Assembly (NCBI GenBank): GCA_021292105.1
Contig: CM037862.1
Location: 7,234,765 to 7,298,764 of the forward strand
Direction of reading: 5' to 3'
From: Anadara kagoshimensis
Lineage: Eukaryota; Mollusca; Bivalvia; Arcoida; Arcidae
Length of the DNA: 64,000 nt
Of this stretch, positions 1 through 64,000 are shown one piece after another. Position numbers and translations under genes: made by a program. The notes under the pieces were generated by a model. That model saw only the letters and a list, made by a program, of their open reading frames with translations. It did no database searches and had not been told where the DNA came from. Each line of letters opens with the position of its first letter. Position 1 is the first letter of the stretch.

Positions 1-35
1 TGATTCCTCTTTCGGCAAAGTTATAAAACTCGTAC

Positions 36-2120
36 CTCGTACAATGAAGGCAGAACTGATAAATTTGTCCTTGTATTGTCATCTTTAATCTCCGACATCC
101 AAACTGACATCTTTCTTCCTATTGCAGATGACTGAAAACTATCTGAAAAATAAGGTCATATTACAAAATGTCTTAAATATAGGCCTTGTAATTTTGACTA
201 ATGCTTATTATTTTAGAATCGATATGAACTGATTTTGTTTAAGTCACATTTCTAAAGTGTTTATGATGTTTAAGACAAGGGATGGCAATAACTTTGTAAC
301 AGCAAGAACTATGACAACATGCAATGGAAATTATTATCAAACACATTATAGACACATTTAAGATAAAATGAAATACCAGTGTAAATGGCTTATTAGAAAG
401 AATGTGCTTCCCATAAGTTATGCCAGAAACTTATGGTATATGCTCTTTCTTTCTTTATTTAACAAATGACTTATGAGTCATTAATAAAGCTACCTTTTTA
501 TATTGAAAATAATAGACAGAATTTGTAACGAAAAACGTGTACTTGTCTAAGTAAACAGTCGTCTCTAAGTGAAAGAATAACCAAACAACACAAAACAATA
601 ATAAATACACATATTGAGATCGGGGATACCTTTGAGTGGGTATTTGAGTTAGCATTCAGTGATTTGGTTACAGTACTATTACTGCTCGAATCACCGTGCT
701 AGTTTTAGAGACCGCGGCCTAATGGATAAGACGTCACGGGCTACAAACCCAGGCTTTCTCATCGCTTTGAGTTCGAGGTCCGCTCAGACCACATGTGGGA
801 AAGTAAATTTTCCTTGTCTTTAGCCTTTACTGGTTCACCCGGTGTCAGTGTAATGTAACCCTGGGAGTGGAACGCTTATCTGCGGTGTACTGACTCGATG
901 TTCTAGCACCTTAAAGTCACCCCTGAGTGCGCAATGGTATAAGGCAGACCATAAAACACACACACACTTCACATGCATACACAAATTTGTTGACAGATTA
1001 ATCCATAAAGATTAATAAAATAGTTCTCGTCGCGAATAGCTGAAAATTCGCTGATCCGACGTTAGCAACATTCAACAAATGTGTTTGTTTCCATAGAAAA
1101 CCAATGAACTTGAATGAAGATTTTTGTTTTCGCCTACTTGTACCAAATCGTAACAGGTAATTTCTATGTGCATATGCGATTATCGTATAATATGTCTGCA
1201 CAGAGCTAAACGTTGTCGCTAAGTGTATTTAACATGTTGAAAAAATGAACAGAAAAATGGCAGATCCTGTTGTGTATATGACGTAAACGTAACAAGGACA
1301 TCACTTCCGGTGTAAACATTGCCATTTTCACCATGTAAAATCCCTGTGGAGCCAACATTTTTACTCTACAAAAATACTTCATAACAATCGGGAATGTGCA
1401 TATAGATTGTCAGTTACAACTAGGTACAAGTAACAGCATCAAACATTATTCCAGTTTATTTGAATTTAGAAGGGAAAGTAAGCATCGCTGAATCGGACAG
1501 AAGATGTCAGTTAGTAACTTGCATTGGATTACACTTCAGTCTTGTTTTATTGTCACCACATTAATTTTATTGGTATTGTTTTGTTTCTAGGTTTTGGTAT
1601 ATGTTGCCAAGTGCATGTTTTAGTTACAAAGAGTTATGGCGTATTTGATAGACTTTGTTACACTACCCTCTATTTAAGCCGATGTACATTGTTTCACGGG
1701 AATACTGTACTTTTAAACACCTGGGGATTTCGCGGTCTAAATTAAGACCAAGCCTAGGAACACCATATGCATATATTTAATTTTGGTAAACATTCTTCTC
1801 ACTGGAGGACAAAGGAAATTTTTAAAAAAAGTTTTGCATCCGTAATTAATGTTCATTTTCATCATATATGTGTCGGGGATCTAAAATGACGAATTATGAT
1901 CATGACATGTAGTTTATTATGTGACAAAAAAATGTATTACCTGGCTTTACCTGTTAATACAAACTATGTTTTATAAGGAAGACTATAACATTTTAAAAAA
2001 ATCTAGAAAAAGATAAAATTTAAACAAAAACAAAACGGTTGGATGAAATATGATCAAATCCGTCATGGCTTTTTTTTCTTTAAAAACCAATATAAACGAT
2101 GTAATTATATTGTTTGGGTC

Positions 2121-2164
<44 letters not shown>

Positions 2165-2288
2165 TTTTCGATATAATATAAAAAAAAATACCTTTCACAT
2201 CAAAGAAATATACAAACACTACCATAACCAATCCGACAACACATGTAGATATTAATAATTTATGATTAACTTGTTTTCCGAAAACCAT
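36..2288 (-). CDS. Carbohydrate sulfotransferase paralog A, 5' part only (exons 1 and 2; rest off the left edge)
   Basis: Two coding exons are visible. Exon 1 (2192-2288) starts at the ATG at 2288 and encodes 32 residues: a short basic start (MVFGKQVNHK), then a hydrophobic stretch typical of a type II signal anchor. It ends in phase 1 at a GTATT donor. Exon 2 (36-142) follows a TTTTTCAG acceptor, encodes 36 residues (DSFQSSAIGRKMSVWMSE at its start) and ends in phase 0 at a GTACGAG donor. Both exons match paralog B in sequence, length and phase. The catalytic exon would lie to the left of base 1. The type II Golgi topology and PAPS-dependent transfer to a glycan are inferred from paralogs B and C, whose catalytic domain is visible. 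A shorter or longer N-terminus is unlikely, because all three paralogs start at the same place. A poly-T tract lies directly downstream of exon 1 in the intron. Confidence 0.75.
690..970 (+). repeat. tRNA-derived SINE
   Basis: The 5' part resembles a tRNA: an A-box-like stretch (CTAATGGATAAGACG) and a B-box-like stretch (GAGTTCGAGGTCC) about 45 bases later. A non-tRNA body and a short CA-rich tail (ACACACACAC near 957-967) follow. The spacing and order fit a Pol III SINE. There is no functional tRNA fold. Confidence 0.65.
2123..2162. repeat. Poly-T homopolymer (about 38 bp)
   Basis: An uninterrupted T run lies in intron 1 of paralog A, 30 bases from the exon 1 donor. It could be the poly-A tail of a minus-strand insertion or a simple slippage tract. 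Its exact length is probably unreliable. Confidence 0.9.
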
Positions 2289-2319
2289 AGTTAACAAATA
2301 CCCTTGTTCAATGTTGACC

Positions 2320-2500
2320 AGCCCGTGTGTATTTGATCACATTTTAAAGGCATTGGTTATTTTGGAATAATCTTTTTGAACTTACAACTTTTCTTATTTA
2401 TGATTTTACAACCCGAACGACAAATACATGCTAAATTATACATACTGTTAAGTAGAAAACAAATAAAGTAACAGACGATTCCCAGGGACTTTATATTGTA
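2320..2500 (-). promoter_or_regulatory. Upstream block shared by the sulfotransferase paralogs
   Basis: Sequence upstream of exon 1 of paralog A (for example CCGAACGACAAATACATG near 2412, and AAAGTAACAGACGAT near 2464) has a counterpart upstream of paralog B (CCGAACGACAACAACATG near 10999, and AAAGTAACAGATGAT near 11056). A weaker match lies upstream of C (GCGGACAACGAAAAG near 27453). Order and distance from the ATG are similar. It is either a retained promoter or simply the edge of the duplicated segment; no core promoter element is clear. Confidence 0.4.
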
Positions 2501-2779
2501 TATATTTGTTGACTCTTAAAAATAATAAAGATCGAAAATGAAAATATATTTCGCTTTAAATCCTGCTATGTTTTTATAAGTGATTTTATTTAAGACATTA
2601 TCAAGTTTCAAGTTTCTTTATTTCTCATACTGAATTTTATCAATACAGAGAACATATACATAATAATAAACATAAAACATATGTACAATATAGTGCACAT
2701 GCAGGAAATTATCGTCAGTTAGATAAAGAACTGCTTGGTGTCACCTGATTTTGTCTTTTTGTGTTTACACCCATTTCCA

Positions 2780-3083
2780 ATCAAGTTTCGTTCACTTATA
2801 TCGAGACGTTAAGTTCAGGATTGGTGGAGGAAACCGGAGTGACCAGAGAAAAACTACCAATTTTATAACATTTGGATCTGCTGCGAGTGGGATTCGATCC
2901 TAGGTGGCCAAGTGTTATATGGTCAGTAAGTGTGCGCTTTATACCACTCAGCCACCGAGGTCTTCTTTAGACTTTATAACATTTGGATCTGCTGCGAGTG
3001 GGATTCGATCCTAGGTGGCCAAGTGTTATATGGTCAGTAAGTGTGCGCTTTATACCACTCAGCCACCGAGGTCTTCTTTAGAC
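2780..3083 (-). repeat. tRNA-derived SINE with its head duplicated in tandem
   Basis: Read on the minus strand, the tRNA-like head contains CGGTGGCTGAGTGGTATAAA (A-box region) and GGATCGAATCCCA (B-box region). A body resembling other SINEs in the window follows toward 2780. The head, 111 bp long, is present twice in direct tandem (2862-2972 and 2973-3083) with no difference that I can see, so the duplication is recent or was produced during assembly. Confidence 0.65.
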
Positions 3084-3420
3084 AAAACAAGGGTCAAGAC
3101 ACTATTGTTATACCTTACATTGACATTAATATTATTCATATCTGATATAGTCCTGCAAATAGAATTCCACACTGTCATCATTCACACAGACAGCACGATA
3201 GTAACTCCCGCTGATATATATAAATGGTGGACTACACACTGTCATCTACAAAGGCAGAGATACACGGAGAACAATTAAACGAATAGAGAATTTAATTAAC
3301 TTTTCAGAAATTATTTCAACATATACTTAATTATATCACATTTTATTGTAGGAAATTGATACTGTCAATTAGAAGTAGGAGATTATGCTAGAACGCTCAG
3401 TTCCAGAAAATACGTGTTTG

Positions 3421-3980
3421 CACAGACTCCTGATGGTTGGTGGTTTTCTCGGGGAACTCCGGTGGACTCCTGAAGGTTGGTGGTTTTCTCAGGGAACTCC
3501 GGTGGACTTCTGAAGGTTGGTGGTTTTCTCAGTGAACTCCGATGGGCTCCTGAAGGTTGGTGGTTTTCTCAGGGAACTCCGGTGGACTCCTGAAGGTTGG
3601 TGGTTTTCTCAGGGAAGTCCGATGGACTCCTGAAGGTTGGTGGTTTTCTCGGGGAATTCCGATGGACTCCTGAAGGTTGGTGGTTTTCTCGGGGAACTTC
3701 GGTGGACTTCTAAAGGTTGGTGGTTTTCTCAGGGAACTCCGGTGGACTCCTGAAGGTTGGTGGTTTTCTCAGGGAAGTCCGATGGACTCCTGAAGGTTGG
3801 TGGTTTTCTCAGGGACCTCCGATGGATTCCTGAAGATTGGTGGTTTTCTAAGGGAACTCCGGTGGACTCCTGAAGGTTGGTGGTTTTCTCAGGGAACTCC
3901 GGTTTTCTCCAGCATCTCCGAACTGACCGCCCCTATGTATGAGAGAATCTTGACTTGGATATTATACACTATCATTTTGT
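3421..3980 (+). repeat. 40-bp minisatellite grown from a SINE body
   Basis: About 12 tandem copies of a 40-bp unit (core GGTTGGTGGTTTTCTC, then GGGAACTCCGGTGGACTCC) run from 3421 to about 3912. The unit corresponds to the TGGTTTTCTCC...ACTCC segment that occurs once in SINE copies elsewhere in the window (33180, 40970). The sequence leaving the array (AGAATCTTGACTTGGATATT near 3950) matches the usual 3' part of the same SINE. The array therefore arose by internal expansion of one SINE copy. Confidence 0.75.
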
Positions 3981-4068
3981 CTATACTTCATCTATACTGC
4001 CTCTTAAATACAACAATAAAACATGACTGCAATAAGCAAGCATCTAGGAAAGTGCTTTTGTAACCACA

Positions 4069-4312
4069 TGTATAGGCAAACAACATTGACCTGTCCGCTC
4101 GAGCTTTCATTTGGAATATTCATATAGTGGGGTCCACATAATACTAGTACATGGTTAAGTAATACACATACATATGGAATAGGTGTGCTCTATAAGGTGA
4201 GTACATCTTGTGATGTATACAAAATAAATACCTGTGATCCCTATACTTAGATGTACTTGGTCCGTGATAAATAAAAGGTCAAGCGAACAGGTCAAAGTTG
4301 TTTGCCTATACA
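4069..4312. mobile_element. MITE with ~25-bp terminal inverted repeats (TGTATAGGCAAACAAC family)
   Basis: The left end, TGTATAGGCAAACAACATTG at 4069, is mirrored by the right end, CAAAGTTGTTTGCCTATACA at 4293-4312, with one mismatch over 20 bases and further pairing inward. The total is 244 bp with no coding capacity. A second, more diverged copy lies at 45401-45624. The target-site duplication is not clear. Confidence 0.75.
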
Positions 4313-5942
4313 GTGTATTATTATCGCTGTGTTCGACTGATATATTTTGAATTCATGTAAGTAGTACGACAGTTGATGGATGAACATGAAAATAAAAAAA
4401 ACAACAAAAAGATAAAGAAAACAAGGCACCACAAGTGATATTAATCCCTCCACATTGGACTGAGTATTGTGTAATTGTGTAAGACAGAACCATTTACTAG
4501 TAATTGAAATAAACAAAGGGCAATAATTCTGTCAACTCGGGTTTCCCAGTTACAAAACACAAACTCGTCCGAGATATTACCATGATAAACAATTGTGTCA
4601 AGTTTTATTAAATTCTGTTGAGGAATAAAGTTGTTTGAGCGCTGATATGGAAACTATGACATACGTATTTACATACGTACGTACAGACCAAATCCTATAT
4701 CCCTCCTAACTTCGTTTGCGAGGGGATAATAAAACACGGAACCCATATGATAGCTAGTATGTAGGCACACATCATCGACCTGTAAAGTATAACTGCATGT
4801 AAATTGATTGATATAATGGAATGTTTATTTCACTTCTTAAGGTAAGGTGAAGTAGCAGAAATATTTACCTTTGTCCTTTGACGAAGGGAGGATTCTATAG
4901 CGTCTAATGCCTACAATTACACGGGGCACGGTTTAATGTGAACTGTTGACTGCATAAGAGCCTTTTTCGGCAATTGGGTTTAAGGAATCACAAAACAGCT
5001 AATTGTAGATTTTAATCTTTTTATTAAAAATAAAACAACGCGGCAAGCATAAAGACCTCTTCCGTTTTATCCGTCTTTGCAACGTATCCCTAAGCTCCGG
5101 TAGCTTATAATATTGACAATGTATATGTATACATCATAATTTCGACATTTAAAATTTTTCTTGATAATTTTTAATAATGTGAGCATTTAAGATGAGTGTT
5201 ATCATTCGGTATTATGAATGAAATGGCATTCTGAATGAACTGCGAACTGCAATCGCTAATAACATCGCCAACCCCATTACAATTTTTGGGAAACCTAAAT
5301 TACATACATGTATGTTTAATGCCTTACATCTAATTTTCACATACCATTTATCATTTTTGCTATTTATAGGGACGATGGTCATCTTATAAGCCGTAAGTTG
5401 AGTCATCTAAAATTTCGTCTGCACCAAAATAGGGCCCTTTAACACCAAATCTGGTTCCAATTAATCCAGTAGATTCAGAAGAGAAAACAAACGTGTACGC
5501 ACACATACACGCAACACACGTCGCCATGACATTACCAGATGAGCTAAAACCCTTAAAAAATCAGCATAATGTTGCGAAGCTCCACTTTCATTCCTCAATA
5601 AGAGTTAACTCCTTTTTGCTTTTTTTTTTTTTTTGCATAGTTCGATATATTAACAAGATTTCACTTCGAGACATATTACCTGCTATGTACTAGTAATTAT
5701 ACACACGAACCTAAAACACATAGTCACCAAAAACTCTTGTCGCATGCGGTGGACATGTACACGTTTATATTCGACATTTAAGGCAGACATTGTACATTGC
5801 ACCCACAAGTGGCATTGTCACGTCCTGCTGTCTTCACACATACGAATTATTTTTAGTTTAAAATATTTCATATAAATTTAAACAAAATTAAAATCAGGAT
5901 CAAATATTTGTGAATTTAAGAGCCACTTTGCCATTTTGTGAA
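4313..5942. other. Intergenic stretch between paralogs A and B
   Basis: AT-rich sequence with only short random frames. No RNA gene, exon or clear repeat was recognised. Confidence 0.5.
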
Positions 5943-7150
5943 CTAAAATGTAAAGTAAACTTTTACGACTCGTATAGAAACGATATAACAATGATAAAAA
6001 CTTTGATGAATCAACATATCAAAAATACTAAAGGACATTAAATACTTTAGTTTCGTACTCTGGCGTGCGCTTATATTAAATAGTTTATCAGGTCTACAAT
6101 CATATCCAAAGAGTTTACAGTCTGGCTCTATTATTTTTTGTAATTTCTGCATATCATCAATCGGTACCATCGAATACGCTTCATGTAAAGCTTCTTGACG
6201 CTGTTGTTTTACTTTCGCATGATCAGTGATTCCTTTTAAAACTTTATTGATTTCATAGAAAAATTCATTTGGTTTAAGAACTTTAGCTTGATCCTCTGTA
6301 AAGGGCATATCCACACTAATCGGGATAATACCCTCATTTGAAGATCCCTCCATGTGCGCCAGAGAGCCGTATGGAACGACATACATTTAACAATACTCTT
6401 TTGCATTCCATAGATTCTCAAGACATGACTTTGTGCAATTTTTGCATCGGACTCTTTTTCAAATTCATTATATTTTATATTTATTCCATATTTTTCATTC
6501 CATATCTTGATCAAATTTTCAGCGTCCTCTTTAAACGTCTCCATTTTACCGATAAAATCATATGAGATTTGACATGGACGACAGTGTTCGTACATTGGTG
6601 TAAAATGACGATCTGTGCGTTTCCGGGTAGTTTCGGAGTTTATTATATATTTAACAAATTCCGGAAATGTAAGATCTTGGCCACAGTCCTTGCTTAACTT
6701 TGAAGCACCTTTGCGAAATAAAGACACGGTATGTCTACCAACGCTATCCCAATACACTGGATTAGCGGCAAACAATTTGTCAATGTATCCCGACAAAACC
6801 CTGCTATATGGCTCGCGAACAAACATGAATTTATATGAATTTTGAATAATAGAGTGTATATCAGTGAAAGTCAGTTTTGTCTTCAGTGTAACAAGCCTTT
6901 CAGTTCCAGGTTTTACACCAAATGCTCCTTTACCTTTTAAACTTACTAATTTTTTTAACAATTCTCGTATAAACGTGGATCCCACTTTCTGTATCTGGCA
7001 GTATAAAAGCTGATGATAACGGTCAATATGTAAATTAAGCATTACTTCATTGTCCTTTGCATCACCATTAAGACCCTCCGAATTGTTGAAACATATTCCT
7101 TTTATATTATTTTTTCGTTCTTCATAAATGCTGGTTTGTGGATATTTGGT
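5943..7150 (-). CDS. Catalytic exon of sulfotransferase paralog B
   Basis: It follows the acceptor GCATTGTAG. The 5'-PAPS binding loop is visible as QIQKVGSTFIRELLKKL (around 6955-7005), and the 3'-phosphate binding segment as FMFVREPYSRVLSGY (around 6785-6830). The family signature HCRPCQISYDFIGKMET lies around 6540-6595. A late segment, IPISVDMPFTEDQAK, continues only after a one-base slip near 6331-6333. These motifs place it in the Sulfotransfer_2 group (CHST8-14-like) rather than the cytosolic sulfotransferases. Residue order and length agree with paralog C throughout. Confidence 0.88.
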
Positions 7151-8954
7151 CTACAATGCAGAAAGAATACGTTTATACAAAATGAAAAAAATTATCTATA
7201 TGGCACGCATTTGACCAAGATCTGAATAACCAAGAATACTGTATAGATAACAAATTGGGAAATAAAAAAGAAATAACAAAAAAAGGGACAAGATAAAGTC
7301 TATTTCGATTCCAGATTATTATATCCCCGGCTATGAAAAGGGACCGAATAAATCGACTAATTACTATCCATACTTACCTATCCTTTTTCAAAATCATAAA
7401 TTACTCTGTAAATGGGCAGGACAGTTGTAGATGAAATAAAATGCGATGTAGTAATATTGTTGGTGGTATGGGGGTACTATTATTTAATGATGGCCGCGTT
7501 GGGATGGGATAAATATACAGATACTTTGCCTGTGCCATTAGAATTATAGAAAGGTTTTCGTCACGTACGAACTATCATACTGACGCGTTATCAAAGTGTT
7601 TCTTTCCGATTTAACACCGTTTACATTTATACTCTAACTTGTAACCTTGTAAACGTATTTTTAATCGGATTTAGGGGCGACAGTTGTTTCTAGTCCATTT
7701 TGATAGATGGATGTCTATTGAAATACGTTTGAACAGCATTTGTATATTGCAAACAATTTGATTTTATTTAACCTATTTTGTGGAGAACCTTTTAGAGCCT
7801 ATGTTTCAGTAGGGGCAGATATAACCAGTATTAGACAAGGCGCATGGACACTTGTTTATTGGTGTCAACAAACAGAGAATCAACTATTAACTCAGAGCCT
7901 GGTGGATTTTACCAATAGAATTTCTCGATCAAACACGTTGAATTATTGCAGATAGAATTTACTTAGATTTATTTCGAATGTCAAATACCATTTTTTAAAA
8001 TTTATTATAAAATACATTTAAAAAAATTGTATATGACACAATATACCATTTTTTAATGTATTTTATGATTAAATTAAAAAAAATGGTATATGACATCGAA
8101 CATGGAATTTCCATTTTGCGCAAGCATCTTTAAGAATATATTATTCTAACAATTTTAAGCATGAAACATTTTTTTCTCAATCTAATTTTAGTTATAGAAA
8201 AGTAAAATATTTTGGTCACCATACAAAAAATCTTAATGTCGTAAGTATGTAATGTCGTGAGTATGTAATGTCGTAAGTACATACTTTTTTTACACACTGT
8301 GTAAAATAATTATAAAATTTATTTTATTTTTTAATCTTTGTAACATGTTTTGGAAACATTATCTCATTATCGAGTGAGAATTCAACAAGCTGAATAATTA
8401 TCTCATTATCGAGTGAGAATTCAACAAGCTGAATAATTGTTTAACTGCTACATAGAATTTATTTTCAAGTAAAATATTCTGATCGAGTGTGATAACACTT
8501 TGGGAAGATCATATACATTTGTAGTTCTGGTTTTCTAAATAAGCGTATTTCTATTTCAATCCGAATTATTGTCTCATTTTTGAAAATAGATTCATTGTTA
8601 AATTTTCAAAGAAGTATTAATGGTGATTTTGTTGCAACAGATTTGCATAGTTGGTGAAACACACTACTGAATATTAATTTGAATTATGGCCTCCCCCAGT
8701 CCTGATACAGATTATTAAATAATATGTTTAAATTGTTTTGTTTGTATGTTGTATTCTTAATTGCAAAGGCAAAAGTACATAATTTCATTCTGCTAAAAAT
8801 TCCTATATTCTCCTTTTAAGACAGGTCTGTCTACCTGACTTAGCAGTGACAGAATTATGGCGTGCTTGTATCCTGAACATCGGTTACCGCTTGTATTATT
8901 GAGCACACTGTTAACCTTCTCTATTCCACGCTATTCAAAGTGAGTTTAAATTTT

Positions 8955-8995
<41 letters not shown>

Positions 8996-10832
8996 CCAGT
9001 GAACACCAAATCAAATGTTAAAAAATTAGTAATATTTGCTCAACAGTATAAAACTCATACCTCGTACATTAAGGTAGTTGTGTTGATTCGGTTATTGTAT
9101 TGTCACCTTTAATATCCGACATCCAAACTGACATCTTTCTTCCCATTTCTGATGACTTATAAGTCTCTGAAAAATAAGGCCATAAAAAACTAAAAACTAA
9201 TCGATGTCCAAATCACATTCCCAAAGCAATTTATTTTAAATGGAACTGACAGATTAGGTTAAATACGTGACCTTTCATCAGGAAAGTGAGATTGGATGCT
9301 CCGGAGGGGTAAGCACCACCTGTTTGGCTAGATACGTCCGCCATGCGTGTAATCAAAATTAAAATGTCTTAAATGCTATATTTTTACCATTTCACAAATT
9401 TGACCAATTTTTATTCTTTTTAAATGGAAAATCAGGTAAAGGATGTGACACGTGCTAGTTTTTAAATTCATTTAATATATAAAATGCTTCAAAAATTAGC
9501 ACATCTCAGTTTAAATATGACGTCGTCATTATTTATGTTTCTGTCTTTCTACTAATATACAGCATGTCAGATCATGCAACATATTAAGAATACACGTAAA
9601 GCATATTTGCGAATAAATACTGATAAAATTCAATACGTGTCCAGAATTTATAATAGTGTACATGACTTATGAGAACGGATATGGTTCCCACACACCATTG
9701 TAGTTACACTCAGAAAGGTATTGTAGTGCTCGTTTAAGTGGTTTAAAGCTCGGGCTTACGAATCAAAGTGCATCCTCCGACTAGGATCGAATCCCACGCA
9801 GGTAGACCCAACAAATAACTTTGTCAGTCCGTAAACAAAATGTCGGTGGTTTTCTCTAGTAACTTCTATACCTTTCACTATCCCCTGACCGACTCGATAA
9901 CTTTACATATTATACCGGTTTTCATGTCACAGCACTAGACGGTCGTTTCGGAATTCAATTCCTCAACAGTAGTGCTTGAACCGAATTCTGAAACCAAAAT
10001 TTCTTTCAATTGGTTAAAAAATAACGAAAGGACCAAAAATTTGTTACAGAATCTTGACTAGGATGCAAAACACGATCATTGCCTTCGTTCTTTTTTCAAT
10101 ATATGAATAACGATTCATCAGTAAAATCTCCCTTTTGTATTGAAAAAAAAAAAGAAAATACATGTAAACATTTTGTAACAAAGCACATACTAGAAAACAG
10201 CCAGCGTCAAGTAAAACAACAGCAAACGAGATTATAGAACCGAGAAACACATATTGAGATCACTGGTTCGTGGTTACAGTTCAGTTACTACAGCTTATCA
10301 TTGACTTGTTGCCACTACCATTTATATGGATTGTTTCGTGTTCTCGATTACTTAGGTTTTGCCGAGAACATGTTTTTTCTTTTTATTCCAAATCAATATG
10401 AACGTTGTAATTAGAAGATTTTGATTGATCCGATTTAAAGGTAATATTTTTTCGGGTTTTTTTAACTATGACAAAACTAGTTTAAAATTAATATTTTTCT
10501 GCTTTCTATCGTTATAACAAAACTAGAAAAGGTATCATCTAACCAAAAATAATCTCAAAAATGGTTCAGTTATGATACACCCACGATTCATCTTTCTTCA
10601 ATATGAAGATTGTAATAAATAAAATTAAACATACTAGTCCATGCCCGAATCATAATCTCATAATCCAGAACCAACGTGAAATAAGAAAGAGATTAAAAAT
10701 ATTTTTTGTTTTTCAATTTTTATAGCAAAACATACCTTTTACATCAATGAAGAGTCCAATTCCAACCAAAACTAATCCGACAAAACAAGTAGATATTACT
10801 AATTTAGGATTAATACGCCTTCCACAAATCAT
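5943..10832 (-). CDS. Carbohydrate sulfotransferase paralog B (Sulfotransfer_2 family), three exons, frame broken twice
   Basis: Exon 1 (10736-10832) encodes 32 residues: MICGRRINPK, then a hydrophobic signal anchor ending FIDVK, phase 1. Exon 2 (9061-9166) encodes a short stem region (GRKMSVWMSDIKGD is clear) and joins at phase 1. Exon 3 (5943-7150) carries the luminal catalytic domain. The predicted enzyme is a Golgi type II membrane protein moving sulfate from PAPS to a glycan; the acceptor sugar cannot be told. Two single-base problems break the frame as given. Exon 2 is 106 bases where paralog A has 107, near 9070-9074. Exon 3 is one base short at the CCC run near 6331-6333 compared with paralog C. 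The C-terminal tail (after KLKY) is longer than in C because the C stop is not conserved. It may be a young pseudogene or a working gene with consensus errors. It lies head-to-tail between A and C. Confidence 0.8.
7980..8094. mobile_element. Two adjacent copies of a ~58-bp palindromic MITE
   Basis: Copy 1 (7980-8037) begins GTCAAATACCATTTTTT and ends ATTGTATATGAC. Copy 2 (8036-8094) begins ATATACCATTTTTTAATG and ends AAAATGGTATATGAC. Each is nearly its own reverse complement. The same sequence occurs once more at 39032-39085, inside the Harbinger element there. It lies in intron 2 of paralog B. Confidence 0.7.
8359..8437. repeat. 39-bp tandem duplication
   Basis: ATTATCTCATTATCGAGTGA... (8359) is repeated exactly 39 bases later (8398). 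It is intronic and has no coding meaning that I can see. Confidence 0.75.
8959..8992. repeat. (TC)n microsatellite
   Basis: About 17 TC units lie upstream of exon 2 of paralog B, in intron 2 near its 5' end. The length is likely variable. Confidence 0.9.
9225..9345 (+). repeat. Dispersed repeat family D (GGGTAAGCACC...GTTTGGCTAG)
   Basis: The segment GTTAAATACGTG...GGAAAGTGAGA...GGAGGGGTAAGCACC...GTTTGGCTAGATAC recurs with substitutions. Plus copies are at 16285-16400 and 18655-18795; minus copies are at 12170-12345, 19095-19150 and 55355-55500. It has no ORF and no clear tRNA head. It is probably a SINE or MITE body; the class is unresolved. Confidence 0.55.
9735..10010 (+). repeat. tRNA-derived SINE with an attached dispersed block
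   Basis: The head contains GTTTAAGTGGTTTAAAGCTC and the B-box-like GGATCGAATCCCACG; GGTGGTTTTCTCTAG follows in the body. The 3' part (AGCACTAGACGG...AGTAGTGCTTG) is shared with 16450-16570 and 46400-46515. It lies in intron 1 of paralog B. Confidence 0.6.
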
Positions 10833-10929
10833 TATAAATTTATAACTTTTTAATAAAATATTGTAGTTTTATGTAAACCGACTCACGTGTAATACTGAGG
10901 AGTTTTATCACAACAGCTTGAAAGAACTT

Positions 10930-11090
10930 ATTCATATTGATTATTTTGGACTAATCTTGAATTAATAAGTGAACGTGTACAACATTTCTTGTTTATAATT
11001 TTTACAAACCGAACGACAACAACATGATAAATATAAATATGTCAAGATAATTGATAAAGTAACAGATGATATCCAAAGCCTTAAATTTTT
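10930..11090 (-). promoter_or_regulatory. Upstream block of paralog B shared with paralog A
   Basis: See the matching block at 2320-2500: CCGAACGACAACAACATG and AAAGTAACAGATGAT keep the same order and similar distance to the ATG at 10832. Conservation could reflect promoter function or recent duplication. Confidence 0.4.
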
Positions 11091-11221
11091 ATTGTAGAAA
11101 AATTTAAACTGTCATCCACAATTAAGAAATTCGTTGATATAGAGGTCTAAAGCGCCCGTTTACAATTTGAGGAATTTGTCAGTTCACAAGTTGAAGTTTT
11201 TTATTTATCTCCAGTTTGTTT

Positions 11222-11575
11222 CCGTCCTTATCCAATTGATCCAATTGACAACCTCCTTATTAGTGAAATAATCCTGACTGAAGCTTTAATACCACTTTTA
11301 CTCAACTGCAACAAATACATTCTTGAGTTCTTTTTGTCCGGATATTTTTTTCCTGTATCCAATTGACAACCTCCTTATTAGTGAAATAATCCTGACTGGA
11401 GCTTTAATACCACTTTTACTCAACTGCAACAACTACATTCTTGTGTTCTTTTTGTCCGGATATTTTCTCCTGTATCCAATTGACAACCTCCTTATTATGA
11501 AATAATTCTGACTGGAGCTTTAATACCACCTTACTCAACTGCAACAACTACATTCTTGTGTTCTTTTGATATTTT
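11222..11575 (+). repeat. Three tandem copies of a ~116-bp unit
   Basis: The marker GACAACCTCCTTATTA occurs at 11249, 11366 and 11481, each followed by TGACTGGAGCTTTAATACCA (first copy GAAG) and ACTCAACTGCAACAA. The periods are 117 and 115 bp. It lies between paralog C's 3' end and paralog B's 5' end. The short frames in it do not look coding. Confidence 0.75.
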
Positions 11576-12170
11576 GAAAGTACAAATTGCTGCGATAATT
11601 AATAGGGGGACAGGACATGACCGAGCGATACTACCACTAGTTTTCAAAATCAGGTGTTGCTGTTGTTCGAACCTCACTCTGGACTTGGAATGTTTCCCCT
11701 CTCCAAGCTGTAAAAAGTTTTTGAATCAATTTCAATTTCGATGAGACATAAAATTGAGACGACCCCTTGTCTAAGTAGAAACCAGAAGTTCGTAATAAAA
11801 TAGTAAGCCTCAAGTGGATACAAGAGAGGACGTGAGTAGTGTTAGGTAGTGAGCACAGTAAGAAACTTAATTTGTTTACACTTTACAATAGTTTTGTTTA
11901 TCAAAGTCAACGTCCCATGATTAAATGTAATAAAGATAGTTTATGTTTTTCATCGAATAGAAATATTTTCTATTTTTTCACTTTTGGAAACTACAGGTAA
12001 AGTATAGTAGATATAAAGTAATCATGAAACAGATTAATCAAGAAAATAGGGCTGAAAAATATACATTCTGTATACTAATTTTATGACCGTCATCACTGTA
12101 TTGTTGATAAGAATGATGTCATTGACCAGGATTACCATGAATATGTTGATATATTTGACGCCCCAAATGT
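11566..12170. other. Intergenic stretch without recognised features
   Basis: No exon or RNA gene was recognised between the tandem repeat and the family D copy that precedes paralog C's 3' end. Confidence 0.45.
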
Positions 12171-12345
12171 CCATGTTCCTTTCTCTCACCAATTTGATTA
12201 CAGGTGGCTGGTGTAGCTAGCTAAACAGGAAGCACTCGCCCTTTCTGAGTACCTGGTCTCACTTCCCTGGTGAAAATTCACGTGTTTAACCTAATTTGTC
12301 AGTTTCAAAGTCTTTACTTTGCTTCGGACACGGAATAGTATCTTT
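12170..12345 (-). repeat. Dispersed repeat family D, minus-strand copy
   Basis: It contains GGCTGGTGTAGCTAGCTAAA, GAGTACCTGGTCTCACTTCC and CGTGTTTAACCTAATTTGTC, the reverse complement of the family D core. It is located just 3' of paralog C and may fall in its 3' UTR. Confidence 0.55.
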
Positions 12346-12575
12346 ATTTTTAGTGATATACTAGTACTAGTATTAGTTCAACGGCAGCCGGTATTACATC
12401 CTATTATATTTTGAATGGTTTGTCGTACTGAACCAATATGGATAACCCTACACATAAATAAAAGTAAAGTTCTTATCACGTCTGTATTTAGTGTGTGTTC
12501 TATGTTTGTGACAACATTTGTAACGACCATAGACTCATTTTAAAGAAACATTTAATTGGTCACTAAAATACAATT

Positions 12576-13702
12576 CTAAGGTATATTGAAATACTTGAGT
12601 TTACTCGTACTTTTTTGTGTACTTATATTAAATAGTTTATCAGGTCTACAATCATATCCAAAAAGTTTACAATCTGGCTCTAGTATGATTTGTAATTTCT
12701 GCATATCATCAATCGGTACCATCCCATATGCTTCACGCAAAGCCTCCTCACGTTGTTGTTTTACTTTCGCGTGATCTGTTATTCCTTTTAAAACTTTATT
12801 GATTTCATAGAAAAATTCATTTGGTTTAAGAACTTTAGCTTGATCCTCTGTAAAGGGCATATCCACACTAATCGGGATAATACATCTCATTTGAAGATCC
12901 CTCCATGTGCGCCAGAGAGCCGTATGGAACGACATACACTTAACAATACTCTTTTTCATTCCATATATTCTTTTGACATGATTCTGTGCAATTTTTGTAT
13001 CAGACTCTTTTTCAAATTCATTATATTTTATATGTATTCCATATTGTTCATTCCATATTTTGATCAAATTTTCAGCGTCTTCTTTAAACGTTTCCATTTT
13101 ACCAATGAAATCATATGAAATTTGACACGGCCGACAATGTTCGTACATTGGTGTAAAATGACGATCTGTGTGTTTCCGGGTAGTTTCGGCGTTTATTATA
13201 TATTTTACAAATTCCGGAAATGTAATTTCTTGGCCACAATCCTTGCTTAACTTTGAAGCATTTTTGCGAAATAAAGACACAGTGTATTTGCCAACGAAGT
13301 CCCAATACAATGGATTAGCGGCAAACAATTTGTCAATGTATCCCGACAACACCCTGCTGTATGGGTCGCGAACAAACATGAATTTATATGATTTTATAAT
13401 AGTAGTGTGTAAATCGGTGAAGGTTAGATGGTGCTTTAGTTTTACAAGGTTTTCCGTCCCAGGTGTTACACCGATTATTCCTTTGCTTTTTAACTGTACT
13501 AATTTGTTTAACAACCGTTTTATAAATGTGGATCCTACTTTCTGTATCTGACAGTAAATTAACTGGTGATAACGGTCTATAAGTAAGTTAAAATTTACTT
13601 CAGTGTCTCTAGCGTTGCTATTTAAATCTATTGAATTATTGACACAGGTTTCTTGCAGATGAAGTTTTCTTCTTTATAAACGCTTACCTCTGGTAAATCC
13701 GT
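12576..13702 (-). CDS. Catalytic exon of sulfotransferase paralog C
   Basis: It follows the acceptor AATCTTGTAG. The 5'-PAPS loop reads CQIQKVGSTFIKRLL (around 13510-13555) and the 3'-phosphate segment FMFVRDPYSRVLSGY (around 13340-13385). HCRPCQISYDFIGKMET lies around 13090-13140, then WRTWRDLQMRCIIPISVDM and a C-terminus ending KLKYFNIP. Unlike paralog B, the reading frame is intact from at least 13514 to the stop. This makes it the best reference for the family in this window. The only defect is the one-base shortfall near its 5' end. Confidence 0.92.
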
Positions 13703-16700
13703 CTACAAGATTAAAAGAAGAAATTATGTGCGATGGTGTAAGTAAAAAGCAATCAAAATGTCAAATGTTCTGACATCCTTATAATGACCCCTTGTTCTGC
13801 TGTATTTGAGTGTTTGAATCTAATATCGCTATATTCACATTGACAGATAGATCCCATATTGAAACCACTGTGTTGTAGATACGAAGTTGAATAAATGTAT
13901 TTTGGTAATGAGTAATTGTCACATTTTCACTTATATCGAGTTCAGTTCTTGTGTGATGTACCCGGAAAACAAGAGACCCATTGGGCCTGAAATGCTCACC
14001 TAATTAATAATGGCTAGCTGATACATTTAAAGAAATCAGAAATACGGAAACCCCAATATCCTGACATCAAAATGATCATTGTATCATTACCTACATCATT
14101 CTGATATGTACGCCTATACAATAAAAGTTTATAGATAATCAACCATTTCAATTTTCTTTCGCATCTATGATCTTGATCTTTGAACCCATAACCTTGATCT
14201 ATATATCAAAATGATTACACCAACAATATTCTTATATACATACCTATACAAAAAGTTTATGGTTTCCTAGATAATAAATTAAATCAGAAAGGTAAAACAT
14301 TAGGTCATGACCTTCACGATTCACCTTGATCCCATTTTAAGGTAATTACAAGAATATGTCAAAACTAGAAACCCTATGTCATTATCTGATCAAATAGTCA
14401 TGTAATAACAACTTGAAGCTATTTTACGAATTTTTTTTTTCAAAATTAATCGCAAAAACGCGTAACTTATTTTTGTCCGAATTTCACGAAATGAACAAAC
14501 TAAAGGCTTAAGACCCTGGAGAAACAAAATATCACATCAGATTTTTTACTCCAATTGTCGTTTTCAGAGAAGAGGATTTTTTAAGATTTTGGCACCCTTG
14601 GGTCTCCTTGATCTAGTATTGGTAGCCATGGCAACGTCACGAACAATTCTGAATTGCACTATCCCATATATACTTAAGACCAAGTTTCATTGAAATCTGT
14701 GTAGCAGTTTCAGAGGAGTAGTCGAAAATTTGTGTTAACGACGCACGCACATACACGCGCGCGCTCTGCCACTGAGTCTCTTTTGTGGTAGGAAGGTAAA
14801 CATGTACATTTGTCACCCTTCAAAGAAATTTCTCGTATAGCGATTGGTTAACTTGCCGGGGTACATTATAAGTTATACAGGTCTTTGGCAAATTACACGG
14901 TCCCATGTACCCCGTCAAGATTTATGTGAAGGGTACATTCATCTTTGACGGGGTACATGGGACCGTGTATCCTGCCAAAGCCCTGTATAACGTTTTTGTC
15001 ACCTTCAAAGCGTTACAGCTGGATCTTTTTAACTTTCATTTCGTATTTTCTGTGACTTGCGTGCGTTTCGCCATGTTTGTTTACCGTAACTAACGTCAGA
15101 GATGTACGAGTTACTTCCCTTTTACCTCTAAACGTCGCGTGCTCTCATGTACCCCGGCAGATTTCCGAACATCGTTCCTTGTCACCTTCAAAGAAATTTC
15201 TCGCATAATGATTGGTTAACTTGCCGGGGTACATGGAACGATGTTCGGAAATCTGCCGGGGTACATGAGAGCACGCGACGTTTAGCGGTAAAGGGATAAC
15301 TCGTACATCTCTGACGTCTAGTTACGGTAAACAACATGGCGACAACGCACGCAAGTCACAGAAATACGAAATGAAAGTTAAAAAGATCCAGCTGGTAACG
15401 CTTTGAAGGGTGACAAAACGTTATACAGGGCTTTGGCAGGATACACGGTCCCATGTACCCCGTCAAAGATGAATGTTACCCTTCACATAAATCTTTGACG
15501 GGGTACATGGGACCGTGTAATTTGCCAAGACCTGTATAACTTATATTGTCACCCTTCAAAGATTTCTCGCATAATGATTGGTTAACTTGCCGGGTACATG
15601 AACGAGTTTCGGAAATCTGCCGGGGTACATGAGAGCACGCGACATTTAGCGGTAAAAGGGAAGTAACTCGTACATCTCTGACGTCTAGTTACGGTAAACA
15701 AACATGCACAACGCACGCAAGTCACAGAAAATACGAAATGAAAGTTAAAAAGATCCAACTGGTAACGCTTTGAAGGGTGACAAAAACGTTATACAGGGCT
15801 TTGGCAGGATACACGGTCCCATGTACCCCGTCAAAGAGATGAATGTACCCTTCGCCTGCGGCTCAGGTACATAAATCTTTGACTACATGGGACCGTGTAA
15901 CTGCCAAAGCCCTGTATAACTTATAATGTATATTATATACTGGTATATCTCTACAAGAGGAATTAAATAAATGATAATGGGGTATGGCAGTTTATATCCA
16001 TATGCAAAAAAGGAATGATGTCCTACGTAGCAATGTGGATTGCTGATGATGACTTCAACAAAGAAACTATCAATGTGTAGCGGTTATTTATTAAATTCCT
16101 TTTTGTTAACATCCTCACTTAATTCTTTCTCATGTAAATGTGTTTATAATTGAGGTAACAGGTGTTTATATGTTATATAATATATCATATATACATAACA
16201 CAAATTCAGCATGGGATCCAGGATCAAGCCGAACATTCTTATATTAAAGTGATATAATCAAAAATTAACTATCTATCTTTGTCCAGATCACAATCCCAAC
16301 GCGAAGTAAAAACTTTAAAAATGGCGATTTAAGGTAAACACGTGATGTGATGCTGGGGCTCCGGAAGGGTAAGCACCTCAGGGGCCTGTTAAGGTAGCTG
16401 CAGAACAAATGACATAAGAAAACAATACTTAATTACATATCCTACTGGTAACGGTTCATTTTACAGTACTAGACGGAATACAATTCCTCATCAGTAGTGC
16501 TTGGACCAAAATTATGAAACCAAATTTTTCCAAAGATGTTGAAAAGATTCTAGAGTTATTCCAAATTTACTTAAGAAAATACTTTGCATGATGGATTATA
16601 CATTAGTTTTGAGAACTTACAGATTTTAACTGGCAGGAAATTTAGACAATAGTATATTCCTGACAGAATTATTGCGTAGTGATGAACACATAAGTCATTC

Positions 16701-19700
16701 AACAATTTCAACTAACCCACTCATTCTACTACCCGAAACTCGTCTGAACTAAAAGTAGGTTTTTTTTACCAAGTAAGCATCTTACCTTCATATCCTGAAG
16801 TTTTTTCTCGTGCATAAAAGCTGGTACCGGTTGTATTTCAGAGACATTACTTACTGAAATAAATAACATGTCTATTACCTACCCAATTAACGTATCGCCT
16901 GTAAAAGTATTTAATTTCGCGTGTATTTATTTTCACGTTATAGGAAATTTGGACATATCCGCGTGTTAATCTTCGGCTTTTAAAATATGCACTATAACAC
17001 AATAAGCATAATACATTGCTCGCTCGGTATTAATTTTCGTGGCGAAAACAAACGCGAAATAAGCGAAAATTAGTACACCGCGTTAATAATGTTGAAACAC
17101 GGGGTTCTAAAAAAAAGTTGGACTAGAACCTAGCCCGACTAATCAGCCCACTTAACCCCCATTTTATTGTTTGTCTTTGTAGATTTGTTGGGAGATGGGG
17201 GCTGATTAGTCAGACTAGACTAGAGCCATGAGCATACAATTAAGACTTCCCAAAAGCTGACCATCTCCGGAGATTCTAAAGTATGCAGACGAATGCCAGT
17301 TAAGAGATAACTGTCTTGTAATTTTCGATTTGCAGGCGTATATCGATGGTTATACTGTCGCAAATAAGTTTTATTGGCGACGCGTCGGGCGATGCCCTCG
17401 GGTGACAACCCTTCTGTCGGGTGACAATTCTGGATGTCCACATACCTAGAGGGCAATTATTGTATAATAGTACAGGGGCCGGAGTTCACATGCGGAAGAA
17501 CGCCGCATGTTAACGACGGTCCGTGTATTATTCGACGATATATATACAATTTACTATCTATTTGCAAAAAAGTCCATTCAAACAATTCGGCTGTTGAGAT
17601 TACCTCCATTGAAAAATAAAAGTTGAAATAAACATTGCGAACTCTTTCTTCGGAAGTACAGAACAGCGATGGGTATAACGTTTGTTATAACGAATTTTTT
17701 CAATCTTTTCAATCTTTTTTATCTAAGTCTTGTTAGAATTTAAATGATCAACATTTACCCTTGGTATATCGTTGAATAATACACGGGCCGTCGTTAACAT
17801 GCGGCGAATATATCACTCAGTGGCAAAGCCACCTCGTGATATCTTCTTCCACATGTGAACTCCGGCCCGTGTATTATTCGACGATAAACCATTGGTAGAT
17901 GTTAATTATTTCTTAAATAAATCTTAGAAAATGTTCAGTTTAATTCGATGTAAGCCCCCCCCCCCCCCCAGTCACACAGCCAAAACTTACGATTTACGCA
18001 TGAATTGCGCGAGTCGTGCGCGATTCATCAGTGCTGTGCGTAATTTATGCTTTTCTGACGTGGAGCATAAGTAGTTGTCAGTGGATGTTCGTCGAATCGG
18101 GTTTGTGCACAATTCCATGTTTTGAGCTGCTCAAAATTCTTGATCACACACAATTTATGCGCGATTGTACGCCGTTTAACGTAATTCATGCGTCCTTTGC
18201 CGTAGTTCTAACGCGAACAATGCGCGACATATGCATGGACCGTTAGTGGGTGATCGCAAGTTTACCGCTACCGCGCACGTGGATGACTTTTCAATGACGA
18301 ATAACGCAGATAACACGCATGACTCGCTGTAGTAACACATACATTTCACTGATATCCACTGACAAGATCCAATGCGCTGATGTACGTGATTTGTAAGTGA
18401 TTTGTACGTAGTTCATGCGCAATTAATCGGTGATTTTCGACCACGCACGCCCCCAAAAATGGTCAATTTCTCCACTCACAATCACGCACAAGCTAACATT
18501 ATACGTGATTTATGCGTGAACGGTTGTATGACTGACCCTTTAACTTATATGTCCAAATTACATATATCACAAGTAAAACCTATAATGTTCAGTGGTGTAG
18601 TCCATAATGTCGCTGCAAACTTGGTAACAATTAGCTCAGACTCGCTTTTTTGAACAGTCCAGACACAATCTCAAAACATAGTTAAAACTTTAAAACTGGC
18701 AAATTTAGTAAAACACGTGGACTTCCACTAGGGAAGTGAAACCGGGTCCTTCGGAAGTGTAAGCACACCCTGTTTAGCTAGCTACATCCTCCGCGTCCGA
18801 AATCGGGAATAAAAAGAACATGTTGTGTTTATGTTTGGATAAATTATGAATAATTCCGTAGATAATCATGTTTACCGCTCAAACTGTAAAACCTTCCATG
18901 GAACTATAATTCCCGTCCATTAATTAAAGAGTCCCGATAAACTTCCACAGATCTGTGTTGTAGGTGGTCGGATACGTTTACATACACATAGTAAGTAGAA
19001 AAGGTTGAAATCCATCAATGTTGTTTAAATAACATTGTTATAAGCTCTCAGTCTCATTCTCCTGTTGGTGTTCGCGTGTTTAATTTAATCTGTCAGTTTC
19101 TAAAAGTTTTTACTTTGCTTTGGGATTGTTATTTGGACAAGTATTTGGTAGGTTTGTTTTTTATTTAAACTATTCCAAATGCCACCTGCCTCCAAATAAC
19201 TTCGTCTAAATCACTAATTGGTTAATTAATTTGTCAGTGATTCATGTACTTGAATGCAAAAAAGGATTTTCTTCCTTTGTCACGCATTTCTTTTTATTCG
19301 CTTACTTGGAACTAATGCTACGTTTTGCAAGACACTAAGGTGGTATCGTTACAGTAGCATTTTGCTATGTTGGGTTTTCTCGTTTGCCGAAAAGACCATG
19401 GTGACAAAATATTACAAAATTCTGTTAAGTAACACATCTAATGGCACTTAAAAAAGGTTTAATATGACAATAACGTATAATTTATTTTCTTTCTGTTGAA
19501 TCCCTCTTTTATCCGCATTAAATTGTTGTCCTTGTCGCGAATAGCTGAAATTGTTGATGCGAATTTTACAACCATTACAACTTAAGTATTTTGTATCACG
19601 GTTATTATTTAAATGTGATTTATATATAGCATTCTTATAATATACAATACAGACCTGTCGAAAGTTAATGATAAGCTGAAGAATAAATGTCGAATCATCA

Positions 19701-22700
19701 TCTCGTCTCGGTCTTTCGTTAGCTGTATTTCGGTAGGCAGGTCAGCATTTTAACAGATTCTATTTATCTCACTCGGCAGATTTTTTAGTCACTAGTTATC
19801 CTCGAGTTAAAACTTAGCCTACTTTTCGTTATCTCAGTGTCAAACTTTGCCTACTTTTCGTTATCTTAGTGTCAAACTTTGACTACTTTTCGTTATCTTA
19901 GTGTCAAACTTTGCCTACTTTTCGTTATCTTAGTGTCAAACTTTGCCTACTTTTCGTAATCTCAGTGTCAAACTTTGCCTACTTTTCGTTATCTTAGTGT
20001 CAAACTTTGTCAAACTTTGCCTACTTTTCGTTATGTCAGTGTCAAACTTTGCCTACTTTTCGTTATCTTAGTGTCAAACTTTGCCTACTTTTCGTTATCT
20101 CAGTGTCAAAATTTGCCTACTTTTCGTTATCTCAGTGTCAAACTTAGCCTAATTTTCGTTATCTCAGTGTCAAACTTTGCCTACTTTTCGTTATCTTAGT
20201 GTCAAACTTTGACTACTTTTCGTTATCTTAGTGTCAAACTTTGCCTACTTTTCGTTATCTTAGTGTCAAACTTTGCCTACTTTTCGTTATCTCAGTGTCA
20301 AACTTTGCCTACTTTTCGTTATCTTATTGTCAAACTTTGCCTTCTTTTCGTTATCTTAGTGTCAAACTTTGACTACTTTTCGTCATCTTAGTGTCAAACT
20401 TTGCCTACTTTTCGTTATCTCAGTGTCAAAATTTGCCTACTTTTCGTTATCTTAGTGTCAAACTTTGCCTACTTTTCGTTATCTCAGTGTCAAACTTTGC
20501 CTACTTTTCGTTATCTTAGTGTCAAACTTTGCCTACTTTTCGTTATCTCAGTGTCAAACTTTGACTACTTTTCGTTATCTCAGTGTCAAACTTTGCCTAC
20601 TTTTCGTTATCTCAGTGTCAAACTTTGCCTACTTTTCGTTATCTTAGTGTCAAACTTTGCCTACTTTTCGTTATCTTAGTGTCAAACTTTGCCTACTTTT
20701 CGTTATCTCAGTGTCAAACTTTGCCTACTTTTCGTTATCTTAGTGTCAAACTTTGCCTACGTTTCGTTATCTCAGTGTCAAACTTTGACTACTTTTCGTT
20801 ATCTCAGTGTCAAACTTTCCCTACTTTTCGTTATCTCAGTGTCAAACTTTGACTACTTTTCGTTATCTCAGTGTCAAACTTTGCCTACTTTTCGTTATCT
20901 CAGTGTCAAACTTTGCCTACTTTTCGTTATCTTAGTGTCAAACTTTGACTACTTTTCGTTATCTTAGTGTCAAACTTTGCCTACTTTTCGTTATCTCAGT
21001 GTCAAACTTTGCCTACTTTTCGTTATCTTAGTGTCAAACTTTGCCTACTTTTCGTTATCTCAGTGTCAAAATTTGACTACTTTTCGTTATCTCAGTGTCA
21101 AACTTTGCCTACTTTTCGTTATCTCAGTGTCAAACTTTGCCTACTTTTCGTTATCTCAGTGTCAAACTTTGCCTACTTTTCGTTATCTCAGTGTCAAACT
21201 TTGACTACTTTTCGTTATCTTAGTGTCAAACTTTGCCTACTTTTCGTTATCTCAGTGTCAAACTTTGCCTACTTTTCGTTATCTTAGTGTCAAACTTTGC
21301 CTACTTTTCGTTATCTCAGTGTCAAACTTTGACTACTTTTCGTTATCTCAGTGTCAAACTTTGCCTACTTTTCGTTATCTTAGTGTCAAACTTTGCTTAC
21401 TTTTCGTTATCTTAGTGTCAAACTTTGACTACATTTCGTTATCTCAGTGTCAAACTTTGACTATTTCGTTATCTCAGTGTCAAACTTTGCCTACTTTTCG
21501 TTATCTCAGTGTCAAACTTTGCTTACTTTTCGTTATCTCAGTGTCAAACTTTGCCTACTTTTCGTTATCTTAGTGTCAAACTTTGCTTACTTTTCGTAAT
21601 CTTAGTGTCAAACTTTGCCTACTTTTCGTTATCTTAGTGTCAAACTTTGCCTACTTTTCGTTATCTTAGTGTCAAGCTTTGACTACTTTTCGTTATCTCA
21701 GTGTCAAACTTTGACTACTTTTCGTTATCTTAGTGTCAAACTTTGACTACTTTTCGTAATCTTAGTGTCAAACTTTGCCTACTTTTGGTTATCTTAGTGT
21801 CAAACTTTGACTTCTTTTTGTTATCTTAGTGTCAAACTTTGACTACTTTTCGTTATCTTAGTGTCGAACTTTGACTACTTTTCGTTATCTTAGTGTCAAA
21901 CTTTGACTACTTTTCGTTATCTTAGTGTCAAACTTTGCCTACTTTTCGTAATCTTAGTGTCAAACTTTGCCTACTTTTGGTTATCTTAGTGTCAAACCTT
22001 GCCTACTTTTCGTTATCTTAGTGTCAAACTTTGACTACTTTTCGTTATCTCAGTGTCAAACTTTGCCTACTTTTCGTTATCTTAGTGTCAAACTTTGACT
22101 ACTTTTCGTTATCTTAGTGTCAAACTTTGCCTACTTTTCGTTATCTTAGTGTCAAACTTTGTCAAACTTTGCCTACTTTTCGTTATCTTAGTGTCAAACT
22201 TTGCCTACTTTTCGTTATCTTAGTGTCAAACTTTGCCTACTTTTCGTTATCTTAGTGTCAAACTTTGCCTACTTTTCGTTATCTTAGTGTCAAACTTTGC
22301 CTACTTTTCGTTATCTCAGTGTCAAACTTTGCCTACTTTTCGTTATCTTAGTGTCAAACTTTGACTACTTTTCGTTATCTCAGTGTCAAACTTTGCCTAC
22401 TTTTCGTTATCTTAGTGTCAAACTTTGTCTACTTTTCGTTATCTTAGTGTCAAACTTTGTCAAACTTTGCCTACTTTTCGTTATCTTAGTGTCACACTTT
22501 GCTTACTTTTCGTTATCTTAGTGTCAAACTTTGCCTACTTTTCGTTATCTTAGTGTCAAACTTTGACTACTTTTCGTTATCTCAGTGTCAAACTTTGCCT
22601 ACTTTTCGTTATCTTAGTGTCAAACTTTGCCTACTTTTCATTATCTTCGTGTCAAACTTTGACTACTTTTCGTTATCTTAGTGTCAAACTTTGCCTACTT

Positions 22701-25700
22701 TTCGTTATCTTAGTGTCAAACTTTGACTACTTTTCGTTATCTCAGTGTCAAACTTTGCCTACTTTTCGTTATGTCAGTGTCAAACTTTGACTACTTTTCG
22801 TTATCTCAGTGTCAAACTTTGACTACTTTTCGTTATCTCAGTGTCAAACTTTGCCTACTTTTCGTTATCTTAGTGTCAAACTTTGCTTACTTTTCGTTAT
22901 CTTAGTGTCAAACTTTGACTACTTTTCGTTATCTCAGTGTCAAACTTTGCCTACTTTTCGTTATCTCAGTGTCAAACTTTGCTTACTTTTCGTTATTTTA
23001 GTGTCAAACTTTGCCTACTTTTCGTTATCTCAGCGTCAAACTTTGCCTACTTTTCGTTATCTCAGTGTCAACTACTTTTCGTTATTTTAGTGTCAAACTT
23101 TGCCTACTTTTCGTTATCTCAGTGTCAAACTTTGCCTACTTTTCGTTATCTTAGTGTCAAACTTTGCTTACTTTTCGTAATCTTAGTGTCAAACTTTGCC
23201 TACTTTTCGTTATCTTAGTGTCAAACTTTGCCTACTTTTCGTTATCTTAGTGTCAAGCTTTGACTACTTTTCGTTATCTCAGTGTCAAACTTTGACTACT
23301 TTTCGTTATCTTAGTGTCAAACTTTGCCTACTTTTCGTAATCTTAGTGTCAAACTTTGCCTACTTTTCGTAATCTTAGTGTCAAACTTTGACTACTTTTC
23401 GTTATCTTAGTGTCGAACTTTGACTACTTTTCGTTATCTCAGTGTCAAACTTTGACTACTTTTCGTTATCTCAGTGTCAAACTTTGCCTACTTTTCGTTA
23501 TCTTAGTGTCAAACTTTGCTTACTTTTCGTTATCTTAGTGTCAAACTTTGACTACATTTCGTTATCTCAGTGTCAAACTTTGACTACTTTTCGTTATCTC
23601 AGTGTCAAACTTTGCCTACTTTTCGTTATCTCAGTGTCAAACTTTGCTTACTTTTCGTTATCTCAGTGTCAAACTTTGCCTACTTTTCGTTATCTTAGTG
23701 TCAAACTTTGCTTACTTTTCGTAATCTTAGTGTCAAACTTTGCCTACTTTTCGTTATCTTAGTGTCAAACTTTGCCTACTTTTCGTTATCTTAGTGTCAA
23801 GCTTTGACTACTTTTCGTTATCTCAGTGTCAAACTTTGACTACTTTTCGTTATCTTAGTGTCAAACTTTGACTACTTTTCGTAATCTTAGTGTCAAACTT
23901 TGCCTACTTTTGGTTATCTTAGTGTCAAACTTTGACTTCTTTTTGTTATCTTAGTGTCAAACTTTGACTACTTTTCGTTATCTTAGTGTCGAACTTTGAC
24001 TACTTTTCGTTATCTTAGTGTCAAACTTTGACTACTTTTCGTTATCTTAGTGTCAAACTTTGCCTACTTTTCGTAATCTTAGTGTCAAACTTTGCCTACT
24101 TTTGGTTATCTTAGTGTCAAACCTTGCCTACTTTTCGTTATCTTAGTGTCAAACTTTGACTACTTTTCGTTATCTCAGTGTCAAACTTTGCCTACTTTTC
24201 GTTATCTTAGTGTCAAACTTTGACTACTTTTCGTTATCTTAGTGTCAAACTTTGCCTACTTTTCGTTATCTTAGTGTCAAACTTTGTCAAACTTTGCCTA
24301 CTTTTCGTTATCTTAGTGTCAAACTTTGCCTACTTTTCGTTATCTTAGTGTCAAACTTTGCCTACTTTTCGTTATCTTAGTGTCAAACTTTGCCTACTTT
24401 TCGTTATCTTAGTGTCAAACTTTGCCTACTTTTCGTTATCTCAGTGTCAAACTTTGCCTACTTTTCGTTATCTTAGTGTCAAACTTTGACTACTTTTCGT
24501 TATCTCAGTGTCAAACTTTGCCTACTTTTCGTTATCTTAGTGTCAAACTTTGTCTACTTTTCGTTATCTTAGTGTCAAACTTTGTCAAACTTTGCCTACT
24601 TTTCGTTATCTTAGTGTCACACTTTGCTTACTTTTCGTTATCTTAGTGTCAAACTTTGCCTACTTTTCGTTATCTTAGTGTCAAACTTTGACTACTTTTC
24701 GTTATCTCAGTGTCAAACTTTGCCTACTTTTCGTTATCTTAGTGTCAAACTTTGCCTACTTTTCATTATCTTCGTGTCAAACTTTGACTACTTTTCGTTA
24801 TCTTAGTGTCAAACTTTGCCTACTTTTCGTTATCTTAGTGTCAAACTTTGACTACTTTTCGTTATCTCAGTGTCAAACTTTGCCTACTTTTCGTTATGTC
24901 AGTGTCAAACTTTGACTACTTTTCGTTATCTCAGTGTCAAACTTTGACTACTTTTCGTTATCTCAGTGTCAAACTTTGCCTACTTTTCGTTATCTTAGTG
25001 TCAAACTTTGCTTACTTTTCGTTATCTTAGTGTCAAACTTTGACTACTTTTCGTTATCTCAGTGTCAAACTTTGCCTACTTTTCGTTATCTCAGTGTCAA
25101 ACTTTGCTTACTTTTCGTTATTTTAGTGTCAAACTTTGCCTACTTTTCGTTATCTCAGCGTCAAACTTTGCCTACTTTTCGTTATCTCAGTGTCAACTAC
25201 TTTTCGTTATTTTAGTGTCAAACTTTGCCTACTTTTCGTTATCTCAGTGTCAAACTTTGCCTACTTTTCGTTATCTTAATGTCAAACTTTGCTTACTTTT
25301 CGTAATCTTAGTGTCAAACTTTGCCTACTTTTCGTTATCTTAGTGTCAAACTTTGCCTACTTTTCGTTATCTTAGTGTCAAGCTTTGACTACTTTTCGTT
25401 ATCTCAGTGTCAAACTTTGACTACTTTTCGTTATCTTAGTGTCAAACTTTGCCTACTTTTCGTAATCTTAGTGTCAAACTTTGCCTACTTTTCGTAATCT
25501 TAGTGTCAAACTTTGACTACTTTTCGTTATCTTAGTGTCGAACTTTGACTACTTTTCGTTATCTTAGTGTCGAACTTTGACTACTTTTCGTTATCTTAGT
25601 GTCAAACTTTGACTACTTTTCGTTATCTTAGTGTCAAACTTTGCCTACTTTTCGTAATCTTAGTGTCAAACTTTGCCTACTTTTGGTTATCTTAGTGTCA

Positions 25701-27225
25701 AACTTTGACTTCTTTTTGTTATCTCAGTGTCAAACTTTGACTACTTTTCGTTATCTTAGTGTCAAACTTTGCCTACTTTTCGTTATCTTAGTGTCAAACT
25801 TTGTCAAACTTTGCCTACTTTTCGTTATCTTAGTGTCAAACTTTGCCTCCTTTTCGTTATCTTAGTGTCAAACTTTGCCTACTTTTCGTTATCTCAGTGT
25901 CAAACTTTGCCTACTTTTCGTTATCTTAGTGTCAAACTTTGCCTACTTTTCGTTATCTTAGTGTCAAACTTTGCCTACTTTTCGTTATCTCAGTGTCAAA
26001 CTTTGCCTACTTTTCGTTATCTTAGTGTCAAACTTTGTCTACTTTTCGTTATCTTAGTGTCAAACTTTGTCAAACTTTGCCTACTTTTCGTTATCTTAGT
26101 GTCAAATTTTGCTTACTTTTCGTTATCTTAGTGTCAGACTTTGCCTACTTTTCGTTATCTTAGTGTCAAACTTTGACTACTTTTCGTTATCTCAGTGTCA
26201 AACTTTGACTACTTTTGGTTATCTCAGTGTCAAACTTTGCCTACTTTTCGTTATCTTAGTCAAACTTTGCCTACTTTTCGTTATCTCAGTGTCAAACTTT
26301 GACTACTTTTCGTTATCTCAGTGTCAAACTTTGACTACTTTTCGTTATCTCAGTGTCAAACTTTGCCTACTTTTCGTTATCTTAGTGTCAAACTTTGCCT
26401 ACTTTTCGTTATCTTAGTGTCAAACTTTGACTACTTTTCGTTATCTCAGTGTCAAACTTTGACTACTTTTCGTTATCTCAGTGTCAAACTTTGACTACTT
26501 TTCGTTATCTCAGTGTCAAACTTTGCCTACTTTTCGTTATCTTAGTGTCAAACTTTGCCTACTTTTCGTTATCTTCGTGTCAAACTTTGCCTACTTTTCG
26601 TTATCTTAGTGTCAAACTTTGACTACTTTTCGTTATCTCAGTGTCAAACTTTGCCTACTTTTCGTTATCTTAGTGTCAAACTTTCGACAAGTCTGTACTG
26701 TATGTCTAAATGATGAGTTAATAAATAAACTTTTTAAACATATAAAATCTCGGTATTAAAGTCACATACTGTAAACATTGCCAGATTTTCCGCGAGAGGA
26801 AATGTTCGCGAAATCGTATTGTTGGCATTTCGCGAGGAGGTTATTTTTGCGATGTTACCCAATCCTGTTTCACTTACAAAGTATTATCTTAATTCGCGAG
26901 AAGGTTATTTTCGCGATGTTATCCGTTCCTGTTTCAATGACGGGGTCTTATCTTAATTCGTGAGTGGGGTAATTTTCGCGTGATTTTTTACAATTCACGA
27001 AAATATCCATCACGCGAAAAACGTTTACAGTATTTAACACGTAGTTTTAATTTATAGACAGTTAAATAAAAATAACTCAAGAATCTCTGAGTCTGTTTTA
27101 AAACAAAATGTTCAAAGTTACATACCTTTAAGATAAGAGAACGATAAAAACACTACCAATAGCAATGCATGTATAAAAACAGTAAATATTACAAATTGAG
27201 GATTAATGCGTCTTCTGGTGGTCAT
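12576..27225 (-). CDS. Carbohydrate sulfotransferase paralog C (Sulfotransfer_2 family), three exons with giant introns
   Basis: Exon 1 (27126-27225) encodes 33 residues: MTTRRRINPQFV, then a strongly hydrophobic signal anchor ending FSYLK, phase 1. Exon 2 (16786-16853) is bounded by TTTATTTCAG and GTAAGATGC and encodes 23 residues of stem (VSNVSEIQPVPAFMHEKK), phase 1 to phase 0. Exon 3 (12576-13702) carries the catalytic domain and ends at a TAA/TGA-type stop at 12576. The total is about 430 residues, usual for Golgi carbohydrate sulfotransferases. Exon 3 lacks one base in the T run at 13665-13668; with it the frame is open from acceptor to stop. Intron 1 contains the 6.9-kb 32-bp array, and intron 2 a pearl-like element and an inverted-repeat cluster. 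The acceptor sugar is unknown. Exon 2 is the least certain part: it is short and was found by splice signals, phase and position. Confidence 0.8.
13970..14785 (+). mobile_element. Pearl-like nonautonomous element, copy 1 (short, 3' end lost)
   Basis: It begins AACAAGAGACCCATTGGGCC, then TGCTCACCTAATTAATAATG. About 1.5 units of the ~145-bp core follow (CATCAAAATGATCATTGTAT, CTATACAATAAAAGTTTATAG), then the family's 3' part (AAAACGCGTAACTTATTTTT, CACGAAATGAACAAAC) and an ACGC/ACGCGCGC tract. The terminal AGGTGAGCTAAAA seen in the other two copies is absent. It lies in intron 2 of paralog C, just upstream of the catalytic exon. Confidence 0.7.
14812..15925. repeat. Foldback cluster with ~310-bp inverted arms and a third direct copy
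   Basis: A spacer unit U (CAAAGAAATTTCTCG...TTAACTTGCCGGGGTACAT) occurs at about 14812, 15179 and 15548. The arm at 14867-15178 is the near-perfect reverse complement of 15234-15547, and 15600-15925 repeats the latter directly. Each arm holds its own inner inverted repeats (GGGGTACATGGGACCGTGTA and its complement). The arms could fold into very long hairpins. Diverged fragments of the same sequence lie at 30758-30824 and 36318-36389 in CDC123 introns, so it is a dispersed family. Confidence 0.85.
16285..16570 (+). repeat. Dispersed repeat families D and E, adjacent copies
   Basis: GGTAAACACGTGATGTGATG and CCGGAAGGGTAAGCACC (family D) are followed by ACTAGACGG...CCTCATCAGTAGTGCTTGG...AAAGATGTTGAAAAGA (family E), which recurs at 9940-10010 and 46400-46515. 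These sit in intron 1 of paralog C, about 200 bases upstream of exon 2 on the minus strand's downstream side. Confidence 0.55.
16890..17095. mobile_element. Probable MITE rich in TTCGCG/CGCGAA
   Basis: TTTAATTTCGCGTGTATTTA on one side and CAAACGCGAAATAAGCG on the other give partial inverted symmetry. It resembles, at lower similarity, the element at 26766-27034. The ends are not certain. Confidence 0.4.
17117..17226. mobile_element. Small MITE with ~29-bp inverted ends
   Basis: GGACTAGAACCTAGCCCGAC...TAATCAGCCC at the left pairs with GGGGCTGATTAGTCAGACTA...GACTAGAG at the right, spacing about 50 bases. It is intronic. Confidence 0.6.
17455..17545. mobile_element. Foldback element, copy lacking its centre
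   Basis: GGCCGGAGTTCACATGCGGA, CGCCGCATGTTAACGACGG and GTGTATTATTCGACGATATA are the reverse complement of the copy at 17766-17887. That copy additionally has a ~35-bp hairpin in the middle. Confidence 0.65.
17766..17887. mobile_element. Foldback/MITE with 23-bp terminal inverted repeats and a central hairpin
   Basis: TATCGTTGAATAATACACGG at 17766 pairs with the complement of CCGTGTATTATTCGACGATA ending at 17886, one mismatch in 20. The centre (ATATCACTCAGTGGC...GCCACCTCGTGATAT) forms a second hairpin. It has no coding capacity. Confidence 0.7.
17969..18534. mobile_element. Putative DNA transposon remnant of unusual composition
   Basis: The ends CAGTCACACAGCC (17969) and GGTTGTATGACTG (18522-18534) are inverted repeats with 11 of 13 matches. 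The inside is much richer in CG and in variants of ATTTATGCGTGA/ATTCATGCG than its surroundings. Two modest open frames on the plus strand show no recognised domain. A C homopolymer directly abuts the left end. Confidence 0.4.
18655..19150. repeat. Dispersed repeat family D, plus copy and partial minus copy
   Basis: The plus copy at 18655-18795 has AAAACACGTGGACTTCCACT, TCGGAAGTGTAAGCACACCC and GTTTAGCTAGCTAC. A partial minus copy at 19095-19150 has CTGTCAGTTTCTAAAAGTTT and GATTGTTATTTGGACAAG. Nothing else was recognised between them. Confidence 0.5.
19641..26704. mobile_element. 26-bp inverted repeats bracketing the 32-bp array (possible host transposon)
   Basis: TACAATACAGACCTGTCGAA...AGTT at 19641-19666 and the reverse complement of 26679-26704 (TACAGTACAGACTTGTCGAA...AGTT) agree at 23 of 26 positions. 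The left repeat is separated from the array by ~135 bp of non-repetitive sequence; the right one begins inside the last monomer. This would fit a nonautonomous DNA element whose interior expanded. No target-site duplication or transposase is visible, so the element status is inferred. Confidence 0.45.
19805..26684 (+). repeat. Giant minisatellite: ~215 copies of a 32-bp monomer with higher-order duplication
   Basis: The consensus monomer is CCTACTTTTCGTTATCTTAG plus TGTCAAACTTTG. Monomers differ mainly at two places: GCCTAC/GACTAC and CTTAG/CTCAG. Rarer variants are CGTAATC, TTGGTTATC, GTCGAAC, GCTTAC, and an 11-bp internal duplication (TGTCAAACTTTGTCAAACTT). Rare variants recur 2,125 bp apart (for example GTGTCACACTTTG at 22489 and 24614), so 21300-23422 and 23423-25550 are tandem copies of a 2.12-kb block, with a third partial copy after 25560. 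It lies wholly in intron 1 of sulfotransferase paralog C. The long frames across it are a by-product of the period, not genes. Confidence 0.95.
26766..27034. mobile_element. MITE with ACTGTAAAC ends
   Basis: CATACTGTAAACATTGCCAG at the left is mirrored by CACGCGAAAAACGTTTACAG at the right (about 10 bp of good terminal pairing). The inside contains two direct copies of TTCGCGAGRAGGTTATTTT. It abuts the array flank and lies about 90 bp downstream of exon 1 of paralog C. Confidence 0.55.
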
Positions 27226-27659
27226 AGTTGTAGAATGATGCACTTTTCTCTAAGTTTTAGTGGTGTCGTCACTTCCGTTACGGCATAGATTTACGTTGAA
27301 CCTGCGTCACCCGTGATTCTTAAGCTTGCGGTAAGACGATGTACATACAGTATAAACCCTTACTATTGTGTATTCACACGTTATACTTTGTATATAATTT
27401 AATTATACCGGTTGTATTCGTGTCTATTTTAATTCAATAAAATTTTTACAAAGCGGACAACGAAAAGATTAAGTGATATAATGTCATCATAAGCTCATTA
27501 CAATTAACTTATGATATATATTGATGTGATTTTTGAGGAAGTAACTGAAGATATATAATAATATCTGAATAGAAATAAAACTTAGTATCACAATATTATT
27601 AGAAGGAATGTCATAATTTATAAAGTATAATGAAATTATTCTGCAAAACACATCGAGCG

Positions 27660-28009
27660 TCTCCAGCATGATACACCAATTAGGCTGGATGTCTCTTCAA
27701 CATCGACGTAAGAACGCCAGACTAACCATGATGTACAAAATAGATAGAGGACTTGATGCCATTAGCAAAATGAACAGACTGTTGCCACTTAGAAGACTCG
27801 GGCGCACAACCCATGCCAAGTCACTTAAGTTCCTGACCTGTCGAACCGATACCAGGAAGACGTCCTTCTTCCCATGGTCAGTGCGGGACTGGAATGCCTT
27901 GTCTCCAGACATCGTACATGCAGATACACTACAGGACTTCCGTTTTCTAGCAGTGTCTAGTGTCCAAACTCTTTTAATTCCTAACTATTTTAAAATTTTA
28001 ACCTTGTAG
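27660..28009 (+). pseudogene. Non-LTR retrotransposon (LINE) reverse transcriptase, C-terminal fragment
   Basis: The frame encodes LGWMSLQHRRKNARLTMMYK, then SFFPWSVRDWNALSPDIV. This is the characteristic tail of reverse transcriptase proteins of jockey/CR1-type LINEs (pattern W-x-SL-x-RR...ARL-x-M-x-YK and FFP-x-x-x-RDWN-x-L). Only about 110 residues remain; the polymerase core and endonuclease are missing, so it is a 5'-truncated dead copy. It lies between sulfotransferase C and CDC123. Confidence 0.8.
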
Positions 28010-29345
28010 TTTCCTGCACTTGTCCACTCCTACAAATATCAGTATCTTCAACCAGTTGAAGGAGGATATAACCCGGGAAAAAACGTCTTTAGAAATGATG
28101 AACTACATGTACTTAACCATACCTTAAAATATTCCCGTGAGTCTCATTGAAATCTATTCCAAACTTTATATTTCCCGAAATACTCGTATGTAACACTATA
28201 ACAATTATGATGATCACATTAATCTGTGTGAAATAATATGTCACTGATAAGTAGTGATGACATTTAATTCTTGCGTATTGTAATTTTCAAGTTCTATCGC
28301 TGAAAAGGGTTATAATTGCGCCAGCAAAAATATGGAGAAAATAGAGAGAGCTATAAAAATTGGCTTTACAAAATTAATGTACGTCTCATAATTTAACGTT
28401 TTAACTATAAATAAAATTTCTTAAACATTTATCATTTTTAATAACAAAAAGTTTATAATAAAATATATTTGTTCCAAAAATTTTTACCTACAGTCAAGAT
28501 TATTTCACTTGATATTACAATCATAATTCTCATGATTCATGATGGCAGATCTCCAATTAAGGCCAGTAGCTGCTTTAACTTGAGGCATACAACTTAGTGT
28601 TGCCCTTATATGAAAGTGGAGGCTGGGTGTATTTTAGATCTGGTCAGATCCATCAGTTCTCTGGATTCATCTCTTATTATTTTCTAAAGAAAATGCTCCC
28701 AAAATAGAAAAAATCTGATGATTATCAAAATCAATAAGCCAAACTCATTAAAGAAAAAAATCTTTAGAAAAAAATAATAATTACTAAATAAATGTCCATA
28801 TGGCAATGGGAATAAATGTCTACCTAGCAAACAAAATCGGTGCACACTGACAATATGATTTTTCATATTTGCCATGCAAGGGAGGTAACCAGTATAAGAT
28901 AATAGCTCTTCAATGCAGAAAGGGGCGTATAGTCGTGTAGACATTTGCTCACATGTTGTTGTTTACAAAATATTAAGTTGGTTATTACAATTTTGTTAAA
29001 GTTTACATCACATTAATTCGCTTAGACAACAAATAGAAACCATTCTATGTTCACAATGTGTATAAGCTACAAAAGTAAACACTGACATTATAAACGCGTA
29101 TCGAGATTCTTTTTCTTACGAAATTTAGGATTGCATCAGATTCTGGTTATTTAGAACAAGTTATTTTACTAATTTGTTTAAAACCGCTTGGTATAAATTG
29201 AAGTTTTTTTCACTTGAAGAAGAAATTACCACAAGATTCAGATATAAGTATAGATACTGCTGAAGAAAGGACAGACTGAAAGAAAATATTTGTTAAAAAA
29301 AAAATAAGGACAAATTGATAAGACAACAATCAATCACAAAAGAAG
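28010..29345. other. Intergenic stretch upstream of CDC123
   Basis: AT-rich. A minus-strand frame at 28684-28944 has no recognisable domain. The CDC123 promoter should lie here, but no TATA box or other core element stands out; the immediate upstream sequence is A-rich. Confidence 0.45.
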
Positions 29346-32300
29346 ATGAAAGTTTGTGAAGTACAACATTGTAATTTCTCTGTTTGGTATCCTAAATTTA
29401 AGGAGTTAACCATAAGGAGGTGTGTTTGATTGATGAGATGTTTAACACAATGTTCATAACAATGAAGTGTTTTTATTTTCAGATTTGAAAGCCATATAAA
29501 ACCACACTTGCACAATTTAAAATTAAAAAAAAATATATATATATTTCGACAGTGAAAAACATGTTTGTCCTCGCTGAGATTGTACACTGTACCTTAGAGT
29601 TCTTTGACACATTTATTTCAGTCCAGAGCTCTACTGTACCTTCATTTTGGATCCCACATACATTAGACCATGTTTTAACATTCTCAAATATGTTCTATAG
29701 CAACATTGACACTTCAAATTCTTTGGTTGGGTAAGCATAAATGCCCTTTTTAAGGCCGTACCCTGTATATATTTTACAGTTCCAACTGACAGCAAATGTA
29801 CTCCAGAGAAATACAAGTTCCACTGGATAACAGTTTCCTTGAAAACCTGACTGGGTGAACCTCTGTTTGATAACCTGACTGGGTGAACCTCTGTTTGAAA
29901 ACCTGACTGGGTGAACCTCTGTTTGATAACCTGACTGGGTGAACCTCTGTTTGATAACCTGACTGGGTGAACCTCTGTTTGATAACCAGAAGTAGTTATT
30001 ATCTGGTCTGTCTTTTTTAAAAAGATAATTTGTCTGGACTATTCACTTACAAAATGGATTAATGATAAATCCAATTCTAATGGATCATTGTGTTGGTAAT
30101 GCATACATAGAAATTTTTATTGTGCCAAAAGGGTTTTGGTTCAAATTCATAATTTTTTTCATAATTTATTTTGAATGGTGTTTTATGCCCCAGTCAAGAT
30201 TCTATTCTCTTAATATATTGAGGTGGTCAGTTTAGGTATTTTGTGAAGAAACCTGAGTGCTCAAAGAAAGAAACTGAACTAATGCACCAGGATCTGACTG
30301 GTGGGTTTGAGCCCTGGAAAAGTGAGAGTTGAATATAAAAAGTGGTTCACAATTTATTTTTTAACCTCCACCTTTGTACTTGTATTTTCAGCTGTGTTCT
30401 GCCTTTACCAGAAGAGTTTATAGAGTATTTACATGCAGATGGAGTTGTACTGCCACAGGGGTAAATAATTGTTTTAACATATTAATACAGTATAAAAACA
30501 TAAAAACCAAAATTGTTTCCTTGCATGCAAATCTTTTTTTTACTTTAAGGAGATAAAAACTTATTTGGTTGGATTGATTGCAACTTAATTTTCATATAGA
30601 CAATTTGACTTGCCTTCTTAGCAATCCTTTTGATTTTCTAATTTATGTTACAATGGAATGTATTTTTATTTCAATTCGAAATTAACACTGCAGAAAAGTA
30701 ACATCTGCATTCTAATACTCTTATGATAAAAAAAATGGTGAAAAGGTACGCAAGCTAAGGGTACATAAGTGGGGGACAAGGTACATGGGGCTGTGTAACC
30801 TGCCAAAATCTAGTATACCTTAATAATATATCTGTATTTCTATTCAGGTCAGTCATAGGTAATACAGTCTATGATGAAGATGATGTAGACGGAGAAGACG
30901 TAAGTGTTAAAGACTTTTTACATGTATGTTCTCCCTGGGTTGTTTTTGGGTCCAATATTCTGCCCCATTCACAATTCAAAATCTTATGGTTTTTTCACAA
31001 TCACTTTGCTAGTTTTCACAATTTTTGGAAATTTCAGCTTTAAAACCAGTATATTTGGAGTTTTCTTTTTCACAATTTTGGCTATTATGATGCTTTTTTC
31101 ACAATTGCAAGGGCCCTGGTCCCATTCACAGAAGGGTGAGAGAGAGCTCTGTGGTGTTTTTCACAATCACTTTGTCACTTTGCCAATTTTCACAATTTTG
31201 GAAATTTCAGTATTAAACACAGTATTTTGGAGTTTTTCATCACTTTTTCATAGTTTTCATCATTATGATGCTTATTTACACAGTTGCATAGACCCCAGTC
31301 CCTTTCACAAAAGTTTGAGAGTCTTGGATGTACAATATTGGCAAAAAAAATGTTGGTGACTGCTTTACTAAAATATGGTTGGTCTGGAAACCTGAAACAC
31401 ACATTTGTTTGCTTGGCCTGACCTAGCTATTGTTAGATTAATTCATACAATTTTATTTTCAGTTAAATGTTGATTGGGATGAAGATGAAACACAAGCAGA
31501 GGTTTGTAAAATTTAATCTTTTAATCTCAGAGTCTGAGCATTTGATAAAAAAGATATTTTAAAATGAATAAAATCAAACAAATAGATACAAGTAATCTTT
31601 GTCCAAATAAATGTTCTAACAATAACAGTAGAATTTTAATACTCAAACATTGCACCAATATATTTACATATACTGTAATCTTTATGGGCATAAAGCAAGC
31701 ACACAGGCATAACCCATTTACTTTACATTTCTCCACACTTTTTTGAGAATCTGGGCTTGTCTATAAAGTGTTTATTTAATGTCAGTATAGTCGACTTTCA
31801 TTACTGAAAATACATTGACACATATATGTTCTGCCTACTTTAGTCACCAATAAGGTTGTAATATTAGTTAAATAACACCAAAACTCTGTATGTAGTAGGC
31901 AAATCTTTAAGTCTTTTTGGTAAAAAAAAAAACAGTTGAGTCTATTAGGTGACTGTGACCTTAAATTTCAACATTACTAGTTTTGTACAGTAAGTTGATT
32001 TAGAAAATATGTTAATCCATAGTTTAACATAAAGGTGGAAACTTATTGATGTATGTTTTATTGGATTTATTTTGATGTTTCAGTCACCCCAGTTTCCAGA
32101 ATTTGAGGCTGTAGTCAGACAAAAGATAAATAAACTGGGAGGAGCTATATTTCCAAAACTTAATTGGAGCGCCCCAAGGGTAATGTATCATGATATCAGT
32201 AATAACACAGTTACAATCGTTTTGCAAAGTTTTTAGTTGGGGGTATATTAATTTACCCCATCTGTCCATTTATCTGTCCATTTTTTCATCCGAATAGGGA

Positions 32301-33655
32301 TTCAAATCTTGTCTTACTTTTTTTCTTCTTCAGTTTTAGAGTTATAGAATGTATATTTTAGGGTGTTTAAACACATGGAGGTGTGCAGGATTGTGAAGTA
32401 TTACACATGAATACTGAATCATTATATTATCATGCTAAATACAAAGTCATTCTGAGTTGAATATGGCATAAAAAAAAATTAGAAGCTTTGACATATTTTA
32501 ATTTTTTATGACAGTCAGGAGGCATCATTTGTGTCTTAGAGACAAACTTTGCTACTAACAAATCAAAATCCTACATAATTCTCATCTTTTATTTGTTTGT
32601 CATTTATAGTGATTTATTTTTAGTTCCAAATCTAATCAAGATATGAATATTGCAGTAATGATGTGTAAATTTTGTAAAACAAAAACATATTCATATGACA
32701 ATTTTCATCATATATATGCAAGCAACATATTGTCATAACCTTTTCATGGGAACTTATTTGTGTACTTAGAATTCAGGCTAATGTACCAGAATATAATGTC
32801 ATAGTGTCAGATTCAGAATATTTGTATACTTTCATTTTCATTTGAGTTCATTCATTAGATTATGTCATATTCAAACTCGCACAAATTTAAAATTGATTAC
32901 TGGCAGTTCTCATTTTTGTAATTTCCAGATTTAAATTTTGATTTTATTTTTCAGGATGCGAGTTGGATAGCACTAGACAAGACATTAAAGTGTACTTGTC
33001 CTAGTGATATATATTTACTGTTAAAAAGTTCACAGTTTATATCTTATGATCTAACAAAAGCGTAAGTATTAGGTTATTTGATTTCTAATCGGCACTTAAA
33101 GATCACAGTGCCTCTTATCACCAAAATTTGAATCCCACTCGGGATAGATACTAGTTTGAGAAAGTTTGTCAGTTTGCTTTCCAAAGATCAGTGGTTTTCT
33201 CCAAACACTCCAGTTTTCTCCATTATCCTTTACAAACTTACTGCCTTGATATCAGTAAATGACTCTTGACTGGGCTACAAAACTCCATTACTTCACTCAG
33301 CTCTTCTCTGACTACATGGAAGTGGTTGAGTGGCATGGAGTGATGCTGTTTGATGCTCCAGTAAAGACTCTCTATTATGTTGATGCAGTGAGTTCTGGAA
33401 CAGTGCAGGAAACTGGAGTGCCTGGAGAGAAAAAACCACCGACCTTTCAGCTTTACACAAGGATGGCATTCAAACCTAGACATTGAGAGGCACTTATGTA
33501 ATTATCTTTTAGCCATCAAGTCTCCTGGGAGTGAGTGACAGGAATTTCAAGAATATTTAAATTATTTTATGATGTCACAAGTTATAGTTTTTTCTAACTT
33601 TTAAAAGTTTTCTCTGAAGGACTGATTTATAAAGAAAACATATAGGATATATATA

Positions 33656-33696
<41 letters not shown>

Positions 33697-36600
33697 TACT
33701 AAAAATCTGAGGATAAGAAAAGGTAAAGAAAATTAGGCTCGATTATAGTTTGTTCTCTGTATTTCAGATTTGTAGATTGTGAAGATTATGAAGAAGAAAA
33801 AGATAAGATAAACATGAAATATGAATTAGTATTGAGAAGATGGATTGATTTAAATCCAGCATTGGAATTTAGATGTTTTGTTAAAAATAATAAACTTTTT
33901 GGTAAGACAGTAGATATTTGATCTTTTCCATAAACTATGAATTACGGCCGCACTTTGAAAAAGTGGTGCATATTATGTTATTGGTTATTTTTTTAAACAT
34001 ATATTTGTTAAACTCTTTTGATGTACCAGATACAGAGGGAAACTTCCATATTGTGATGACAGTTTATATTTTATCATAGATGCATATAATTTATTTCTGA
34101 TTATTGTGTAAAAGCCACATTGGCCATGTAGGTAAGGGGTTTGTCTTCTATCTAAAGGTCCCTAGCCATTGTGGACTCAACTTCCGTTGACCACCAATGA
34201 GAAACGGGTTTTCCTTATTGTACAGTTCTGATAGTTGATGCATTTGAAGTGTAATGGATTGGGTGTTCTTGGATTTTTATCTCTGACAATACAGGCAAAA
34301 GTACTGGCACTCTAAAGGTAGTCATTACTGATCACTAGTACAAAGCATATCAGAAACAGCTGTATTATAGGTGAATATATGAAAACAAAACCCAGAGTAA
34401 AACAACTACCTCTCTTAACTGGACTTTGTTACCACAATATAACAATGACATTGTTTGCTTAATTACAGTGGCTTTGAAACACTGAATATCTGTCTCACCT
34501 GAACAAAACAGCCAGTCAGTCAGTCGGTCTGAAAGATTCCAAATTTAAATGGTTTTCATTGTATTTATGAAGTTTGTTTTATTTTCAGCTATATCCCAGA
34601 GAAACAGTACAATATATTACGAGCATATACACAAACAACAAGATCAGATATTGTCAGATATAAAGATGTTTTATGAACATTGTATAGAATTTAAGTTTCC
34701 TAGCCAAAATTGTAAGTACTAATACATCTAACTTCTTCAGATGTTTATAAGCATTTCTGTTTTGTTAACTTTGTTTACTGGTAGCTGTTTTAATGAAATA
34801 ACTCTTTAATAATATCTTTAATTCATTATCATGTTTTATTTTCATTATTTTTACATATAGAATACAGTAGGCAGGGGTTGAAAATTCTTCAAGCCTGACG
34901 CCCAGGACTAGAAATTTGGCAAGCAGGACTTGGCAAAAAAATCTACTGAAAAGCCCATTGGGCTTAAATACTTAGAAGACCAATGAATTCTATTTCCGAC
35001 TGTCTTGAAAAAATCTCTAAAAACCATCTGTAGTCAATTTGCCCTGTTGTTGTTTACATTCATTCTTGATCATTACAGTGCTTGTAAGAAATGTTAGTTA
35101 TGAGGTAGGCAGTTCAAACATTTAATTGATAAAGAAAAATCTAGATAGTTATAGCGCTTGTAATTGCTTCAAATATTCATGTCCGATTATGTTGCTGTTG
35201 AATTGTAATTTCACATCTAACAAGCAGACTGCATCGGGCTACATTGGTCAGAAAAGAAAGTCACAAGACAATAAAGACACCAAATATGATAAGGACAAGT
35301 GTGTCCGATCATTTCAACAGCCATGGATTGACAAATTTCCATGGATCATTTATGATGAGGATAATGCAGACATGTAGGCCTATTGTAAATACTGCCGAAA
35401 AAACCTCTAACTGCCGATAGAAATGATGCATATTGATTTGTGTCATTCTTGATTTTGCTGTAAACTCTGGACTTGATAAAAAAATTTGGGGGCTTTTGAT
35501 TTTCTGTATAAAAAAGTCCTGGGCTTTAACTCATCTGAAAAAATTTTCAACCCCTGGTACTAGGTTGGTCCTCATTATATTGCTTCTGGATAACATTGGC
35601 ACCTTGCTTAATGTCACAGTACAGTAAAGTTTCATTATAATGCCCCTTGATAACTTTGCTACCTCACTTATTACCGCGGTAAAACCCACTTCATATTGCC
35701 CCTCAAATAACTTTTCCTCCTTGATTATCACAGTAGTACAGTAAATTCTAGTTATAATGCCCCTTCCTTGGTGTGTTATAATCAATGTTTATAAATTTAC
35801 TGTTTTCTGTTTTAGATGTGTTTGATATCTACAGAAAAGATGAGGTCAGTACAAAGTGAATAACTAATATAACACCTACATGTATATAATAGCATCGTGT
35901 GTATGTATGTGCATGATCCACAGTCACTAAAAGTTTGTCACTGGTTCATAGTGGCTCAAAATATGTTAAATATGTAGAAATCACTGAATAAGGGCAAAAC
36001 TTCTGTCAATCAAGTAGTATCTTAATTATAATCTTATGATTTGTTAATTCCTTGAAATTTGGTTAAATATATGTTACATGTTGAATTTTGAAAATTTCAT
36101 CAAATGGCTTTATTTGTTATATATCTGATATATTAACTGATAAAGAAAGGAGGGTTTCAGTGTTGAGGTTTTTTTATAAATGCCCTTTATATTGGATTAA
36201 GGTCAAACTTTTGCTGACTGGAAGTCCTTTAAATAATATCACTCCCATGTTCACTATCTCTCATACAATTTACTGTTCAAAACAGCATATCTTTTATTAT
36301 ACCCCCAAGACTGCGGCCCAGGGTACATAAATCTTTGACAGGGTACATGGGGCAGTGTAACCAGCCAAAACCCTGTATAGCTTATAATATCTCCCCACAA
36401 ACTAGTTTGAAGGGGTATATAGGAATCACCATGTCTGTTTGTGTCCATCAGTCAACACATCTGTCCATGTAAAATCTTGTCCAGGACATAACAGGGAAAA
36501 GTGTGTTTAAGTTAAAGTAAATGTTAGTTAAAGAATGATTGTGAAACTGGGACCTGTTCACATAATTCAGTGGTATATTGGTTATAATTTCAGGGTAAAA

Positions 36601-37909
36601 TTTTACTGGTAGATTTTAATCCATTTGGTACAATGACAGATGGTCAGTTGTATACATGGGATGAACTTCAGGACAATGAGTATTTAGAGAGTACAGTGAA
36701 GAGAGGGGAGAATGAAGAGAAGGTAGGTTTTTATACTTTCACACAAATTCAAATAGAACTTACGTTTTCAGTAAATTTTGAACTGTAAAAAATCACAAAT
36801 CTTCATTTTAATGTCAAACTATTCGTAGGAGTTGTAAGAGTGCAAACTCAAACCTTTAATTCTGTAGTCTTGTCAGTTGAAATGCTCAGTATTTTGTTTT
36901 CCTATGACAGTCATATATTTTTTTGCCCTTTATACTGCATAAATATGTTAGCACAGTTACTGTTTGTGATCCTGCATGATGATAGAAATTCCTTTTAAAT
37001 AGGGTTAACAAAACAATTTATTACTAATCAGGTGTACATTTATTTCTAGATACCAGCATTTAGATATGTTGAGAAGAATGATGCATTTCAGCCTAGTCCG
37101 TACGCATCATTTGGGGTACCCCTGGACATCATAGATCTATCAACCGGTGAAGATCCATACAAACTAATTGATTTCTTAAAACTGGTATGTAGTAGTCAGT
37201 CATTTCTTTTTACAATGTTCAATCTAGAAAGGGGCTGTTGTGCTATTGACCCAACAATTACACTGGCCTCAAAACATACTGTCAGTAGGCAAGAAGTTTA
37301 ACATGAGATTTCGTTTTATATTTTATTGTCATCAGATTTGATATGTATATGTCACAGGAAAAACTGGAATTCAGTAAAATCGAGTATTTTACTAGTAAAA
37401 AGCAGAATTCTACTTATTACTAGCAAAAGCGAGAATTCTGAATTTTACTGAAAGCTAGATTTCTAGAATATCTACATATCCATACACTTTAGATCAAATT
37501 ATAAAGTTGCAGGGGCCGATAGATTCTGATCAAGGTTTTGGTCAAGGTCTTTTCCCTGTAATTTTGACATTTTAAGTAACCAGAAATTTCTGCTCAAATG
37601 TTAGCAGGTATTCCAATTTTGCAAATGTCTTAAGGATGAAAATAAAGAGCTGTCAGAAATCAGCACATCTACTTACAAATTTAATGGAGAGCTTTAAATT
37701 CCTGACAATGAGTTTGTTTCACAATATTAACAAGTATATCTTTCTTTTCATTGACATGGTGAATGTATTTTATTGAAGAAATAGTTGTAATAGCAAATGT
37801 GAAATAAAATATTTTTCCTTAATTTTAGAAAATTCAGAGTCAAAATGAAGAATCATCGGACAGTGAAGATGAAACCAACACAGATCAGAGGTCACATCAA
37901 AACACATGA
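29346..37909 (+). CDS. CDC123: CDC123 (cell division cycle protein 123), eIF2 assembly factor; complete, 12 coding exons
   Basis: Exons: 29346-29419, 30392-30460, 30848-30899, 31463-31501, 32084-32179, 32955-33061, 33768-33901, 34589-34711, 35816-35844, 36594-36722, 37050-37184, 37829-37909. All junctions are GT/AG and all phases join, giving 1,068 nt and 355 residues (family about 330-360). Diagnostic segments in order: VQHCNFSVWYPKFKELTIRS (exon 1), VLPLPEEFIEYL (2), acidic linker (3-4), FPEFEAVVRQKINKLGG and IFPKLNWSAPRDASWIA (5-6), YELVLRRWIDLNPALEFRCF (7), ISQRNSTIYYEH (8), YVFDIYR (9), LLVDFNPFG (10), DLSTGEDPYKLIDFLKL (11). CDC123 is a cytosolic ATP-grasp-fold protein that binds eIF2 gamma and loads eIF2 alpha onto it, promoting translation initiation. 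The ATP-grasp acidic residues (EFRCF, VDFNPFG) are present. The start is the first ATG and matches the family N-terminus. No frame defect was seen. Confidence 0.96.
29842..29995 (+). repeat. 28-bp minisatellite, five copies
   Basis: CCTGACTGGGTGAACCTCTG + TTTGATAA is repeated at 29846, 29874, 29902, 29930 and 29958, nearly perfectly. It lies in CDC123 intron 1. Confidence 0.9.
30758..30824 (+). repeat. Foldback-family fragment in CDC123 intron 2
   Basis: GGGTACATAAG...AAGGTACATGGGGCTGTGTA...CTGCCAAAATCTAGTATACC matches the arm sequence of the cluster at 14812-15925 (GGGGTACATGGGACCGTGTA, TGCCAAAGCCCTGTATAAC) with many substitutions. Confidence 0.6.
30990..31310 (+). repeat. Tandem ~165-bp duplication in CDC123 intron 3
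   Basis: CACAATCACTTTG...TTTTGGAAATTTCAG...CAGTATATTTGGAGTTTTC...TTATGATGCTT is repeated with divergence from about 31160 on. It creates an open frame by chance; no domain is seen. Confidence 0.6.
33090..33500. repeat. Pair of SINEs in inverted orientation, CDC123 intron 6
   Basis: A plus copy (33090-33308) has TTTGAATCCCACTCGG, CAGTGGTTTTCTCC and TCTTGACTGGGCTACAAAAC. A minus copy (33309-33500) has AACTGGAGTGCCTGGAGAG and GCATTCAAACCTAGAC. They meet 3' end to 3' end. Confidence 0.65.
33656..33694. repeat. (AT)n microsatellite
   Basis: About 16 AT units lie in CDC123 intron 6. Confidence 0.9.
34872..35556 (+). mobile_element. Degraded hAT-like element with a zinc-finger remnant, CDC123 intron 8
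   Basis: The ends CAGGGGTTGAAAATTCTTCA (34872) and TGAAAAAATTTTCAACCCCTG (ending 35556; core TTTTCAACCCCTG) are inverted repeats starting CAGGGG, typical of hAT elements. Inside, 35126-35377 encodes KDKCVRSFQQPWIDKFPWII then YDEDNADM, a stop, and AYCKYCRK. This is the W-x-x-x-FPW-x-x-YD...C-x-x-C pattern of the TTF-type zinc finger that opens many hAT transposases. The rest of the transposase is missing. The flanking 8-mers ACAGTAGG and GTACTAGG agree at only 5 of 8, so the insertion is old. Confidence 0.7.
35560..35780 (+). repeat. Three to four diverged ~65-bp tandem units, CDC123 intron 8
   Basis: Variants of CAGTACAGTAAAGTTTCATT and ATAATGCCCCTTGATAAC recur at roughly 65-bp spacing. They are probably derived from a MITE. 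Confidence 0.5.
36318..36389 (+). repeat. Foldback-family fragment in CDC123 intron 9
   Basis: CAGGGTACATAAATCTTTGA, GGGTACATGGGGCAGTGTAA and CCCTGTATAGCTTATAAT correspond closely to the foldback arms at 15488-15545. A single arm only, so no long hairpin forms here. Confidence 0.7.
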
Positions 37910-37992
37910 AGTGGAAATAAATATAGTGCACATGTACCTACAACAACAGCTAGGGTAAACAACACAGATCCGAGGTCACATCAAAACACATA
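37878..37992 (+). repeat. Duplicated end of the CDC123 coding region in the 3' UTR
   Basis: AACACAGATCAGAGGTCACA...TCAAAACACAT at 37878-37908 (last codons and stop) recurs at 37961-37992 with one change (CCGAGG). The second copy follows the stop codon and is presumably untranslated. An AATAAA-type signal is found at about 38098 and again near 38594. Confidence 0.75.
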
Positions 37993-39059
37993 ATTATTGG
38001 AAAGAAAATTTAATGTACATGTACTAACACTTCAGCTTCAGTGGCTGCTAAACTACTCAGAAGGGTATAACTTTTTGATAGTGACTTTCCTCCGAGAAAT
38101 AAATTCAAAAGAGGATTAATTACAGCTGGGACCATATTGTGAATAGGGTTTGAAAGTTTAGTCATGTGACAAGTGTGAATTGTGTAACATTGGAAAGGAA
38201 CGTCTGTTCTCATACATGTATGTAATACATTGTGTAAATCTTTAAAGGGATATTCATCTTTTAAAATCATGTAGTTTTTTTTAACAAAATAGTCTCATTA
38301 ATTATTCAATAATAGAAAAAAATTATCCATAATTCTCATATTAATATGATGGTACATGAAATTTTATACATTTCACAGATGTTCGAAGTTCAAGTCAAAT
38401 TGTTTTATGAATGTCATCAGATTTAATAACCGCCAGTTCATAAGACATTACTGTCAGTGTTGTTAAGCATAATACACACAAATGTATATTTGTTATAAGT
38501 TTGTACATTCTGTTGTTGTCTTTTATTTACAAGAAACAATAACAATGACATTTATTGTTCATGACTTTATACATGTCATTGTTAAAATATTGTATAATAA
38601 ATTCTTGTTATTATCTTTAGATTATTCTTGTTGTTATGTTGTGCCTTCATGTCTTGCAAACCTAGCGTGAGTTTTACTAAGAATTAAAAAAATTTTAAAC
38701 TTACGAATTTCGTAAATTCAAACTTAAGATACAAATAATCCGTTTTACTAATGAGTTTGTAAGTCTTTTTTCGTAAACGTAACTTACGAAAAATTCTTAA
38801 GTTAGGAATCACTCTTTTGTAAAGAAGGCGAGGTTCTTCTTAGTGACAAAAGCTACGCATGCGCTCATTGAAATTTCATTTTACTTTTCACTGTGTACTT
38901 AAGTATGTCTGTGTACATAATATCAATTAAATATGGACAATCAAAATAATAATAATAATAATAATAAAACATAAAAATGTAAAATTAATAGGTCTGGGTT
39001 GACAACAGCTTGTACATTTATGGAAGGATATGTCATATACCATTGTTTTAAATTTAATC

Positions 39060-39310
39060 ATAAAATACATAAAGTGGTATATGACAACAGCTTTTTCTGG
39101 AAAAAGTAGCTCCTCTTCAGAAAACATAACTTGGATACAAACAAGTGCGCCATTTATGACCCCAACAACGTTAACATTCGGAAACCCAGCGATCTTGTGA
39201 AATTCTGCCTTTATTTTTCTAATTTTATCTGTTGATGTTGGAAATTTTGTAATCTGCAACATTTGGCAGATGACACCAATCACATGATGTATGATAAAGC
39301 AACTGGACAA
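39060..39310 (-). pseudogene. HARBI1-like nuclease fragment
   Basis: The frame reads VIGVICQMLQITKFPTSTDK then IRKIKAEFHKIAGFPNVNVV and GVINGALVCIQ. This matches the region of Harbinger nucleases before and around the first catalytic aspartate (usually GVIDGTHI). Here the aspartate is replaced by asparagine (GVINGA), which would inactivate it. The frame then runs into the MITE at 39032-39085. About 80 residues of a ~350-residue family remain. Confidence 0.75.
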
Positions 39311-39479
39311 TTTGGATACCGGTATTTATTGTATAGATAGAAAGTCACTGTTAGAAAGGAATAGGAGACATTTCAAAATCTAAAATAAAACTACTTTTTA
39401 ACTGTTTGGGCATTTATATTCATTAAAATAGTTAAAAATTTTATACATTCATGCCATCTATTCAAGGGCTTTCGACTAA

Positions 39480-39770
39480 ATGAGCGACCACTGCAACCCT
39501 TAGTAGAGTGCTCGCTCCGTAAGTGGGATGTAGTGGGTTCGAACCCCGACCAGGTAGTGACTGTTCTCTCTCCAAGCACTTGGCATAATTAAATGAAAGT
39601 CACCGTTCTTTCCGATGGGAACTTAAAATAAAACGCAGTCCCGTGTCACGGTAAAAACCCTGCTGTATAATGCCACCAGCACAACACACAGGCAAAATTT
39701 CTACACCTATGTTTCGATACTTATAAGTGAAATATTCTTGACTTGGATGTGAAACACCATTACTCACTCA
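39480..39770 (+). repeat. tRNA-derived SINE nested in the Harbinger element
   Basis: The head contains TTAGTAGAGTGCTCGCTCCG and the B-box-like TGGGTTCGAACCCCG. The body (TTCTTTCCGATGGGAACTTA, CTGCTGTATAATGCCACCAG) and the end (AGTGAAATATTCTTGACTTG) match the minus-strand copy at 48150-48485. Confidence 0.75.
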
Positions 39771-40854
39771 ACTCACCTTTCAATAACATAAGTGACAGTT
39801 AGGGTCCCTCCCTTCAATGACTTTAAAGACATTCTAGAATTGCCTTTATATTTATAAGAATATCAATAAGTGAATTATTGAGTTTAGTAAACGGTGAACA
39901 AGCAGTAAAAGTACCATATAATAATATAGAGAAAAGAAGTAATGCTATTGGATGAACACAACGCTAATCATGAAATAAGGAATAGTGCATGTTAGTATCG
40001 ATCAGGTCAGAAACTTTTATCGTGAAGTTTGACATATTCCTGTTACATTTTACTTTGGTACGTCATGAATAGGGTACGTTGTAATTGACCTACCATTCAA
40101 TAAATTACTGGTCTATCAAAGTGCCAAGTACTTGAATTATTTATCGGAAAATGCCTTCACGTCTAATTTGAAGTCTGTAAAGAAGAGAGCGGACAGATTT
40201 TCGTAAGTTAGGGAAGCCCCTAGGCTATCATAACTTATGAAGGAATTTTATTCGTTACTTAATATACGACGTTTCGTAAAACAGAGTTTATTCTTAACTT
40301 ATGTTTATGATAAAAATCAAAACTTACAAAGCTTAGTAAAACTCACGCCTGTCCATTTCTAGTTTACTTGGTGTCTTGAAGATTTCTCTGAATACTGCAA
40401 TTATTGAATTGAAGTACAATGGTTGTTTGTTTCAATGATGTTTAAACTGTTTTATCTTGGCATGCTAACTTCCAATTCATTGAATCAGTACAGTAAAACA
40501 TATTTATAACGAAGTACTGGGGACTTTATTTTGAACTTTGTTGTAAAGCAACTTCATTATACTTACGGTATATAGAGGAGCGGTTAGGCCCAATATTTGG
40601 CTTCATGCTATACATGTATTAGTTGTAAATGTGTTTGTTATATTCATGTTTTACTGACCATCTATACAGAGGAAAAGAATTTTTAAGAAAAAACAAGAGT
40701 TACTTTTTGTGCCTTTTTGCCCATTTAAACATTTCCACATGATGAAATAGATTTTGTTTTCAATACAGGATAGATAACATTTACCACTCTCTCTTTCAAA
40801 GCAAGATAATAACACTACCACCATCTTCCTCCAATTCAGGGCCCTGTTTGGCAG

Positions 40855-41455
40855 AGCAGTCTGAAGTGTGTACTTGCTGATCACAGTGAGTGCCTTAAAC
40901 CACCTAGGTTTAAATCCCACTTGAGGCAGATTCTTGTGTGGGAAAGTTTGTCAGCTGGCTTGCTGAAGGTTAGGGTTTTCTCCAGGCACTCCAGTACTCC
41001 CCACCTTCCAATAAATGACAAACTTGATATAAGTCGGATCTTAGAACTTTAGCCACAGTTGTTTTATTTGTCATAAAATAGGAAAGACCAATAGGGTTTG
41101 TCTTTGTATCTATCCATCATTACAATTGTGTCCTACATTTGTGGCATTTATGATACTTGGTAATATTCACAAGTAGAAATTGCCTATGATTTCCTTCTGT
41201 ATACCAAACTTTGGTTTTTTCTATGTAGTGAACACATTATCATTGTGCCCTATATAGTCCTCAGTGGTTGAGAGGTATATAGAGCATTTGCTTACCATCT
41301 ATGTTCAAATCCCAACTCTGGCAGGTCTATGTGTGAGAAATTGTCAGTTCACTGGCTGTAGAGGGTAGTTTTCTCTGGGCACTCTGATTTGATCCACCAT
41401 ACCAAAACTGAAAATCTCAATATAAGTGAAAGAATTTTACTAGGGTGTAAAACAA
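40855..41455 (+). repeat. Two tRNA-derived SINEs in the same orientation
   Basis: Copy 1, about 40855-41075: TTTAAATCCCACTTGAGGCA, TTTTCTCCAGGCACTCCAG. Copy 2, about 41255-41455: CAGTGGTTGAGAGGTATATA, GTTCAAATCCCAACTCTGGC, GTTTTCTCTGGGCACTC, ending near AAAGAATTTTACTAGGGTG. Confidence 0.65.
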
Positions 41456-41734
41456 CTTTATTTCACTTAATTTCATCTCCTCAACAATCCAGAGCTTCCA
41501 ACAATTTGGTTCTTACAGAGTTGAAAAAAAAGACTAAAACCATTTATCATAAATATATATTTTACCGATTGTTTATTGATTCTATATACAAATTTTATAT
41601 TTCAAAATGTGAAAAATTTATAACAAATTCATAACAAAAGTATAAATGATAAGGCAAAACAAGTATTGAGTAATTATTAATCATAGGATACAACTGAATA
41701 TCCATCACAGAATAAGGGGTTTAGTATTTACTGG

Positions 41735-41830
41735 TCAACTATGACATAAAATATGTCCCCTATGACATTCAATATGTCAATTATGACATTCAATACATCA
41801 ACTATGACATTCAATATGTCATAGTAACTA
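41735..41830. repeat. Short tandem repeat of CTATGACATTCAATATGTCA
   Basis: Four to five diverged units of about 21 bp. The unit itself is partly palindromic (TGACAT...ATGTCA). Confidence 0.6.
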
Positions 41831-42279
41831 AGATATTCCATGTCTGTTGTTATAGTAACTGAGATATTTGATATGTCAATTATGGCATACCAACACAAAA
41901 CTGGTAATACTGCCAACAGTATACGTCTACACATTAAATATGCTTATCAATAAACATTGAATATACTGCTGGTACTGAGAATATTTAGACATTAAAATCA
42001 CAAATAGTCACAGTCATCAACAGTAATGGAAACATGTTCTTATTTACAATTTTTAGCAACATTATTTTTACCAGCATGTGAAGAGTATATTAGCAACATC
42101 AGGCATAATATTCTAAAAGCAATATTCCCTGCACACATGTATTTATTATTTTGGTAATACTGCCAGCAAAGACCATATATTATTGCCAGTAAAGAAATAT
42201 CCACTGGCTGGTATAACAGTACATAAAATACTGTTAAGAGTTTAAACCGTCTGTACTGGCATACCGACAGATTGCTGTA

Positions 42280-42645
42280 TACAGACAAGCCTGTCTTAAA
42301 GGCCACCTCTATATAAAGGCTTATAAAATTTTACCCCTATTACTCTTTATTCTTGTTATTTGAACCTGTATATAAGGGCCACCTGACCATAAAAGTAACT
42401 TTTACTCAGTCCTTTCAGTGGCCTTTATTAGACAGGTTTGACTACATATATTATTGCTATCCTTTATATATATAGTAAAACCTGTCTAAAAAGCAACCCA
42501 AGGGAACCAGTAAAAAGGTCTTTATGGACAGGTTGTCCCTTATATACAGGTCCAAGTAACACAAAGAACCAGGATAAAAATTTAATGGCTTTTATTAACA
42601 GGTGACTCTTTTAAAGGTGGCCAATAAGGAAGGTTGGGCTGTATA
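42280..42645. mobile_element. MITE family with GTCAAACCTGTCT ends, two copies
   Basis: Copy 1 (about 42282-42441) runs from CAAGCCTGTCTTAAAGGCCA to GGCCTTTATTAGACAGGTTT, inverted ends. Copy 2 (about 42478-42640) starts AAAACCTGTCTAAAAAGCAA and has a decayed right end. Further copies are at 48955-49060 (half) and 49240-49412 (complete). Confidence 0.65.
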
Positions 42646-42892
42646 ATCAAGTATTCATTAATCAAGTAAAACTTGTTGTATAGGATTATTATGCCATTTC
42701 ATGAGCAGGAGAACATTTATTTAAACTCTAGTGAATTCTCTTTTACGCATGGTGCTGCTTGATCAACAAGTCATCTTTTAATATTATTACTAGGCTAGAT
42801 CATTAGTAGGAACATTTAAAAAACAGACTTCCTTGTAACAAAACACCAAACATAAACATTTCAAACAAATACCAGTATACAAAACAAGAAAT

Positions 42893-44937
42893 AAACAAGA
42901 GGCCCATGGGCCTTATACGCTCACCTGATAACTAATGGCTAGCTGATAGATTTAAAGAAAACGTAAATACTAAACCCCAATGACTTTTTTCTTTACATCA
43001 AAATGATCATTGTATCAATACCTACAACATTCTAATATACATGCCTATACAAAACGTTTATAGTTTTCAAGATAATTAACCATTTCAGTATTGTTTTACA
43101 TCTGTGACCTTGACCTTTAAACCCATGACCTTTTTCTATACATCGAAATGATTGTTTTATCGATACCTACAACATTCTAATATACATCCTTATACAAAAA
43201 GTTAATAGTTTTCGAGATAATTAACCATTTCGGTATTGTTTTCGCATCTGTGACCTTGACCTTTGAACCCATGACCTTTTTCTATACATCAAAATGATCG
43301 TTGTATCAATACCTACAACATTCTAATATACATGCGTATACAAAAAGTTTATAGTTTTCAAAATAATTAACCATTTCAGTATTGATTTGCATCTGTGACC
43401 TTGACCTTTGAACCCATGACCGTTTACTATACATCAAAATGATCGCCGTATCAATACCTACAACATTCTCATATACATGTCTATACAAAAAGTTTATAGT
43501 TTTCGAGATAATTAACCATTCCGGTATTGTTTCGCATCTGTGACCTTGACCTTTGAACCCATGACCTTTTTCTATACATCAAAATGATTGTTGTATCAAT
43601 ACCTACAACATTCTAATATACATGCCTATACAAAAAAATTATAGTTTTCGAGATAATTAATCATTTCGGTATTGTTTCGCATCTGTGACCTTGACCTTTG
43701 AACCCATGACCTTTTTCTATACATCAAAATGATCGTTGTATCAATACCTACAACATTCTAATATGTATGCCTATACAAAAAGTTTATAGTTTTCGAGATA
43801 ATTAACCATTTCAGTATTGATTCGCATCTGTGACCTTGACCTTTGAACCCATGACCTTTTTCTATACATTAAAAATGATCGTCGTATCAATACCTACAAC
43901 ATTCTAATATACATGCGTATACAAAAAGTTTATAGTTTTCGAGATAATTAACCATTCCGGTATTGTTTCGCATCTGTGACCTTGACCTTTGAACCCATGA
44001 CCTTTTTCTATACATCAAAATGATCGTTGTATCAATATCTACAACATTCTAATATAAATGCCTATACAAAAAGTTTATAGTTTTCGAGATAATTAACCAT
44101 TTCGGTATTGTTTCGCATCTGTGACCTTGACCTTTGAACTCATGACCTTTTTCTATACATCAAAATGATCGTTGTAACAATACCTACAACATTCTAATAT
44201 ATATGCCTATATAAAAAGTTTATAGTTTTCGAGATAATTAACCATTTCTGTATTGTTTCGCATCTGTGACCTTGACCTTTGAACCCATGACCTTTTTCTA
44301 TACATCAAAATGATCGTTGTAACAATATCTACAACATTCTAATATAAATGCCTATACAAAAAGTTTATAGTTTTAGAGATAATAATTATAATCAGAGGTA
44401 AAAAAAATTAGGTCACGACCTTCACAATTGACCTTGACCTCATTTTGAAGATACTAACAAGAAGATGTCAAAACTGAAAACCCCATGTCATTATCTGGTC
44501 AAGTAGTCAAGTTATAACAATTTGAAGCTATTTTACGATTTTTTCAAAATTAAACGCAAAAACGCGTAACCCATTTTTCGACCGAATTTCACGAAATGAA
44601 CAAACTACAGGCTTAAGACCCTAGAGAAGCCAAATATCACATCAGATTTTTTCTCCAATAAATACTTTCGGAGAAGAAGATTTTTTAAGATTTTTGCACC
44701 CCTAGGTCACCTTGACCTAGTTATGGTAGCCATGGCAATACCACGAACAAATCTGAATTGAACCGACCCAGACATGCTTCTGACCAAGTCTCGTTGAAAT
44801 CTGCCGAGTACTTTCAGAGGAGAAGTCGAAAATGTGTGTTAACGACGCACGCACACACGCACGCACGCACGCACGCACGCACATACACACGCTGCACCAT
44901 ACCATAAGCTCACATGACCTTTGGTCAGGTGAGCTAA
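42893..44937 (+). mobile_element. Pearl-like nonautonomous element, copy 2 (long, ~9-10 core units)
   Basis: The 5' end is AACAAGAGGCCCATGGGCCT then TACGCTCACCTGATAACTAA. A tandem core of 145-146 bp follows, with marker TCTGTGACCTTGACCTTTGA at about 43101, 43247, 43392, 43537, 43682, 43827, 43973, 44119 and 44264. A unique 3' section has AAAACGCGTAACCCATTTTT and CACGAAATGAACAAAC, then an ACGC microsatellite (44848-44882), then GGTCAGGTGAGCTAAAAA. The 5' end/core array/microsatellite/3' end order is that of bivalve pearl elements, a group linked to Helitron-like nonautonomous elements; membership is inferred. Confidence 0.8.
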
Positions 44938-45298
44938 AAATCCACTCATTAAACTATATTCATTATTATTATAACCCTATTTTTAGAGATTTAGCCAAGT
45001 TTTACAAAGATTTACATTTTTCTAGTGGCATAATTTTATAAGGAAGTAACCTAATGTACAATGTCAGTTTCTGTTCAAAATCGTATTTAAAAAAGTCAGC
45101 ACACTCAATAAAGTTTTTAAATTTTCAATTTTACTTTAAACAGAAACTGAACAATTTCTTACCCTAACAACTCCACCTTTATATCCTTAATAATGATACA
45201 ACTTGAAAAAATTGAACATTTTTGTAAAATGAGGCCATAGTCTTTGGAGTTGTAGTAATGATGAATATGGTTTAGTACATATCCTGAATATATAACCA

Positions 45299-45340
45299 GC
45301 ACACACACACACACACACAAATACACACACACACACTTTA
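45299..45340. repeat. (CA)n microsatellite
   Basis: CACACACA tract interrupted once by AAATA. Confidence 0.85.
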
Positions 45341-45400
45341 TAGCAAAATTAAATGCACAAATTCACACATATTTTGATAATATCAGTGTAATATATAACC

Positions 45401-45624
45401 CGTATAGGTTAACAAAATTGACCTGTACATTTGACCTTCCATTTGGGAATATTCATACATGTATATGACGGTCCATCCAATACATGGATAGTGTTAGGAT
45501 TCACAGTAAATACATAATTAATGTATGTTTCCCATGATGTAGACAGTCTAATGTGTACAGGCCCATAGTAAATATTTTTTAATTAAAGGTCAAGTGGCCA
45601 GGTCAATGTTGTTTGCCTATACAA
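45401..45624. mobile_element. MITE of the TGTATAGGCAAACAAC family, diverged copy
   Basis: The left end GTATAGGTTAACAAAATTGA and the right end CAGGTCAATGTTGTTTGCCT are inverted and match the element at 4069-4312. Internal words (CATTTGGGAATATTCATA, TTAAAGGTCAAG) are shared too. Confidence 0.65.
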
Positions 45625-46399
45625 GGACAAATCATTTATGTCTTTAAAAAACTAAAATTATAAACAAGTTTTCTTTAAAAAACCCCTCATTTAAATTTCA
45701 TTAAATTGTTCATTGCAATGTACCAGGTAAAGTAGTTTAAATTCCTTAAGAAGTTTAAATAAACACAAATCAGATATGTTAAAATAATGTGTAATGTTAT
45801 AAAATTTGGATTTAAAAAATCTACACTCAAAATCATTAAACTAATCACATGCCAAAATTGTAGAAAAAGTCATTATTTTCATTTGTAAAGACTGAAAATA
45901 AAGAACTTTTTGGTTCCCAAAATCTTAACTGATTAAATATTGATGATTTTTAGACTTAGACAGAGGAGGTAGTACATTGTACTTATATTACTAGTATCAT
46001 ATAGCTTCATAATTTTTAAAAAATAATATATCAAATTGAATTTGAACCTCAAAAAACAGTAAACAATAATTTAATTTTAATTCATTTATACACAATTTAA
46101 TTGTGTAGCTATCTTAAAATGTCCTTTTCACATGATAAATACAACAAATAACAAATAACATACACCGGAGTGCACCAATACAAGCACATTTAACCATTTC
46201 TTGTTCACTGGCCATTGTAGCTCACCTGGTTAAATGGGTGGGTGGGTAAGTTTAATTCAACAATAAGCATAGCTAACATACATATCTAGTCTTAACAAAA
46301 TAGAACATAAATAAAAAACTTTATTACTATAATAAAAAGCTTATATACTTCTTTTGTAAAGGCAAGCTAAAATTACCAAATCTGTCAAACATTAACAAC

Positions 46400-46515
46400 A
46401 AACCTTTTATAATTTTCCAGCACTAGACAAACTTCCTAATCTAAATTCCTTATCAGTAGTGCTCTGACCAAAATTGTGGAAATCCAAATATTTTAAAGAT
46501 GTTGAAAAGAGAAAA
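46400..46515 (+). repeat. Dispersed repeat family E copy
   Basis: CAGCACTAGACAAACTTCCT, TATCAGTAGTGCTCTGACCA and AAAGATGTTGAAAAGAG match 16450-16570. Confidence 0.55.
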
Positions 46516-48130
46516 ATAGAAAGACTATTTATTTATTTATTTATTTATTTTTACAAATCAACCTATTGCAATACAAGATGTACATGTATTCTCCCATTAA
46601 AACATTCTCAAAAATATAATTTGGCTCAACCGACAAAAGGAAGTGTGAGGATTTGACATGATTTACTGCTATTTAAAAAGTTTGCCCTCCTCTTTATACC
46701 TTGGATTGGGGGATTGTTTTAAAAAAATATTTAAATTAAGATGATCAATTCTGAGATGTTGGTAGATAAAAGAGTGCCTGACGAAAACCTCCAACAACTG
46801 GCGATTGTTTCCATAAACAATGAAGAATGGTACATTGGTTCAATACACTGTTCTTCATTATTAATAAGCAAGTGCCTCTATCACCAACTCTAGGTGTGCA
46901 AAGTGACAAACATATTCACACTTGGATCTGCCCGAAGAGAGTTTGGCCTGGGGGAGTGAAACGCTGTAATTTGGGATTAAATGATAAAACAGCTACTATA
47001 TTGTTTTATACTTATAGTAATAGAATTTATTTATTAACATATCAATCTTTTAGTTTTCTCTTCTTAGCTCACCTCACCAAAGAGCCAATTTTCTTTTAGA
47101 AAAGTTTGGAGAAAACATAATACTCATATATTATGAGCAAACTAATCTTAATAATCACAACCTTTATAAATAGGCCATTTTTACATACACTATAAATTAT
47201 AAATAAAAATAAACTTTAACAAAATAAATATCTTAGCAGTTTTAAATTGAAAATATTAATTTTCAAAATATAGCACTTTTTCTTCAATTTTCTTTTTAAG
47301 AAATATATAAATAAAGAATTACAAACCTAAAACATTCCACATTCCAATAACTCCTGTAAGGATTACAGTATATCTATTCTCTCTTTTCAAAATTATGTTT
47401 AAGCCACACCAAATTAATTTTTAGTTTGTGGGATTTTTTTTTCTAAATTCTAAATTTTACTGGCAGGTCAGGTTCAACAAACTACAAATTAATTTGGCAT
47501 TGCCTTAGAGTGAAATCACTTTGGCTGTGAATAAAATGTGTGACTGTGACAAGCTCCAGTTTCACAATCATTCCTTAACCAAGATTTTCTTTAATTGAAA
47601 TCTGGTAATGTTTGGCAATATTTTAGGCAACTAAAAATAAAAGATTCAACAAAATTGGAATATAGATATAAAAACTTTCTTCAAAATGACATGATAAATT
47701 GATAAATAACTTGAAAACTAACAAAAAATATTAAAATTTCAAATTTGACAGATTTAAGTTGAGGAAAATCTTGGTTAATGAATGATTATGGTACTGGATC
47801 CTGATAAGAATGAAAATAAACAGTATAAGAACCCCTACTGTAAACATGGCAAAGAATGGCACATTTGTTTGAAACTGTTAAGAAATCAATTATTTTCTCT
47901 GATTTGGTACTTGTAAATTAATTATTATCACTGACTTGGTACAAGTGCTAGTTGGCTTGTGTTTGTGACATTATATAATAAGACTTCTCTTTTCAGATAT
48001 GGTCAGGACTTTTCCTACACAAACTGGAATTTTTTAATTGACGCCTTTGGGAAAATCGTCAACATTACAACACTAAATCCAGCTCTTATCAGTAGGTGAC
48101 ACTAAGCTCTAAGAAGGACATGGAGACAAT
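46516..48130. other. AT-rich stretch without recognised features
   Basis: Only a (TTTA)n tract near 46530 and short random frames were seen. No exon or RNA gene was recognised on either strand. Confidence 0.45.
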
Positions 48131-48149
48131 TCAATTCCAGACAGCCGAA

Positions 48150-48485
48150 AAAGGAGTTGAGTTGAGCAATGGTGTTTTACGTCCCAGTCAAGAATATTTC
48201 ACTTATATCGAGACGTCGCCAGCTATGTATAGGCAAAGATGCAGAAATTTTACCTGTGTGTTGCGCTGATGGCATTATACAGCAGGGTTCTTTAACGTGC
48301 CAAGCCCACCGTGACACAGGACCTTGTTTATTTTATGTTCCCATCCGAAAGAACCGTGGCTTTCATTTCGTAATCCCGAGTGTTTGGCGAAAGAACAGTC
48401 ACTACCCACTTTCAAGTCTTGGGTCAGACCCGGCCTCCCACTTACTGAGCAAGCACTCTACCGACTGAGCTACTGTAGTGGTCAG
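48150..48485 (-). repeat. tRNA-derived SINE, minus strand
   Basis: Read on the minus strand, the head is TAGCTCAGTCGGTAGAGTGC then TTGCTCAGTAAGTGGGAGGC, very close to a real tRNA A-box region. Then come TTCTTTCGGATGGGAACATA, CTGCTGTATAATGCCATCAG and an end matching AGTGAAATATTCTTGACTGG. Two overlapping plus-strand frames here are artefacts of the repeat. Confidence 0.8.
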
Positions 48486-48954
48486 CCGAAAAAGGGGAGA
48501 AAAGTCAATGTGGATTGGGAATTTTTTTTATCTAATTGGGGGAAAATTATTTCCTTTTTGCATTGGGAATCCCTCCCAATTTCAGCAGTAAATATAGGGT
48601 AGGAAAACCCCGATGGCATACACAAAATTTTCTTTCCCTAATAGACTTGTAATCCTTGGAATGATTTACTATTATTCATCACACTTCTTTGTGATTTTCA
48701 CATCATTTTATCTTAAAATATAAAATCAGAAACCATGATCCATTTACAAATGTCTACTTAGTATACATGTATAATAAAAATTACCAAAATTTGAAAATAA
48801 TAAAAATCTTTATAAAATATCATTTTGGTTCTCTAACACTATAGTGAGGTATGAAGGCCAATAAAGTAAACAAATGTTTGTAAGTGAGTGGACTACTTAC
48901 AATTTTATATCCGCCATATGATTCAAAAGTTTTTAAATCCTTAAAAACATAAAC

Positions 48955-49412
48955 TGTCAAACCTGTACGAAAAGGCCATTTAAGGGAACAAGTAAAATGG
49001 CTTTTCTGGGAAGGAGGCTGTCCATATATACAGGCATAAATAACATGCATAAAGAGCAATTGGAATAAGATTTTAAAATTTGAAAACTTGATTTGAAAAT
49101 AAAAGGCCCAGGTTTCAGCTCAGGTGAGCTTAAAATTTACTTTGTTGAAAACACTGAAAATTAAAATTAAATTTGATCTATAACTCAATTCCTGTTGTTC
49201 AGTTCACCAGATGGATTAAATTAAAACAAGAACATGTAAAGTCAAACCTGCCTTAAAAGCCACCTCTATATAGGGGCACCTGCTTTTAAAAGCCAGTATA
49301 ATTCTAATTGTTCTTTGGTCAACTTATTTGAACCTGTATATAAGGGCCACCTGTCAATAAGTACCAGTTTTATTGATTCCCTTGAGTTGCCTTTGTAGAC
49401 AGGTTTGACTGA
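48955..49412. mobile_element. MITE family GTCAAACCTGTCT, half copy and complete copy
   Basis: 48955-49060 has GTCAAACCTGTACGAAAAGG and a TATATACAGGCATAAATAAC end. 49240-49412 runs from GTCAAACCTGCCTTAAAAGC to CTTTGTAGACAGGTTTGAC with clear inverted ends. Confidence 0.65.
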
Positions 49413-52400
49413 TATGTAATAAACATGCTAATGCTAATATTTATGTTAAAGATTTAAATATAAAATATTACAAAGAACAGTTACAGAGAGGAGAGAGAGA
49501 AGAGAATGGAGGGAGAGAGGAAGAGAAAGGGAAGGCGTTATTAGTTTAGTTATTAGTAATCATTAAATATTGTGGCAGTATAAAATTTAATATTATAACA
49601 GTTGTATATATTTATCTATATAATTAATTATTTAATATGGCAAATTTAATCACAACCTCTATAGGAAATAAATAAAAATGCTTTAAAATTAAATTCTGAT
49701 ATACACATTTATCACAAAATATTTCCTTGTTTAACAAAACAGTCAATCATTATTTAATAATAATAAGAATGTAACATTGTTTATATGTGACATAAAATGA
49801 ACTACTGGTAAAATTACCAAACTTAAAAATTAAAACATGATGTTGGTTAAAGTAGATATATCATATTTCACTCTTCATGCAAGTAATAACAATTATGCCT
49901 TAATTCTCAATATTACCGGCATATGACATAAATCATCTCTGCCCCTTGATTAGTTTAGCAATATCACATGATTATTTAATATCTAAACACATACCAATGC
50001 AATAGATTTTGCAGTTCATATGATGTCACATTATGTTACAACAACTGTATGACAACTATAAACGTAATCCCCAAAAAAGTAAAAACTCAGAAAGCTGGAA
50101 AGTCATGCAAAATACATGAATGTCCTGGTAGCTAAATCCATAACCTGCTAGTGTTCCATTACAATAACAAATACAACTAAGCACATTAATGAGATATGGT
50201 TTCTAAAAGTTCAAGTTCTGAATTCTGCCATTATGACATACAAATGTGTCTTTACCCATGAAAGCTTTTTTGGTGTTACTGAATCAATCCAAGTGTGGCA
50301 AGCTGGCATAACTAATGACAACACATTACACAGCTTCATTTCTTAAACAAAAGAGTGTCATGACATATAAACAATGACCTTTCATTTATGAAAAATGGAT
50401 AAACTTAAAAATTAAAAGGTCAAAAGGTCATGTTGATGCTGCATTCTTATTAAAATATATTATTGTAAGTATTCGAATATATCTATATTTCATATTTACA
50501 ATTATTTAAAAAATAAAATAATTAATAAGCTTATTTACAAATTAAACATAAAAAATTACATACATGTAAATATCTGAAAGACAAAATTCAATAAATAGTT
50601 TTATGAATAACGCACACAAAAAAATCAGAATATACTTTTATAACTCTCTTTATAACTCTCCAGATAAAACTGTTAATAACAATATCATAAACAGTGTTAA
50701 TAATTAACAAACACAACAACCCAGTTGTTCAAACCTCTGCTAGCTTAACCTAACCAGCTGATGTTCAAAACTCAGTTTTAGCTAAACCTAACCTATGTTA
50801 GCATGGTTAGCTTGAACTAACCTAACCAGCTAATGTTCAAAGTCCAGATAGGTTAACCTAACCAGATAGTTTGAGTTCTGACTCAATCTACTGCTTTATG
50901 TTGAATGTAGTTCACTTTCTTGCATTGTAAAGGAGGGAGCGAAAAAAAGTCTAAACGAATCAAATCCTTATATCCGTATATCTTTGCACAATTGCAAAGT
51001 TCAATGTAAAAAGTTCCTAGTTTACACTGATAGGGGACTTAGAATGGCCTAAGCAATACTTTCAGCATGCTTGAGCAATATTTTTTAATATTAGTGTTGA
51101 ATTGAATTTACATTAAAATGTAGATAATTACTATTACAATGTATCAGTAAAACATAATTTATCTATATGCTTAGTATCAATAACAATAAAACCATTATTC
51201 TATTACAGTACATGTACAAACCATTTGGTAAAGCTAACAGAGACTAAAACAACTGGGCCCAATGTAGACACCCATATCCAAGTTGAGCCAATAAATGTGA
51301 TTATGATATGAAAATAAGTGTGTCACTTATAAAAGAATGTAATGAAAATGGTATTAGTATTTATACCAATACATTTAATCTTATCTACATAATTATTAAG
51401 TTCTTAAATCTTCTATTATCCTATATTTGGGCCACCACCCAGAGTTTGGACTGGACCAGCAATATTGGAAAATGGATTCAGTTAATTGCCTTTCAATGTC
51501 AAGTTAAATTGTGAAAATGTTGAACTGTAATACTCTTAAATGCATACTTGGTTCCAGGAAAATCAGTCTTGGATCAGCACAATGCATACAACTTCAAGGC
51601 TCAGAAGATCCAATTGTCCTATCCAGTGGAAATTTGTTTGGACCAGATGTTTTCAAACCTTGCTGTTACAAGAGTAGTGGGTAAATACCGGTAATGCATT
51701 TTAAGCCACGTTAACAGCGTGTCGAGAAGCAAATACTGGTAACAAGTATGATGCACTGTATGTATGGTACACTGTACAACCAGGAATGACAACAACAATC
51801 TGTATACCGGTATACCAGATATATTCAGGAACACAAGTTCAAATTTAAACATTCATTTTTCATTCAAATGGTCTTGAAGCAGTAACATTTTTATCTAAAT
51901 ATTTAAAACATAAATTCCTCTACAAAATAACTTGACACTGAAAAAGCAATTACATTGCATTGATAATGTGAGCCTTTCTTCAGAATTAATACTTGTAATT
52001 TTACACTCGGGTGCTATTCTAATATCACCATGGTGAAAATTAATGTTTATGTCACTGTGTTTCTGACAACAAAATTTGAAAAATTTCCATTAGAATTCCA
52101 AAAAACTAGAATAAAGTATGGTATAGTTCACTTACTTCAGTCTGGTCACAAATGAATATCAATATGTACATTCCCATTGTGTATTTACACCAAAAGCAAT
52201 GCCTTTGGTTTGCCAGATTTTCAAAATGTAAAATCCCCCATAACAGCTACATTTCTTACCTTACAGAGATGAGGATATGCATACAGTTTCCAGTTTAAGT
52301 AACAAACTTCACTCAAATTTGTGGGATTTTCTAAAAAAAATATTCCAAAATTTGCCTTAAGAAACACAATGACACAAACAATGGGTGTAATACTAATATG

Positions 52401-53089
52401 ACCATAACATAGAATCTCTAGGTTTCCACAAATTTAAAATAATTAGTAGCCAAATTTCCAAAATTTGAGAAAATATATTCCTTTTTAAAGTATTTTTCCA
52501 CAAATTTGCTAAAATAGGTTACTTTTTGAAAGAATTCCTCAGAATTTAGTAGCCAATGGCGATTTTGGCTACCAGGAATGGAAACATAGATAGAATTACT
52601 GTACCACATGGTTTCCAGTGTGTTTGTAGATAATAATAGACAATCAGTATAGTCTTAACTCTTAAGTTATCTTAAGGTTTATCATAAAATTTTGAATTTC
52701 AAATCCAGATATTCTTTCACTGCCATTACTGTACACCTCAGATTAGGCTTCATTGTTCTTCAGAGCCTAATATTTGTTTTCCAAAAATTACTGAAAACAT
52801 GATTAAAATGATATAATGACAAGTTGAACTTGTAGAACAAAAACAGATTTTTGCAGAAATTGACTAGGTTGTCATTCCTGGTATCCAAAATTGCCATTGG
52901 CAATTTATGGAATCATTTTGTCAATGCCCCAAAAAACCTGTAGACTTGGTGTAGCTGATTACTGAGTCATACTGACAGGTATTGGAAAGATTATTTAAGG
53001 CTTCTTCAACCAGTACTTAATTTCATGTAATGATCAATATTAGAACAGCCCTTAATTAAACTCAAAATATATATAATCACATGTATTAT
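49413..53089. other. AT-rich stretch downstream of the SH2-WW gene
   Basis: No exon was recognised. It contains a purine-rich GAGAGAGG tract (49480-49530) and a small cluster of repeated words TAACCTAACCAGCTRATGTT at 50715-50885 with partly inverted ends, probably a MITE. The rest is anonymous sequence. If the SH2-WW gene has more 3' exons they would lie here, but none was found. Confidence 0.4.
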
Positions 53090-55202
53090 CTAAAACCGAG
53101 TATTATCACTACCTGAATCTGGTTGTAACAAATAATTTGTACTTAAGTGTCTCTTATAAATAAACTGAAGTTTTTTAAGATTAGCATTTTGTTCTGCACT
53201 TAACTTGCGCTGTACATCTTCTGGAAGTTTCCATGATGTTACCCAACAGAATTCTGAAAAAATATTCTACCATAGGTCGGCTGGTCCTTACTTCTGTGAA
53301 GTGTCCAGCCCATTGGTAAATCAGACATATCTCTAGGTATTCCACAATCACAGCGTTCGTTTTGACGTAACACTTCTTTAAGTCTCTCTGAAATGTCCTC
53401 TTCTGTATTCCGTGGATGTGAATAATAAGGATCCTTCTCAACAGTTCTGTGAGAACCAGGTGGTTGTGCCTCAGCTGGAACTGGCACTGGTGGCCTATCT
53501 GCAGGGTTGTAATTATCAACTGACATACCACGTTGTGATAAACCATTTTGTGATATATTTCTTGGTAGACTCAATGCACTACCAAATGGAGGGCCACCCA
53601 TAGGAGAAGTATCTGATGGGTTCCTTTGTAAACTAGACTGGCTCCCAAAACTAGACCCACTTGGTCGTCGTGGTAAATTATTTGGTCTGGGTGGCAATCT
53701 TGGAGGATTATCCGGTTGAGGTAATTGCTCTTGAGGCTGTTGTTCAGGGTACGGGAGCGTAAATGAACCACCTGAAGACCCACCTGAATAATCACTATAA
53801 CGACTTGTATTTCTTGAAATTGGGTATAAAAATCTCACATTGTTAACTTTTTCAAGGTTTTTAACTTCATTTTCCCCATAAAAGATAATTAAGTCTGCTA
53901 CTGTTGGAAATTTTTTCTTGAACTAGGTAATATTGTCGACATGTTGCTAACGTTTCTATCACAATGTTTGTATGGCGAACTGATTTGTCTTTTACACTGA
54001 AATTATAAAACAAATTTAGTTAAACTCTCAATCTTTACAGTAGTGATATACTGATGATCAATTATAATCAATAATCAATCGATTATGACCAGATTTTAAG
54101 CACTGGATAAAAGTATTAAATAATCAATAACTGGTTTCTGTTTTTACTGAAGTCAAGAATTATCAAAAATATCATTGCCTTTGCTCTTCTGAGTGGTGGG
54201 TTATTTCAGGTCCCTGGATCTACAGATAGGTATAGAGTATGACTACGGTATACACAGCACAAAATTATCTAGAGATGACAAAAGTTATTGCTGAGAAATT
54301 GAAGTATGTCAAACAGATAGAGAAAGGGAAGATGAACAGACTAGACAGAAATTCTGACAGATAGACAAACACAGAGAGTACCGGTAGTAGACTTGAAATA
54401 TAAAATCCCAACACATAAGTGGCAATGAACACAGATATAAAAAGTATGAAGATATAATACTGTACTTACACCACAGATACTGTTAAACAGTTTGGTCTCT
54501 TAAAACTTGGTCTAACCAAAAAACAACCAGGTTTATTTTTGGACTTATGTTTCAAAAAGTCAGCTACCTACAAAAGCAACAAGCATTGGATTAACAGAAT
54601 TCAGAAATTTATTTAAAAAATACCAGAAGTTGTTCACAAAATATGTCTTCAACCAAATCTGGGGGGGGGGGGGGGGAGTGGTCTAAAGTGTGTGCTTATG
54701 GACAATGACTCTCTCTGTCTAGGTCCAAATCCCACTCAAGACAGAACCTAGTGTGAAAAAGTTTACCAAACGTTGTAGTTTCCTTGTGGCACTCCAGTTT
54801 TCTCTGCCATCCCAGAAATGACTGTCTCCATAAAAGTGAAAGAATCTTGACTGGGGCATAAAATACCATCATCCACTCATTCAACCAAAATAAACGATTT
54901 TAGAATGAAAATCACATTGTTTGCAATGCATAGCATACCAATACCAGATGATAAGTGAGTATGTCAGTATAATGAAACAGTCATACGTTTATCATTTGTT
55001 TTATCACAGCTGGTTTTCTTTATGTTTCATATGAAGGAAAACACAGGTCATGTTATAATTAAATATATATATAATGAAATAGTTATACCTCATTAGAATC
55101 TTTGAAGTTTTTGTAGTAATACGGCAGTTCATCATAATCATTACTGAAGACAGAACCATTACTGCTGCTACTGTCAGCTCTAATTCTCCCACCAGATGTC
55201 AT
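53090..55202 (-). CDS. SH2 domain - proline-rich - WW domain adaptor-like protein, three exons
   Basis: Exon 1 (55089-55202) encodes 38 residues from MTSGGRIRADSSSSNG to YYYKNFKDSNE, phase 0. Exon 2 (54470-54567) encodes VADFLKHKSKNKPGCFLVRP then SFKRPNCLTVSV, phase 2. Exon 3 (53090-53996) begins VKDKSVRHTNIVIETLATCR and continues YYLVQEK...FPTVADLIIFYGENEV. The FLVR arginine and the later histidine (VRHTN) are the phosphotyrosine-binding residues of SH2 domains, so binding should be intact. A Ser/Pro-rich stretch of ~130 residues follows (PPRLPPRPNNLPRRP is a class of SH3 ligand), then a WW-like domain (DLPMGWTLHRSKD...IFFQNS...TSWKLPEDV, W and P conserved). The frame slips by one base in the T run 53911-53916 and in the CCC at 53242-53244. 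The role as a cytoplasmic tyrosine-kinase adaptor is inferred. The family is not recognised. A splice donor (CAG|GTAGTG near 53108) could instead lead to more exons. Confidence 0.78.
54661..54895 (+). repeat. Poly-G tract and tRNA-derived SINE in SH2-WW intron 1
   Basis: A G homopolymer (54661-54676) precedes a SINE with the B-box-like AGGTCCAAATCCCACTC, CACTCCAGTTTTCTC and the end AGAATCTTGACTGGGGCATA. It is opposite in orientation to the gene. Confidence 0.65.
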
Positions 55203-55354
55203 GGTGACTGATACATTGGGAAATGTTGGTGATCAATAAATCACAATGTCATAACAATCCTGAAATACAAAGAAAATCACATAACTACCCAGAGTCCATC
55301 AAGCTCCTTCCATTGGCATGATGGCATTAAGTAGAATCCAAGACCTAAGATGTG

Positions 55355-55500
55355 TACCTAGCTTTATAGAAAGTGCTTACCCTTCCAGAACACCGGTCTC
55401 ACTTCCTTGGTGGACGTTCCCATGTTTAATCTAATTTGCCAGTTTCAAGGTTTTTACTTAAATGCTTTTGGATTGTTATTCGGACATGAATTGGTATGTC
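55355..55500 (-). repeat. Dispersed repeat family D, minus-strand copy
   Basis: CTAGCTTTATAGAAAGTGCT, ACACCGGTCTCACTTCCTTG, CCATGTTTAATCTAATTTGC and GATTGTTATTCGGACATGAA correspond to the family D reverse complement. Confidence 0.5.
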
Positions 55501-55614
55501 TGTTTTTATTTAGTGGTTCATCAAGCCCCTTCTATTGAATGCAATGACATTGTAGAGAATTCTGAGAATCAGACGATTAAATAATGAGAACATTCATTGG
55601 GAATCAGTGTTTCC

Positions 55615-57953
55615 TCTGGGTCTCAAAAATAAATCGCCAGGACTTTCGCCACTTTTAATTTTTTTTCGCCACTTTCAGTATTTTTTTCGCCACTATCAGA
55701 CATGCTTTTTGCCAATGTATTTACTATATTATGTCAAAATTTTTATTCATTGTTCATGTTAATATCATTTTAATAAGAAACATATTTTTGCCCATTATAC
55801 AGAACAACAGGCAAAAGTGAGTTTTTCCACTCAGCCAGGATGAGAGAACCTGGAGTTGTTTTTTTTCTGTGGGGGAATTCACATTGCATGTATCAATATG
55901 TTTGACTGTAAATCACTATTTATTTATTTACGGTAGAATTATGTACAAGTAGACTAGTTGGGTATCAATGTGATTTGAAATTTGAAGATTTAAAAAAAAA
56001 AACAAGAGGCCCATGGGCCTTAGCGCTCACCTGTGACCTTGACCTTTGAACCCATAACCCTCATTCATATATCAAAATGATCATTAGGCCAATACCTACA
56101 ATTTTCTAGCATAGATGCCTATACAAAATATTTATAGTTTTCAAGATAATTAACCAATTCAGTATTAATTTGCATCCGTGACCTTGACCTTTGAACTCAT
56201 GACCTTTATTCATATATCAAAATTATCATTAGACCAATACCTACAATATTCCAATATATATGCCTATACAAGGAGTTTATAGTTTTTGAGGTTATCAACC
56301 ATTTCAGTACTTGCTTGCATCTGTGACCTTGACCTTTGAACCCATGACCTTTATTAATATATCAAAATGGCCATTGTGCCATTACCTACAATATTCTAAT
56401 ATGTATGCCTATACAAAAAGTTAATAGTTTTGCAGATAATCAACTATAACGGTAAAAGTTGTGCATCTTTGACCTTGACCTTTGAACCCATGACCTTGAT
56501 CTATGTATCAAAATGATCGTCATGTCAATACCTACAATTAACTGAAAATCCCATGCCATTATCACCTGAAATGTTTAAAAAATAGCATTTTTTATCAAAG
56601 GTCAAAAACAGGGACATGACCTTGACTTTTGACCTCTTTTGGAAGGAAATAGCAAGACAAGATCAACAGTGAAAACTCCATACAATTATCTTCAGCCGTT
56701 ATTGAGTTATAACAATAAATGTCTCATTTTAAAAATTACATAATTTTACGTAAAAAACGCGTAACCTATTTTTCGTTCAATTTTCATGAAAAACAAATTT
56801 TTAATGTTTCCAGGTATGCTGAATCTAAATATCAAATCAAAATTTGCCTGCACCTTTTGGTTTCAGAGAAGAAGATTTTTTTGTCTTTTTGCTATTTTTA
56901 GTAACAGCGACCATCTTGTTGGGCCTGGCCAAACCCCGAACAAATTTTGAAAGGCTGTTACCCAGGCATGATAATCGCCAAGTTTCATCAAATTTGGCCC
57001 AGTAGTTTTGGAGGAGAAGATTAAAATGTAAAGTTTACACACGACGGACGATGCACAACAGACGGTGATAGATTGCAATAGCTCATCTGAGCCTTTGGCT
57101 CAGGTGAGCTAAAAAAGCATAGATCAGGATAACTCATTAAATTATTTGGATATAAACATTTCATAATAAATTAATTTTAATATGACTTAGTTTACAATGT
57201 ATATGTGAAAAATAATTTGTTAAAAAAAAAAATTTCAAAAAAAGTTGAATTTTCGTTTCTGACAGAGTTGTTCCCCTTGTTTTATGACAAAGCCATGTGG
57301 TATTTGACAGCCATCTCAGACTCTAATTTCTTTGGATGAGTTTACTATTTTCCATCATTCATTAGGAAAATGCTTTTATTTATGGATTACTTTGTGAAAA
57401 AGGATCATTGTGAAAAGGTCTGTTATATGATTAAATTTTTATATAAAAAAACGAAATGCATTATTTATTTACTCCCGCCACTTCCTGTTTTCATCCTTGT
57501 ACATAAACATTGATATAGACGTTTTTTATAGCAAATTTTGGAGGTTCTTCCTCAGGATTCCTTTTGATTACATCAGTCAACAGGTAAAGGTATCCATAAT
57601 CATCTCATGGCTAATTATCAGATTAAAATACATAGGTATATCGGCACCTGAAAGCAGACTATAGCCTAGGAACACTACCCGTGTCACTGTCAGGTGTCCG
57701 CACGTCAGTACACTTGTTTTTTCGGTAATCATTGAAGTTTTCACACCTGGTACATTGCTTGGGGCACTTACAGTTAATTAAGGGATTATATGTAGGTTAC
57801 TGAAGTTGTTATTAGTTAACACACGTGCTGATTTTCACATGGCATCAAATGAAATTTTTATCACCAAAATTTTTCGCCAATTTTATAATTTTTTCGCCAC
57901 TTTAATAAAATTTTCGCATTTTGCGAAAATGGCGACCTACAGCAGAAACACTG
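55615..57953. mobile_element. hAT-like element with CAGTGTTTC ends and a nested pearl-like element
   Basis: CAGTGTTTCCTCTGGGTC at 55615 is mirrored by GACCTACAGCAGAAACACTG ending at 57953. Subterminal motifs TTCGCCACTTT and AAAGTGGCGAAAA recur near both ends in opposite orientation. CAGTG starts are typical of hAT-superfamily elements. No transposase is seen; the middle is occupied by the pearl-like element at 55996-57114, so insertion order can be read. Confidence 0.55.
55996..57114 (+). mobile_element. Pearl-like nonautonomous element, copy 3 (about four core units)
   Basis: The 5' end AACAAGAGGCCCATGGGCCT is followed directly by core units (GTGACCTTGACCTTTGAAC at about 56031, 56178, 56324 and 56468). 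The 3' section has AAAAAACGCGTAACCTATTT, and the end is GAGCCTTTGGCTCAGGTGAG then CTAAAAA. The ACGC microsatellite of the long copy is replaced by ACACGACGGACGATGCACAA. Confidence 0.8.
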
Positions 57954-59090
57954 GGTATGATTTTACTGGCTGATCAAGTTCCTTCTATTGATAACATGGC
58001 ATTTGACAGAATCCACTGACTAAAGAATCAGATGACTTAGCAAGGAAATCATTGATTGGTCTGATGCAATTTCAAAAGATAACCTGTACAATAACAAATG
58101 TTAATTGAAAAGGAAAGCATTACTATAGTTACCATAAGGTTAAACATGTACCAATATGAGTGTTACATCTGTTGCATTCTTTCATCAATATCTTCTAAAA
58201 GTTACTGACAGGACTTCCAAAAAACGAGAATCATACATCATTCTTTTTTGTCTTTACAAATAAATGCATATATGTGGTATTCATTAGTATGACATGCATT
58301 TTGCGAAAATGAAAATGTATAAATATTAATGTTTACACCCAAACTGATGTCCTTGGTGACATATCATATATGTGAAATTAAATCTACTGTGTATCTTGTT
58401 TTTTTTTAACTTTTAAAAACCCCACAACAGCACATTTTCTACTGTACAAAAATATGCTATGGTAATTGAGGATGTGCATAGCAGTTTTAAATTATTGCCC
58501 ATAAAAATTTTCTCTTATGAATACTGTCAGGGTCACTTGTGTTTGTGACGGAGAATTGTACATTTTTCTTTTTACAAAAAAATCAAGTAATTTTAAATAA
58601 TGTGTGGTGGAACAGACTTGGCAGGTTGCCAATTAGCTACTGTTATGTTCAATCAAATGCAAAATAACGAACTTTAATGATGTTTATTGGATTTTCTATG
58701 AAGATTATGCACATCACAATTCACTGTCACTATGACCTGGACAGTAGCTCAAGCAAGGGGAAGACTGTGTTCAATTGCCAGATTTTCTCCATTTCATTTT
58801 TCTCAAAATATGCTGTAACAACCACAGTGACGAGGATAGTAGTCAGAAAATTCTGACCAAGACTAAAATTAAGAATTTGGTCATTAAAATTAAGAATTTA
58901 GTCACGGTCCGAGAAAAATTAAAAAGGGAAATCCATAAATCTGACACCTTCAACTTATGGATGGGGGAAAACCAAGAGGGGTTTGCTTCTGTTAATCGTT
59001 TCAATTAAAAATGTATCTATTTGTTCAAAAACACATATCTGTTGTTGTGTATTCATAAAAGTACACACTTACATAGACAATTTACGTAAA
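57954..59090. other. Stretch without recognised features
   Basis: AT-rich. A short frame at 58775-59008 has lysine-rich low-complexity sequence caused by a direct repeat (AAAATTAAGAATTTGGTCA and AAAATTAAGAATTTAGTCA near 58864-58903). No domain was recognised. Confidence 0.4.
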
Positions 59091-59099
59091 AACAATCGT

Positions 59100-59180
59100 A
59101 AACATGAACATCCTCTTCTTGAGAGAAACCCGGAAGTTTTAGTCCACAAACCTGTTTGCGCAATCTCGTCTATATCCTTC
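59100..59180 (-). promoter_or_regulatory. Possible promoter region with an ETS-type motif
   Basis: On the minus strand, AAAACTTCCGGGTTTC lies in a locally GC-richer patch about 4 kb upstream of the first SH2-WW coding exon. An ETS-type ACTTCCGG near a start site is common in housekeeping promoters. No transcript link can be shown, so this is only a candidate. Confidence 0.2.
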
Positions 59181-59417
59181 TTGTACGAAACGAACTTCCT
59201 GCATATTTTTAGAGAACCACTATCATTAAGCTCCGCTTGTTACTTACATTCTATATAGATCATTAAATCCGAGCTGTACATATAATATTAGTTTATATTT
59301 AACATTTTCTTTTTCACTAAGATATGAAAAATTAAATCAATTAGAAGAATGTTCAAATATCTTTTTAATTCAATATTAATTAATGGCGTTTGATCAGATC
59401 TAGAACAGAACGTTGCG

Positions 59418-59437
59418 CCAGAGACATATGTCTCTGG
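59418..59437. other. Perfect 20-bp palindrome
   Basis: CCAGAGACATATGTCTCTGG reads the same on both strands. A half-site with the same words (CATATGTCTCTGGC) lies at about 60027. It may be the centre of a small foldback element or a dimeric protein site. Confidence 0.6.
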
Positions 59438-60294
59438 TTGCACTAAGCTGTTAAATGTAACACTAATACTCTTAAAGACGAAATTCGCTTTAATTAATTG
59501 TCCATCAGCCAATAAAAATTAGAAAGAGTTACATATAAATTTCGATATTTTGGATGCTTTTGATTGAATAAATTATCTTTATTATGACCAATGAAACTAT
59601 AAAACATTTGTTAAATGCCCCTTAGCAGCTTAGTAAGCCTTACTAAACTTGACGTGATTTAGTATATTGTGGTGAGTTTAACATTTGATGTGTTGGTACT
59701 TTAATCTTCTGTTTAAACCTTTTAATTATACAATATATATTGCACAATTATGTTTAATCATTGTGCATGTAATAAAGAATTACCTCTATATTAAAATTCT
59801 ATTCCATACGCAGAAATCGATGCCCGATCTGACGGGTTATCTGTCCTTACATTAAAAGTCGCCCTATACTGACCATCTTTATATACGGATACAGGTGTGA
59901 TATATTTTACAGTTGTAAAGATGGTAGTTTGGTTCAGTCGAGCGTGACCTGTTCGATAATTCCAATTAACTGATTAGGGAGAGCAATGAGTGATTATAGA
60001 TCAACAAAAATCCAATCGGGGTTTCATATGTCTCTGGCTAAACGCAGACGGATTATAATCAGTATTTAGACACTAATGACTTGAATGCATCTCGTAATAA
60101 AATGAAAAAAAAATTAACATGTGTACCAGCTAATTGAAAATTTGCACAAAATCGTAATTTTATAAATGTTTCAAGTATTTGTTTAAAATACGTTTTGTCG
60201 GCGTCTTATATGCTTACTCTAAGTTTAAATAAAAATTAAATCAGCGTTTTTAAATATTCTATTCTAGCTATATTAATGTTTTTACATAAATACT

Positions 60295-60690
60295 AAAAAA
60301 ATAAATACATAAATACGTAAATAAATAAAAATAAGTAAATAAATAAATAAATAATAATAATTTCTCAGCATCAACAATGCAATCTAGCAGAACTTTGAAT
60401 AAGAAATAAATCTTCGTTTTTTTAAAACATTTCAATTTAGCTTCATGATATAATTAATAAATAAATAAATATATAAATAAATAAATACTATGATTTTTCT
60501 ATGTTTTTTTTATTTGATTCATCTAATTGAACCGACAAATCGAATGAGCTGAATATTTAATTGCAATATTTTATTTTACTTTATTTTATTTTATTTTATT
60601 TTTTTATTTTATTTTATTCATCGACCTGAACTGTGAAAAGAATGTAAGATAAACCTGGCACTGGTAAGGACAAGACCATCTGTAACAATT

Positions 60691-60745
<55 letters not shown>
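60295..60745. repeat. Cluster of microsatellites: (ATAA)n, (TTTTA)n, (GA)n
   Basis: AATAAATA-type repeats lie at 60298-60358 and 60455-60487, TTTTATTTTA repeats at 60570-60620, and an uninterrupted GA run at 60693-60743. Confidence 0.85.
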
Positions 60746-60747
<2 letters not shown>

Positions 60748-61093
60748 ATCACTCTCAAGTCACAAATATTGTTCAAAAAGTATAATCAATATACAATAAT
60801 ATTACTTTTTATTTTTACAATCAGGACATGATCGGGACATGGTCGAAATGCAATATAATATTCTAAAAGTTCATGAGAACTTTAAACAAAATTTGAACAT
60901 AATGTTCCTATTGAACAGTAGGGACTCATGCGTGACGGTTTACCTACTTGTTTCAATAATCAATTAATTTCCCAATTAACTAAAAATCGAACCTAACCCA
61001 TCACTTTACCTAGATGATGTTATTTGTGTCATGGTAGGCACTTAACATCACAGATTTATTTATTTTAGAGGTAGTAACTGCGTGGTGTTATTA

Positions 61094-61142
61094 TTAAGGC
61101 GCCCAAACGAAGTTTGGCGACTTATTGTTTTTGCACCGTTTC

Positions 61143-61183
<41 letters not shown>

Positions 61184-62735
61184 TTTATTATTCTTCCTCT
61201 TCTTCTTCTTCCGGCCATGAACTTGTCCAACCAATTTCTCGAAGACCGTTGGTCCAATCTTAACCAAACTTCACAGGAAGGTTGATCCCCATCTCCTTCC
61301 CCGGAGGCCGAGGTAAAATGCCCATGGGGTCATTAGGGGAGGGGCAGGAGGGCGGGGTCTTAAAAACAATAATGCTCAATTTTGCTATTTATACTGTATT
61401 TTGTACTATAAAACCATATATATTCATGATCAGTGTCTCAAGATGTACAAGTCTGTATCACAAGATTTTCCCGGGGGTATCAGGGAGGGTGGGGATGGGT
61501 GGGGCAGTGTGCTAACTTTTAAACGGTTAAGATCCCCACCCATAAACTATATATTTTCTGGTTCTACATGAAAAGTTGAATTGAGTGATACTAAAGAAAG
61601 TCCTATGGGGCCATTCCTGATGGAGGGTGGGGATGGGCGGGGCTTGGTACTAACTTTAAAATGGTTGATATCACCATCCTGAAACTATATATTTTCCAGT
61701 TCTGTTTTAAAAGTTGAATAGAGTGATACTGAAGAAATGCCCATGGCGTTTTCCAGAGGAGGACGGGGACAGGCGGGGCTGGGTACTAACTTTTGAACAG
61801 TTGAGATCCCCACCCCTAACATATATATTCTCTTATTCTTTATGAAAAGTTGAATAGATTGATACTTAAGTAAACCCATATGGTTATTCAATAGGAGGGT
61901 GGGGACAGGTAGGTCTAGGTACTAACTTTGAGATCCCCACCCTCAAACTATAGTTTTCTTCGTGGGATGGTTGCTATCATTTTGTTTAAGAATTAAAACC
62001 ATAAGCATGAATTTTCATTGTAAAGGATACTTAAGTAATCACTGATCCATGTCTAAAAGCTCTCAAGCTAAATCTGTTTTTATAAGCAGCACCAATGGTC
62101 AGTTATCCCTGGGGCATGATTTATGATTCAATTTGATAGAGTAGCTGCATTTAGTTATCAATATGACATTATATGGGTAAATGCTTGGATTAATTTAAAA
62201 TCAACACATCATTAGCTCATCAAAACAACAGGTTGTGATATTGGGTATAGGCGATGTCAATCAACTTTGCCTATTGTTTGAATTTCAACCAATTGGATTC
62301 ATGTACTACTTCTATATATAAAATCAAATCTTAAAATGAAAAGAATAATACAAGTTTAAAATTTCTAATAATCCATGTTGGGATTAAAATAAGTGTTACT
62401 ATTTGATTAGGGATTTTTAAGTTTGGAAACCTGGTATTTGATAAAAAAAAGTTCACTAAGTACATGTTTACAATAATGTAATACCATGTAAATGAAAAAA
62501 TGATATATTTTGTAATTATGCAAAGTGATCATATTTTTGTTGTCCTTTTAAAAATGGCAAAAAGTAATTTGGTTTCCCTGCAGATTTTTTAGTGATGTAG
62601 ATCGTAATTAAAGGTTTAAAATTTTCAAAATGGCAGCCGTTGCCATGGACATGGAAAAAAGCGGCAAAAGTACAAGTCCTCCTAATATGAGTTCTAAGTA
62701 GAGGGTTTGATTTTTATTCGTTTGGGCGCCTTATT
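61094..62735. mobile_element. 1.64-kb element with GGCGCCCAAACGAA terminal inverted repeats
   Basis: TTAAGGCGCCCAAACGAA (61094-61111) is mirrored by TTCGTTTGGGCGCCTTATT (62717-62735), 15 or more paired bases. Near the left end is a (TTA)n tract (61145-61190). The centre has about four diverged ~125-bp tandem units (61310-61950; GGGGATGGGCGGGGC, TACTAACTTTTAAA, GAGATCCCCACCC, AAAAGTTGAATAGAGTGATA). No transposase frame was recognised, so it is a nonautonomous DNA element of unresolved superfamily. Confidence 0.65.
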
Positions 62736-62928
62736 TGTAATGGTGCATCCATCATTACATTAATACTCGTTATTATTATCATTATTATAAATGTGATGTA
62801 TTTGAATGATAATTTTATCACGAACCGTTTGAAAATCTAATAAATATTAGTTATAAATTTATCTTTCGTCACTCTGTTTTGTTAATTTGGGTATAATTAA
62901 ATCCGTTCAATAGATTATTTAAATGTAA

Positions 62929-63393
62929 TTGTTAATTTTAACTAAATCATCTTCAATGTTGTTTCCTTCAATTTTAGTGTATCAAGTCAAAATGGCTGGG
63001 AATAATCATGTTGTATTGTACTTATTTGATTGCTATGTTTTACCCATTATAACTTATTGTTCTGAACTATGGGGATATAGCAAAGTAAATAGTTTAGAAA
63101 CATTACACTTGAAATTTTGTAAGCAGATATTAGGCGTACATAGTAAAACAACAAATTTTATGGTTTACAATGAATTAGGGCGTTTGCCCCTTCAAGTAAA
63201 GCTTAAAGTGTCTATTATTAAGTACTGGTTACGCTTATTAGAAACAGATAATTGTATTCTGAGTGAATTATATAAAGATATGTACAATGATTGTCACATT
63301 CGTGTTAATTGGGTTACACAAGTTATGAACATTTTAAACTCCGTTGGTTTGTGTTATGTTTGGAAGGTGTCTTCACATTTATCCAACATTTGA
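62929..63393 (+). pseudogene. Non-LTR retrotransposon (LINE) reverse transcriptase, C-terminal fragment
   Basis: The frame encodes LPIITYCSELWGYSKVNSLE, then HLKFCKQILGVHSKTTNFMV and YNELGRLPLQVKLKVSIIKY. This is the region just after the polymerase domain of animal LINEs (pattern PI-x-x-YCSE-x-WG...FCK-x-ILGV...E-x-GR-x-PL). The frame breaks after CYVWK, where related proteins continue, so the copy is truncated at both ends. The first ~15 codons may not belong to it. Confidence 0.8.
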
Positions 63394-64000
63394 TATTTTG
63401 ATATAGGGAAAGGTAAATTTAATGTTGGATAAATGACATCAAAGGAAAATGGAAACAATAGGTTGGCTTGGGTACTGTGAACATGAAAATTCATACCTTT
63501 ACCTTTTTGACGATTAAATATTCCTGGCCCCAGTTTCACAAGAATCATTTTTAAGAAAGATTTCACCGGTACTTTATTTAAAAATCTGGCAAATTTGATA
63601 TGTACATAAATGATTTTGGAAAATTTTTAATTATCCTAGAATTTAATTTTTTACGTAAACGATTTTGGAAAATTTTAAATTATCCTGGAATTTAATTTTT
63701 AATTCAATTTAAGGTGATTTTGAAAATCAAATAAAAATATTTAGTTCTGTCAAAAATTTTTATTCTATGTTTCAAAGATTGCCAAAAATTGTTAAGGAAA
63801 ATCTTACTAAGGGAATTATTCGAAATTGGGAGCCTGGTGAAATGAAAACTATAGTTTTATTTTGAATTCTCAAATTTCTTTTGCTTGTTTTGAGAATTTT
63901 ATTAAGCATTTTATTTTTTCCATCAAACAAGCATCACCATTACATCATTTCAAAATCACTATCAAATGAATTTTAAAAATATATGTATACAATGACATTC
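63394..64000. other. Sequence after the LINE fragment
   Basis: It contains a short direct duplication (GATTTTGGAAAATTTT, 63612 and 63661) and AT-rich sequence. A frame near 63740-63865 (QRLPKIVKENLTKGIIRNW) is not recognised with confidence. Confidence 0.35.

Follow-up and report, generated by a model that had tools for sequence, protein, structure and literature searches.

The window, a stretch of 64,000 nucleotides of the Anadara kagoshimensis genome (contig CM037862.1, positions 7,234,765 to 7,298,764), carries minus-strand sulfotransferase gene copies in tandem, with two domain exons in the window. In one of these genes, a predicted first coding exon of 100 bp with a GT donor (27126 to 27225, minus strand), membrane-anchor-like by eye, precedes a predicted exon 2 (12576 to 13651, minus strand) with an AG acceptor in matching phase that encodes the sulfotransferase domain (Pfam match reported as Sulfotransfer_2, PF03567, 5.5e-41). 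Joining the two exons in frame gave an open protein of 391 residues, in agreement with the original prediction that the repeat block described below lies within intron 1 of a sulfotransferase gene, although the intron itself is predicted from the sequence. This predicted intron is 13.5 kb long, and an element of 7,056 bp fills about half of it. The first exon of a third sulfotransferase copy was located by similarity at 2188 to 2269. The parts of the cluster are found at 2188 to 2269, 6236 to 7150, 10702 to 10822, 12576 to 13684, and 27126 to 27225; its first exons are separate and look membrane-anchor-like, and the size of intron 1 is very different among the copies.

TRF detected an array with a period of 32 bp at positions 19810 to 26684 (plus strand; 213.2 copies, 92% matches). 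Ungapped segmentation of the same interval gave 209 full units of 40 types that deviate by 3.4% on average from the consensus, AAACTTTGCCTACTTTTCGTTATCTTAGTGTC. The array of about 215 monomers of 32 bp that had been announced from the sequence is therefore present at close to that size. The chief variant letters are A at position 9 (66 of the 209 units) and C at position 26 (78 of 209). Interspersed among the full units are seven of 42 bp, lengthened by 10 bp (AAACTTTGTC) that duplicate a portion of the unit, as well as four irregular segments that measure 25 or 30 bp each. Two stretches within the array (21464 to 25564 overall), offset by 2125 bp, are nearly identical, with 1 mismatch in 1976 bp between 21464 to 23439 and 23589 to 25564. 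This internal duplication is either a recent event or an effect of the assembly.

Three array units did not fold better than shuffled sequences, and neither did the left arm of the element. The AA/TT phasing of the unit at 10.67 bp was within the range of shuffled units (0.147). A search of viral contigs gave 0 matches with the 32-bp unit and 3 matches with the 19-base terminus of the element, all three in one identical unrelated context, and Rfam returned nothing above the gathering score for the window. Other repeats in the window include a 64-bp repeat (2.4 copies, 26829 to 26980) immediately beyond the element and two arrays, at 42980 to 44383 (9.7 copies) and 56031 to 56538 (3.5 copies), whose 145-bp units are alike by eye; the first of these had no match with the consensus of the MITE family described below. 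On the plus strand, an open frame of 130 residues at 27617 to 28009, which has no Pfam match, resembles by eye the end of a non-LTR reverse transcriptase.

The array lies between two terminal inverted repeats, CAATACAGACCTGTCGAAAGTT on the plus strand at 19645 to 19666 and CAGTACAGACTTGTCGAAAGTT on the minus strand at 26679 to 26700, which differ by 2 mismatches of 22. The exact ends of the element are 19645 and 26700, giving the total length of 7,056 bp with the ends included. Inverted 26-bp brackets matching at 23 of 26 positions had been predicted at 19641 to 26704; the match was recovered, but the ends were found to lie slightly inside these positions. The best 26-base inverted match between the flanks scored 23, versus a maximum of 21 (3/300) among 300 random pairs of window segments. 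With up to 3 mismatches, the two brackets are the only places in the window where the 19-base terminal core is present, the average for shuffles being 0.08. The left arm (19645 to 19809, plus strand) aligns with approximately the left two-thirds of a 217-bp family consensus, and the left terminus differs from the family end by 1 mismatch. On the other side, the inner AACTTT of the right terminal inverted repeat overlaps the final partial unit of the array. The dinucleotide TA stands immediately beyond each terminus, at 19643 to 19644 and at 26701 to 26702, and the two are presumed to be the copies of a target-site duplication. The frequency of TA across the window is 0.093, and, the flank being AT-rich, the TA flanks are weak evidence for this one insertion taken alone.

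A genome-wide search for TA followed by the terminal 28-mer, with up to 2 mismatches, gave 20,353 forward and 19,983 reverse matches (40,336 in all), versus 0 and 0 for the reversed-pattern control. Because every copy contributes two ends, these matches suggest on the order of ten thousand copies, minus the contribution of tandem arrays. A search with the left arm gave 45 matches from 147 candidates (40 scored), distributed over many contigs. Thirty fetched loci contained 100 distinct family ends at up to 5 mismatches, 92 of them preceded by TA (116 of 128 if overlapping loci enter more than once); leaving aside the window, its duplicate, and seven tandem-array loci, five of which are one region of contig C1, the TA-flanked ends were 50 of 56. 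We identified 27 distinct inverted pairs of termini within 600 bp, of which 22 had TA on both sides. The 23 pairs of up to 300 bp provided the 217-bp consensus, in which the inverted repeats agree at 40 of 42 positions; the four longer pairs were dropped. The sister copies are elements of about 217 bp with terminal inverted repeats of about 40 bp and a TA target, and they are devoid of the array. This combination of a short element, terminal inverted repeats, many copies, and a constant target-site duplication (TA) identifies the family as a MITE, and the window copy, a MITE that holds a tandem array and has both ends present, corresponds to a MITE-borne satellite. These results support the proposed growth of the array within a mobile element and answer the search that had been suggested for it, the bracket sequence being present many thousandfold elsewhere in the genome, mostly TA-flanked, in elements of about 217 bp that lack the array. 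The alignment of an empty site, which had been proposed for finding a target duplication, yielded none: the introns of the neighboring sulfotransferase genes offered no alignable empty site, and the duplicate of the locus on contig C6 likewise carries the insertion.

Tc1/mariner elements have a TA target and ends that start with CAGT or a similar sequence. The MITE family combines the TA target with CAGT-like ends. Transposase genes of the Tc1/mariner type are numerous in the genome, a search for DDE_3 producing 150 scored matches from 1547 candidates. Twelve of these 150 loci were examined, and none had the MITE end (CAGTACAGACCTGTCG) paired on both sides; in 5 of the 12, the inverted ends start with TA-CAGT, with CACT on one arm in one of the five. 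Locus L071 on contig C4, in which a terminus with 2 mismatches stands beside a DDE_3 gene, was considered as the autonomous partner and rejected, its own ends, TA-GGTCGCGCACG, being different. The transposase element of L071 has a TA within a MITE copy as its insertion site, and the right arm of this copy continues in locus L075. The nested arrangement lies at L071 642-734 and 3992 to L075 (C4:44,986,141 to about 44,989,620).

The consensus right arm of the family reads GAGCTTCGACTCCTTTTCGTTAGCTCAGTGTT and then AAACTTTCGACAGGTCTGTACTG. Its first 32 bases match the array unit at 24 of 32 positions without gaps and at 26 of 32 for the variant with A at position 9 and C at position 26; these chief array variants are the letters of the MITE family consensus. 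The motif AAACTTTCGACARGTCTGTACTG follows both the unit and the 32-bp consensus stretch before the inner terminus. When every rotation on either strand is considered, the unit reaches 27 of 32 at best, compared to a maximum of 21 both in 100 shuffled units and in 100 random 32-mers of the window. Comparison with individual copies gave ungapped matches of at least 19 of 32 in 13 of the 23 copies and of 3 to 14 in the other 10, which by eye are mostly shifted by indels. Comparison of the unit with the left arm and the 1-kb flanks in the window revealed nothing above shuffles, and its origin is therefore visible only through the sister copies. The junction pattern, allowing up to 7 mismatches, was found at 6 places in 38 loci, some of which overlap (186,644 bases, containing 132 matches to the terminus); by eye, each of the 6 is a single-copy arm. 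Genome-wide, a junction 28-mer with up to 3 mismatches had 397 forward and 60 reverse matches (457 in total; control, 0), of which 207 and 156 fall in the arrays of the window and the duplicate and 94 elsewhere; the latter may be single-copy arms, as at locus L050, or true dimers. The 32-bp unit is the element's own right arm, present as a single copy in the sisters inspected, and not captured DNA. In the family consensus, from which they were read rather than from the ancestor of the window copy, the direct repeats CTTCGAC and CTTTCGAC are 32 to 33 bp apart in the right arm and are a likely slippage seed.

A genome search with a dimer of the unit led to 5 candidate regions, all of which were scored, with 171 matches. 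All the dimer matches listed were in the window element or at C6:10,021,070-10,025,997, a second locus on the same contig, 2.77 Mb from the window. The same array between unrelated flanks, named in the original prediction as the contrary outcome, was not seen among these matches. A classical satellite forms long arrays at many loci; the listed dimer matches place this one only at the locus and its duplicate. The region from about -10 kb to 59.8 kb in window coordinates is collinear, with gaps, with C6:9,988,647-10,056,325 over approximately 70 kb, mostly in blocks of 92 to 97% identity, some being lower. Outside the array, blocks of more than 1 kb differ by 1.4 to 7.6% substitutions between the two loci, a range that omits matches between different gene copies (12 to 14%). 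The second locus is accordingly a segmental duplication or an uncollapsed haplotype, not an independent insertion, and this collinearity bears on any copy count at the locus. The duplicate element is 5,173 bp long, and its termini are letter for letter those of the window. Its array comprises 154 units of 20 types, only 6 of which are common to the 40 types of the window. Since the termini are identical but the variants mostly unshared, the array is being rewritten faster than its flanks.

We therefore consider it very probable that the block is a single insertion of an abundant nonautonomous MITE, with an array grown from its own right arm, and have weighed this reading against three other origins. 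A minisatellite could by chance lie between two tRNA-derived SINEs in inverted orientation, whose 3′ tails would then be the termini. A 157-bp repeat at locus L013 does link the terminal sequence to a sequence that looks tRNA-like by eye, and longer family copies at loci L041 and L051 hold inserts of similar appearance. However, neither the window nor L013 contains a tRNA according to ARAGORN, and the sole Rfam tRNA match in positions 500 to 8600 of L013 has a score below gathering and lies outside these elements. The tRNA-like parts are consistent with SINEs that entered certain copies or became joined to them, and chance bracketing accounts poorly for 27 inverted pairs within 600 bp of which 23 are 300 bp or shorter and 22 have TA on both sides, making this origin extremely improbable. 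A Helentron or HINE element, the type by which tandem repeats of oysters are usually carried, deserves no more credence. In the account given of such elements (PMC7492417), which are common in Crassostrea gigas, two short sequences in inverted orientation enclose tandem repeats at the center, as seen here, but the inverted repeats of our family are terminal, about 40 bp long, and flanked by TA. Moreover, the similarity among family members begins at the inverted repeat rather than outside a subterminal one, the left arm has no adjoining microsatellite by eye, and no palindrome was seen by eye. Capture of a preexisting 32-bp minisatellite by the MITE, as for miDNA4 of Xenopus, has in its favor that it is the model published for a comparable MITE, as related in PMC12628747. 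It is nevertheless very unlikely here, since the unit aligns in place with the right arm of the family, adjoining the terminus; a single unit is found in the right arm of the consensus and of 13 of 23 sister copies; and the dimer matches listed lie only in the two copies of the window locus.

A further explanation concerns the assembly and is compatible with insertion and growth of a MITE: the length of the array, or the second locus, may in part be the product of a mis-join or an uncollapsed haplotype. We regard this as a substantial possibility, albeit the less probable one, because the internal array copies differ by only 1 mismatch in 1976 bp and the collinear similarity extends over most of the window with a divergence that is possible for alleles. 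The element, its ends, and the origin of the unit would be unaffected, and the 6 types common to the sets of 40 and 20 imply that neither array is a simple copy of the other.

The insertion of a MITE with subsequent growth of its right arm could have proceeded as follows. A MITE of about 217 bp, with a TA target and Tc1/mariner-like ends, would have inserted into the sulfotransferase intron. After insertion, or already in the source copy, the 32 bp of the right arm that reach to the inner part of the terminal repeat would have been duplicated, replication slippage or misaligned repair between CTTCGAC and CTTTCGAC, 32 to 33 bp apart, presumably setting the period. Once two units were present, unequal exchange and slippage could have expanded the array to about 210 units and continued to homogenize it, both termini being retained throughout. 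We infer that slippage came first and unequal exchange later and that the array lacks a host function. Ongoing homogenization is suggested by the internal duplication at an offset of 2125 bp and by the small share of variants that the duplicate has in common with the window. The stage at which a satellite has its first two units is usually lost; here, sister elements in this genome still show the unit as a single copy, one locus that has retained both ends shows it after growth, and the duplicate locus displays the speed of rewriting.

Other members of the family also carry arrays. Six of them, picked by eye as MITE-like, were compared with the consensus, at loci L013 (157 bp), L027 (103 bp), L037 (48 bp), L043 (134 bp, composed of 60 and 74 bp), L044 (32 bp), and L048 (140 bp). 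Together with the window array, 7 of 7 scored above 200 shuffles, versus 0 of 8 control arrays, with the proviso that selecting loci for their similarity to the arm may favor such arrays. Among 19 unpicked TRF arrays from the fetched loci, which partly overlap the six, three beat all 200 shuffles (L037, 48 bp; L043, 74 bp; and L044, 32 bp) and 16 did not. The score of L044 relative to shuffles was 28 versus 25 in the first comparison and 32 versus 23 in the second. Among 100 listed exact matches to the terminus, 55 were in four clusters with spacings of approximately 43, 97, 51, and 82 bp, by a hand count that covers the first 35.5 Mb of C1. At locus L062 (C1:824,418-827,447), the terminal repeat forms a foldback-like double array at positions 213 to 3014: 53 termini, recurring every 43 bp, all point the same way, and beyond a short core remnant at least 11 more point the opposite way. 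The repeat of L013 (725 to 1524, 5 copies of 157 bp) joins the MITE terminus to a sequence that is tRNA-like by eye and looks like a MITE/SINE composite that has turned tandem. The family could be a general maker of minisatellites, in which short direct repeats at fixed spacings in the arms give rise to varied periods, an idea that we hold only tentatively and rate somewhat below an even chance. The periods observed (32, 43, 48, 51, 60/74, 82, 97, 103, 140, and 157 bp) might then, with the same reserve, be predictable from how far apart microhomologies stand in the consensus, and the window array would conceivably offer the clearest seed. Because one family holds arrays of many periods, a purely computational test is possible of whether microhomology spacing determines the length of the unit.

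Satellites born in MITEs are on record: the reviews in PMC12628747 and PMC9659126 mention Xstir, miDNA4 (a Tc1/mariner MITE), Tetris, and bivalve cases of the Pearl and Helitron types. In mollusks, satellites within nonautonomous transposons are documented, as had been stated at the outset, mainly for Helitron and Helentron types in the accounts cited (PMC5139131, PMC8268682, PMC7492417, PMC11136912). A search for published sequence strings, in a collection from which subscription journals are mostly absent and which does not extend to Repbase, found unit strings only in two papers, unrelated by title, no printed match to the terminus, and no description of the family. One of the systems most similar to the window element is miDNA4, a Xenopus Tc1/mariner MITE with an internal satellite (Scalvenzi and Pollet 2014, via PMC12628747 and PMC9659126). 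As summarized in PMC12628747, it shares with the window element the TA-target superfamily, the internal array, and the variable copy number; capture of a preexisting repeat was proposed for miDNA4, whereas the window unit is the right arm of the element itself. Xstir, the tandem repeats of a Xenopus MITE with the terminal inverted repeat as their source (Hikosaka and Kawahara 2004; PMC12628747; PMC9659126, Table 1), resembles the window array in stemming from the interior of a MITE. The model reported for it in PMC12628747 involves two neighboring elements and a stem-loop; here, direct repeats 32 to 33 bp apart in one arm suffice. In Tetris, a foldback transposon of Drosophila virilis with satellite blocks in its terminal inverted repeats (PMC4079207; PMC9659126, Table 1), the satellite units likewise come from terminal inverted repeats. 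Relative to Tetris, the window array differs in involving one arm and a 32-bp unit, and the two-orientation terminus arrays of L062 are closer.

Cg_HINE and Helentron elements are, like the window element, nonautonomous mollusk elements with satellite-like arrays (PMC7492417, PMC8268682), but they are described as being of the rolling-circle type, with subterminal repeats and units mostly of 140 to 180 bp (PMC7492417). In C. gigas, the longest element-associated array reported in PMC7492417 and PMC8268682 has 89 units, and arrays of that satellite with more than 100 units are mostly stand-alone. At about 165 bp per unit, the 89 units amount arithmetically to about 15 kb, versus 209 units of 32 bp in the window and 154 in its duplicate, both ends being kept. 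The window array thus exceeds the oyster element-bound arrays reported in these sources in unit number, not in bases. The suggestion that such an array may be undescribed does not hold for its kind, which is well documented; its novelty lies in the fact that the origin of the unit can be read, in how many units are present between two retained ends, and in the variety of arrays within a single family.
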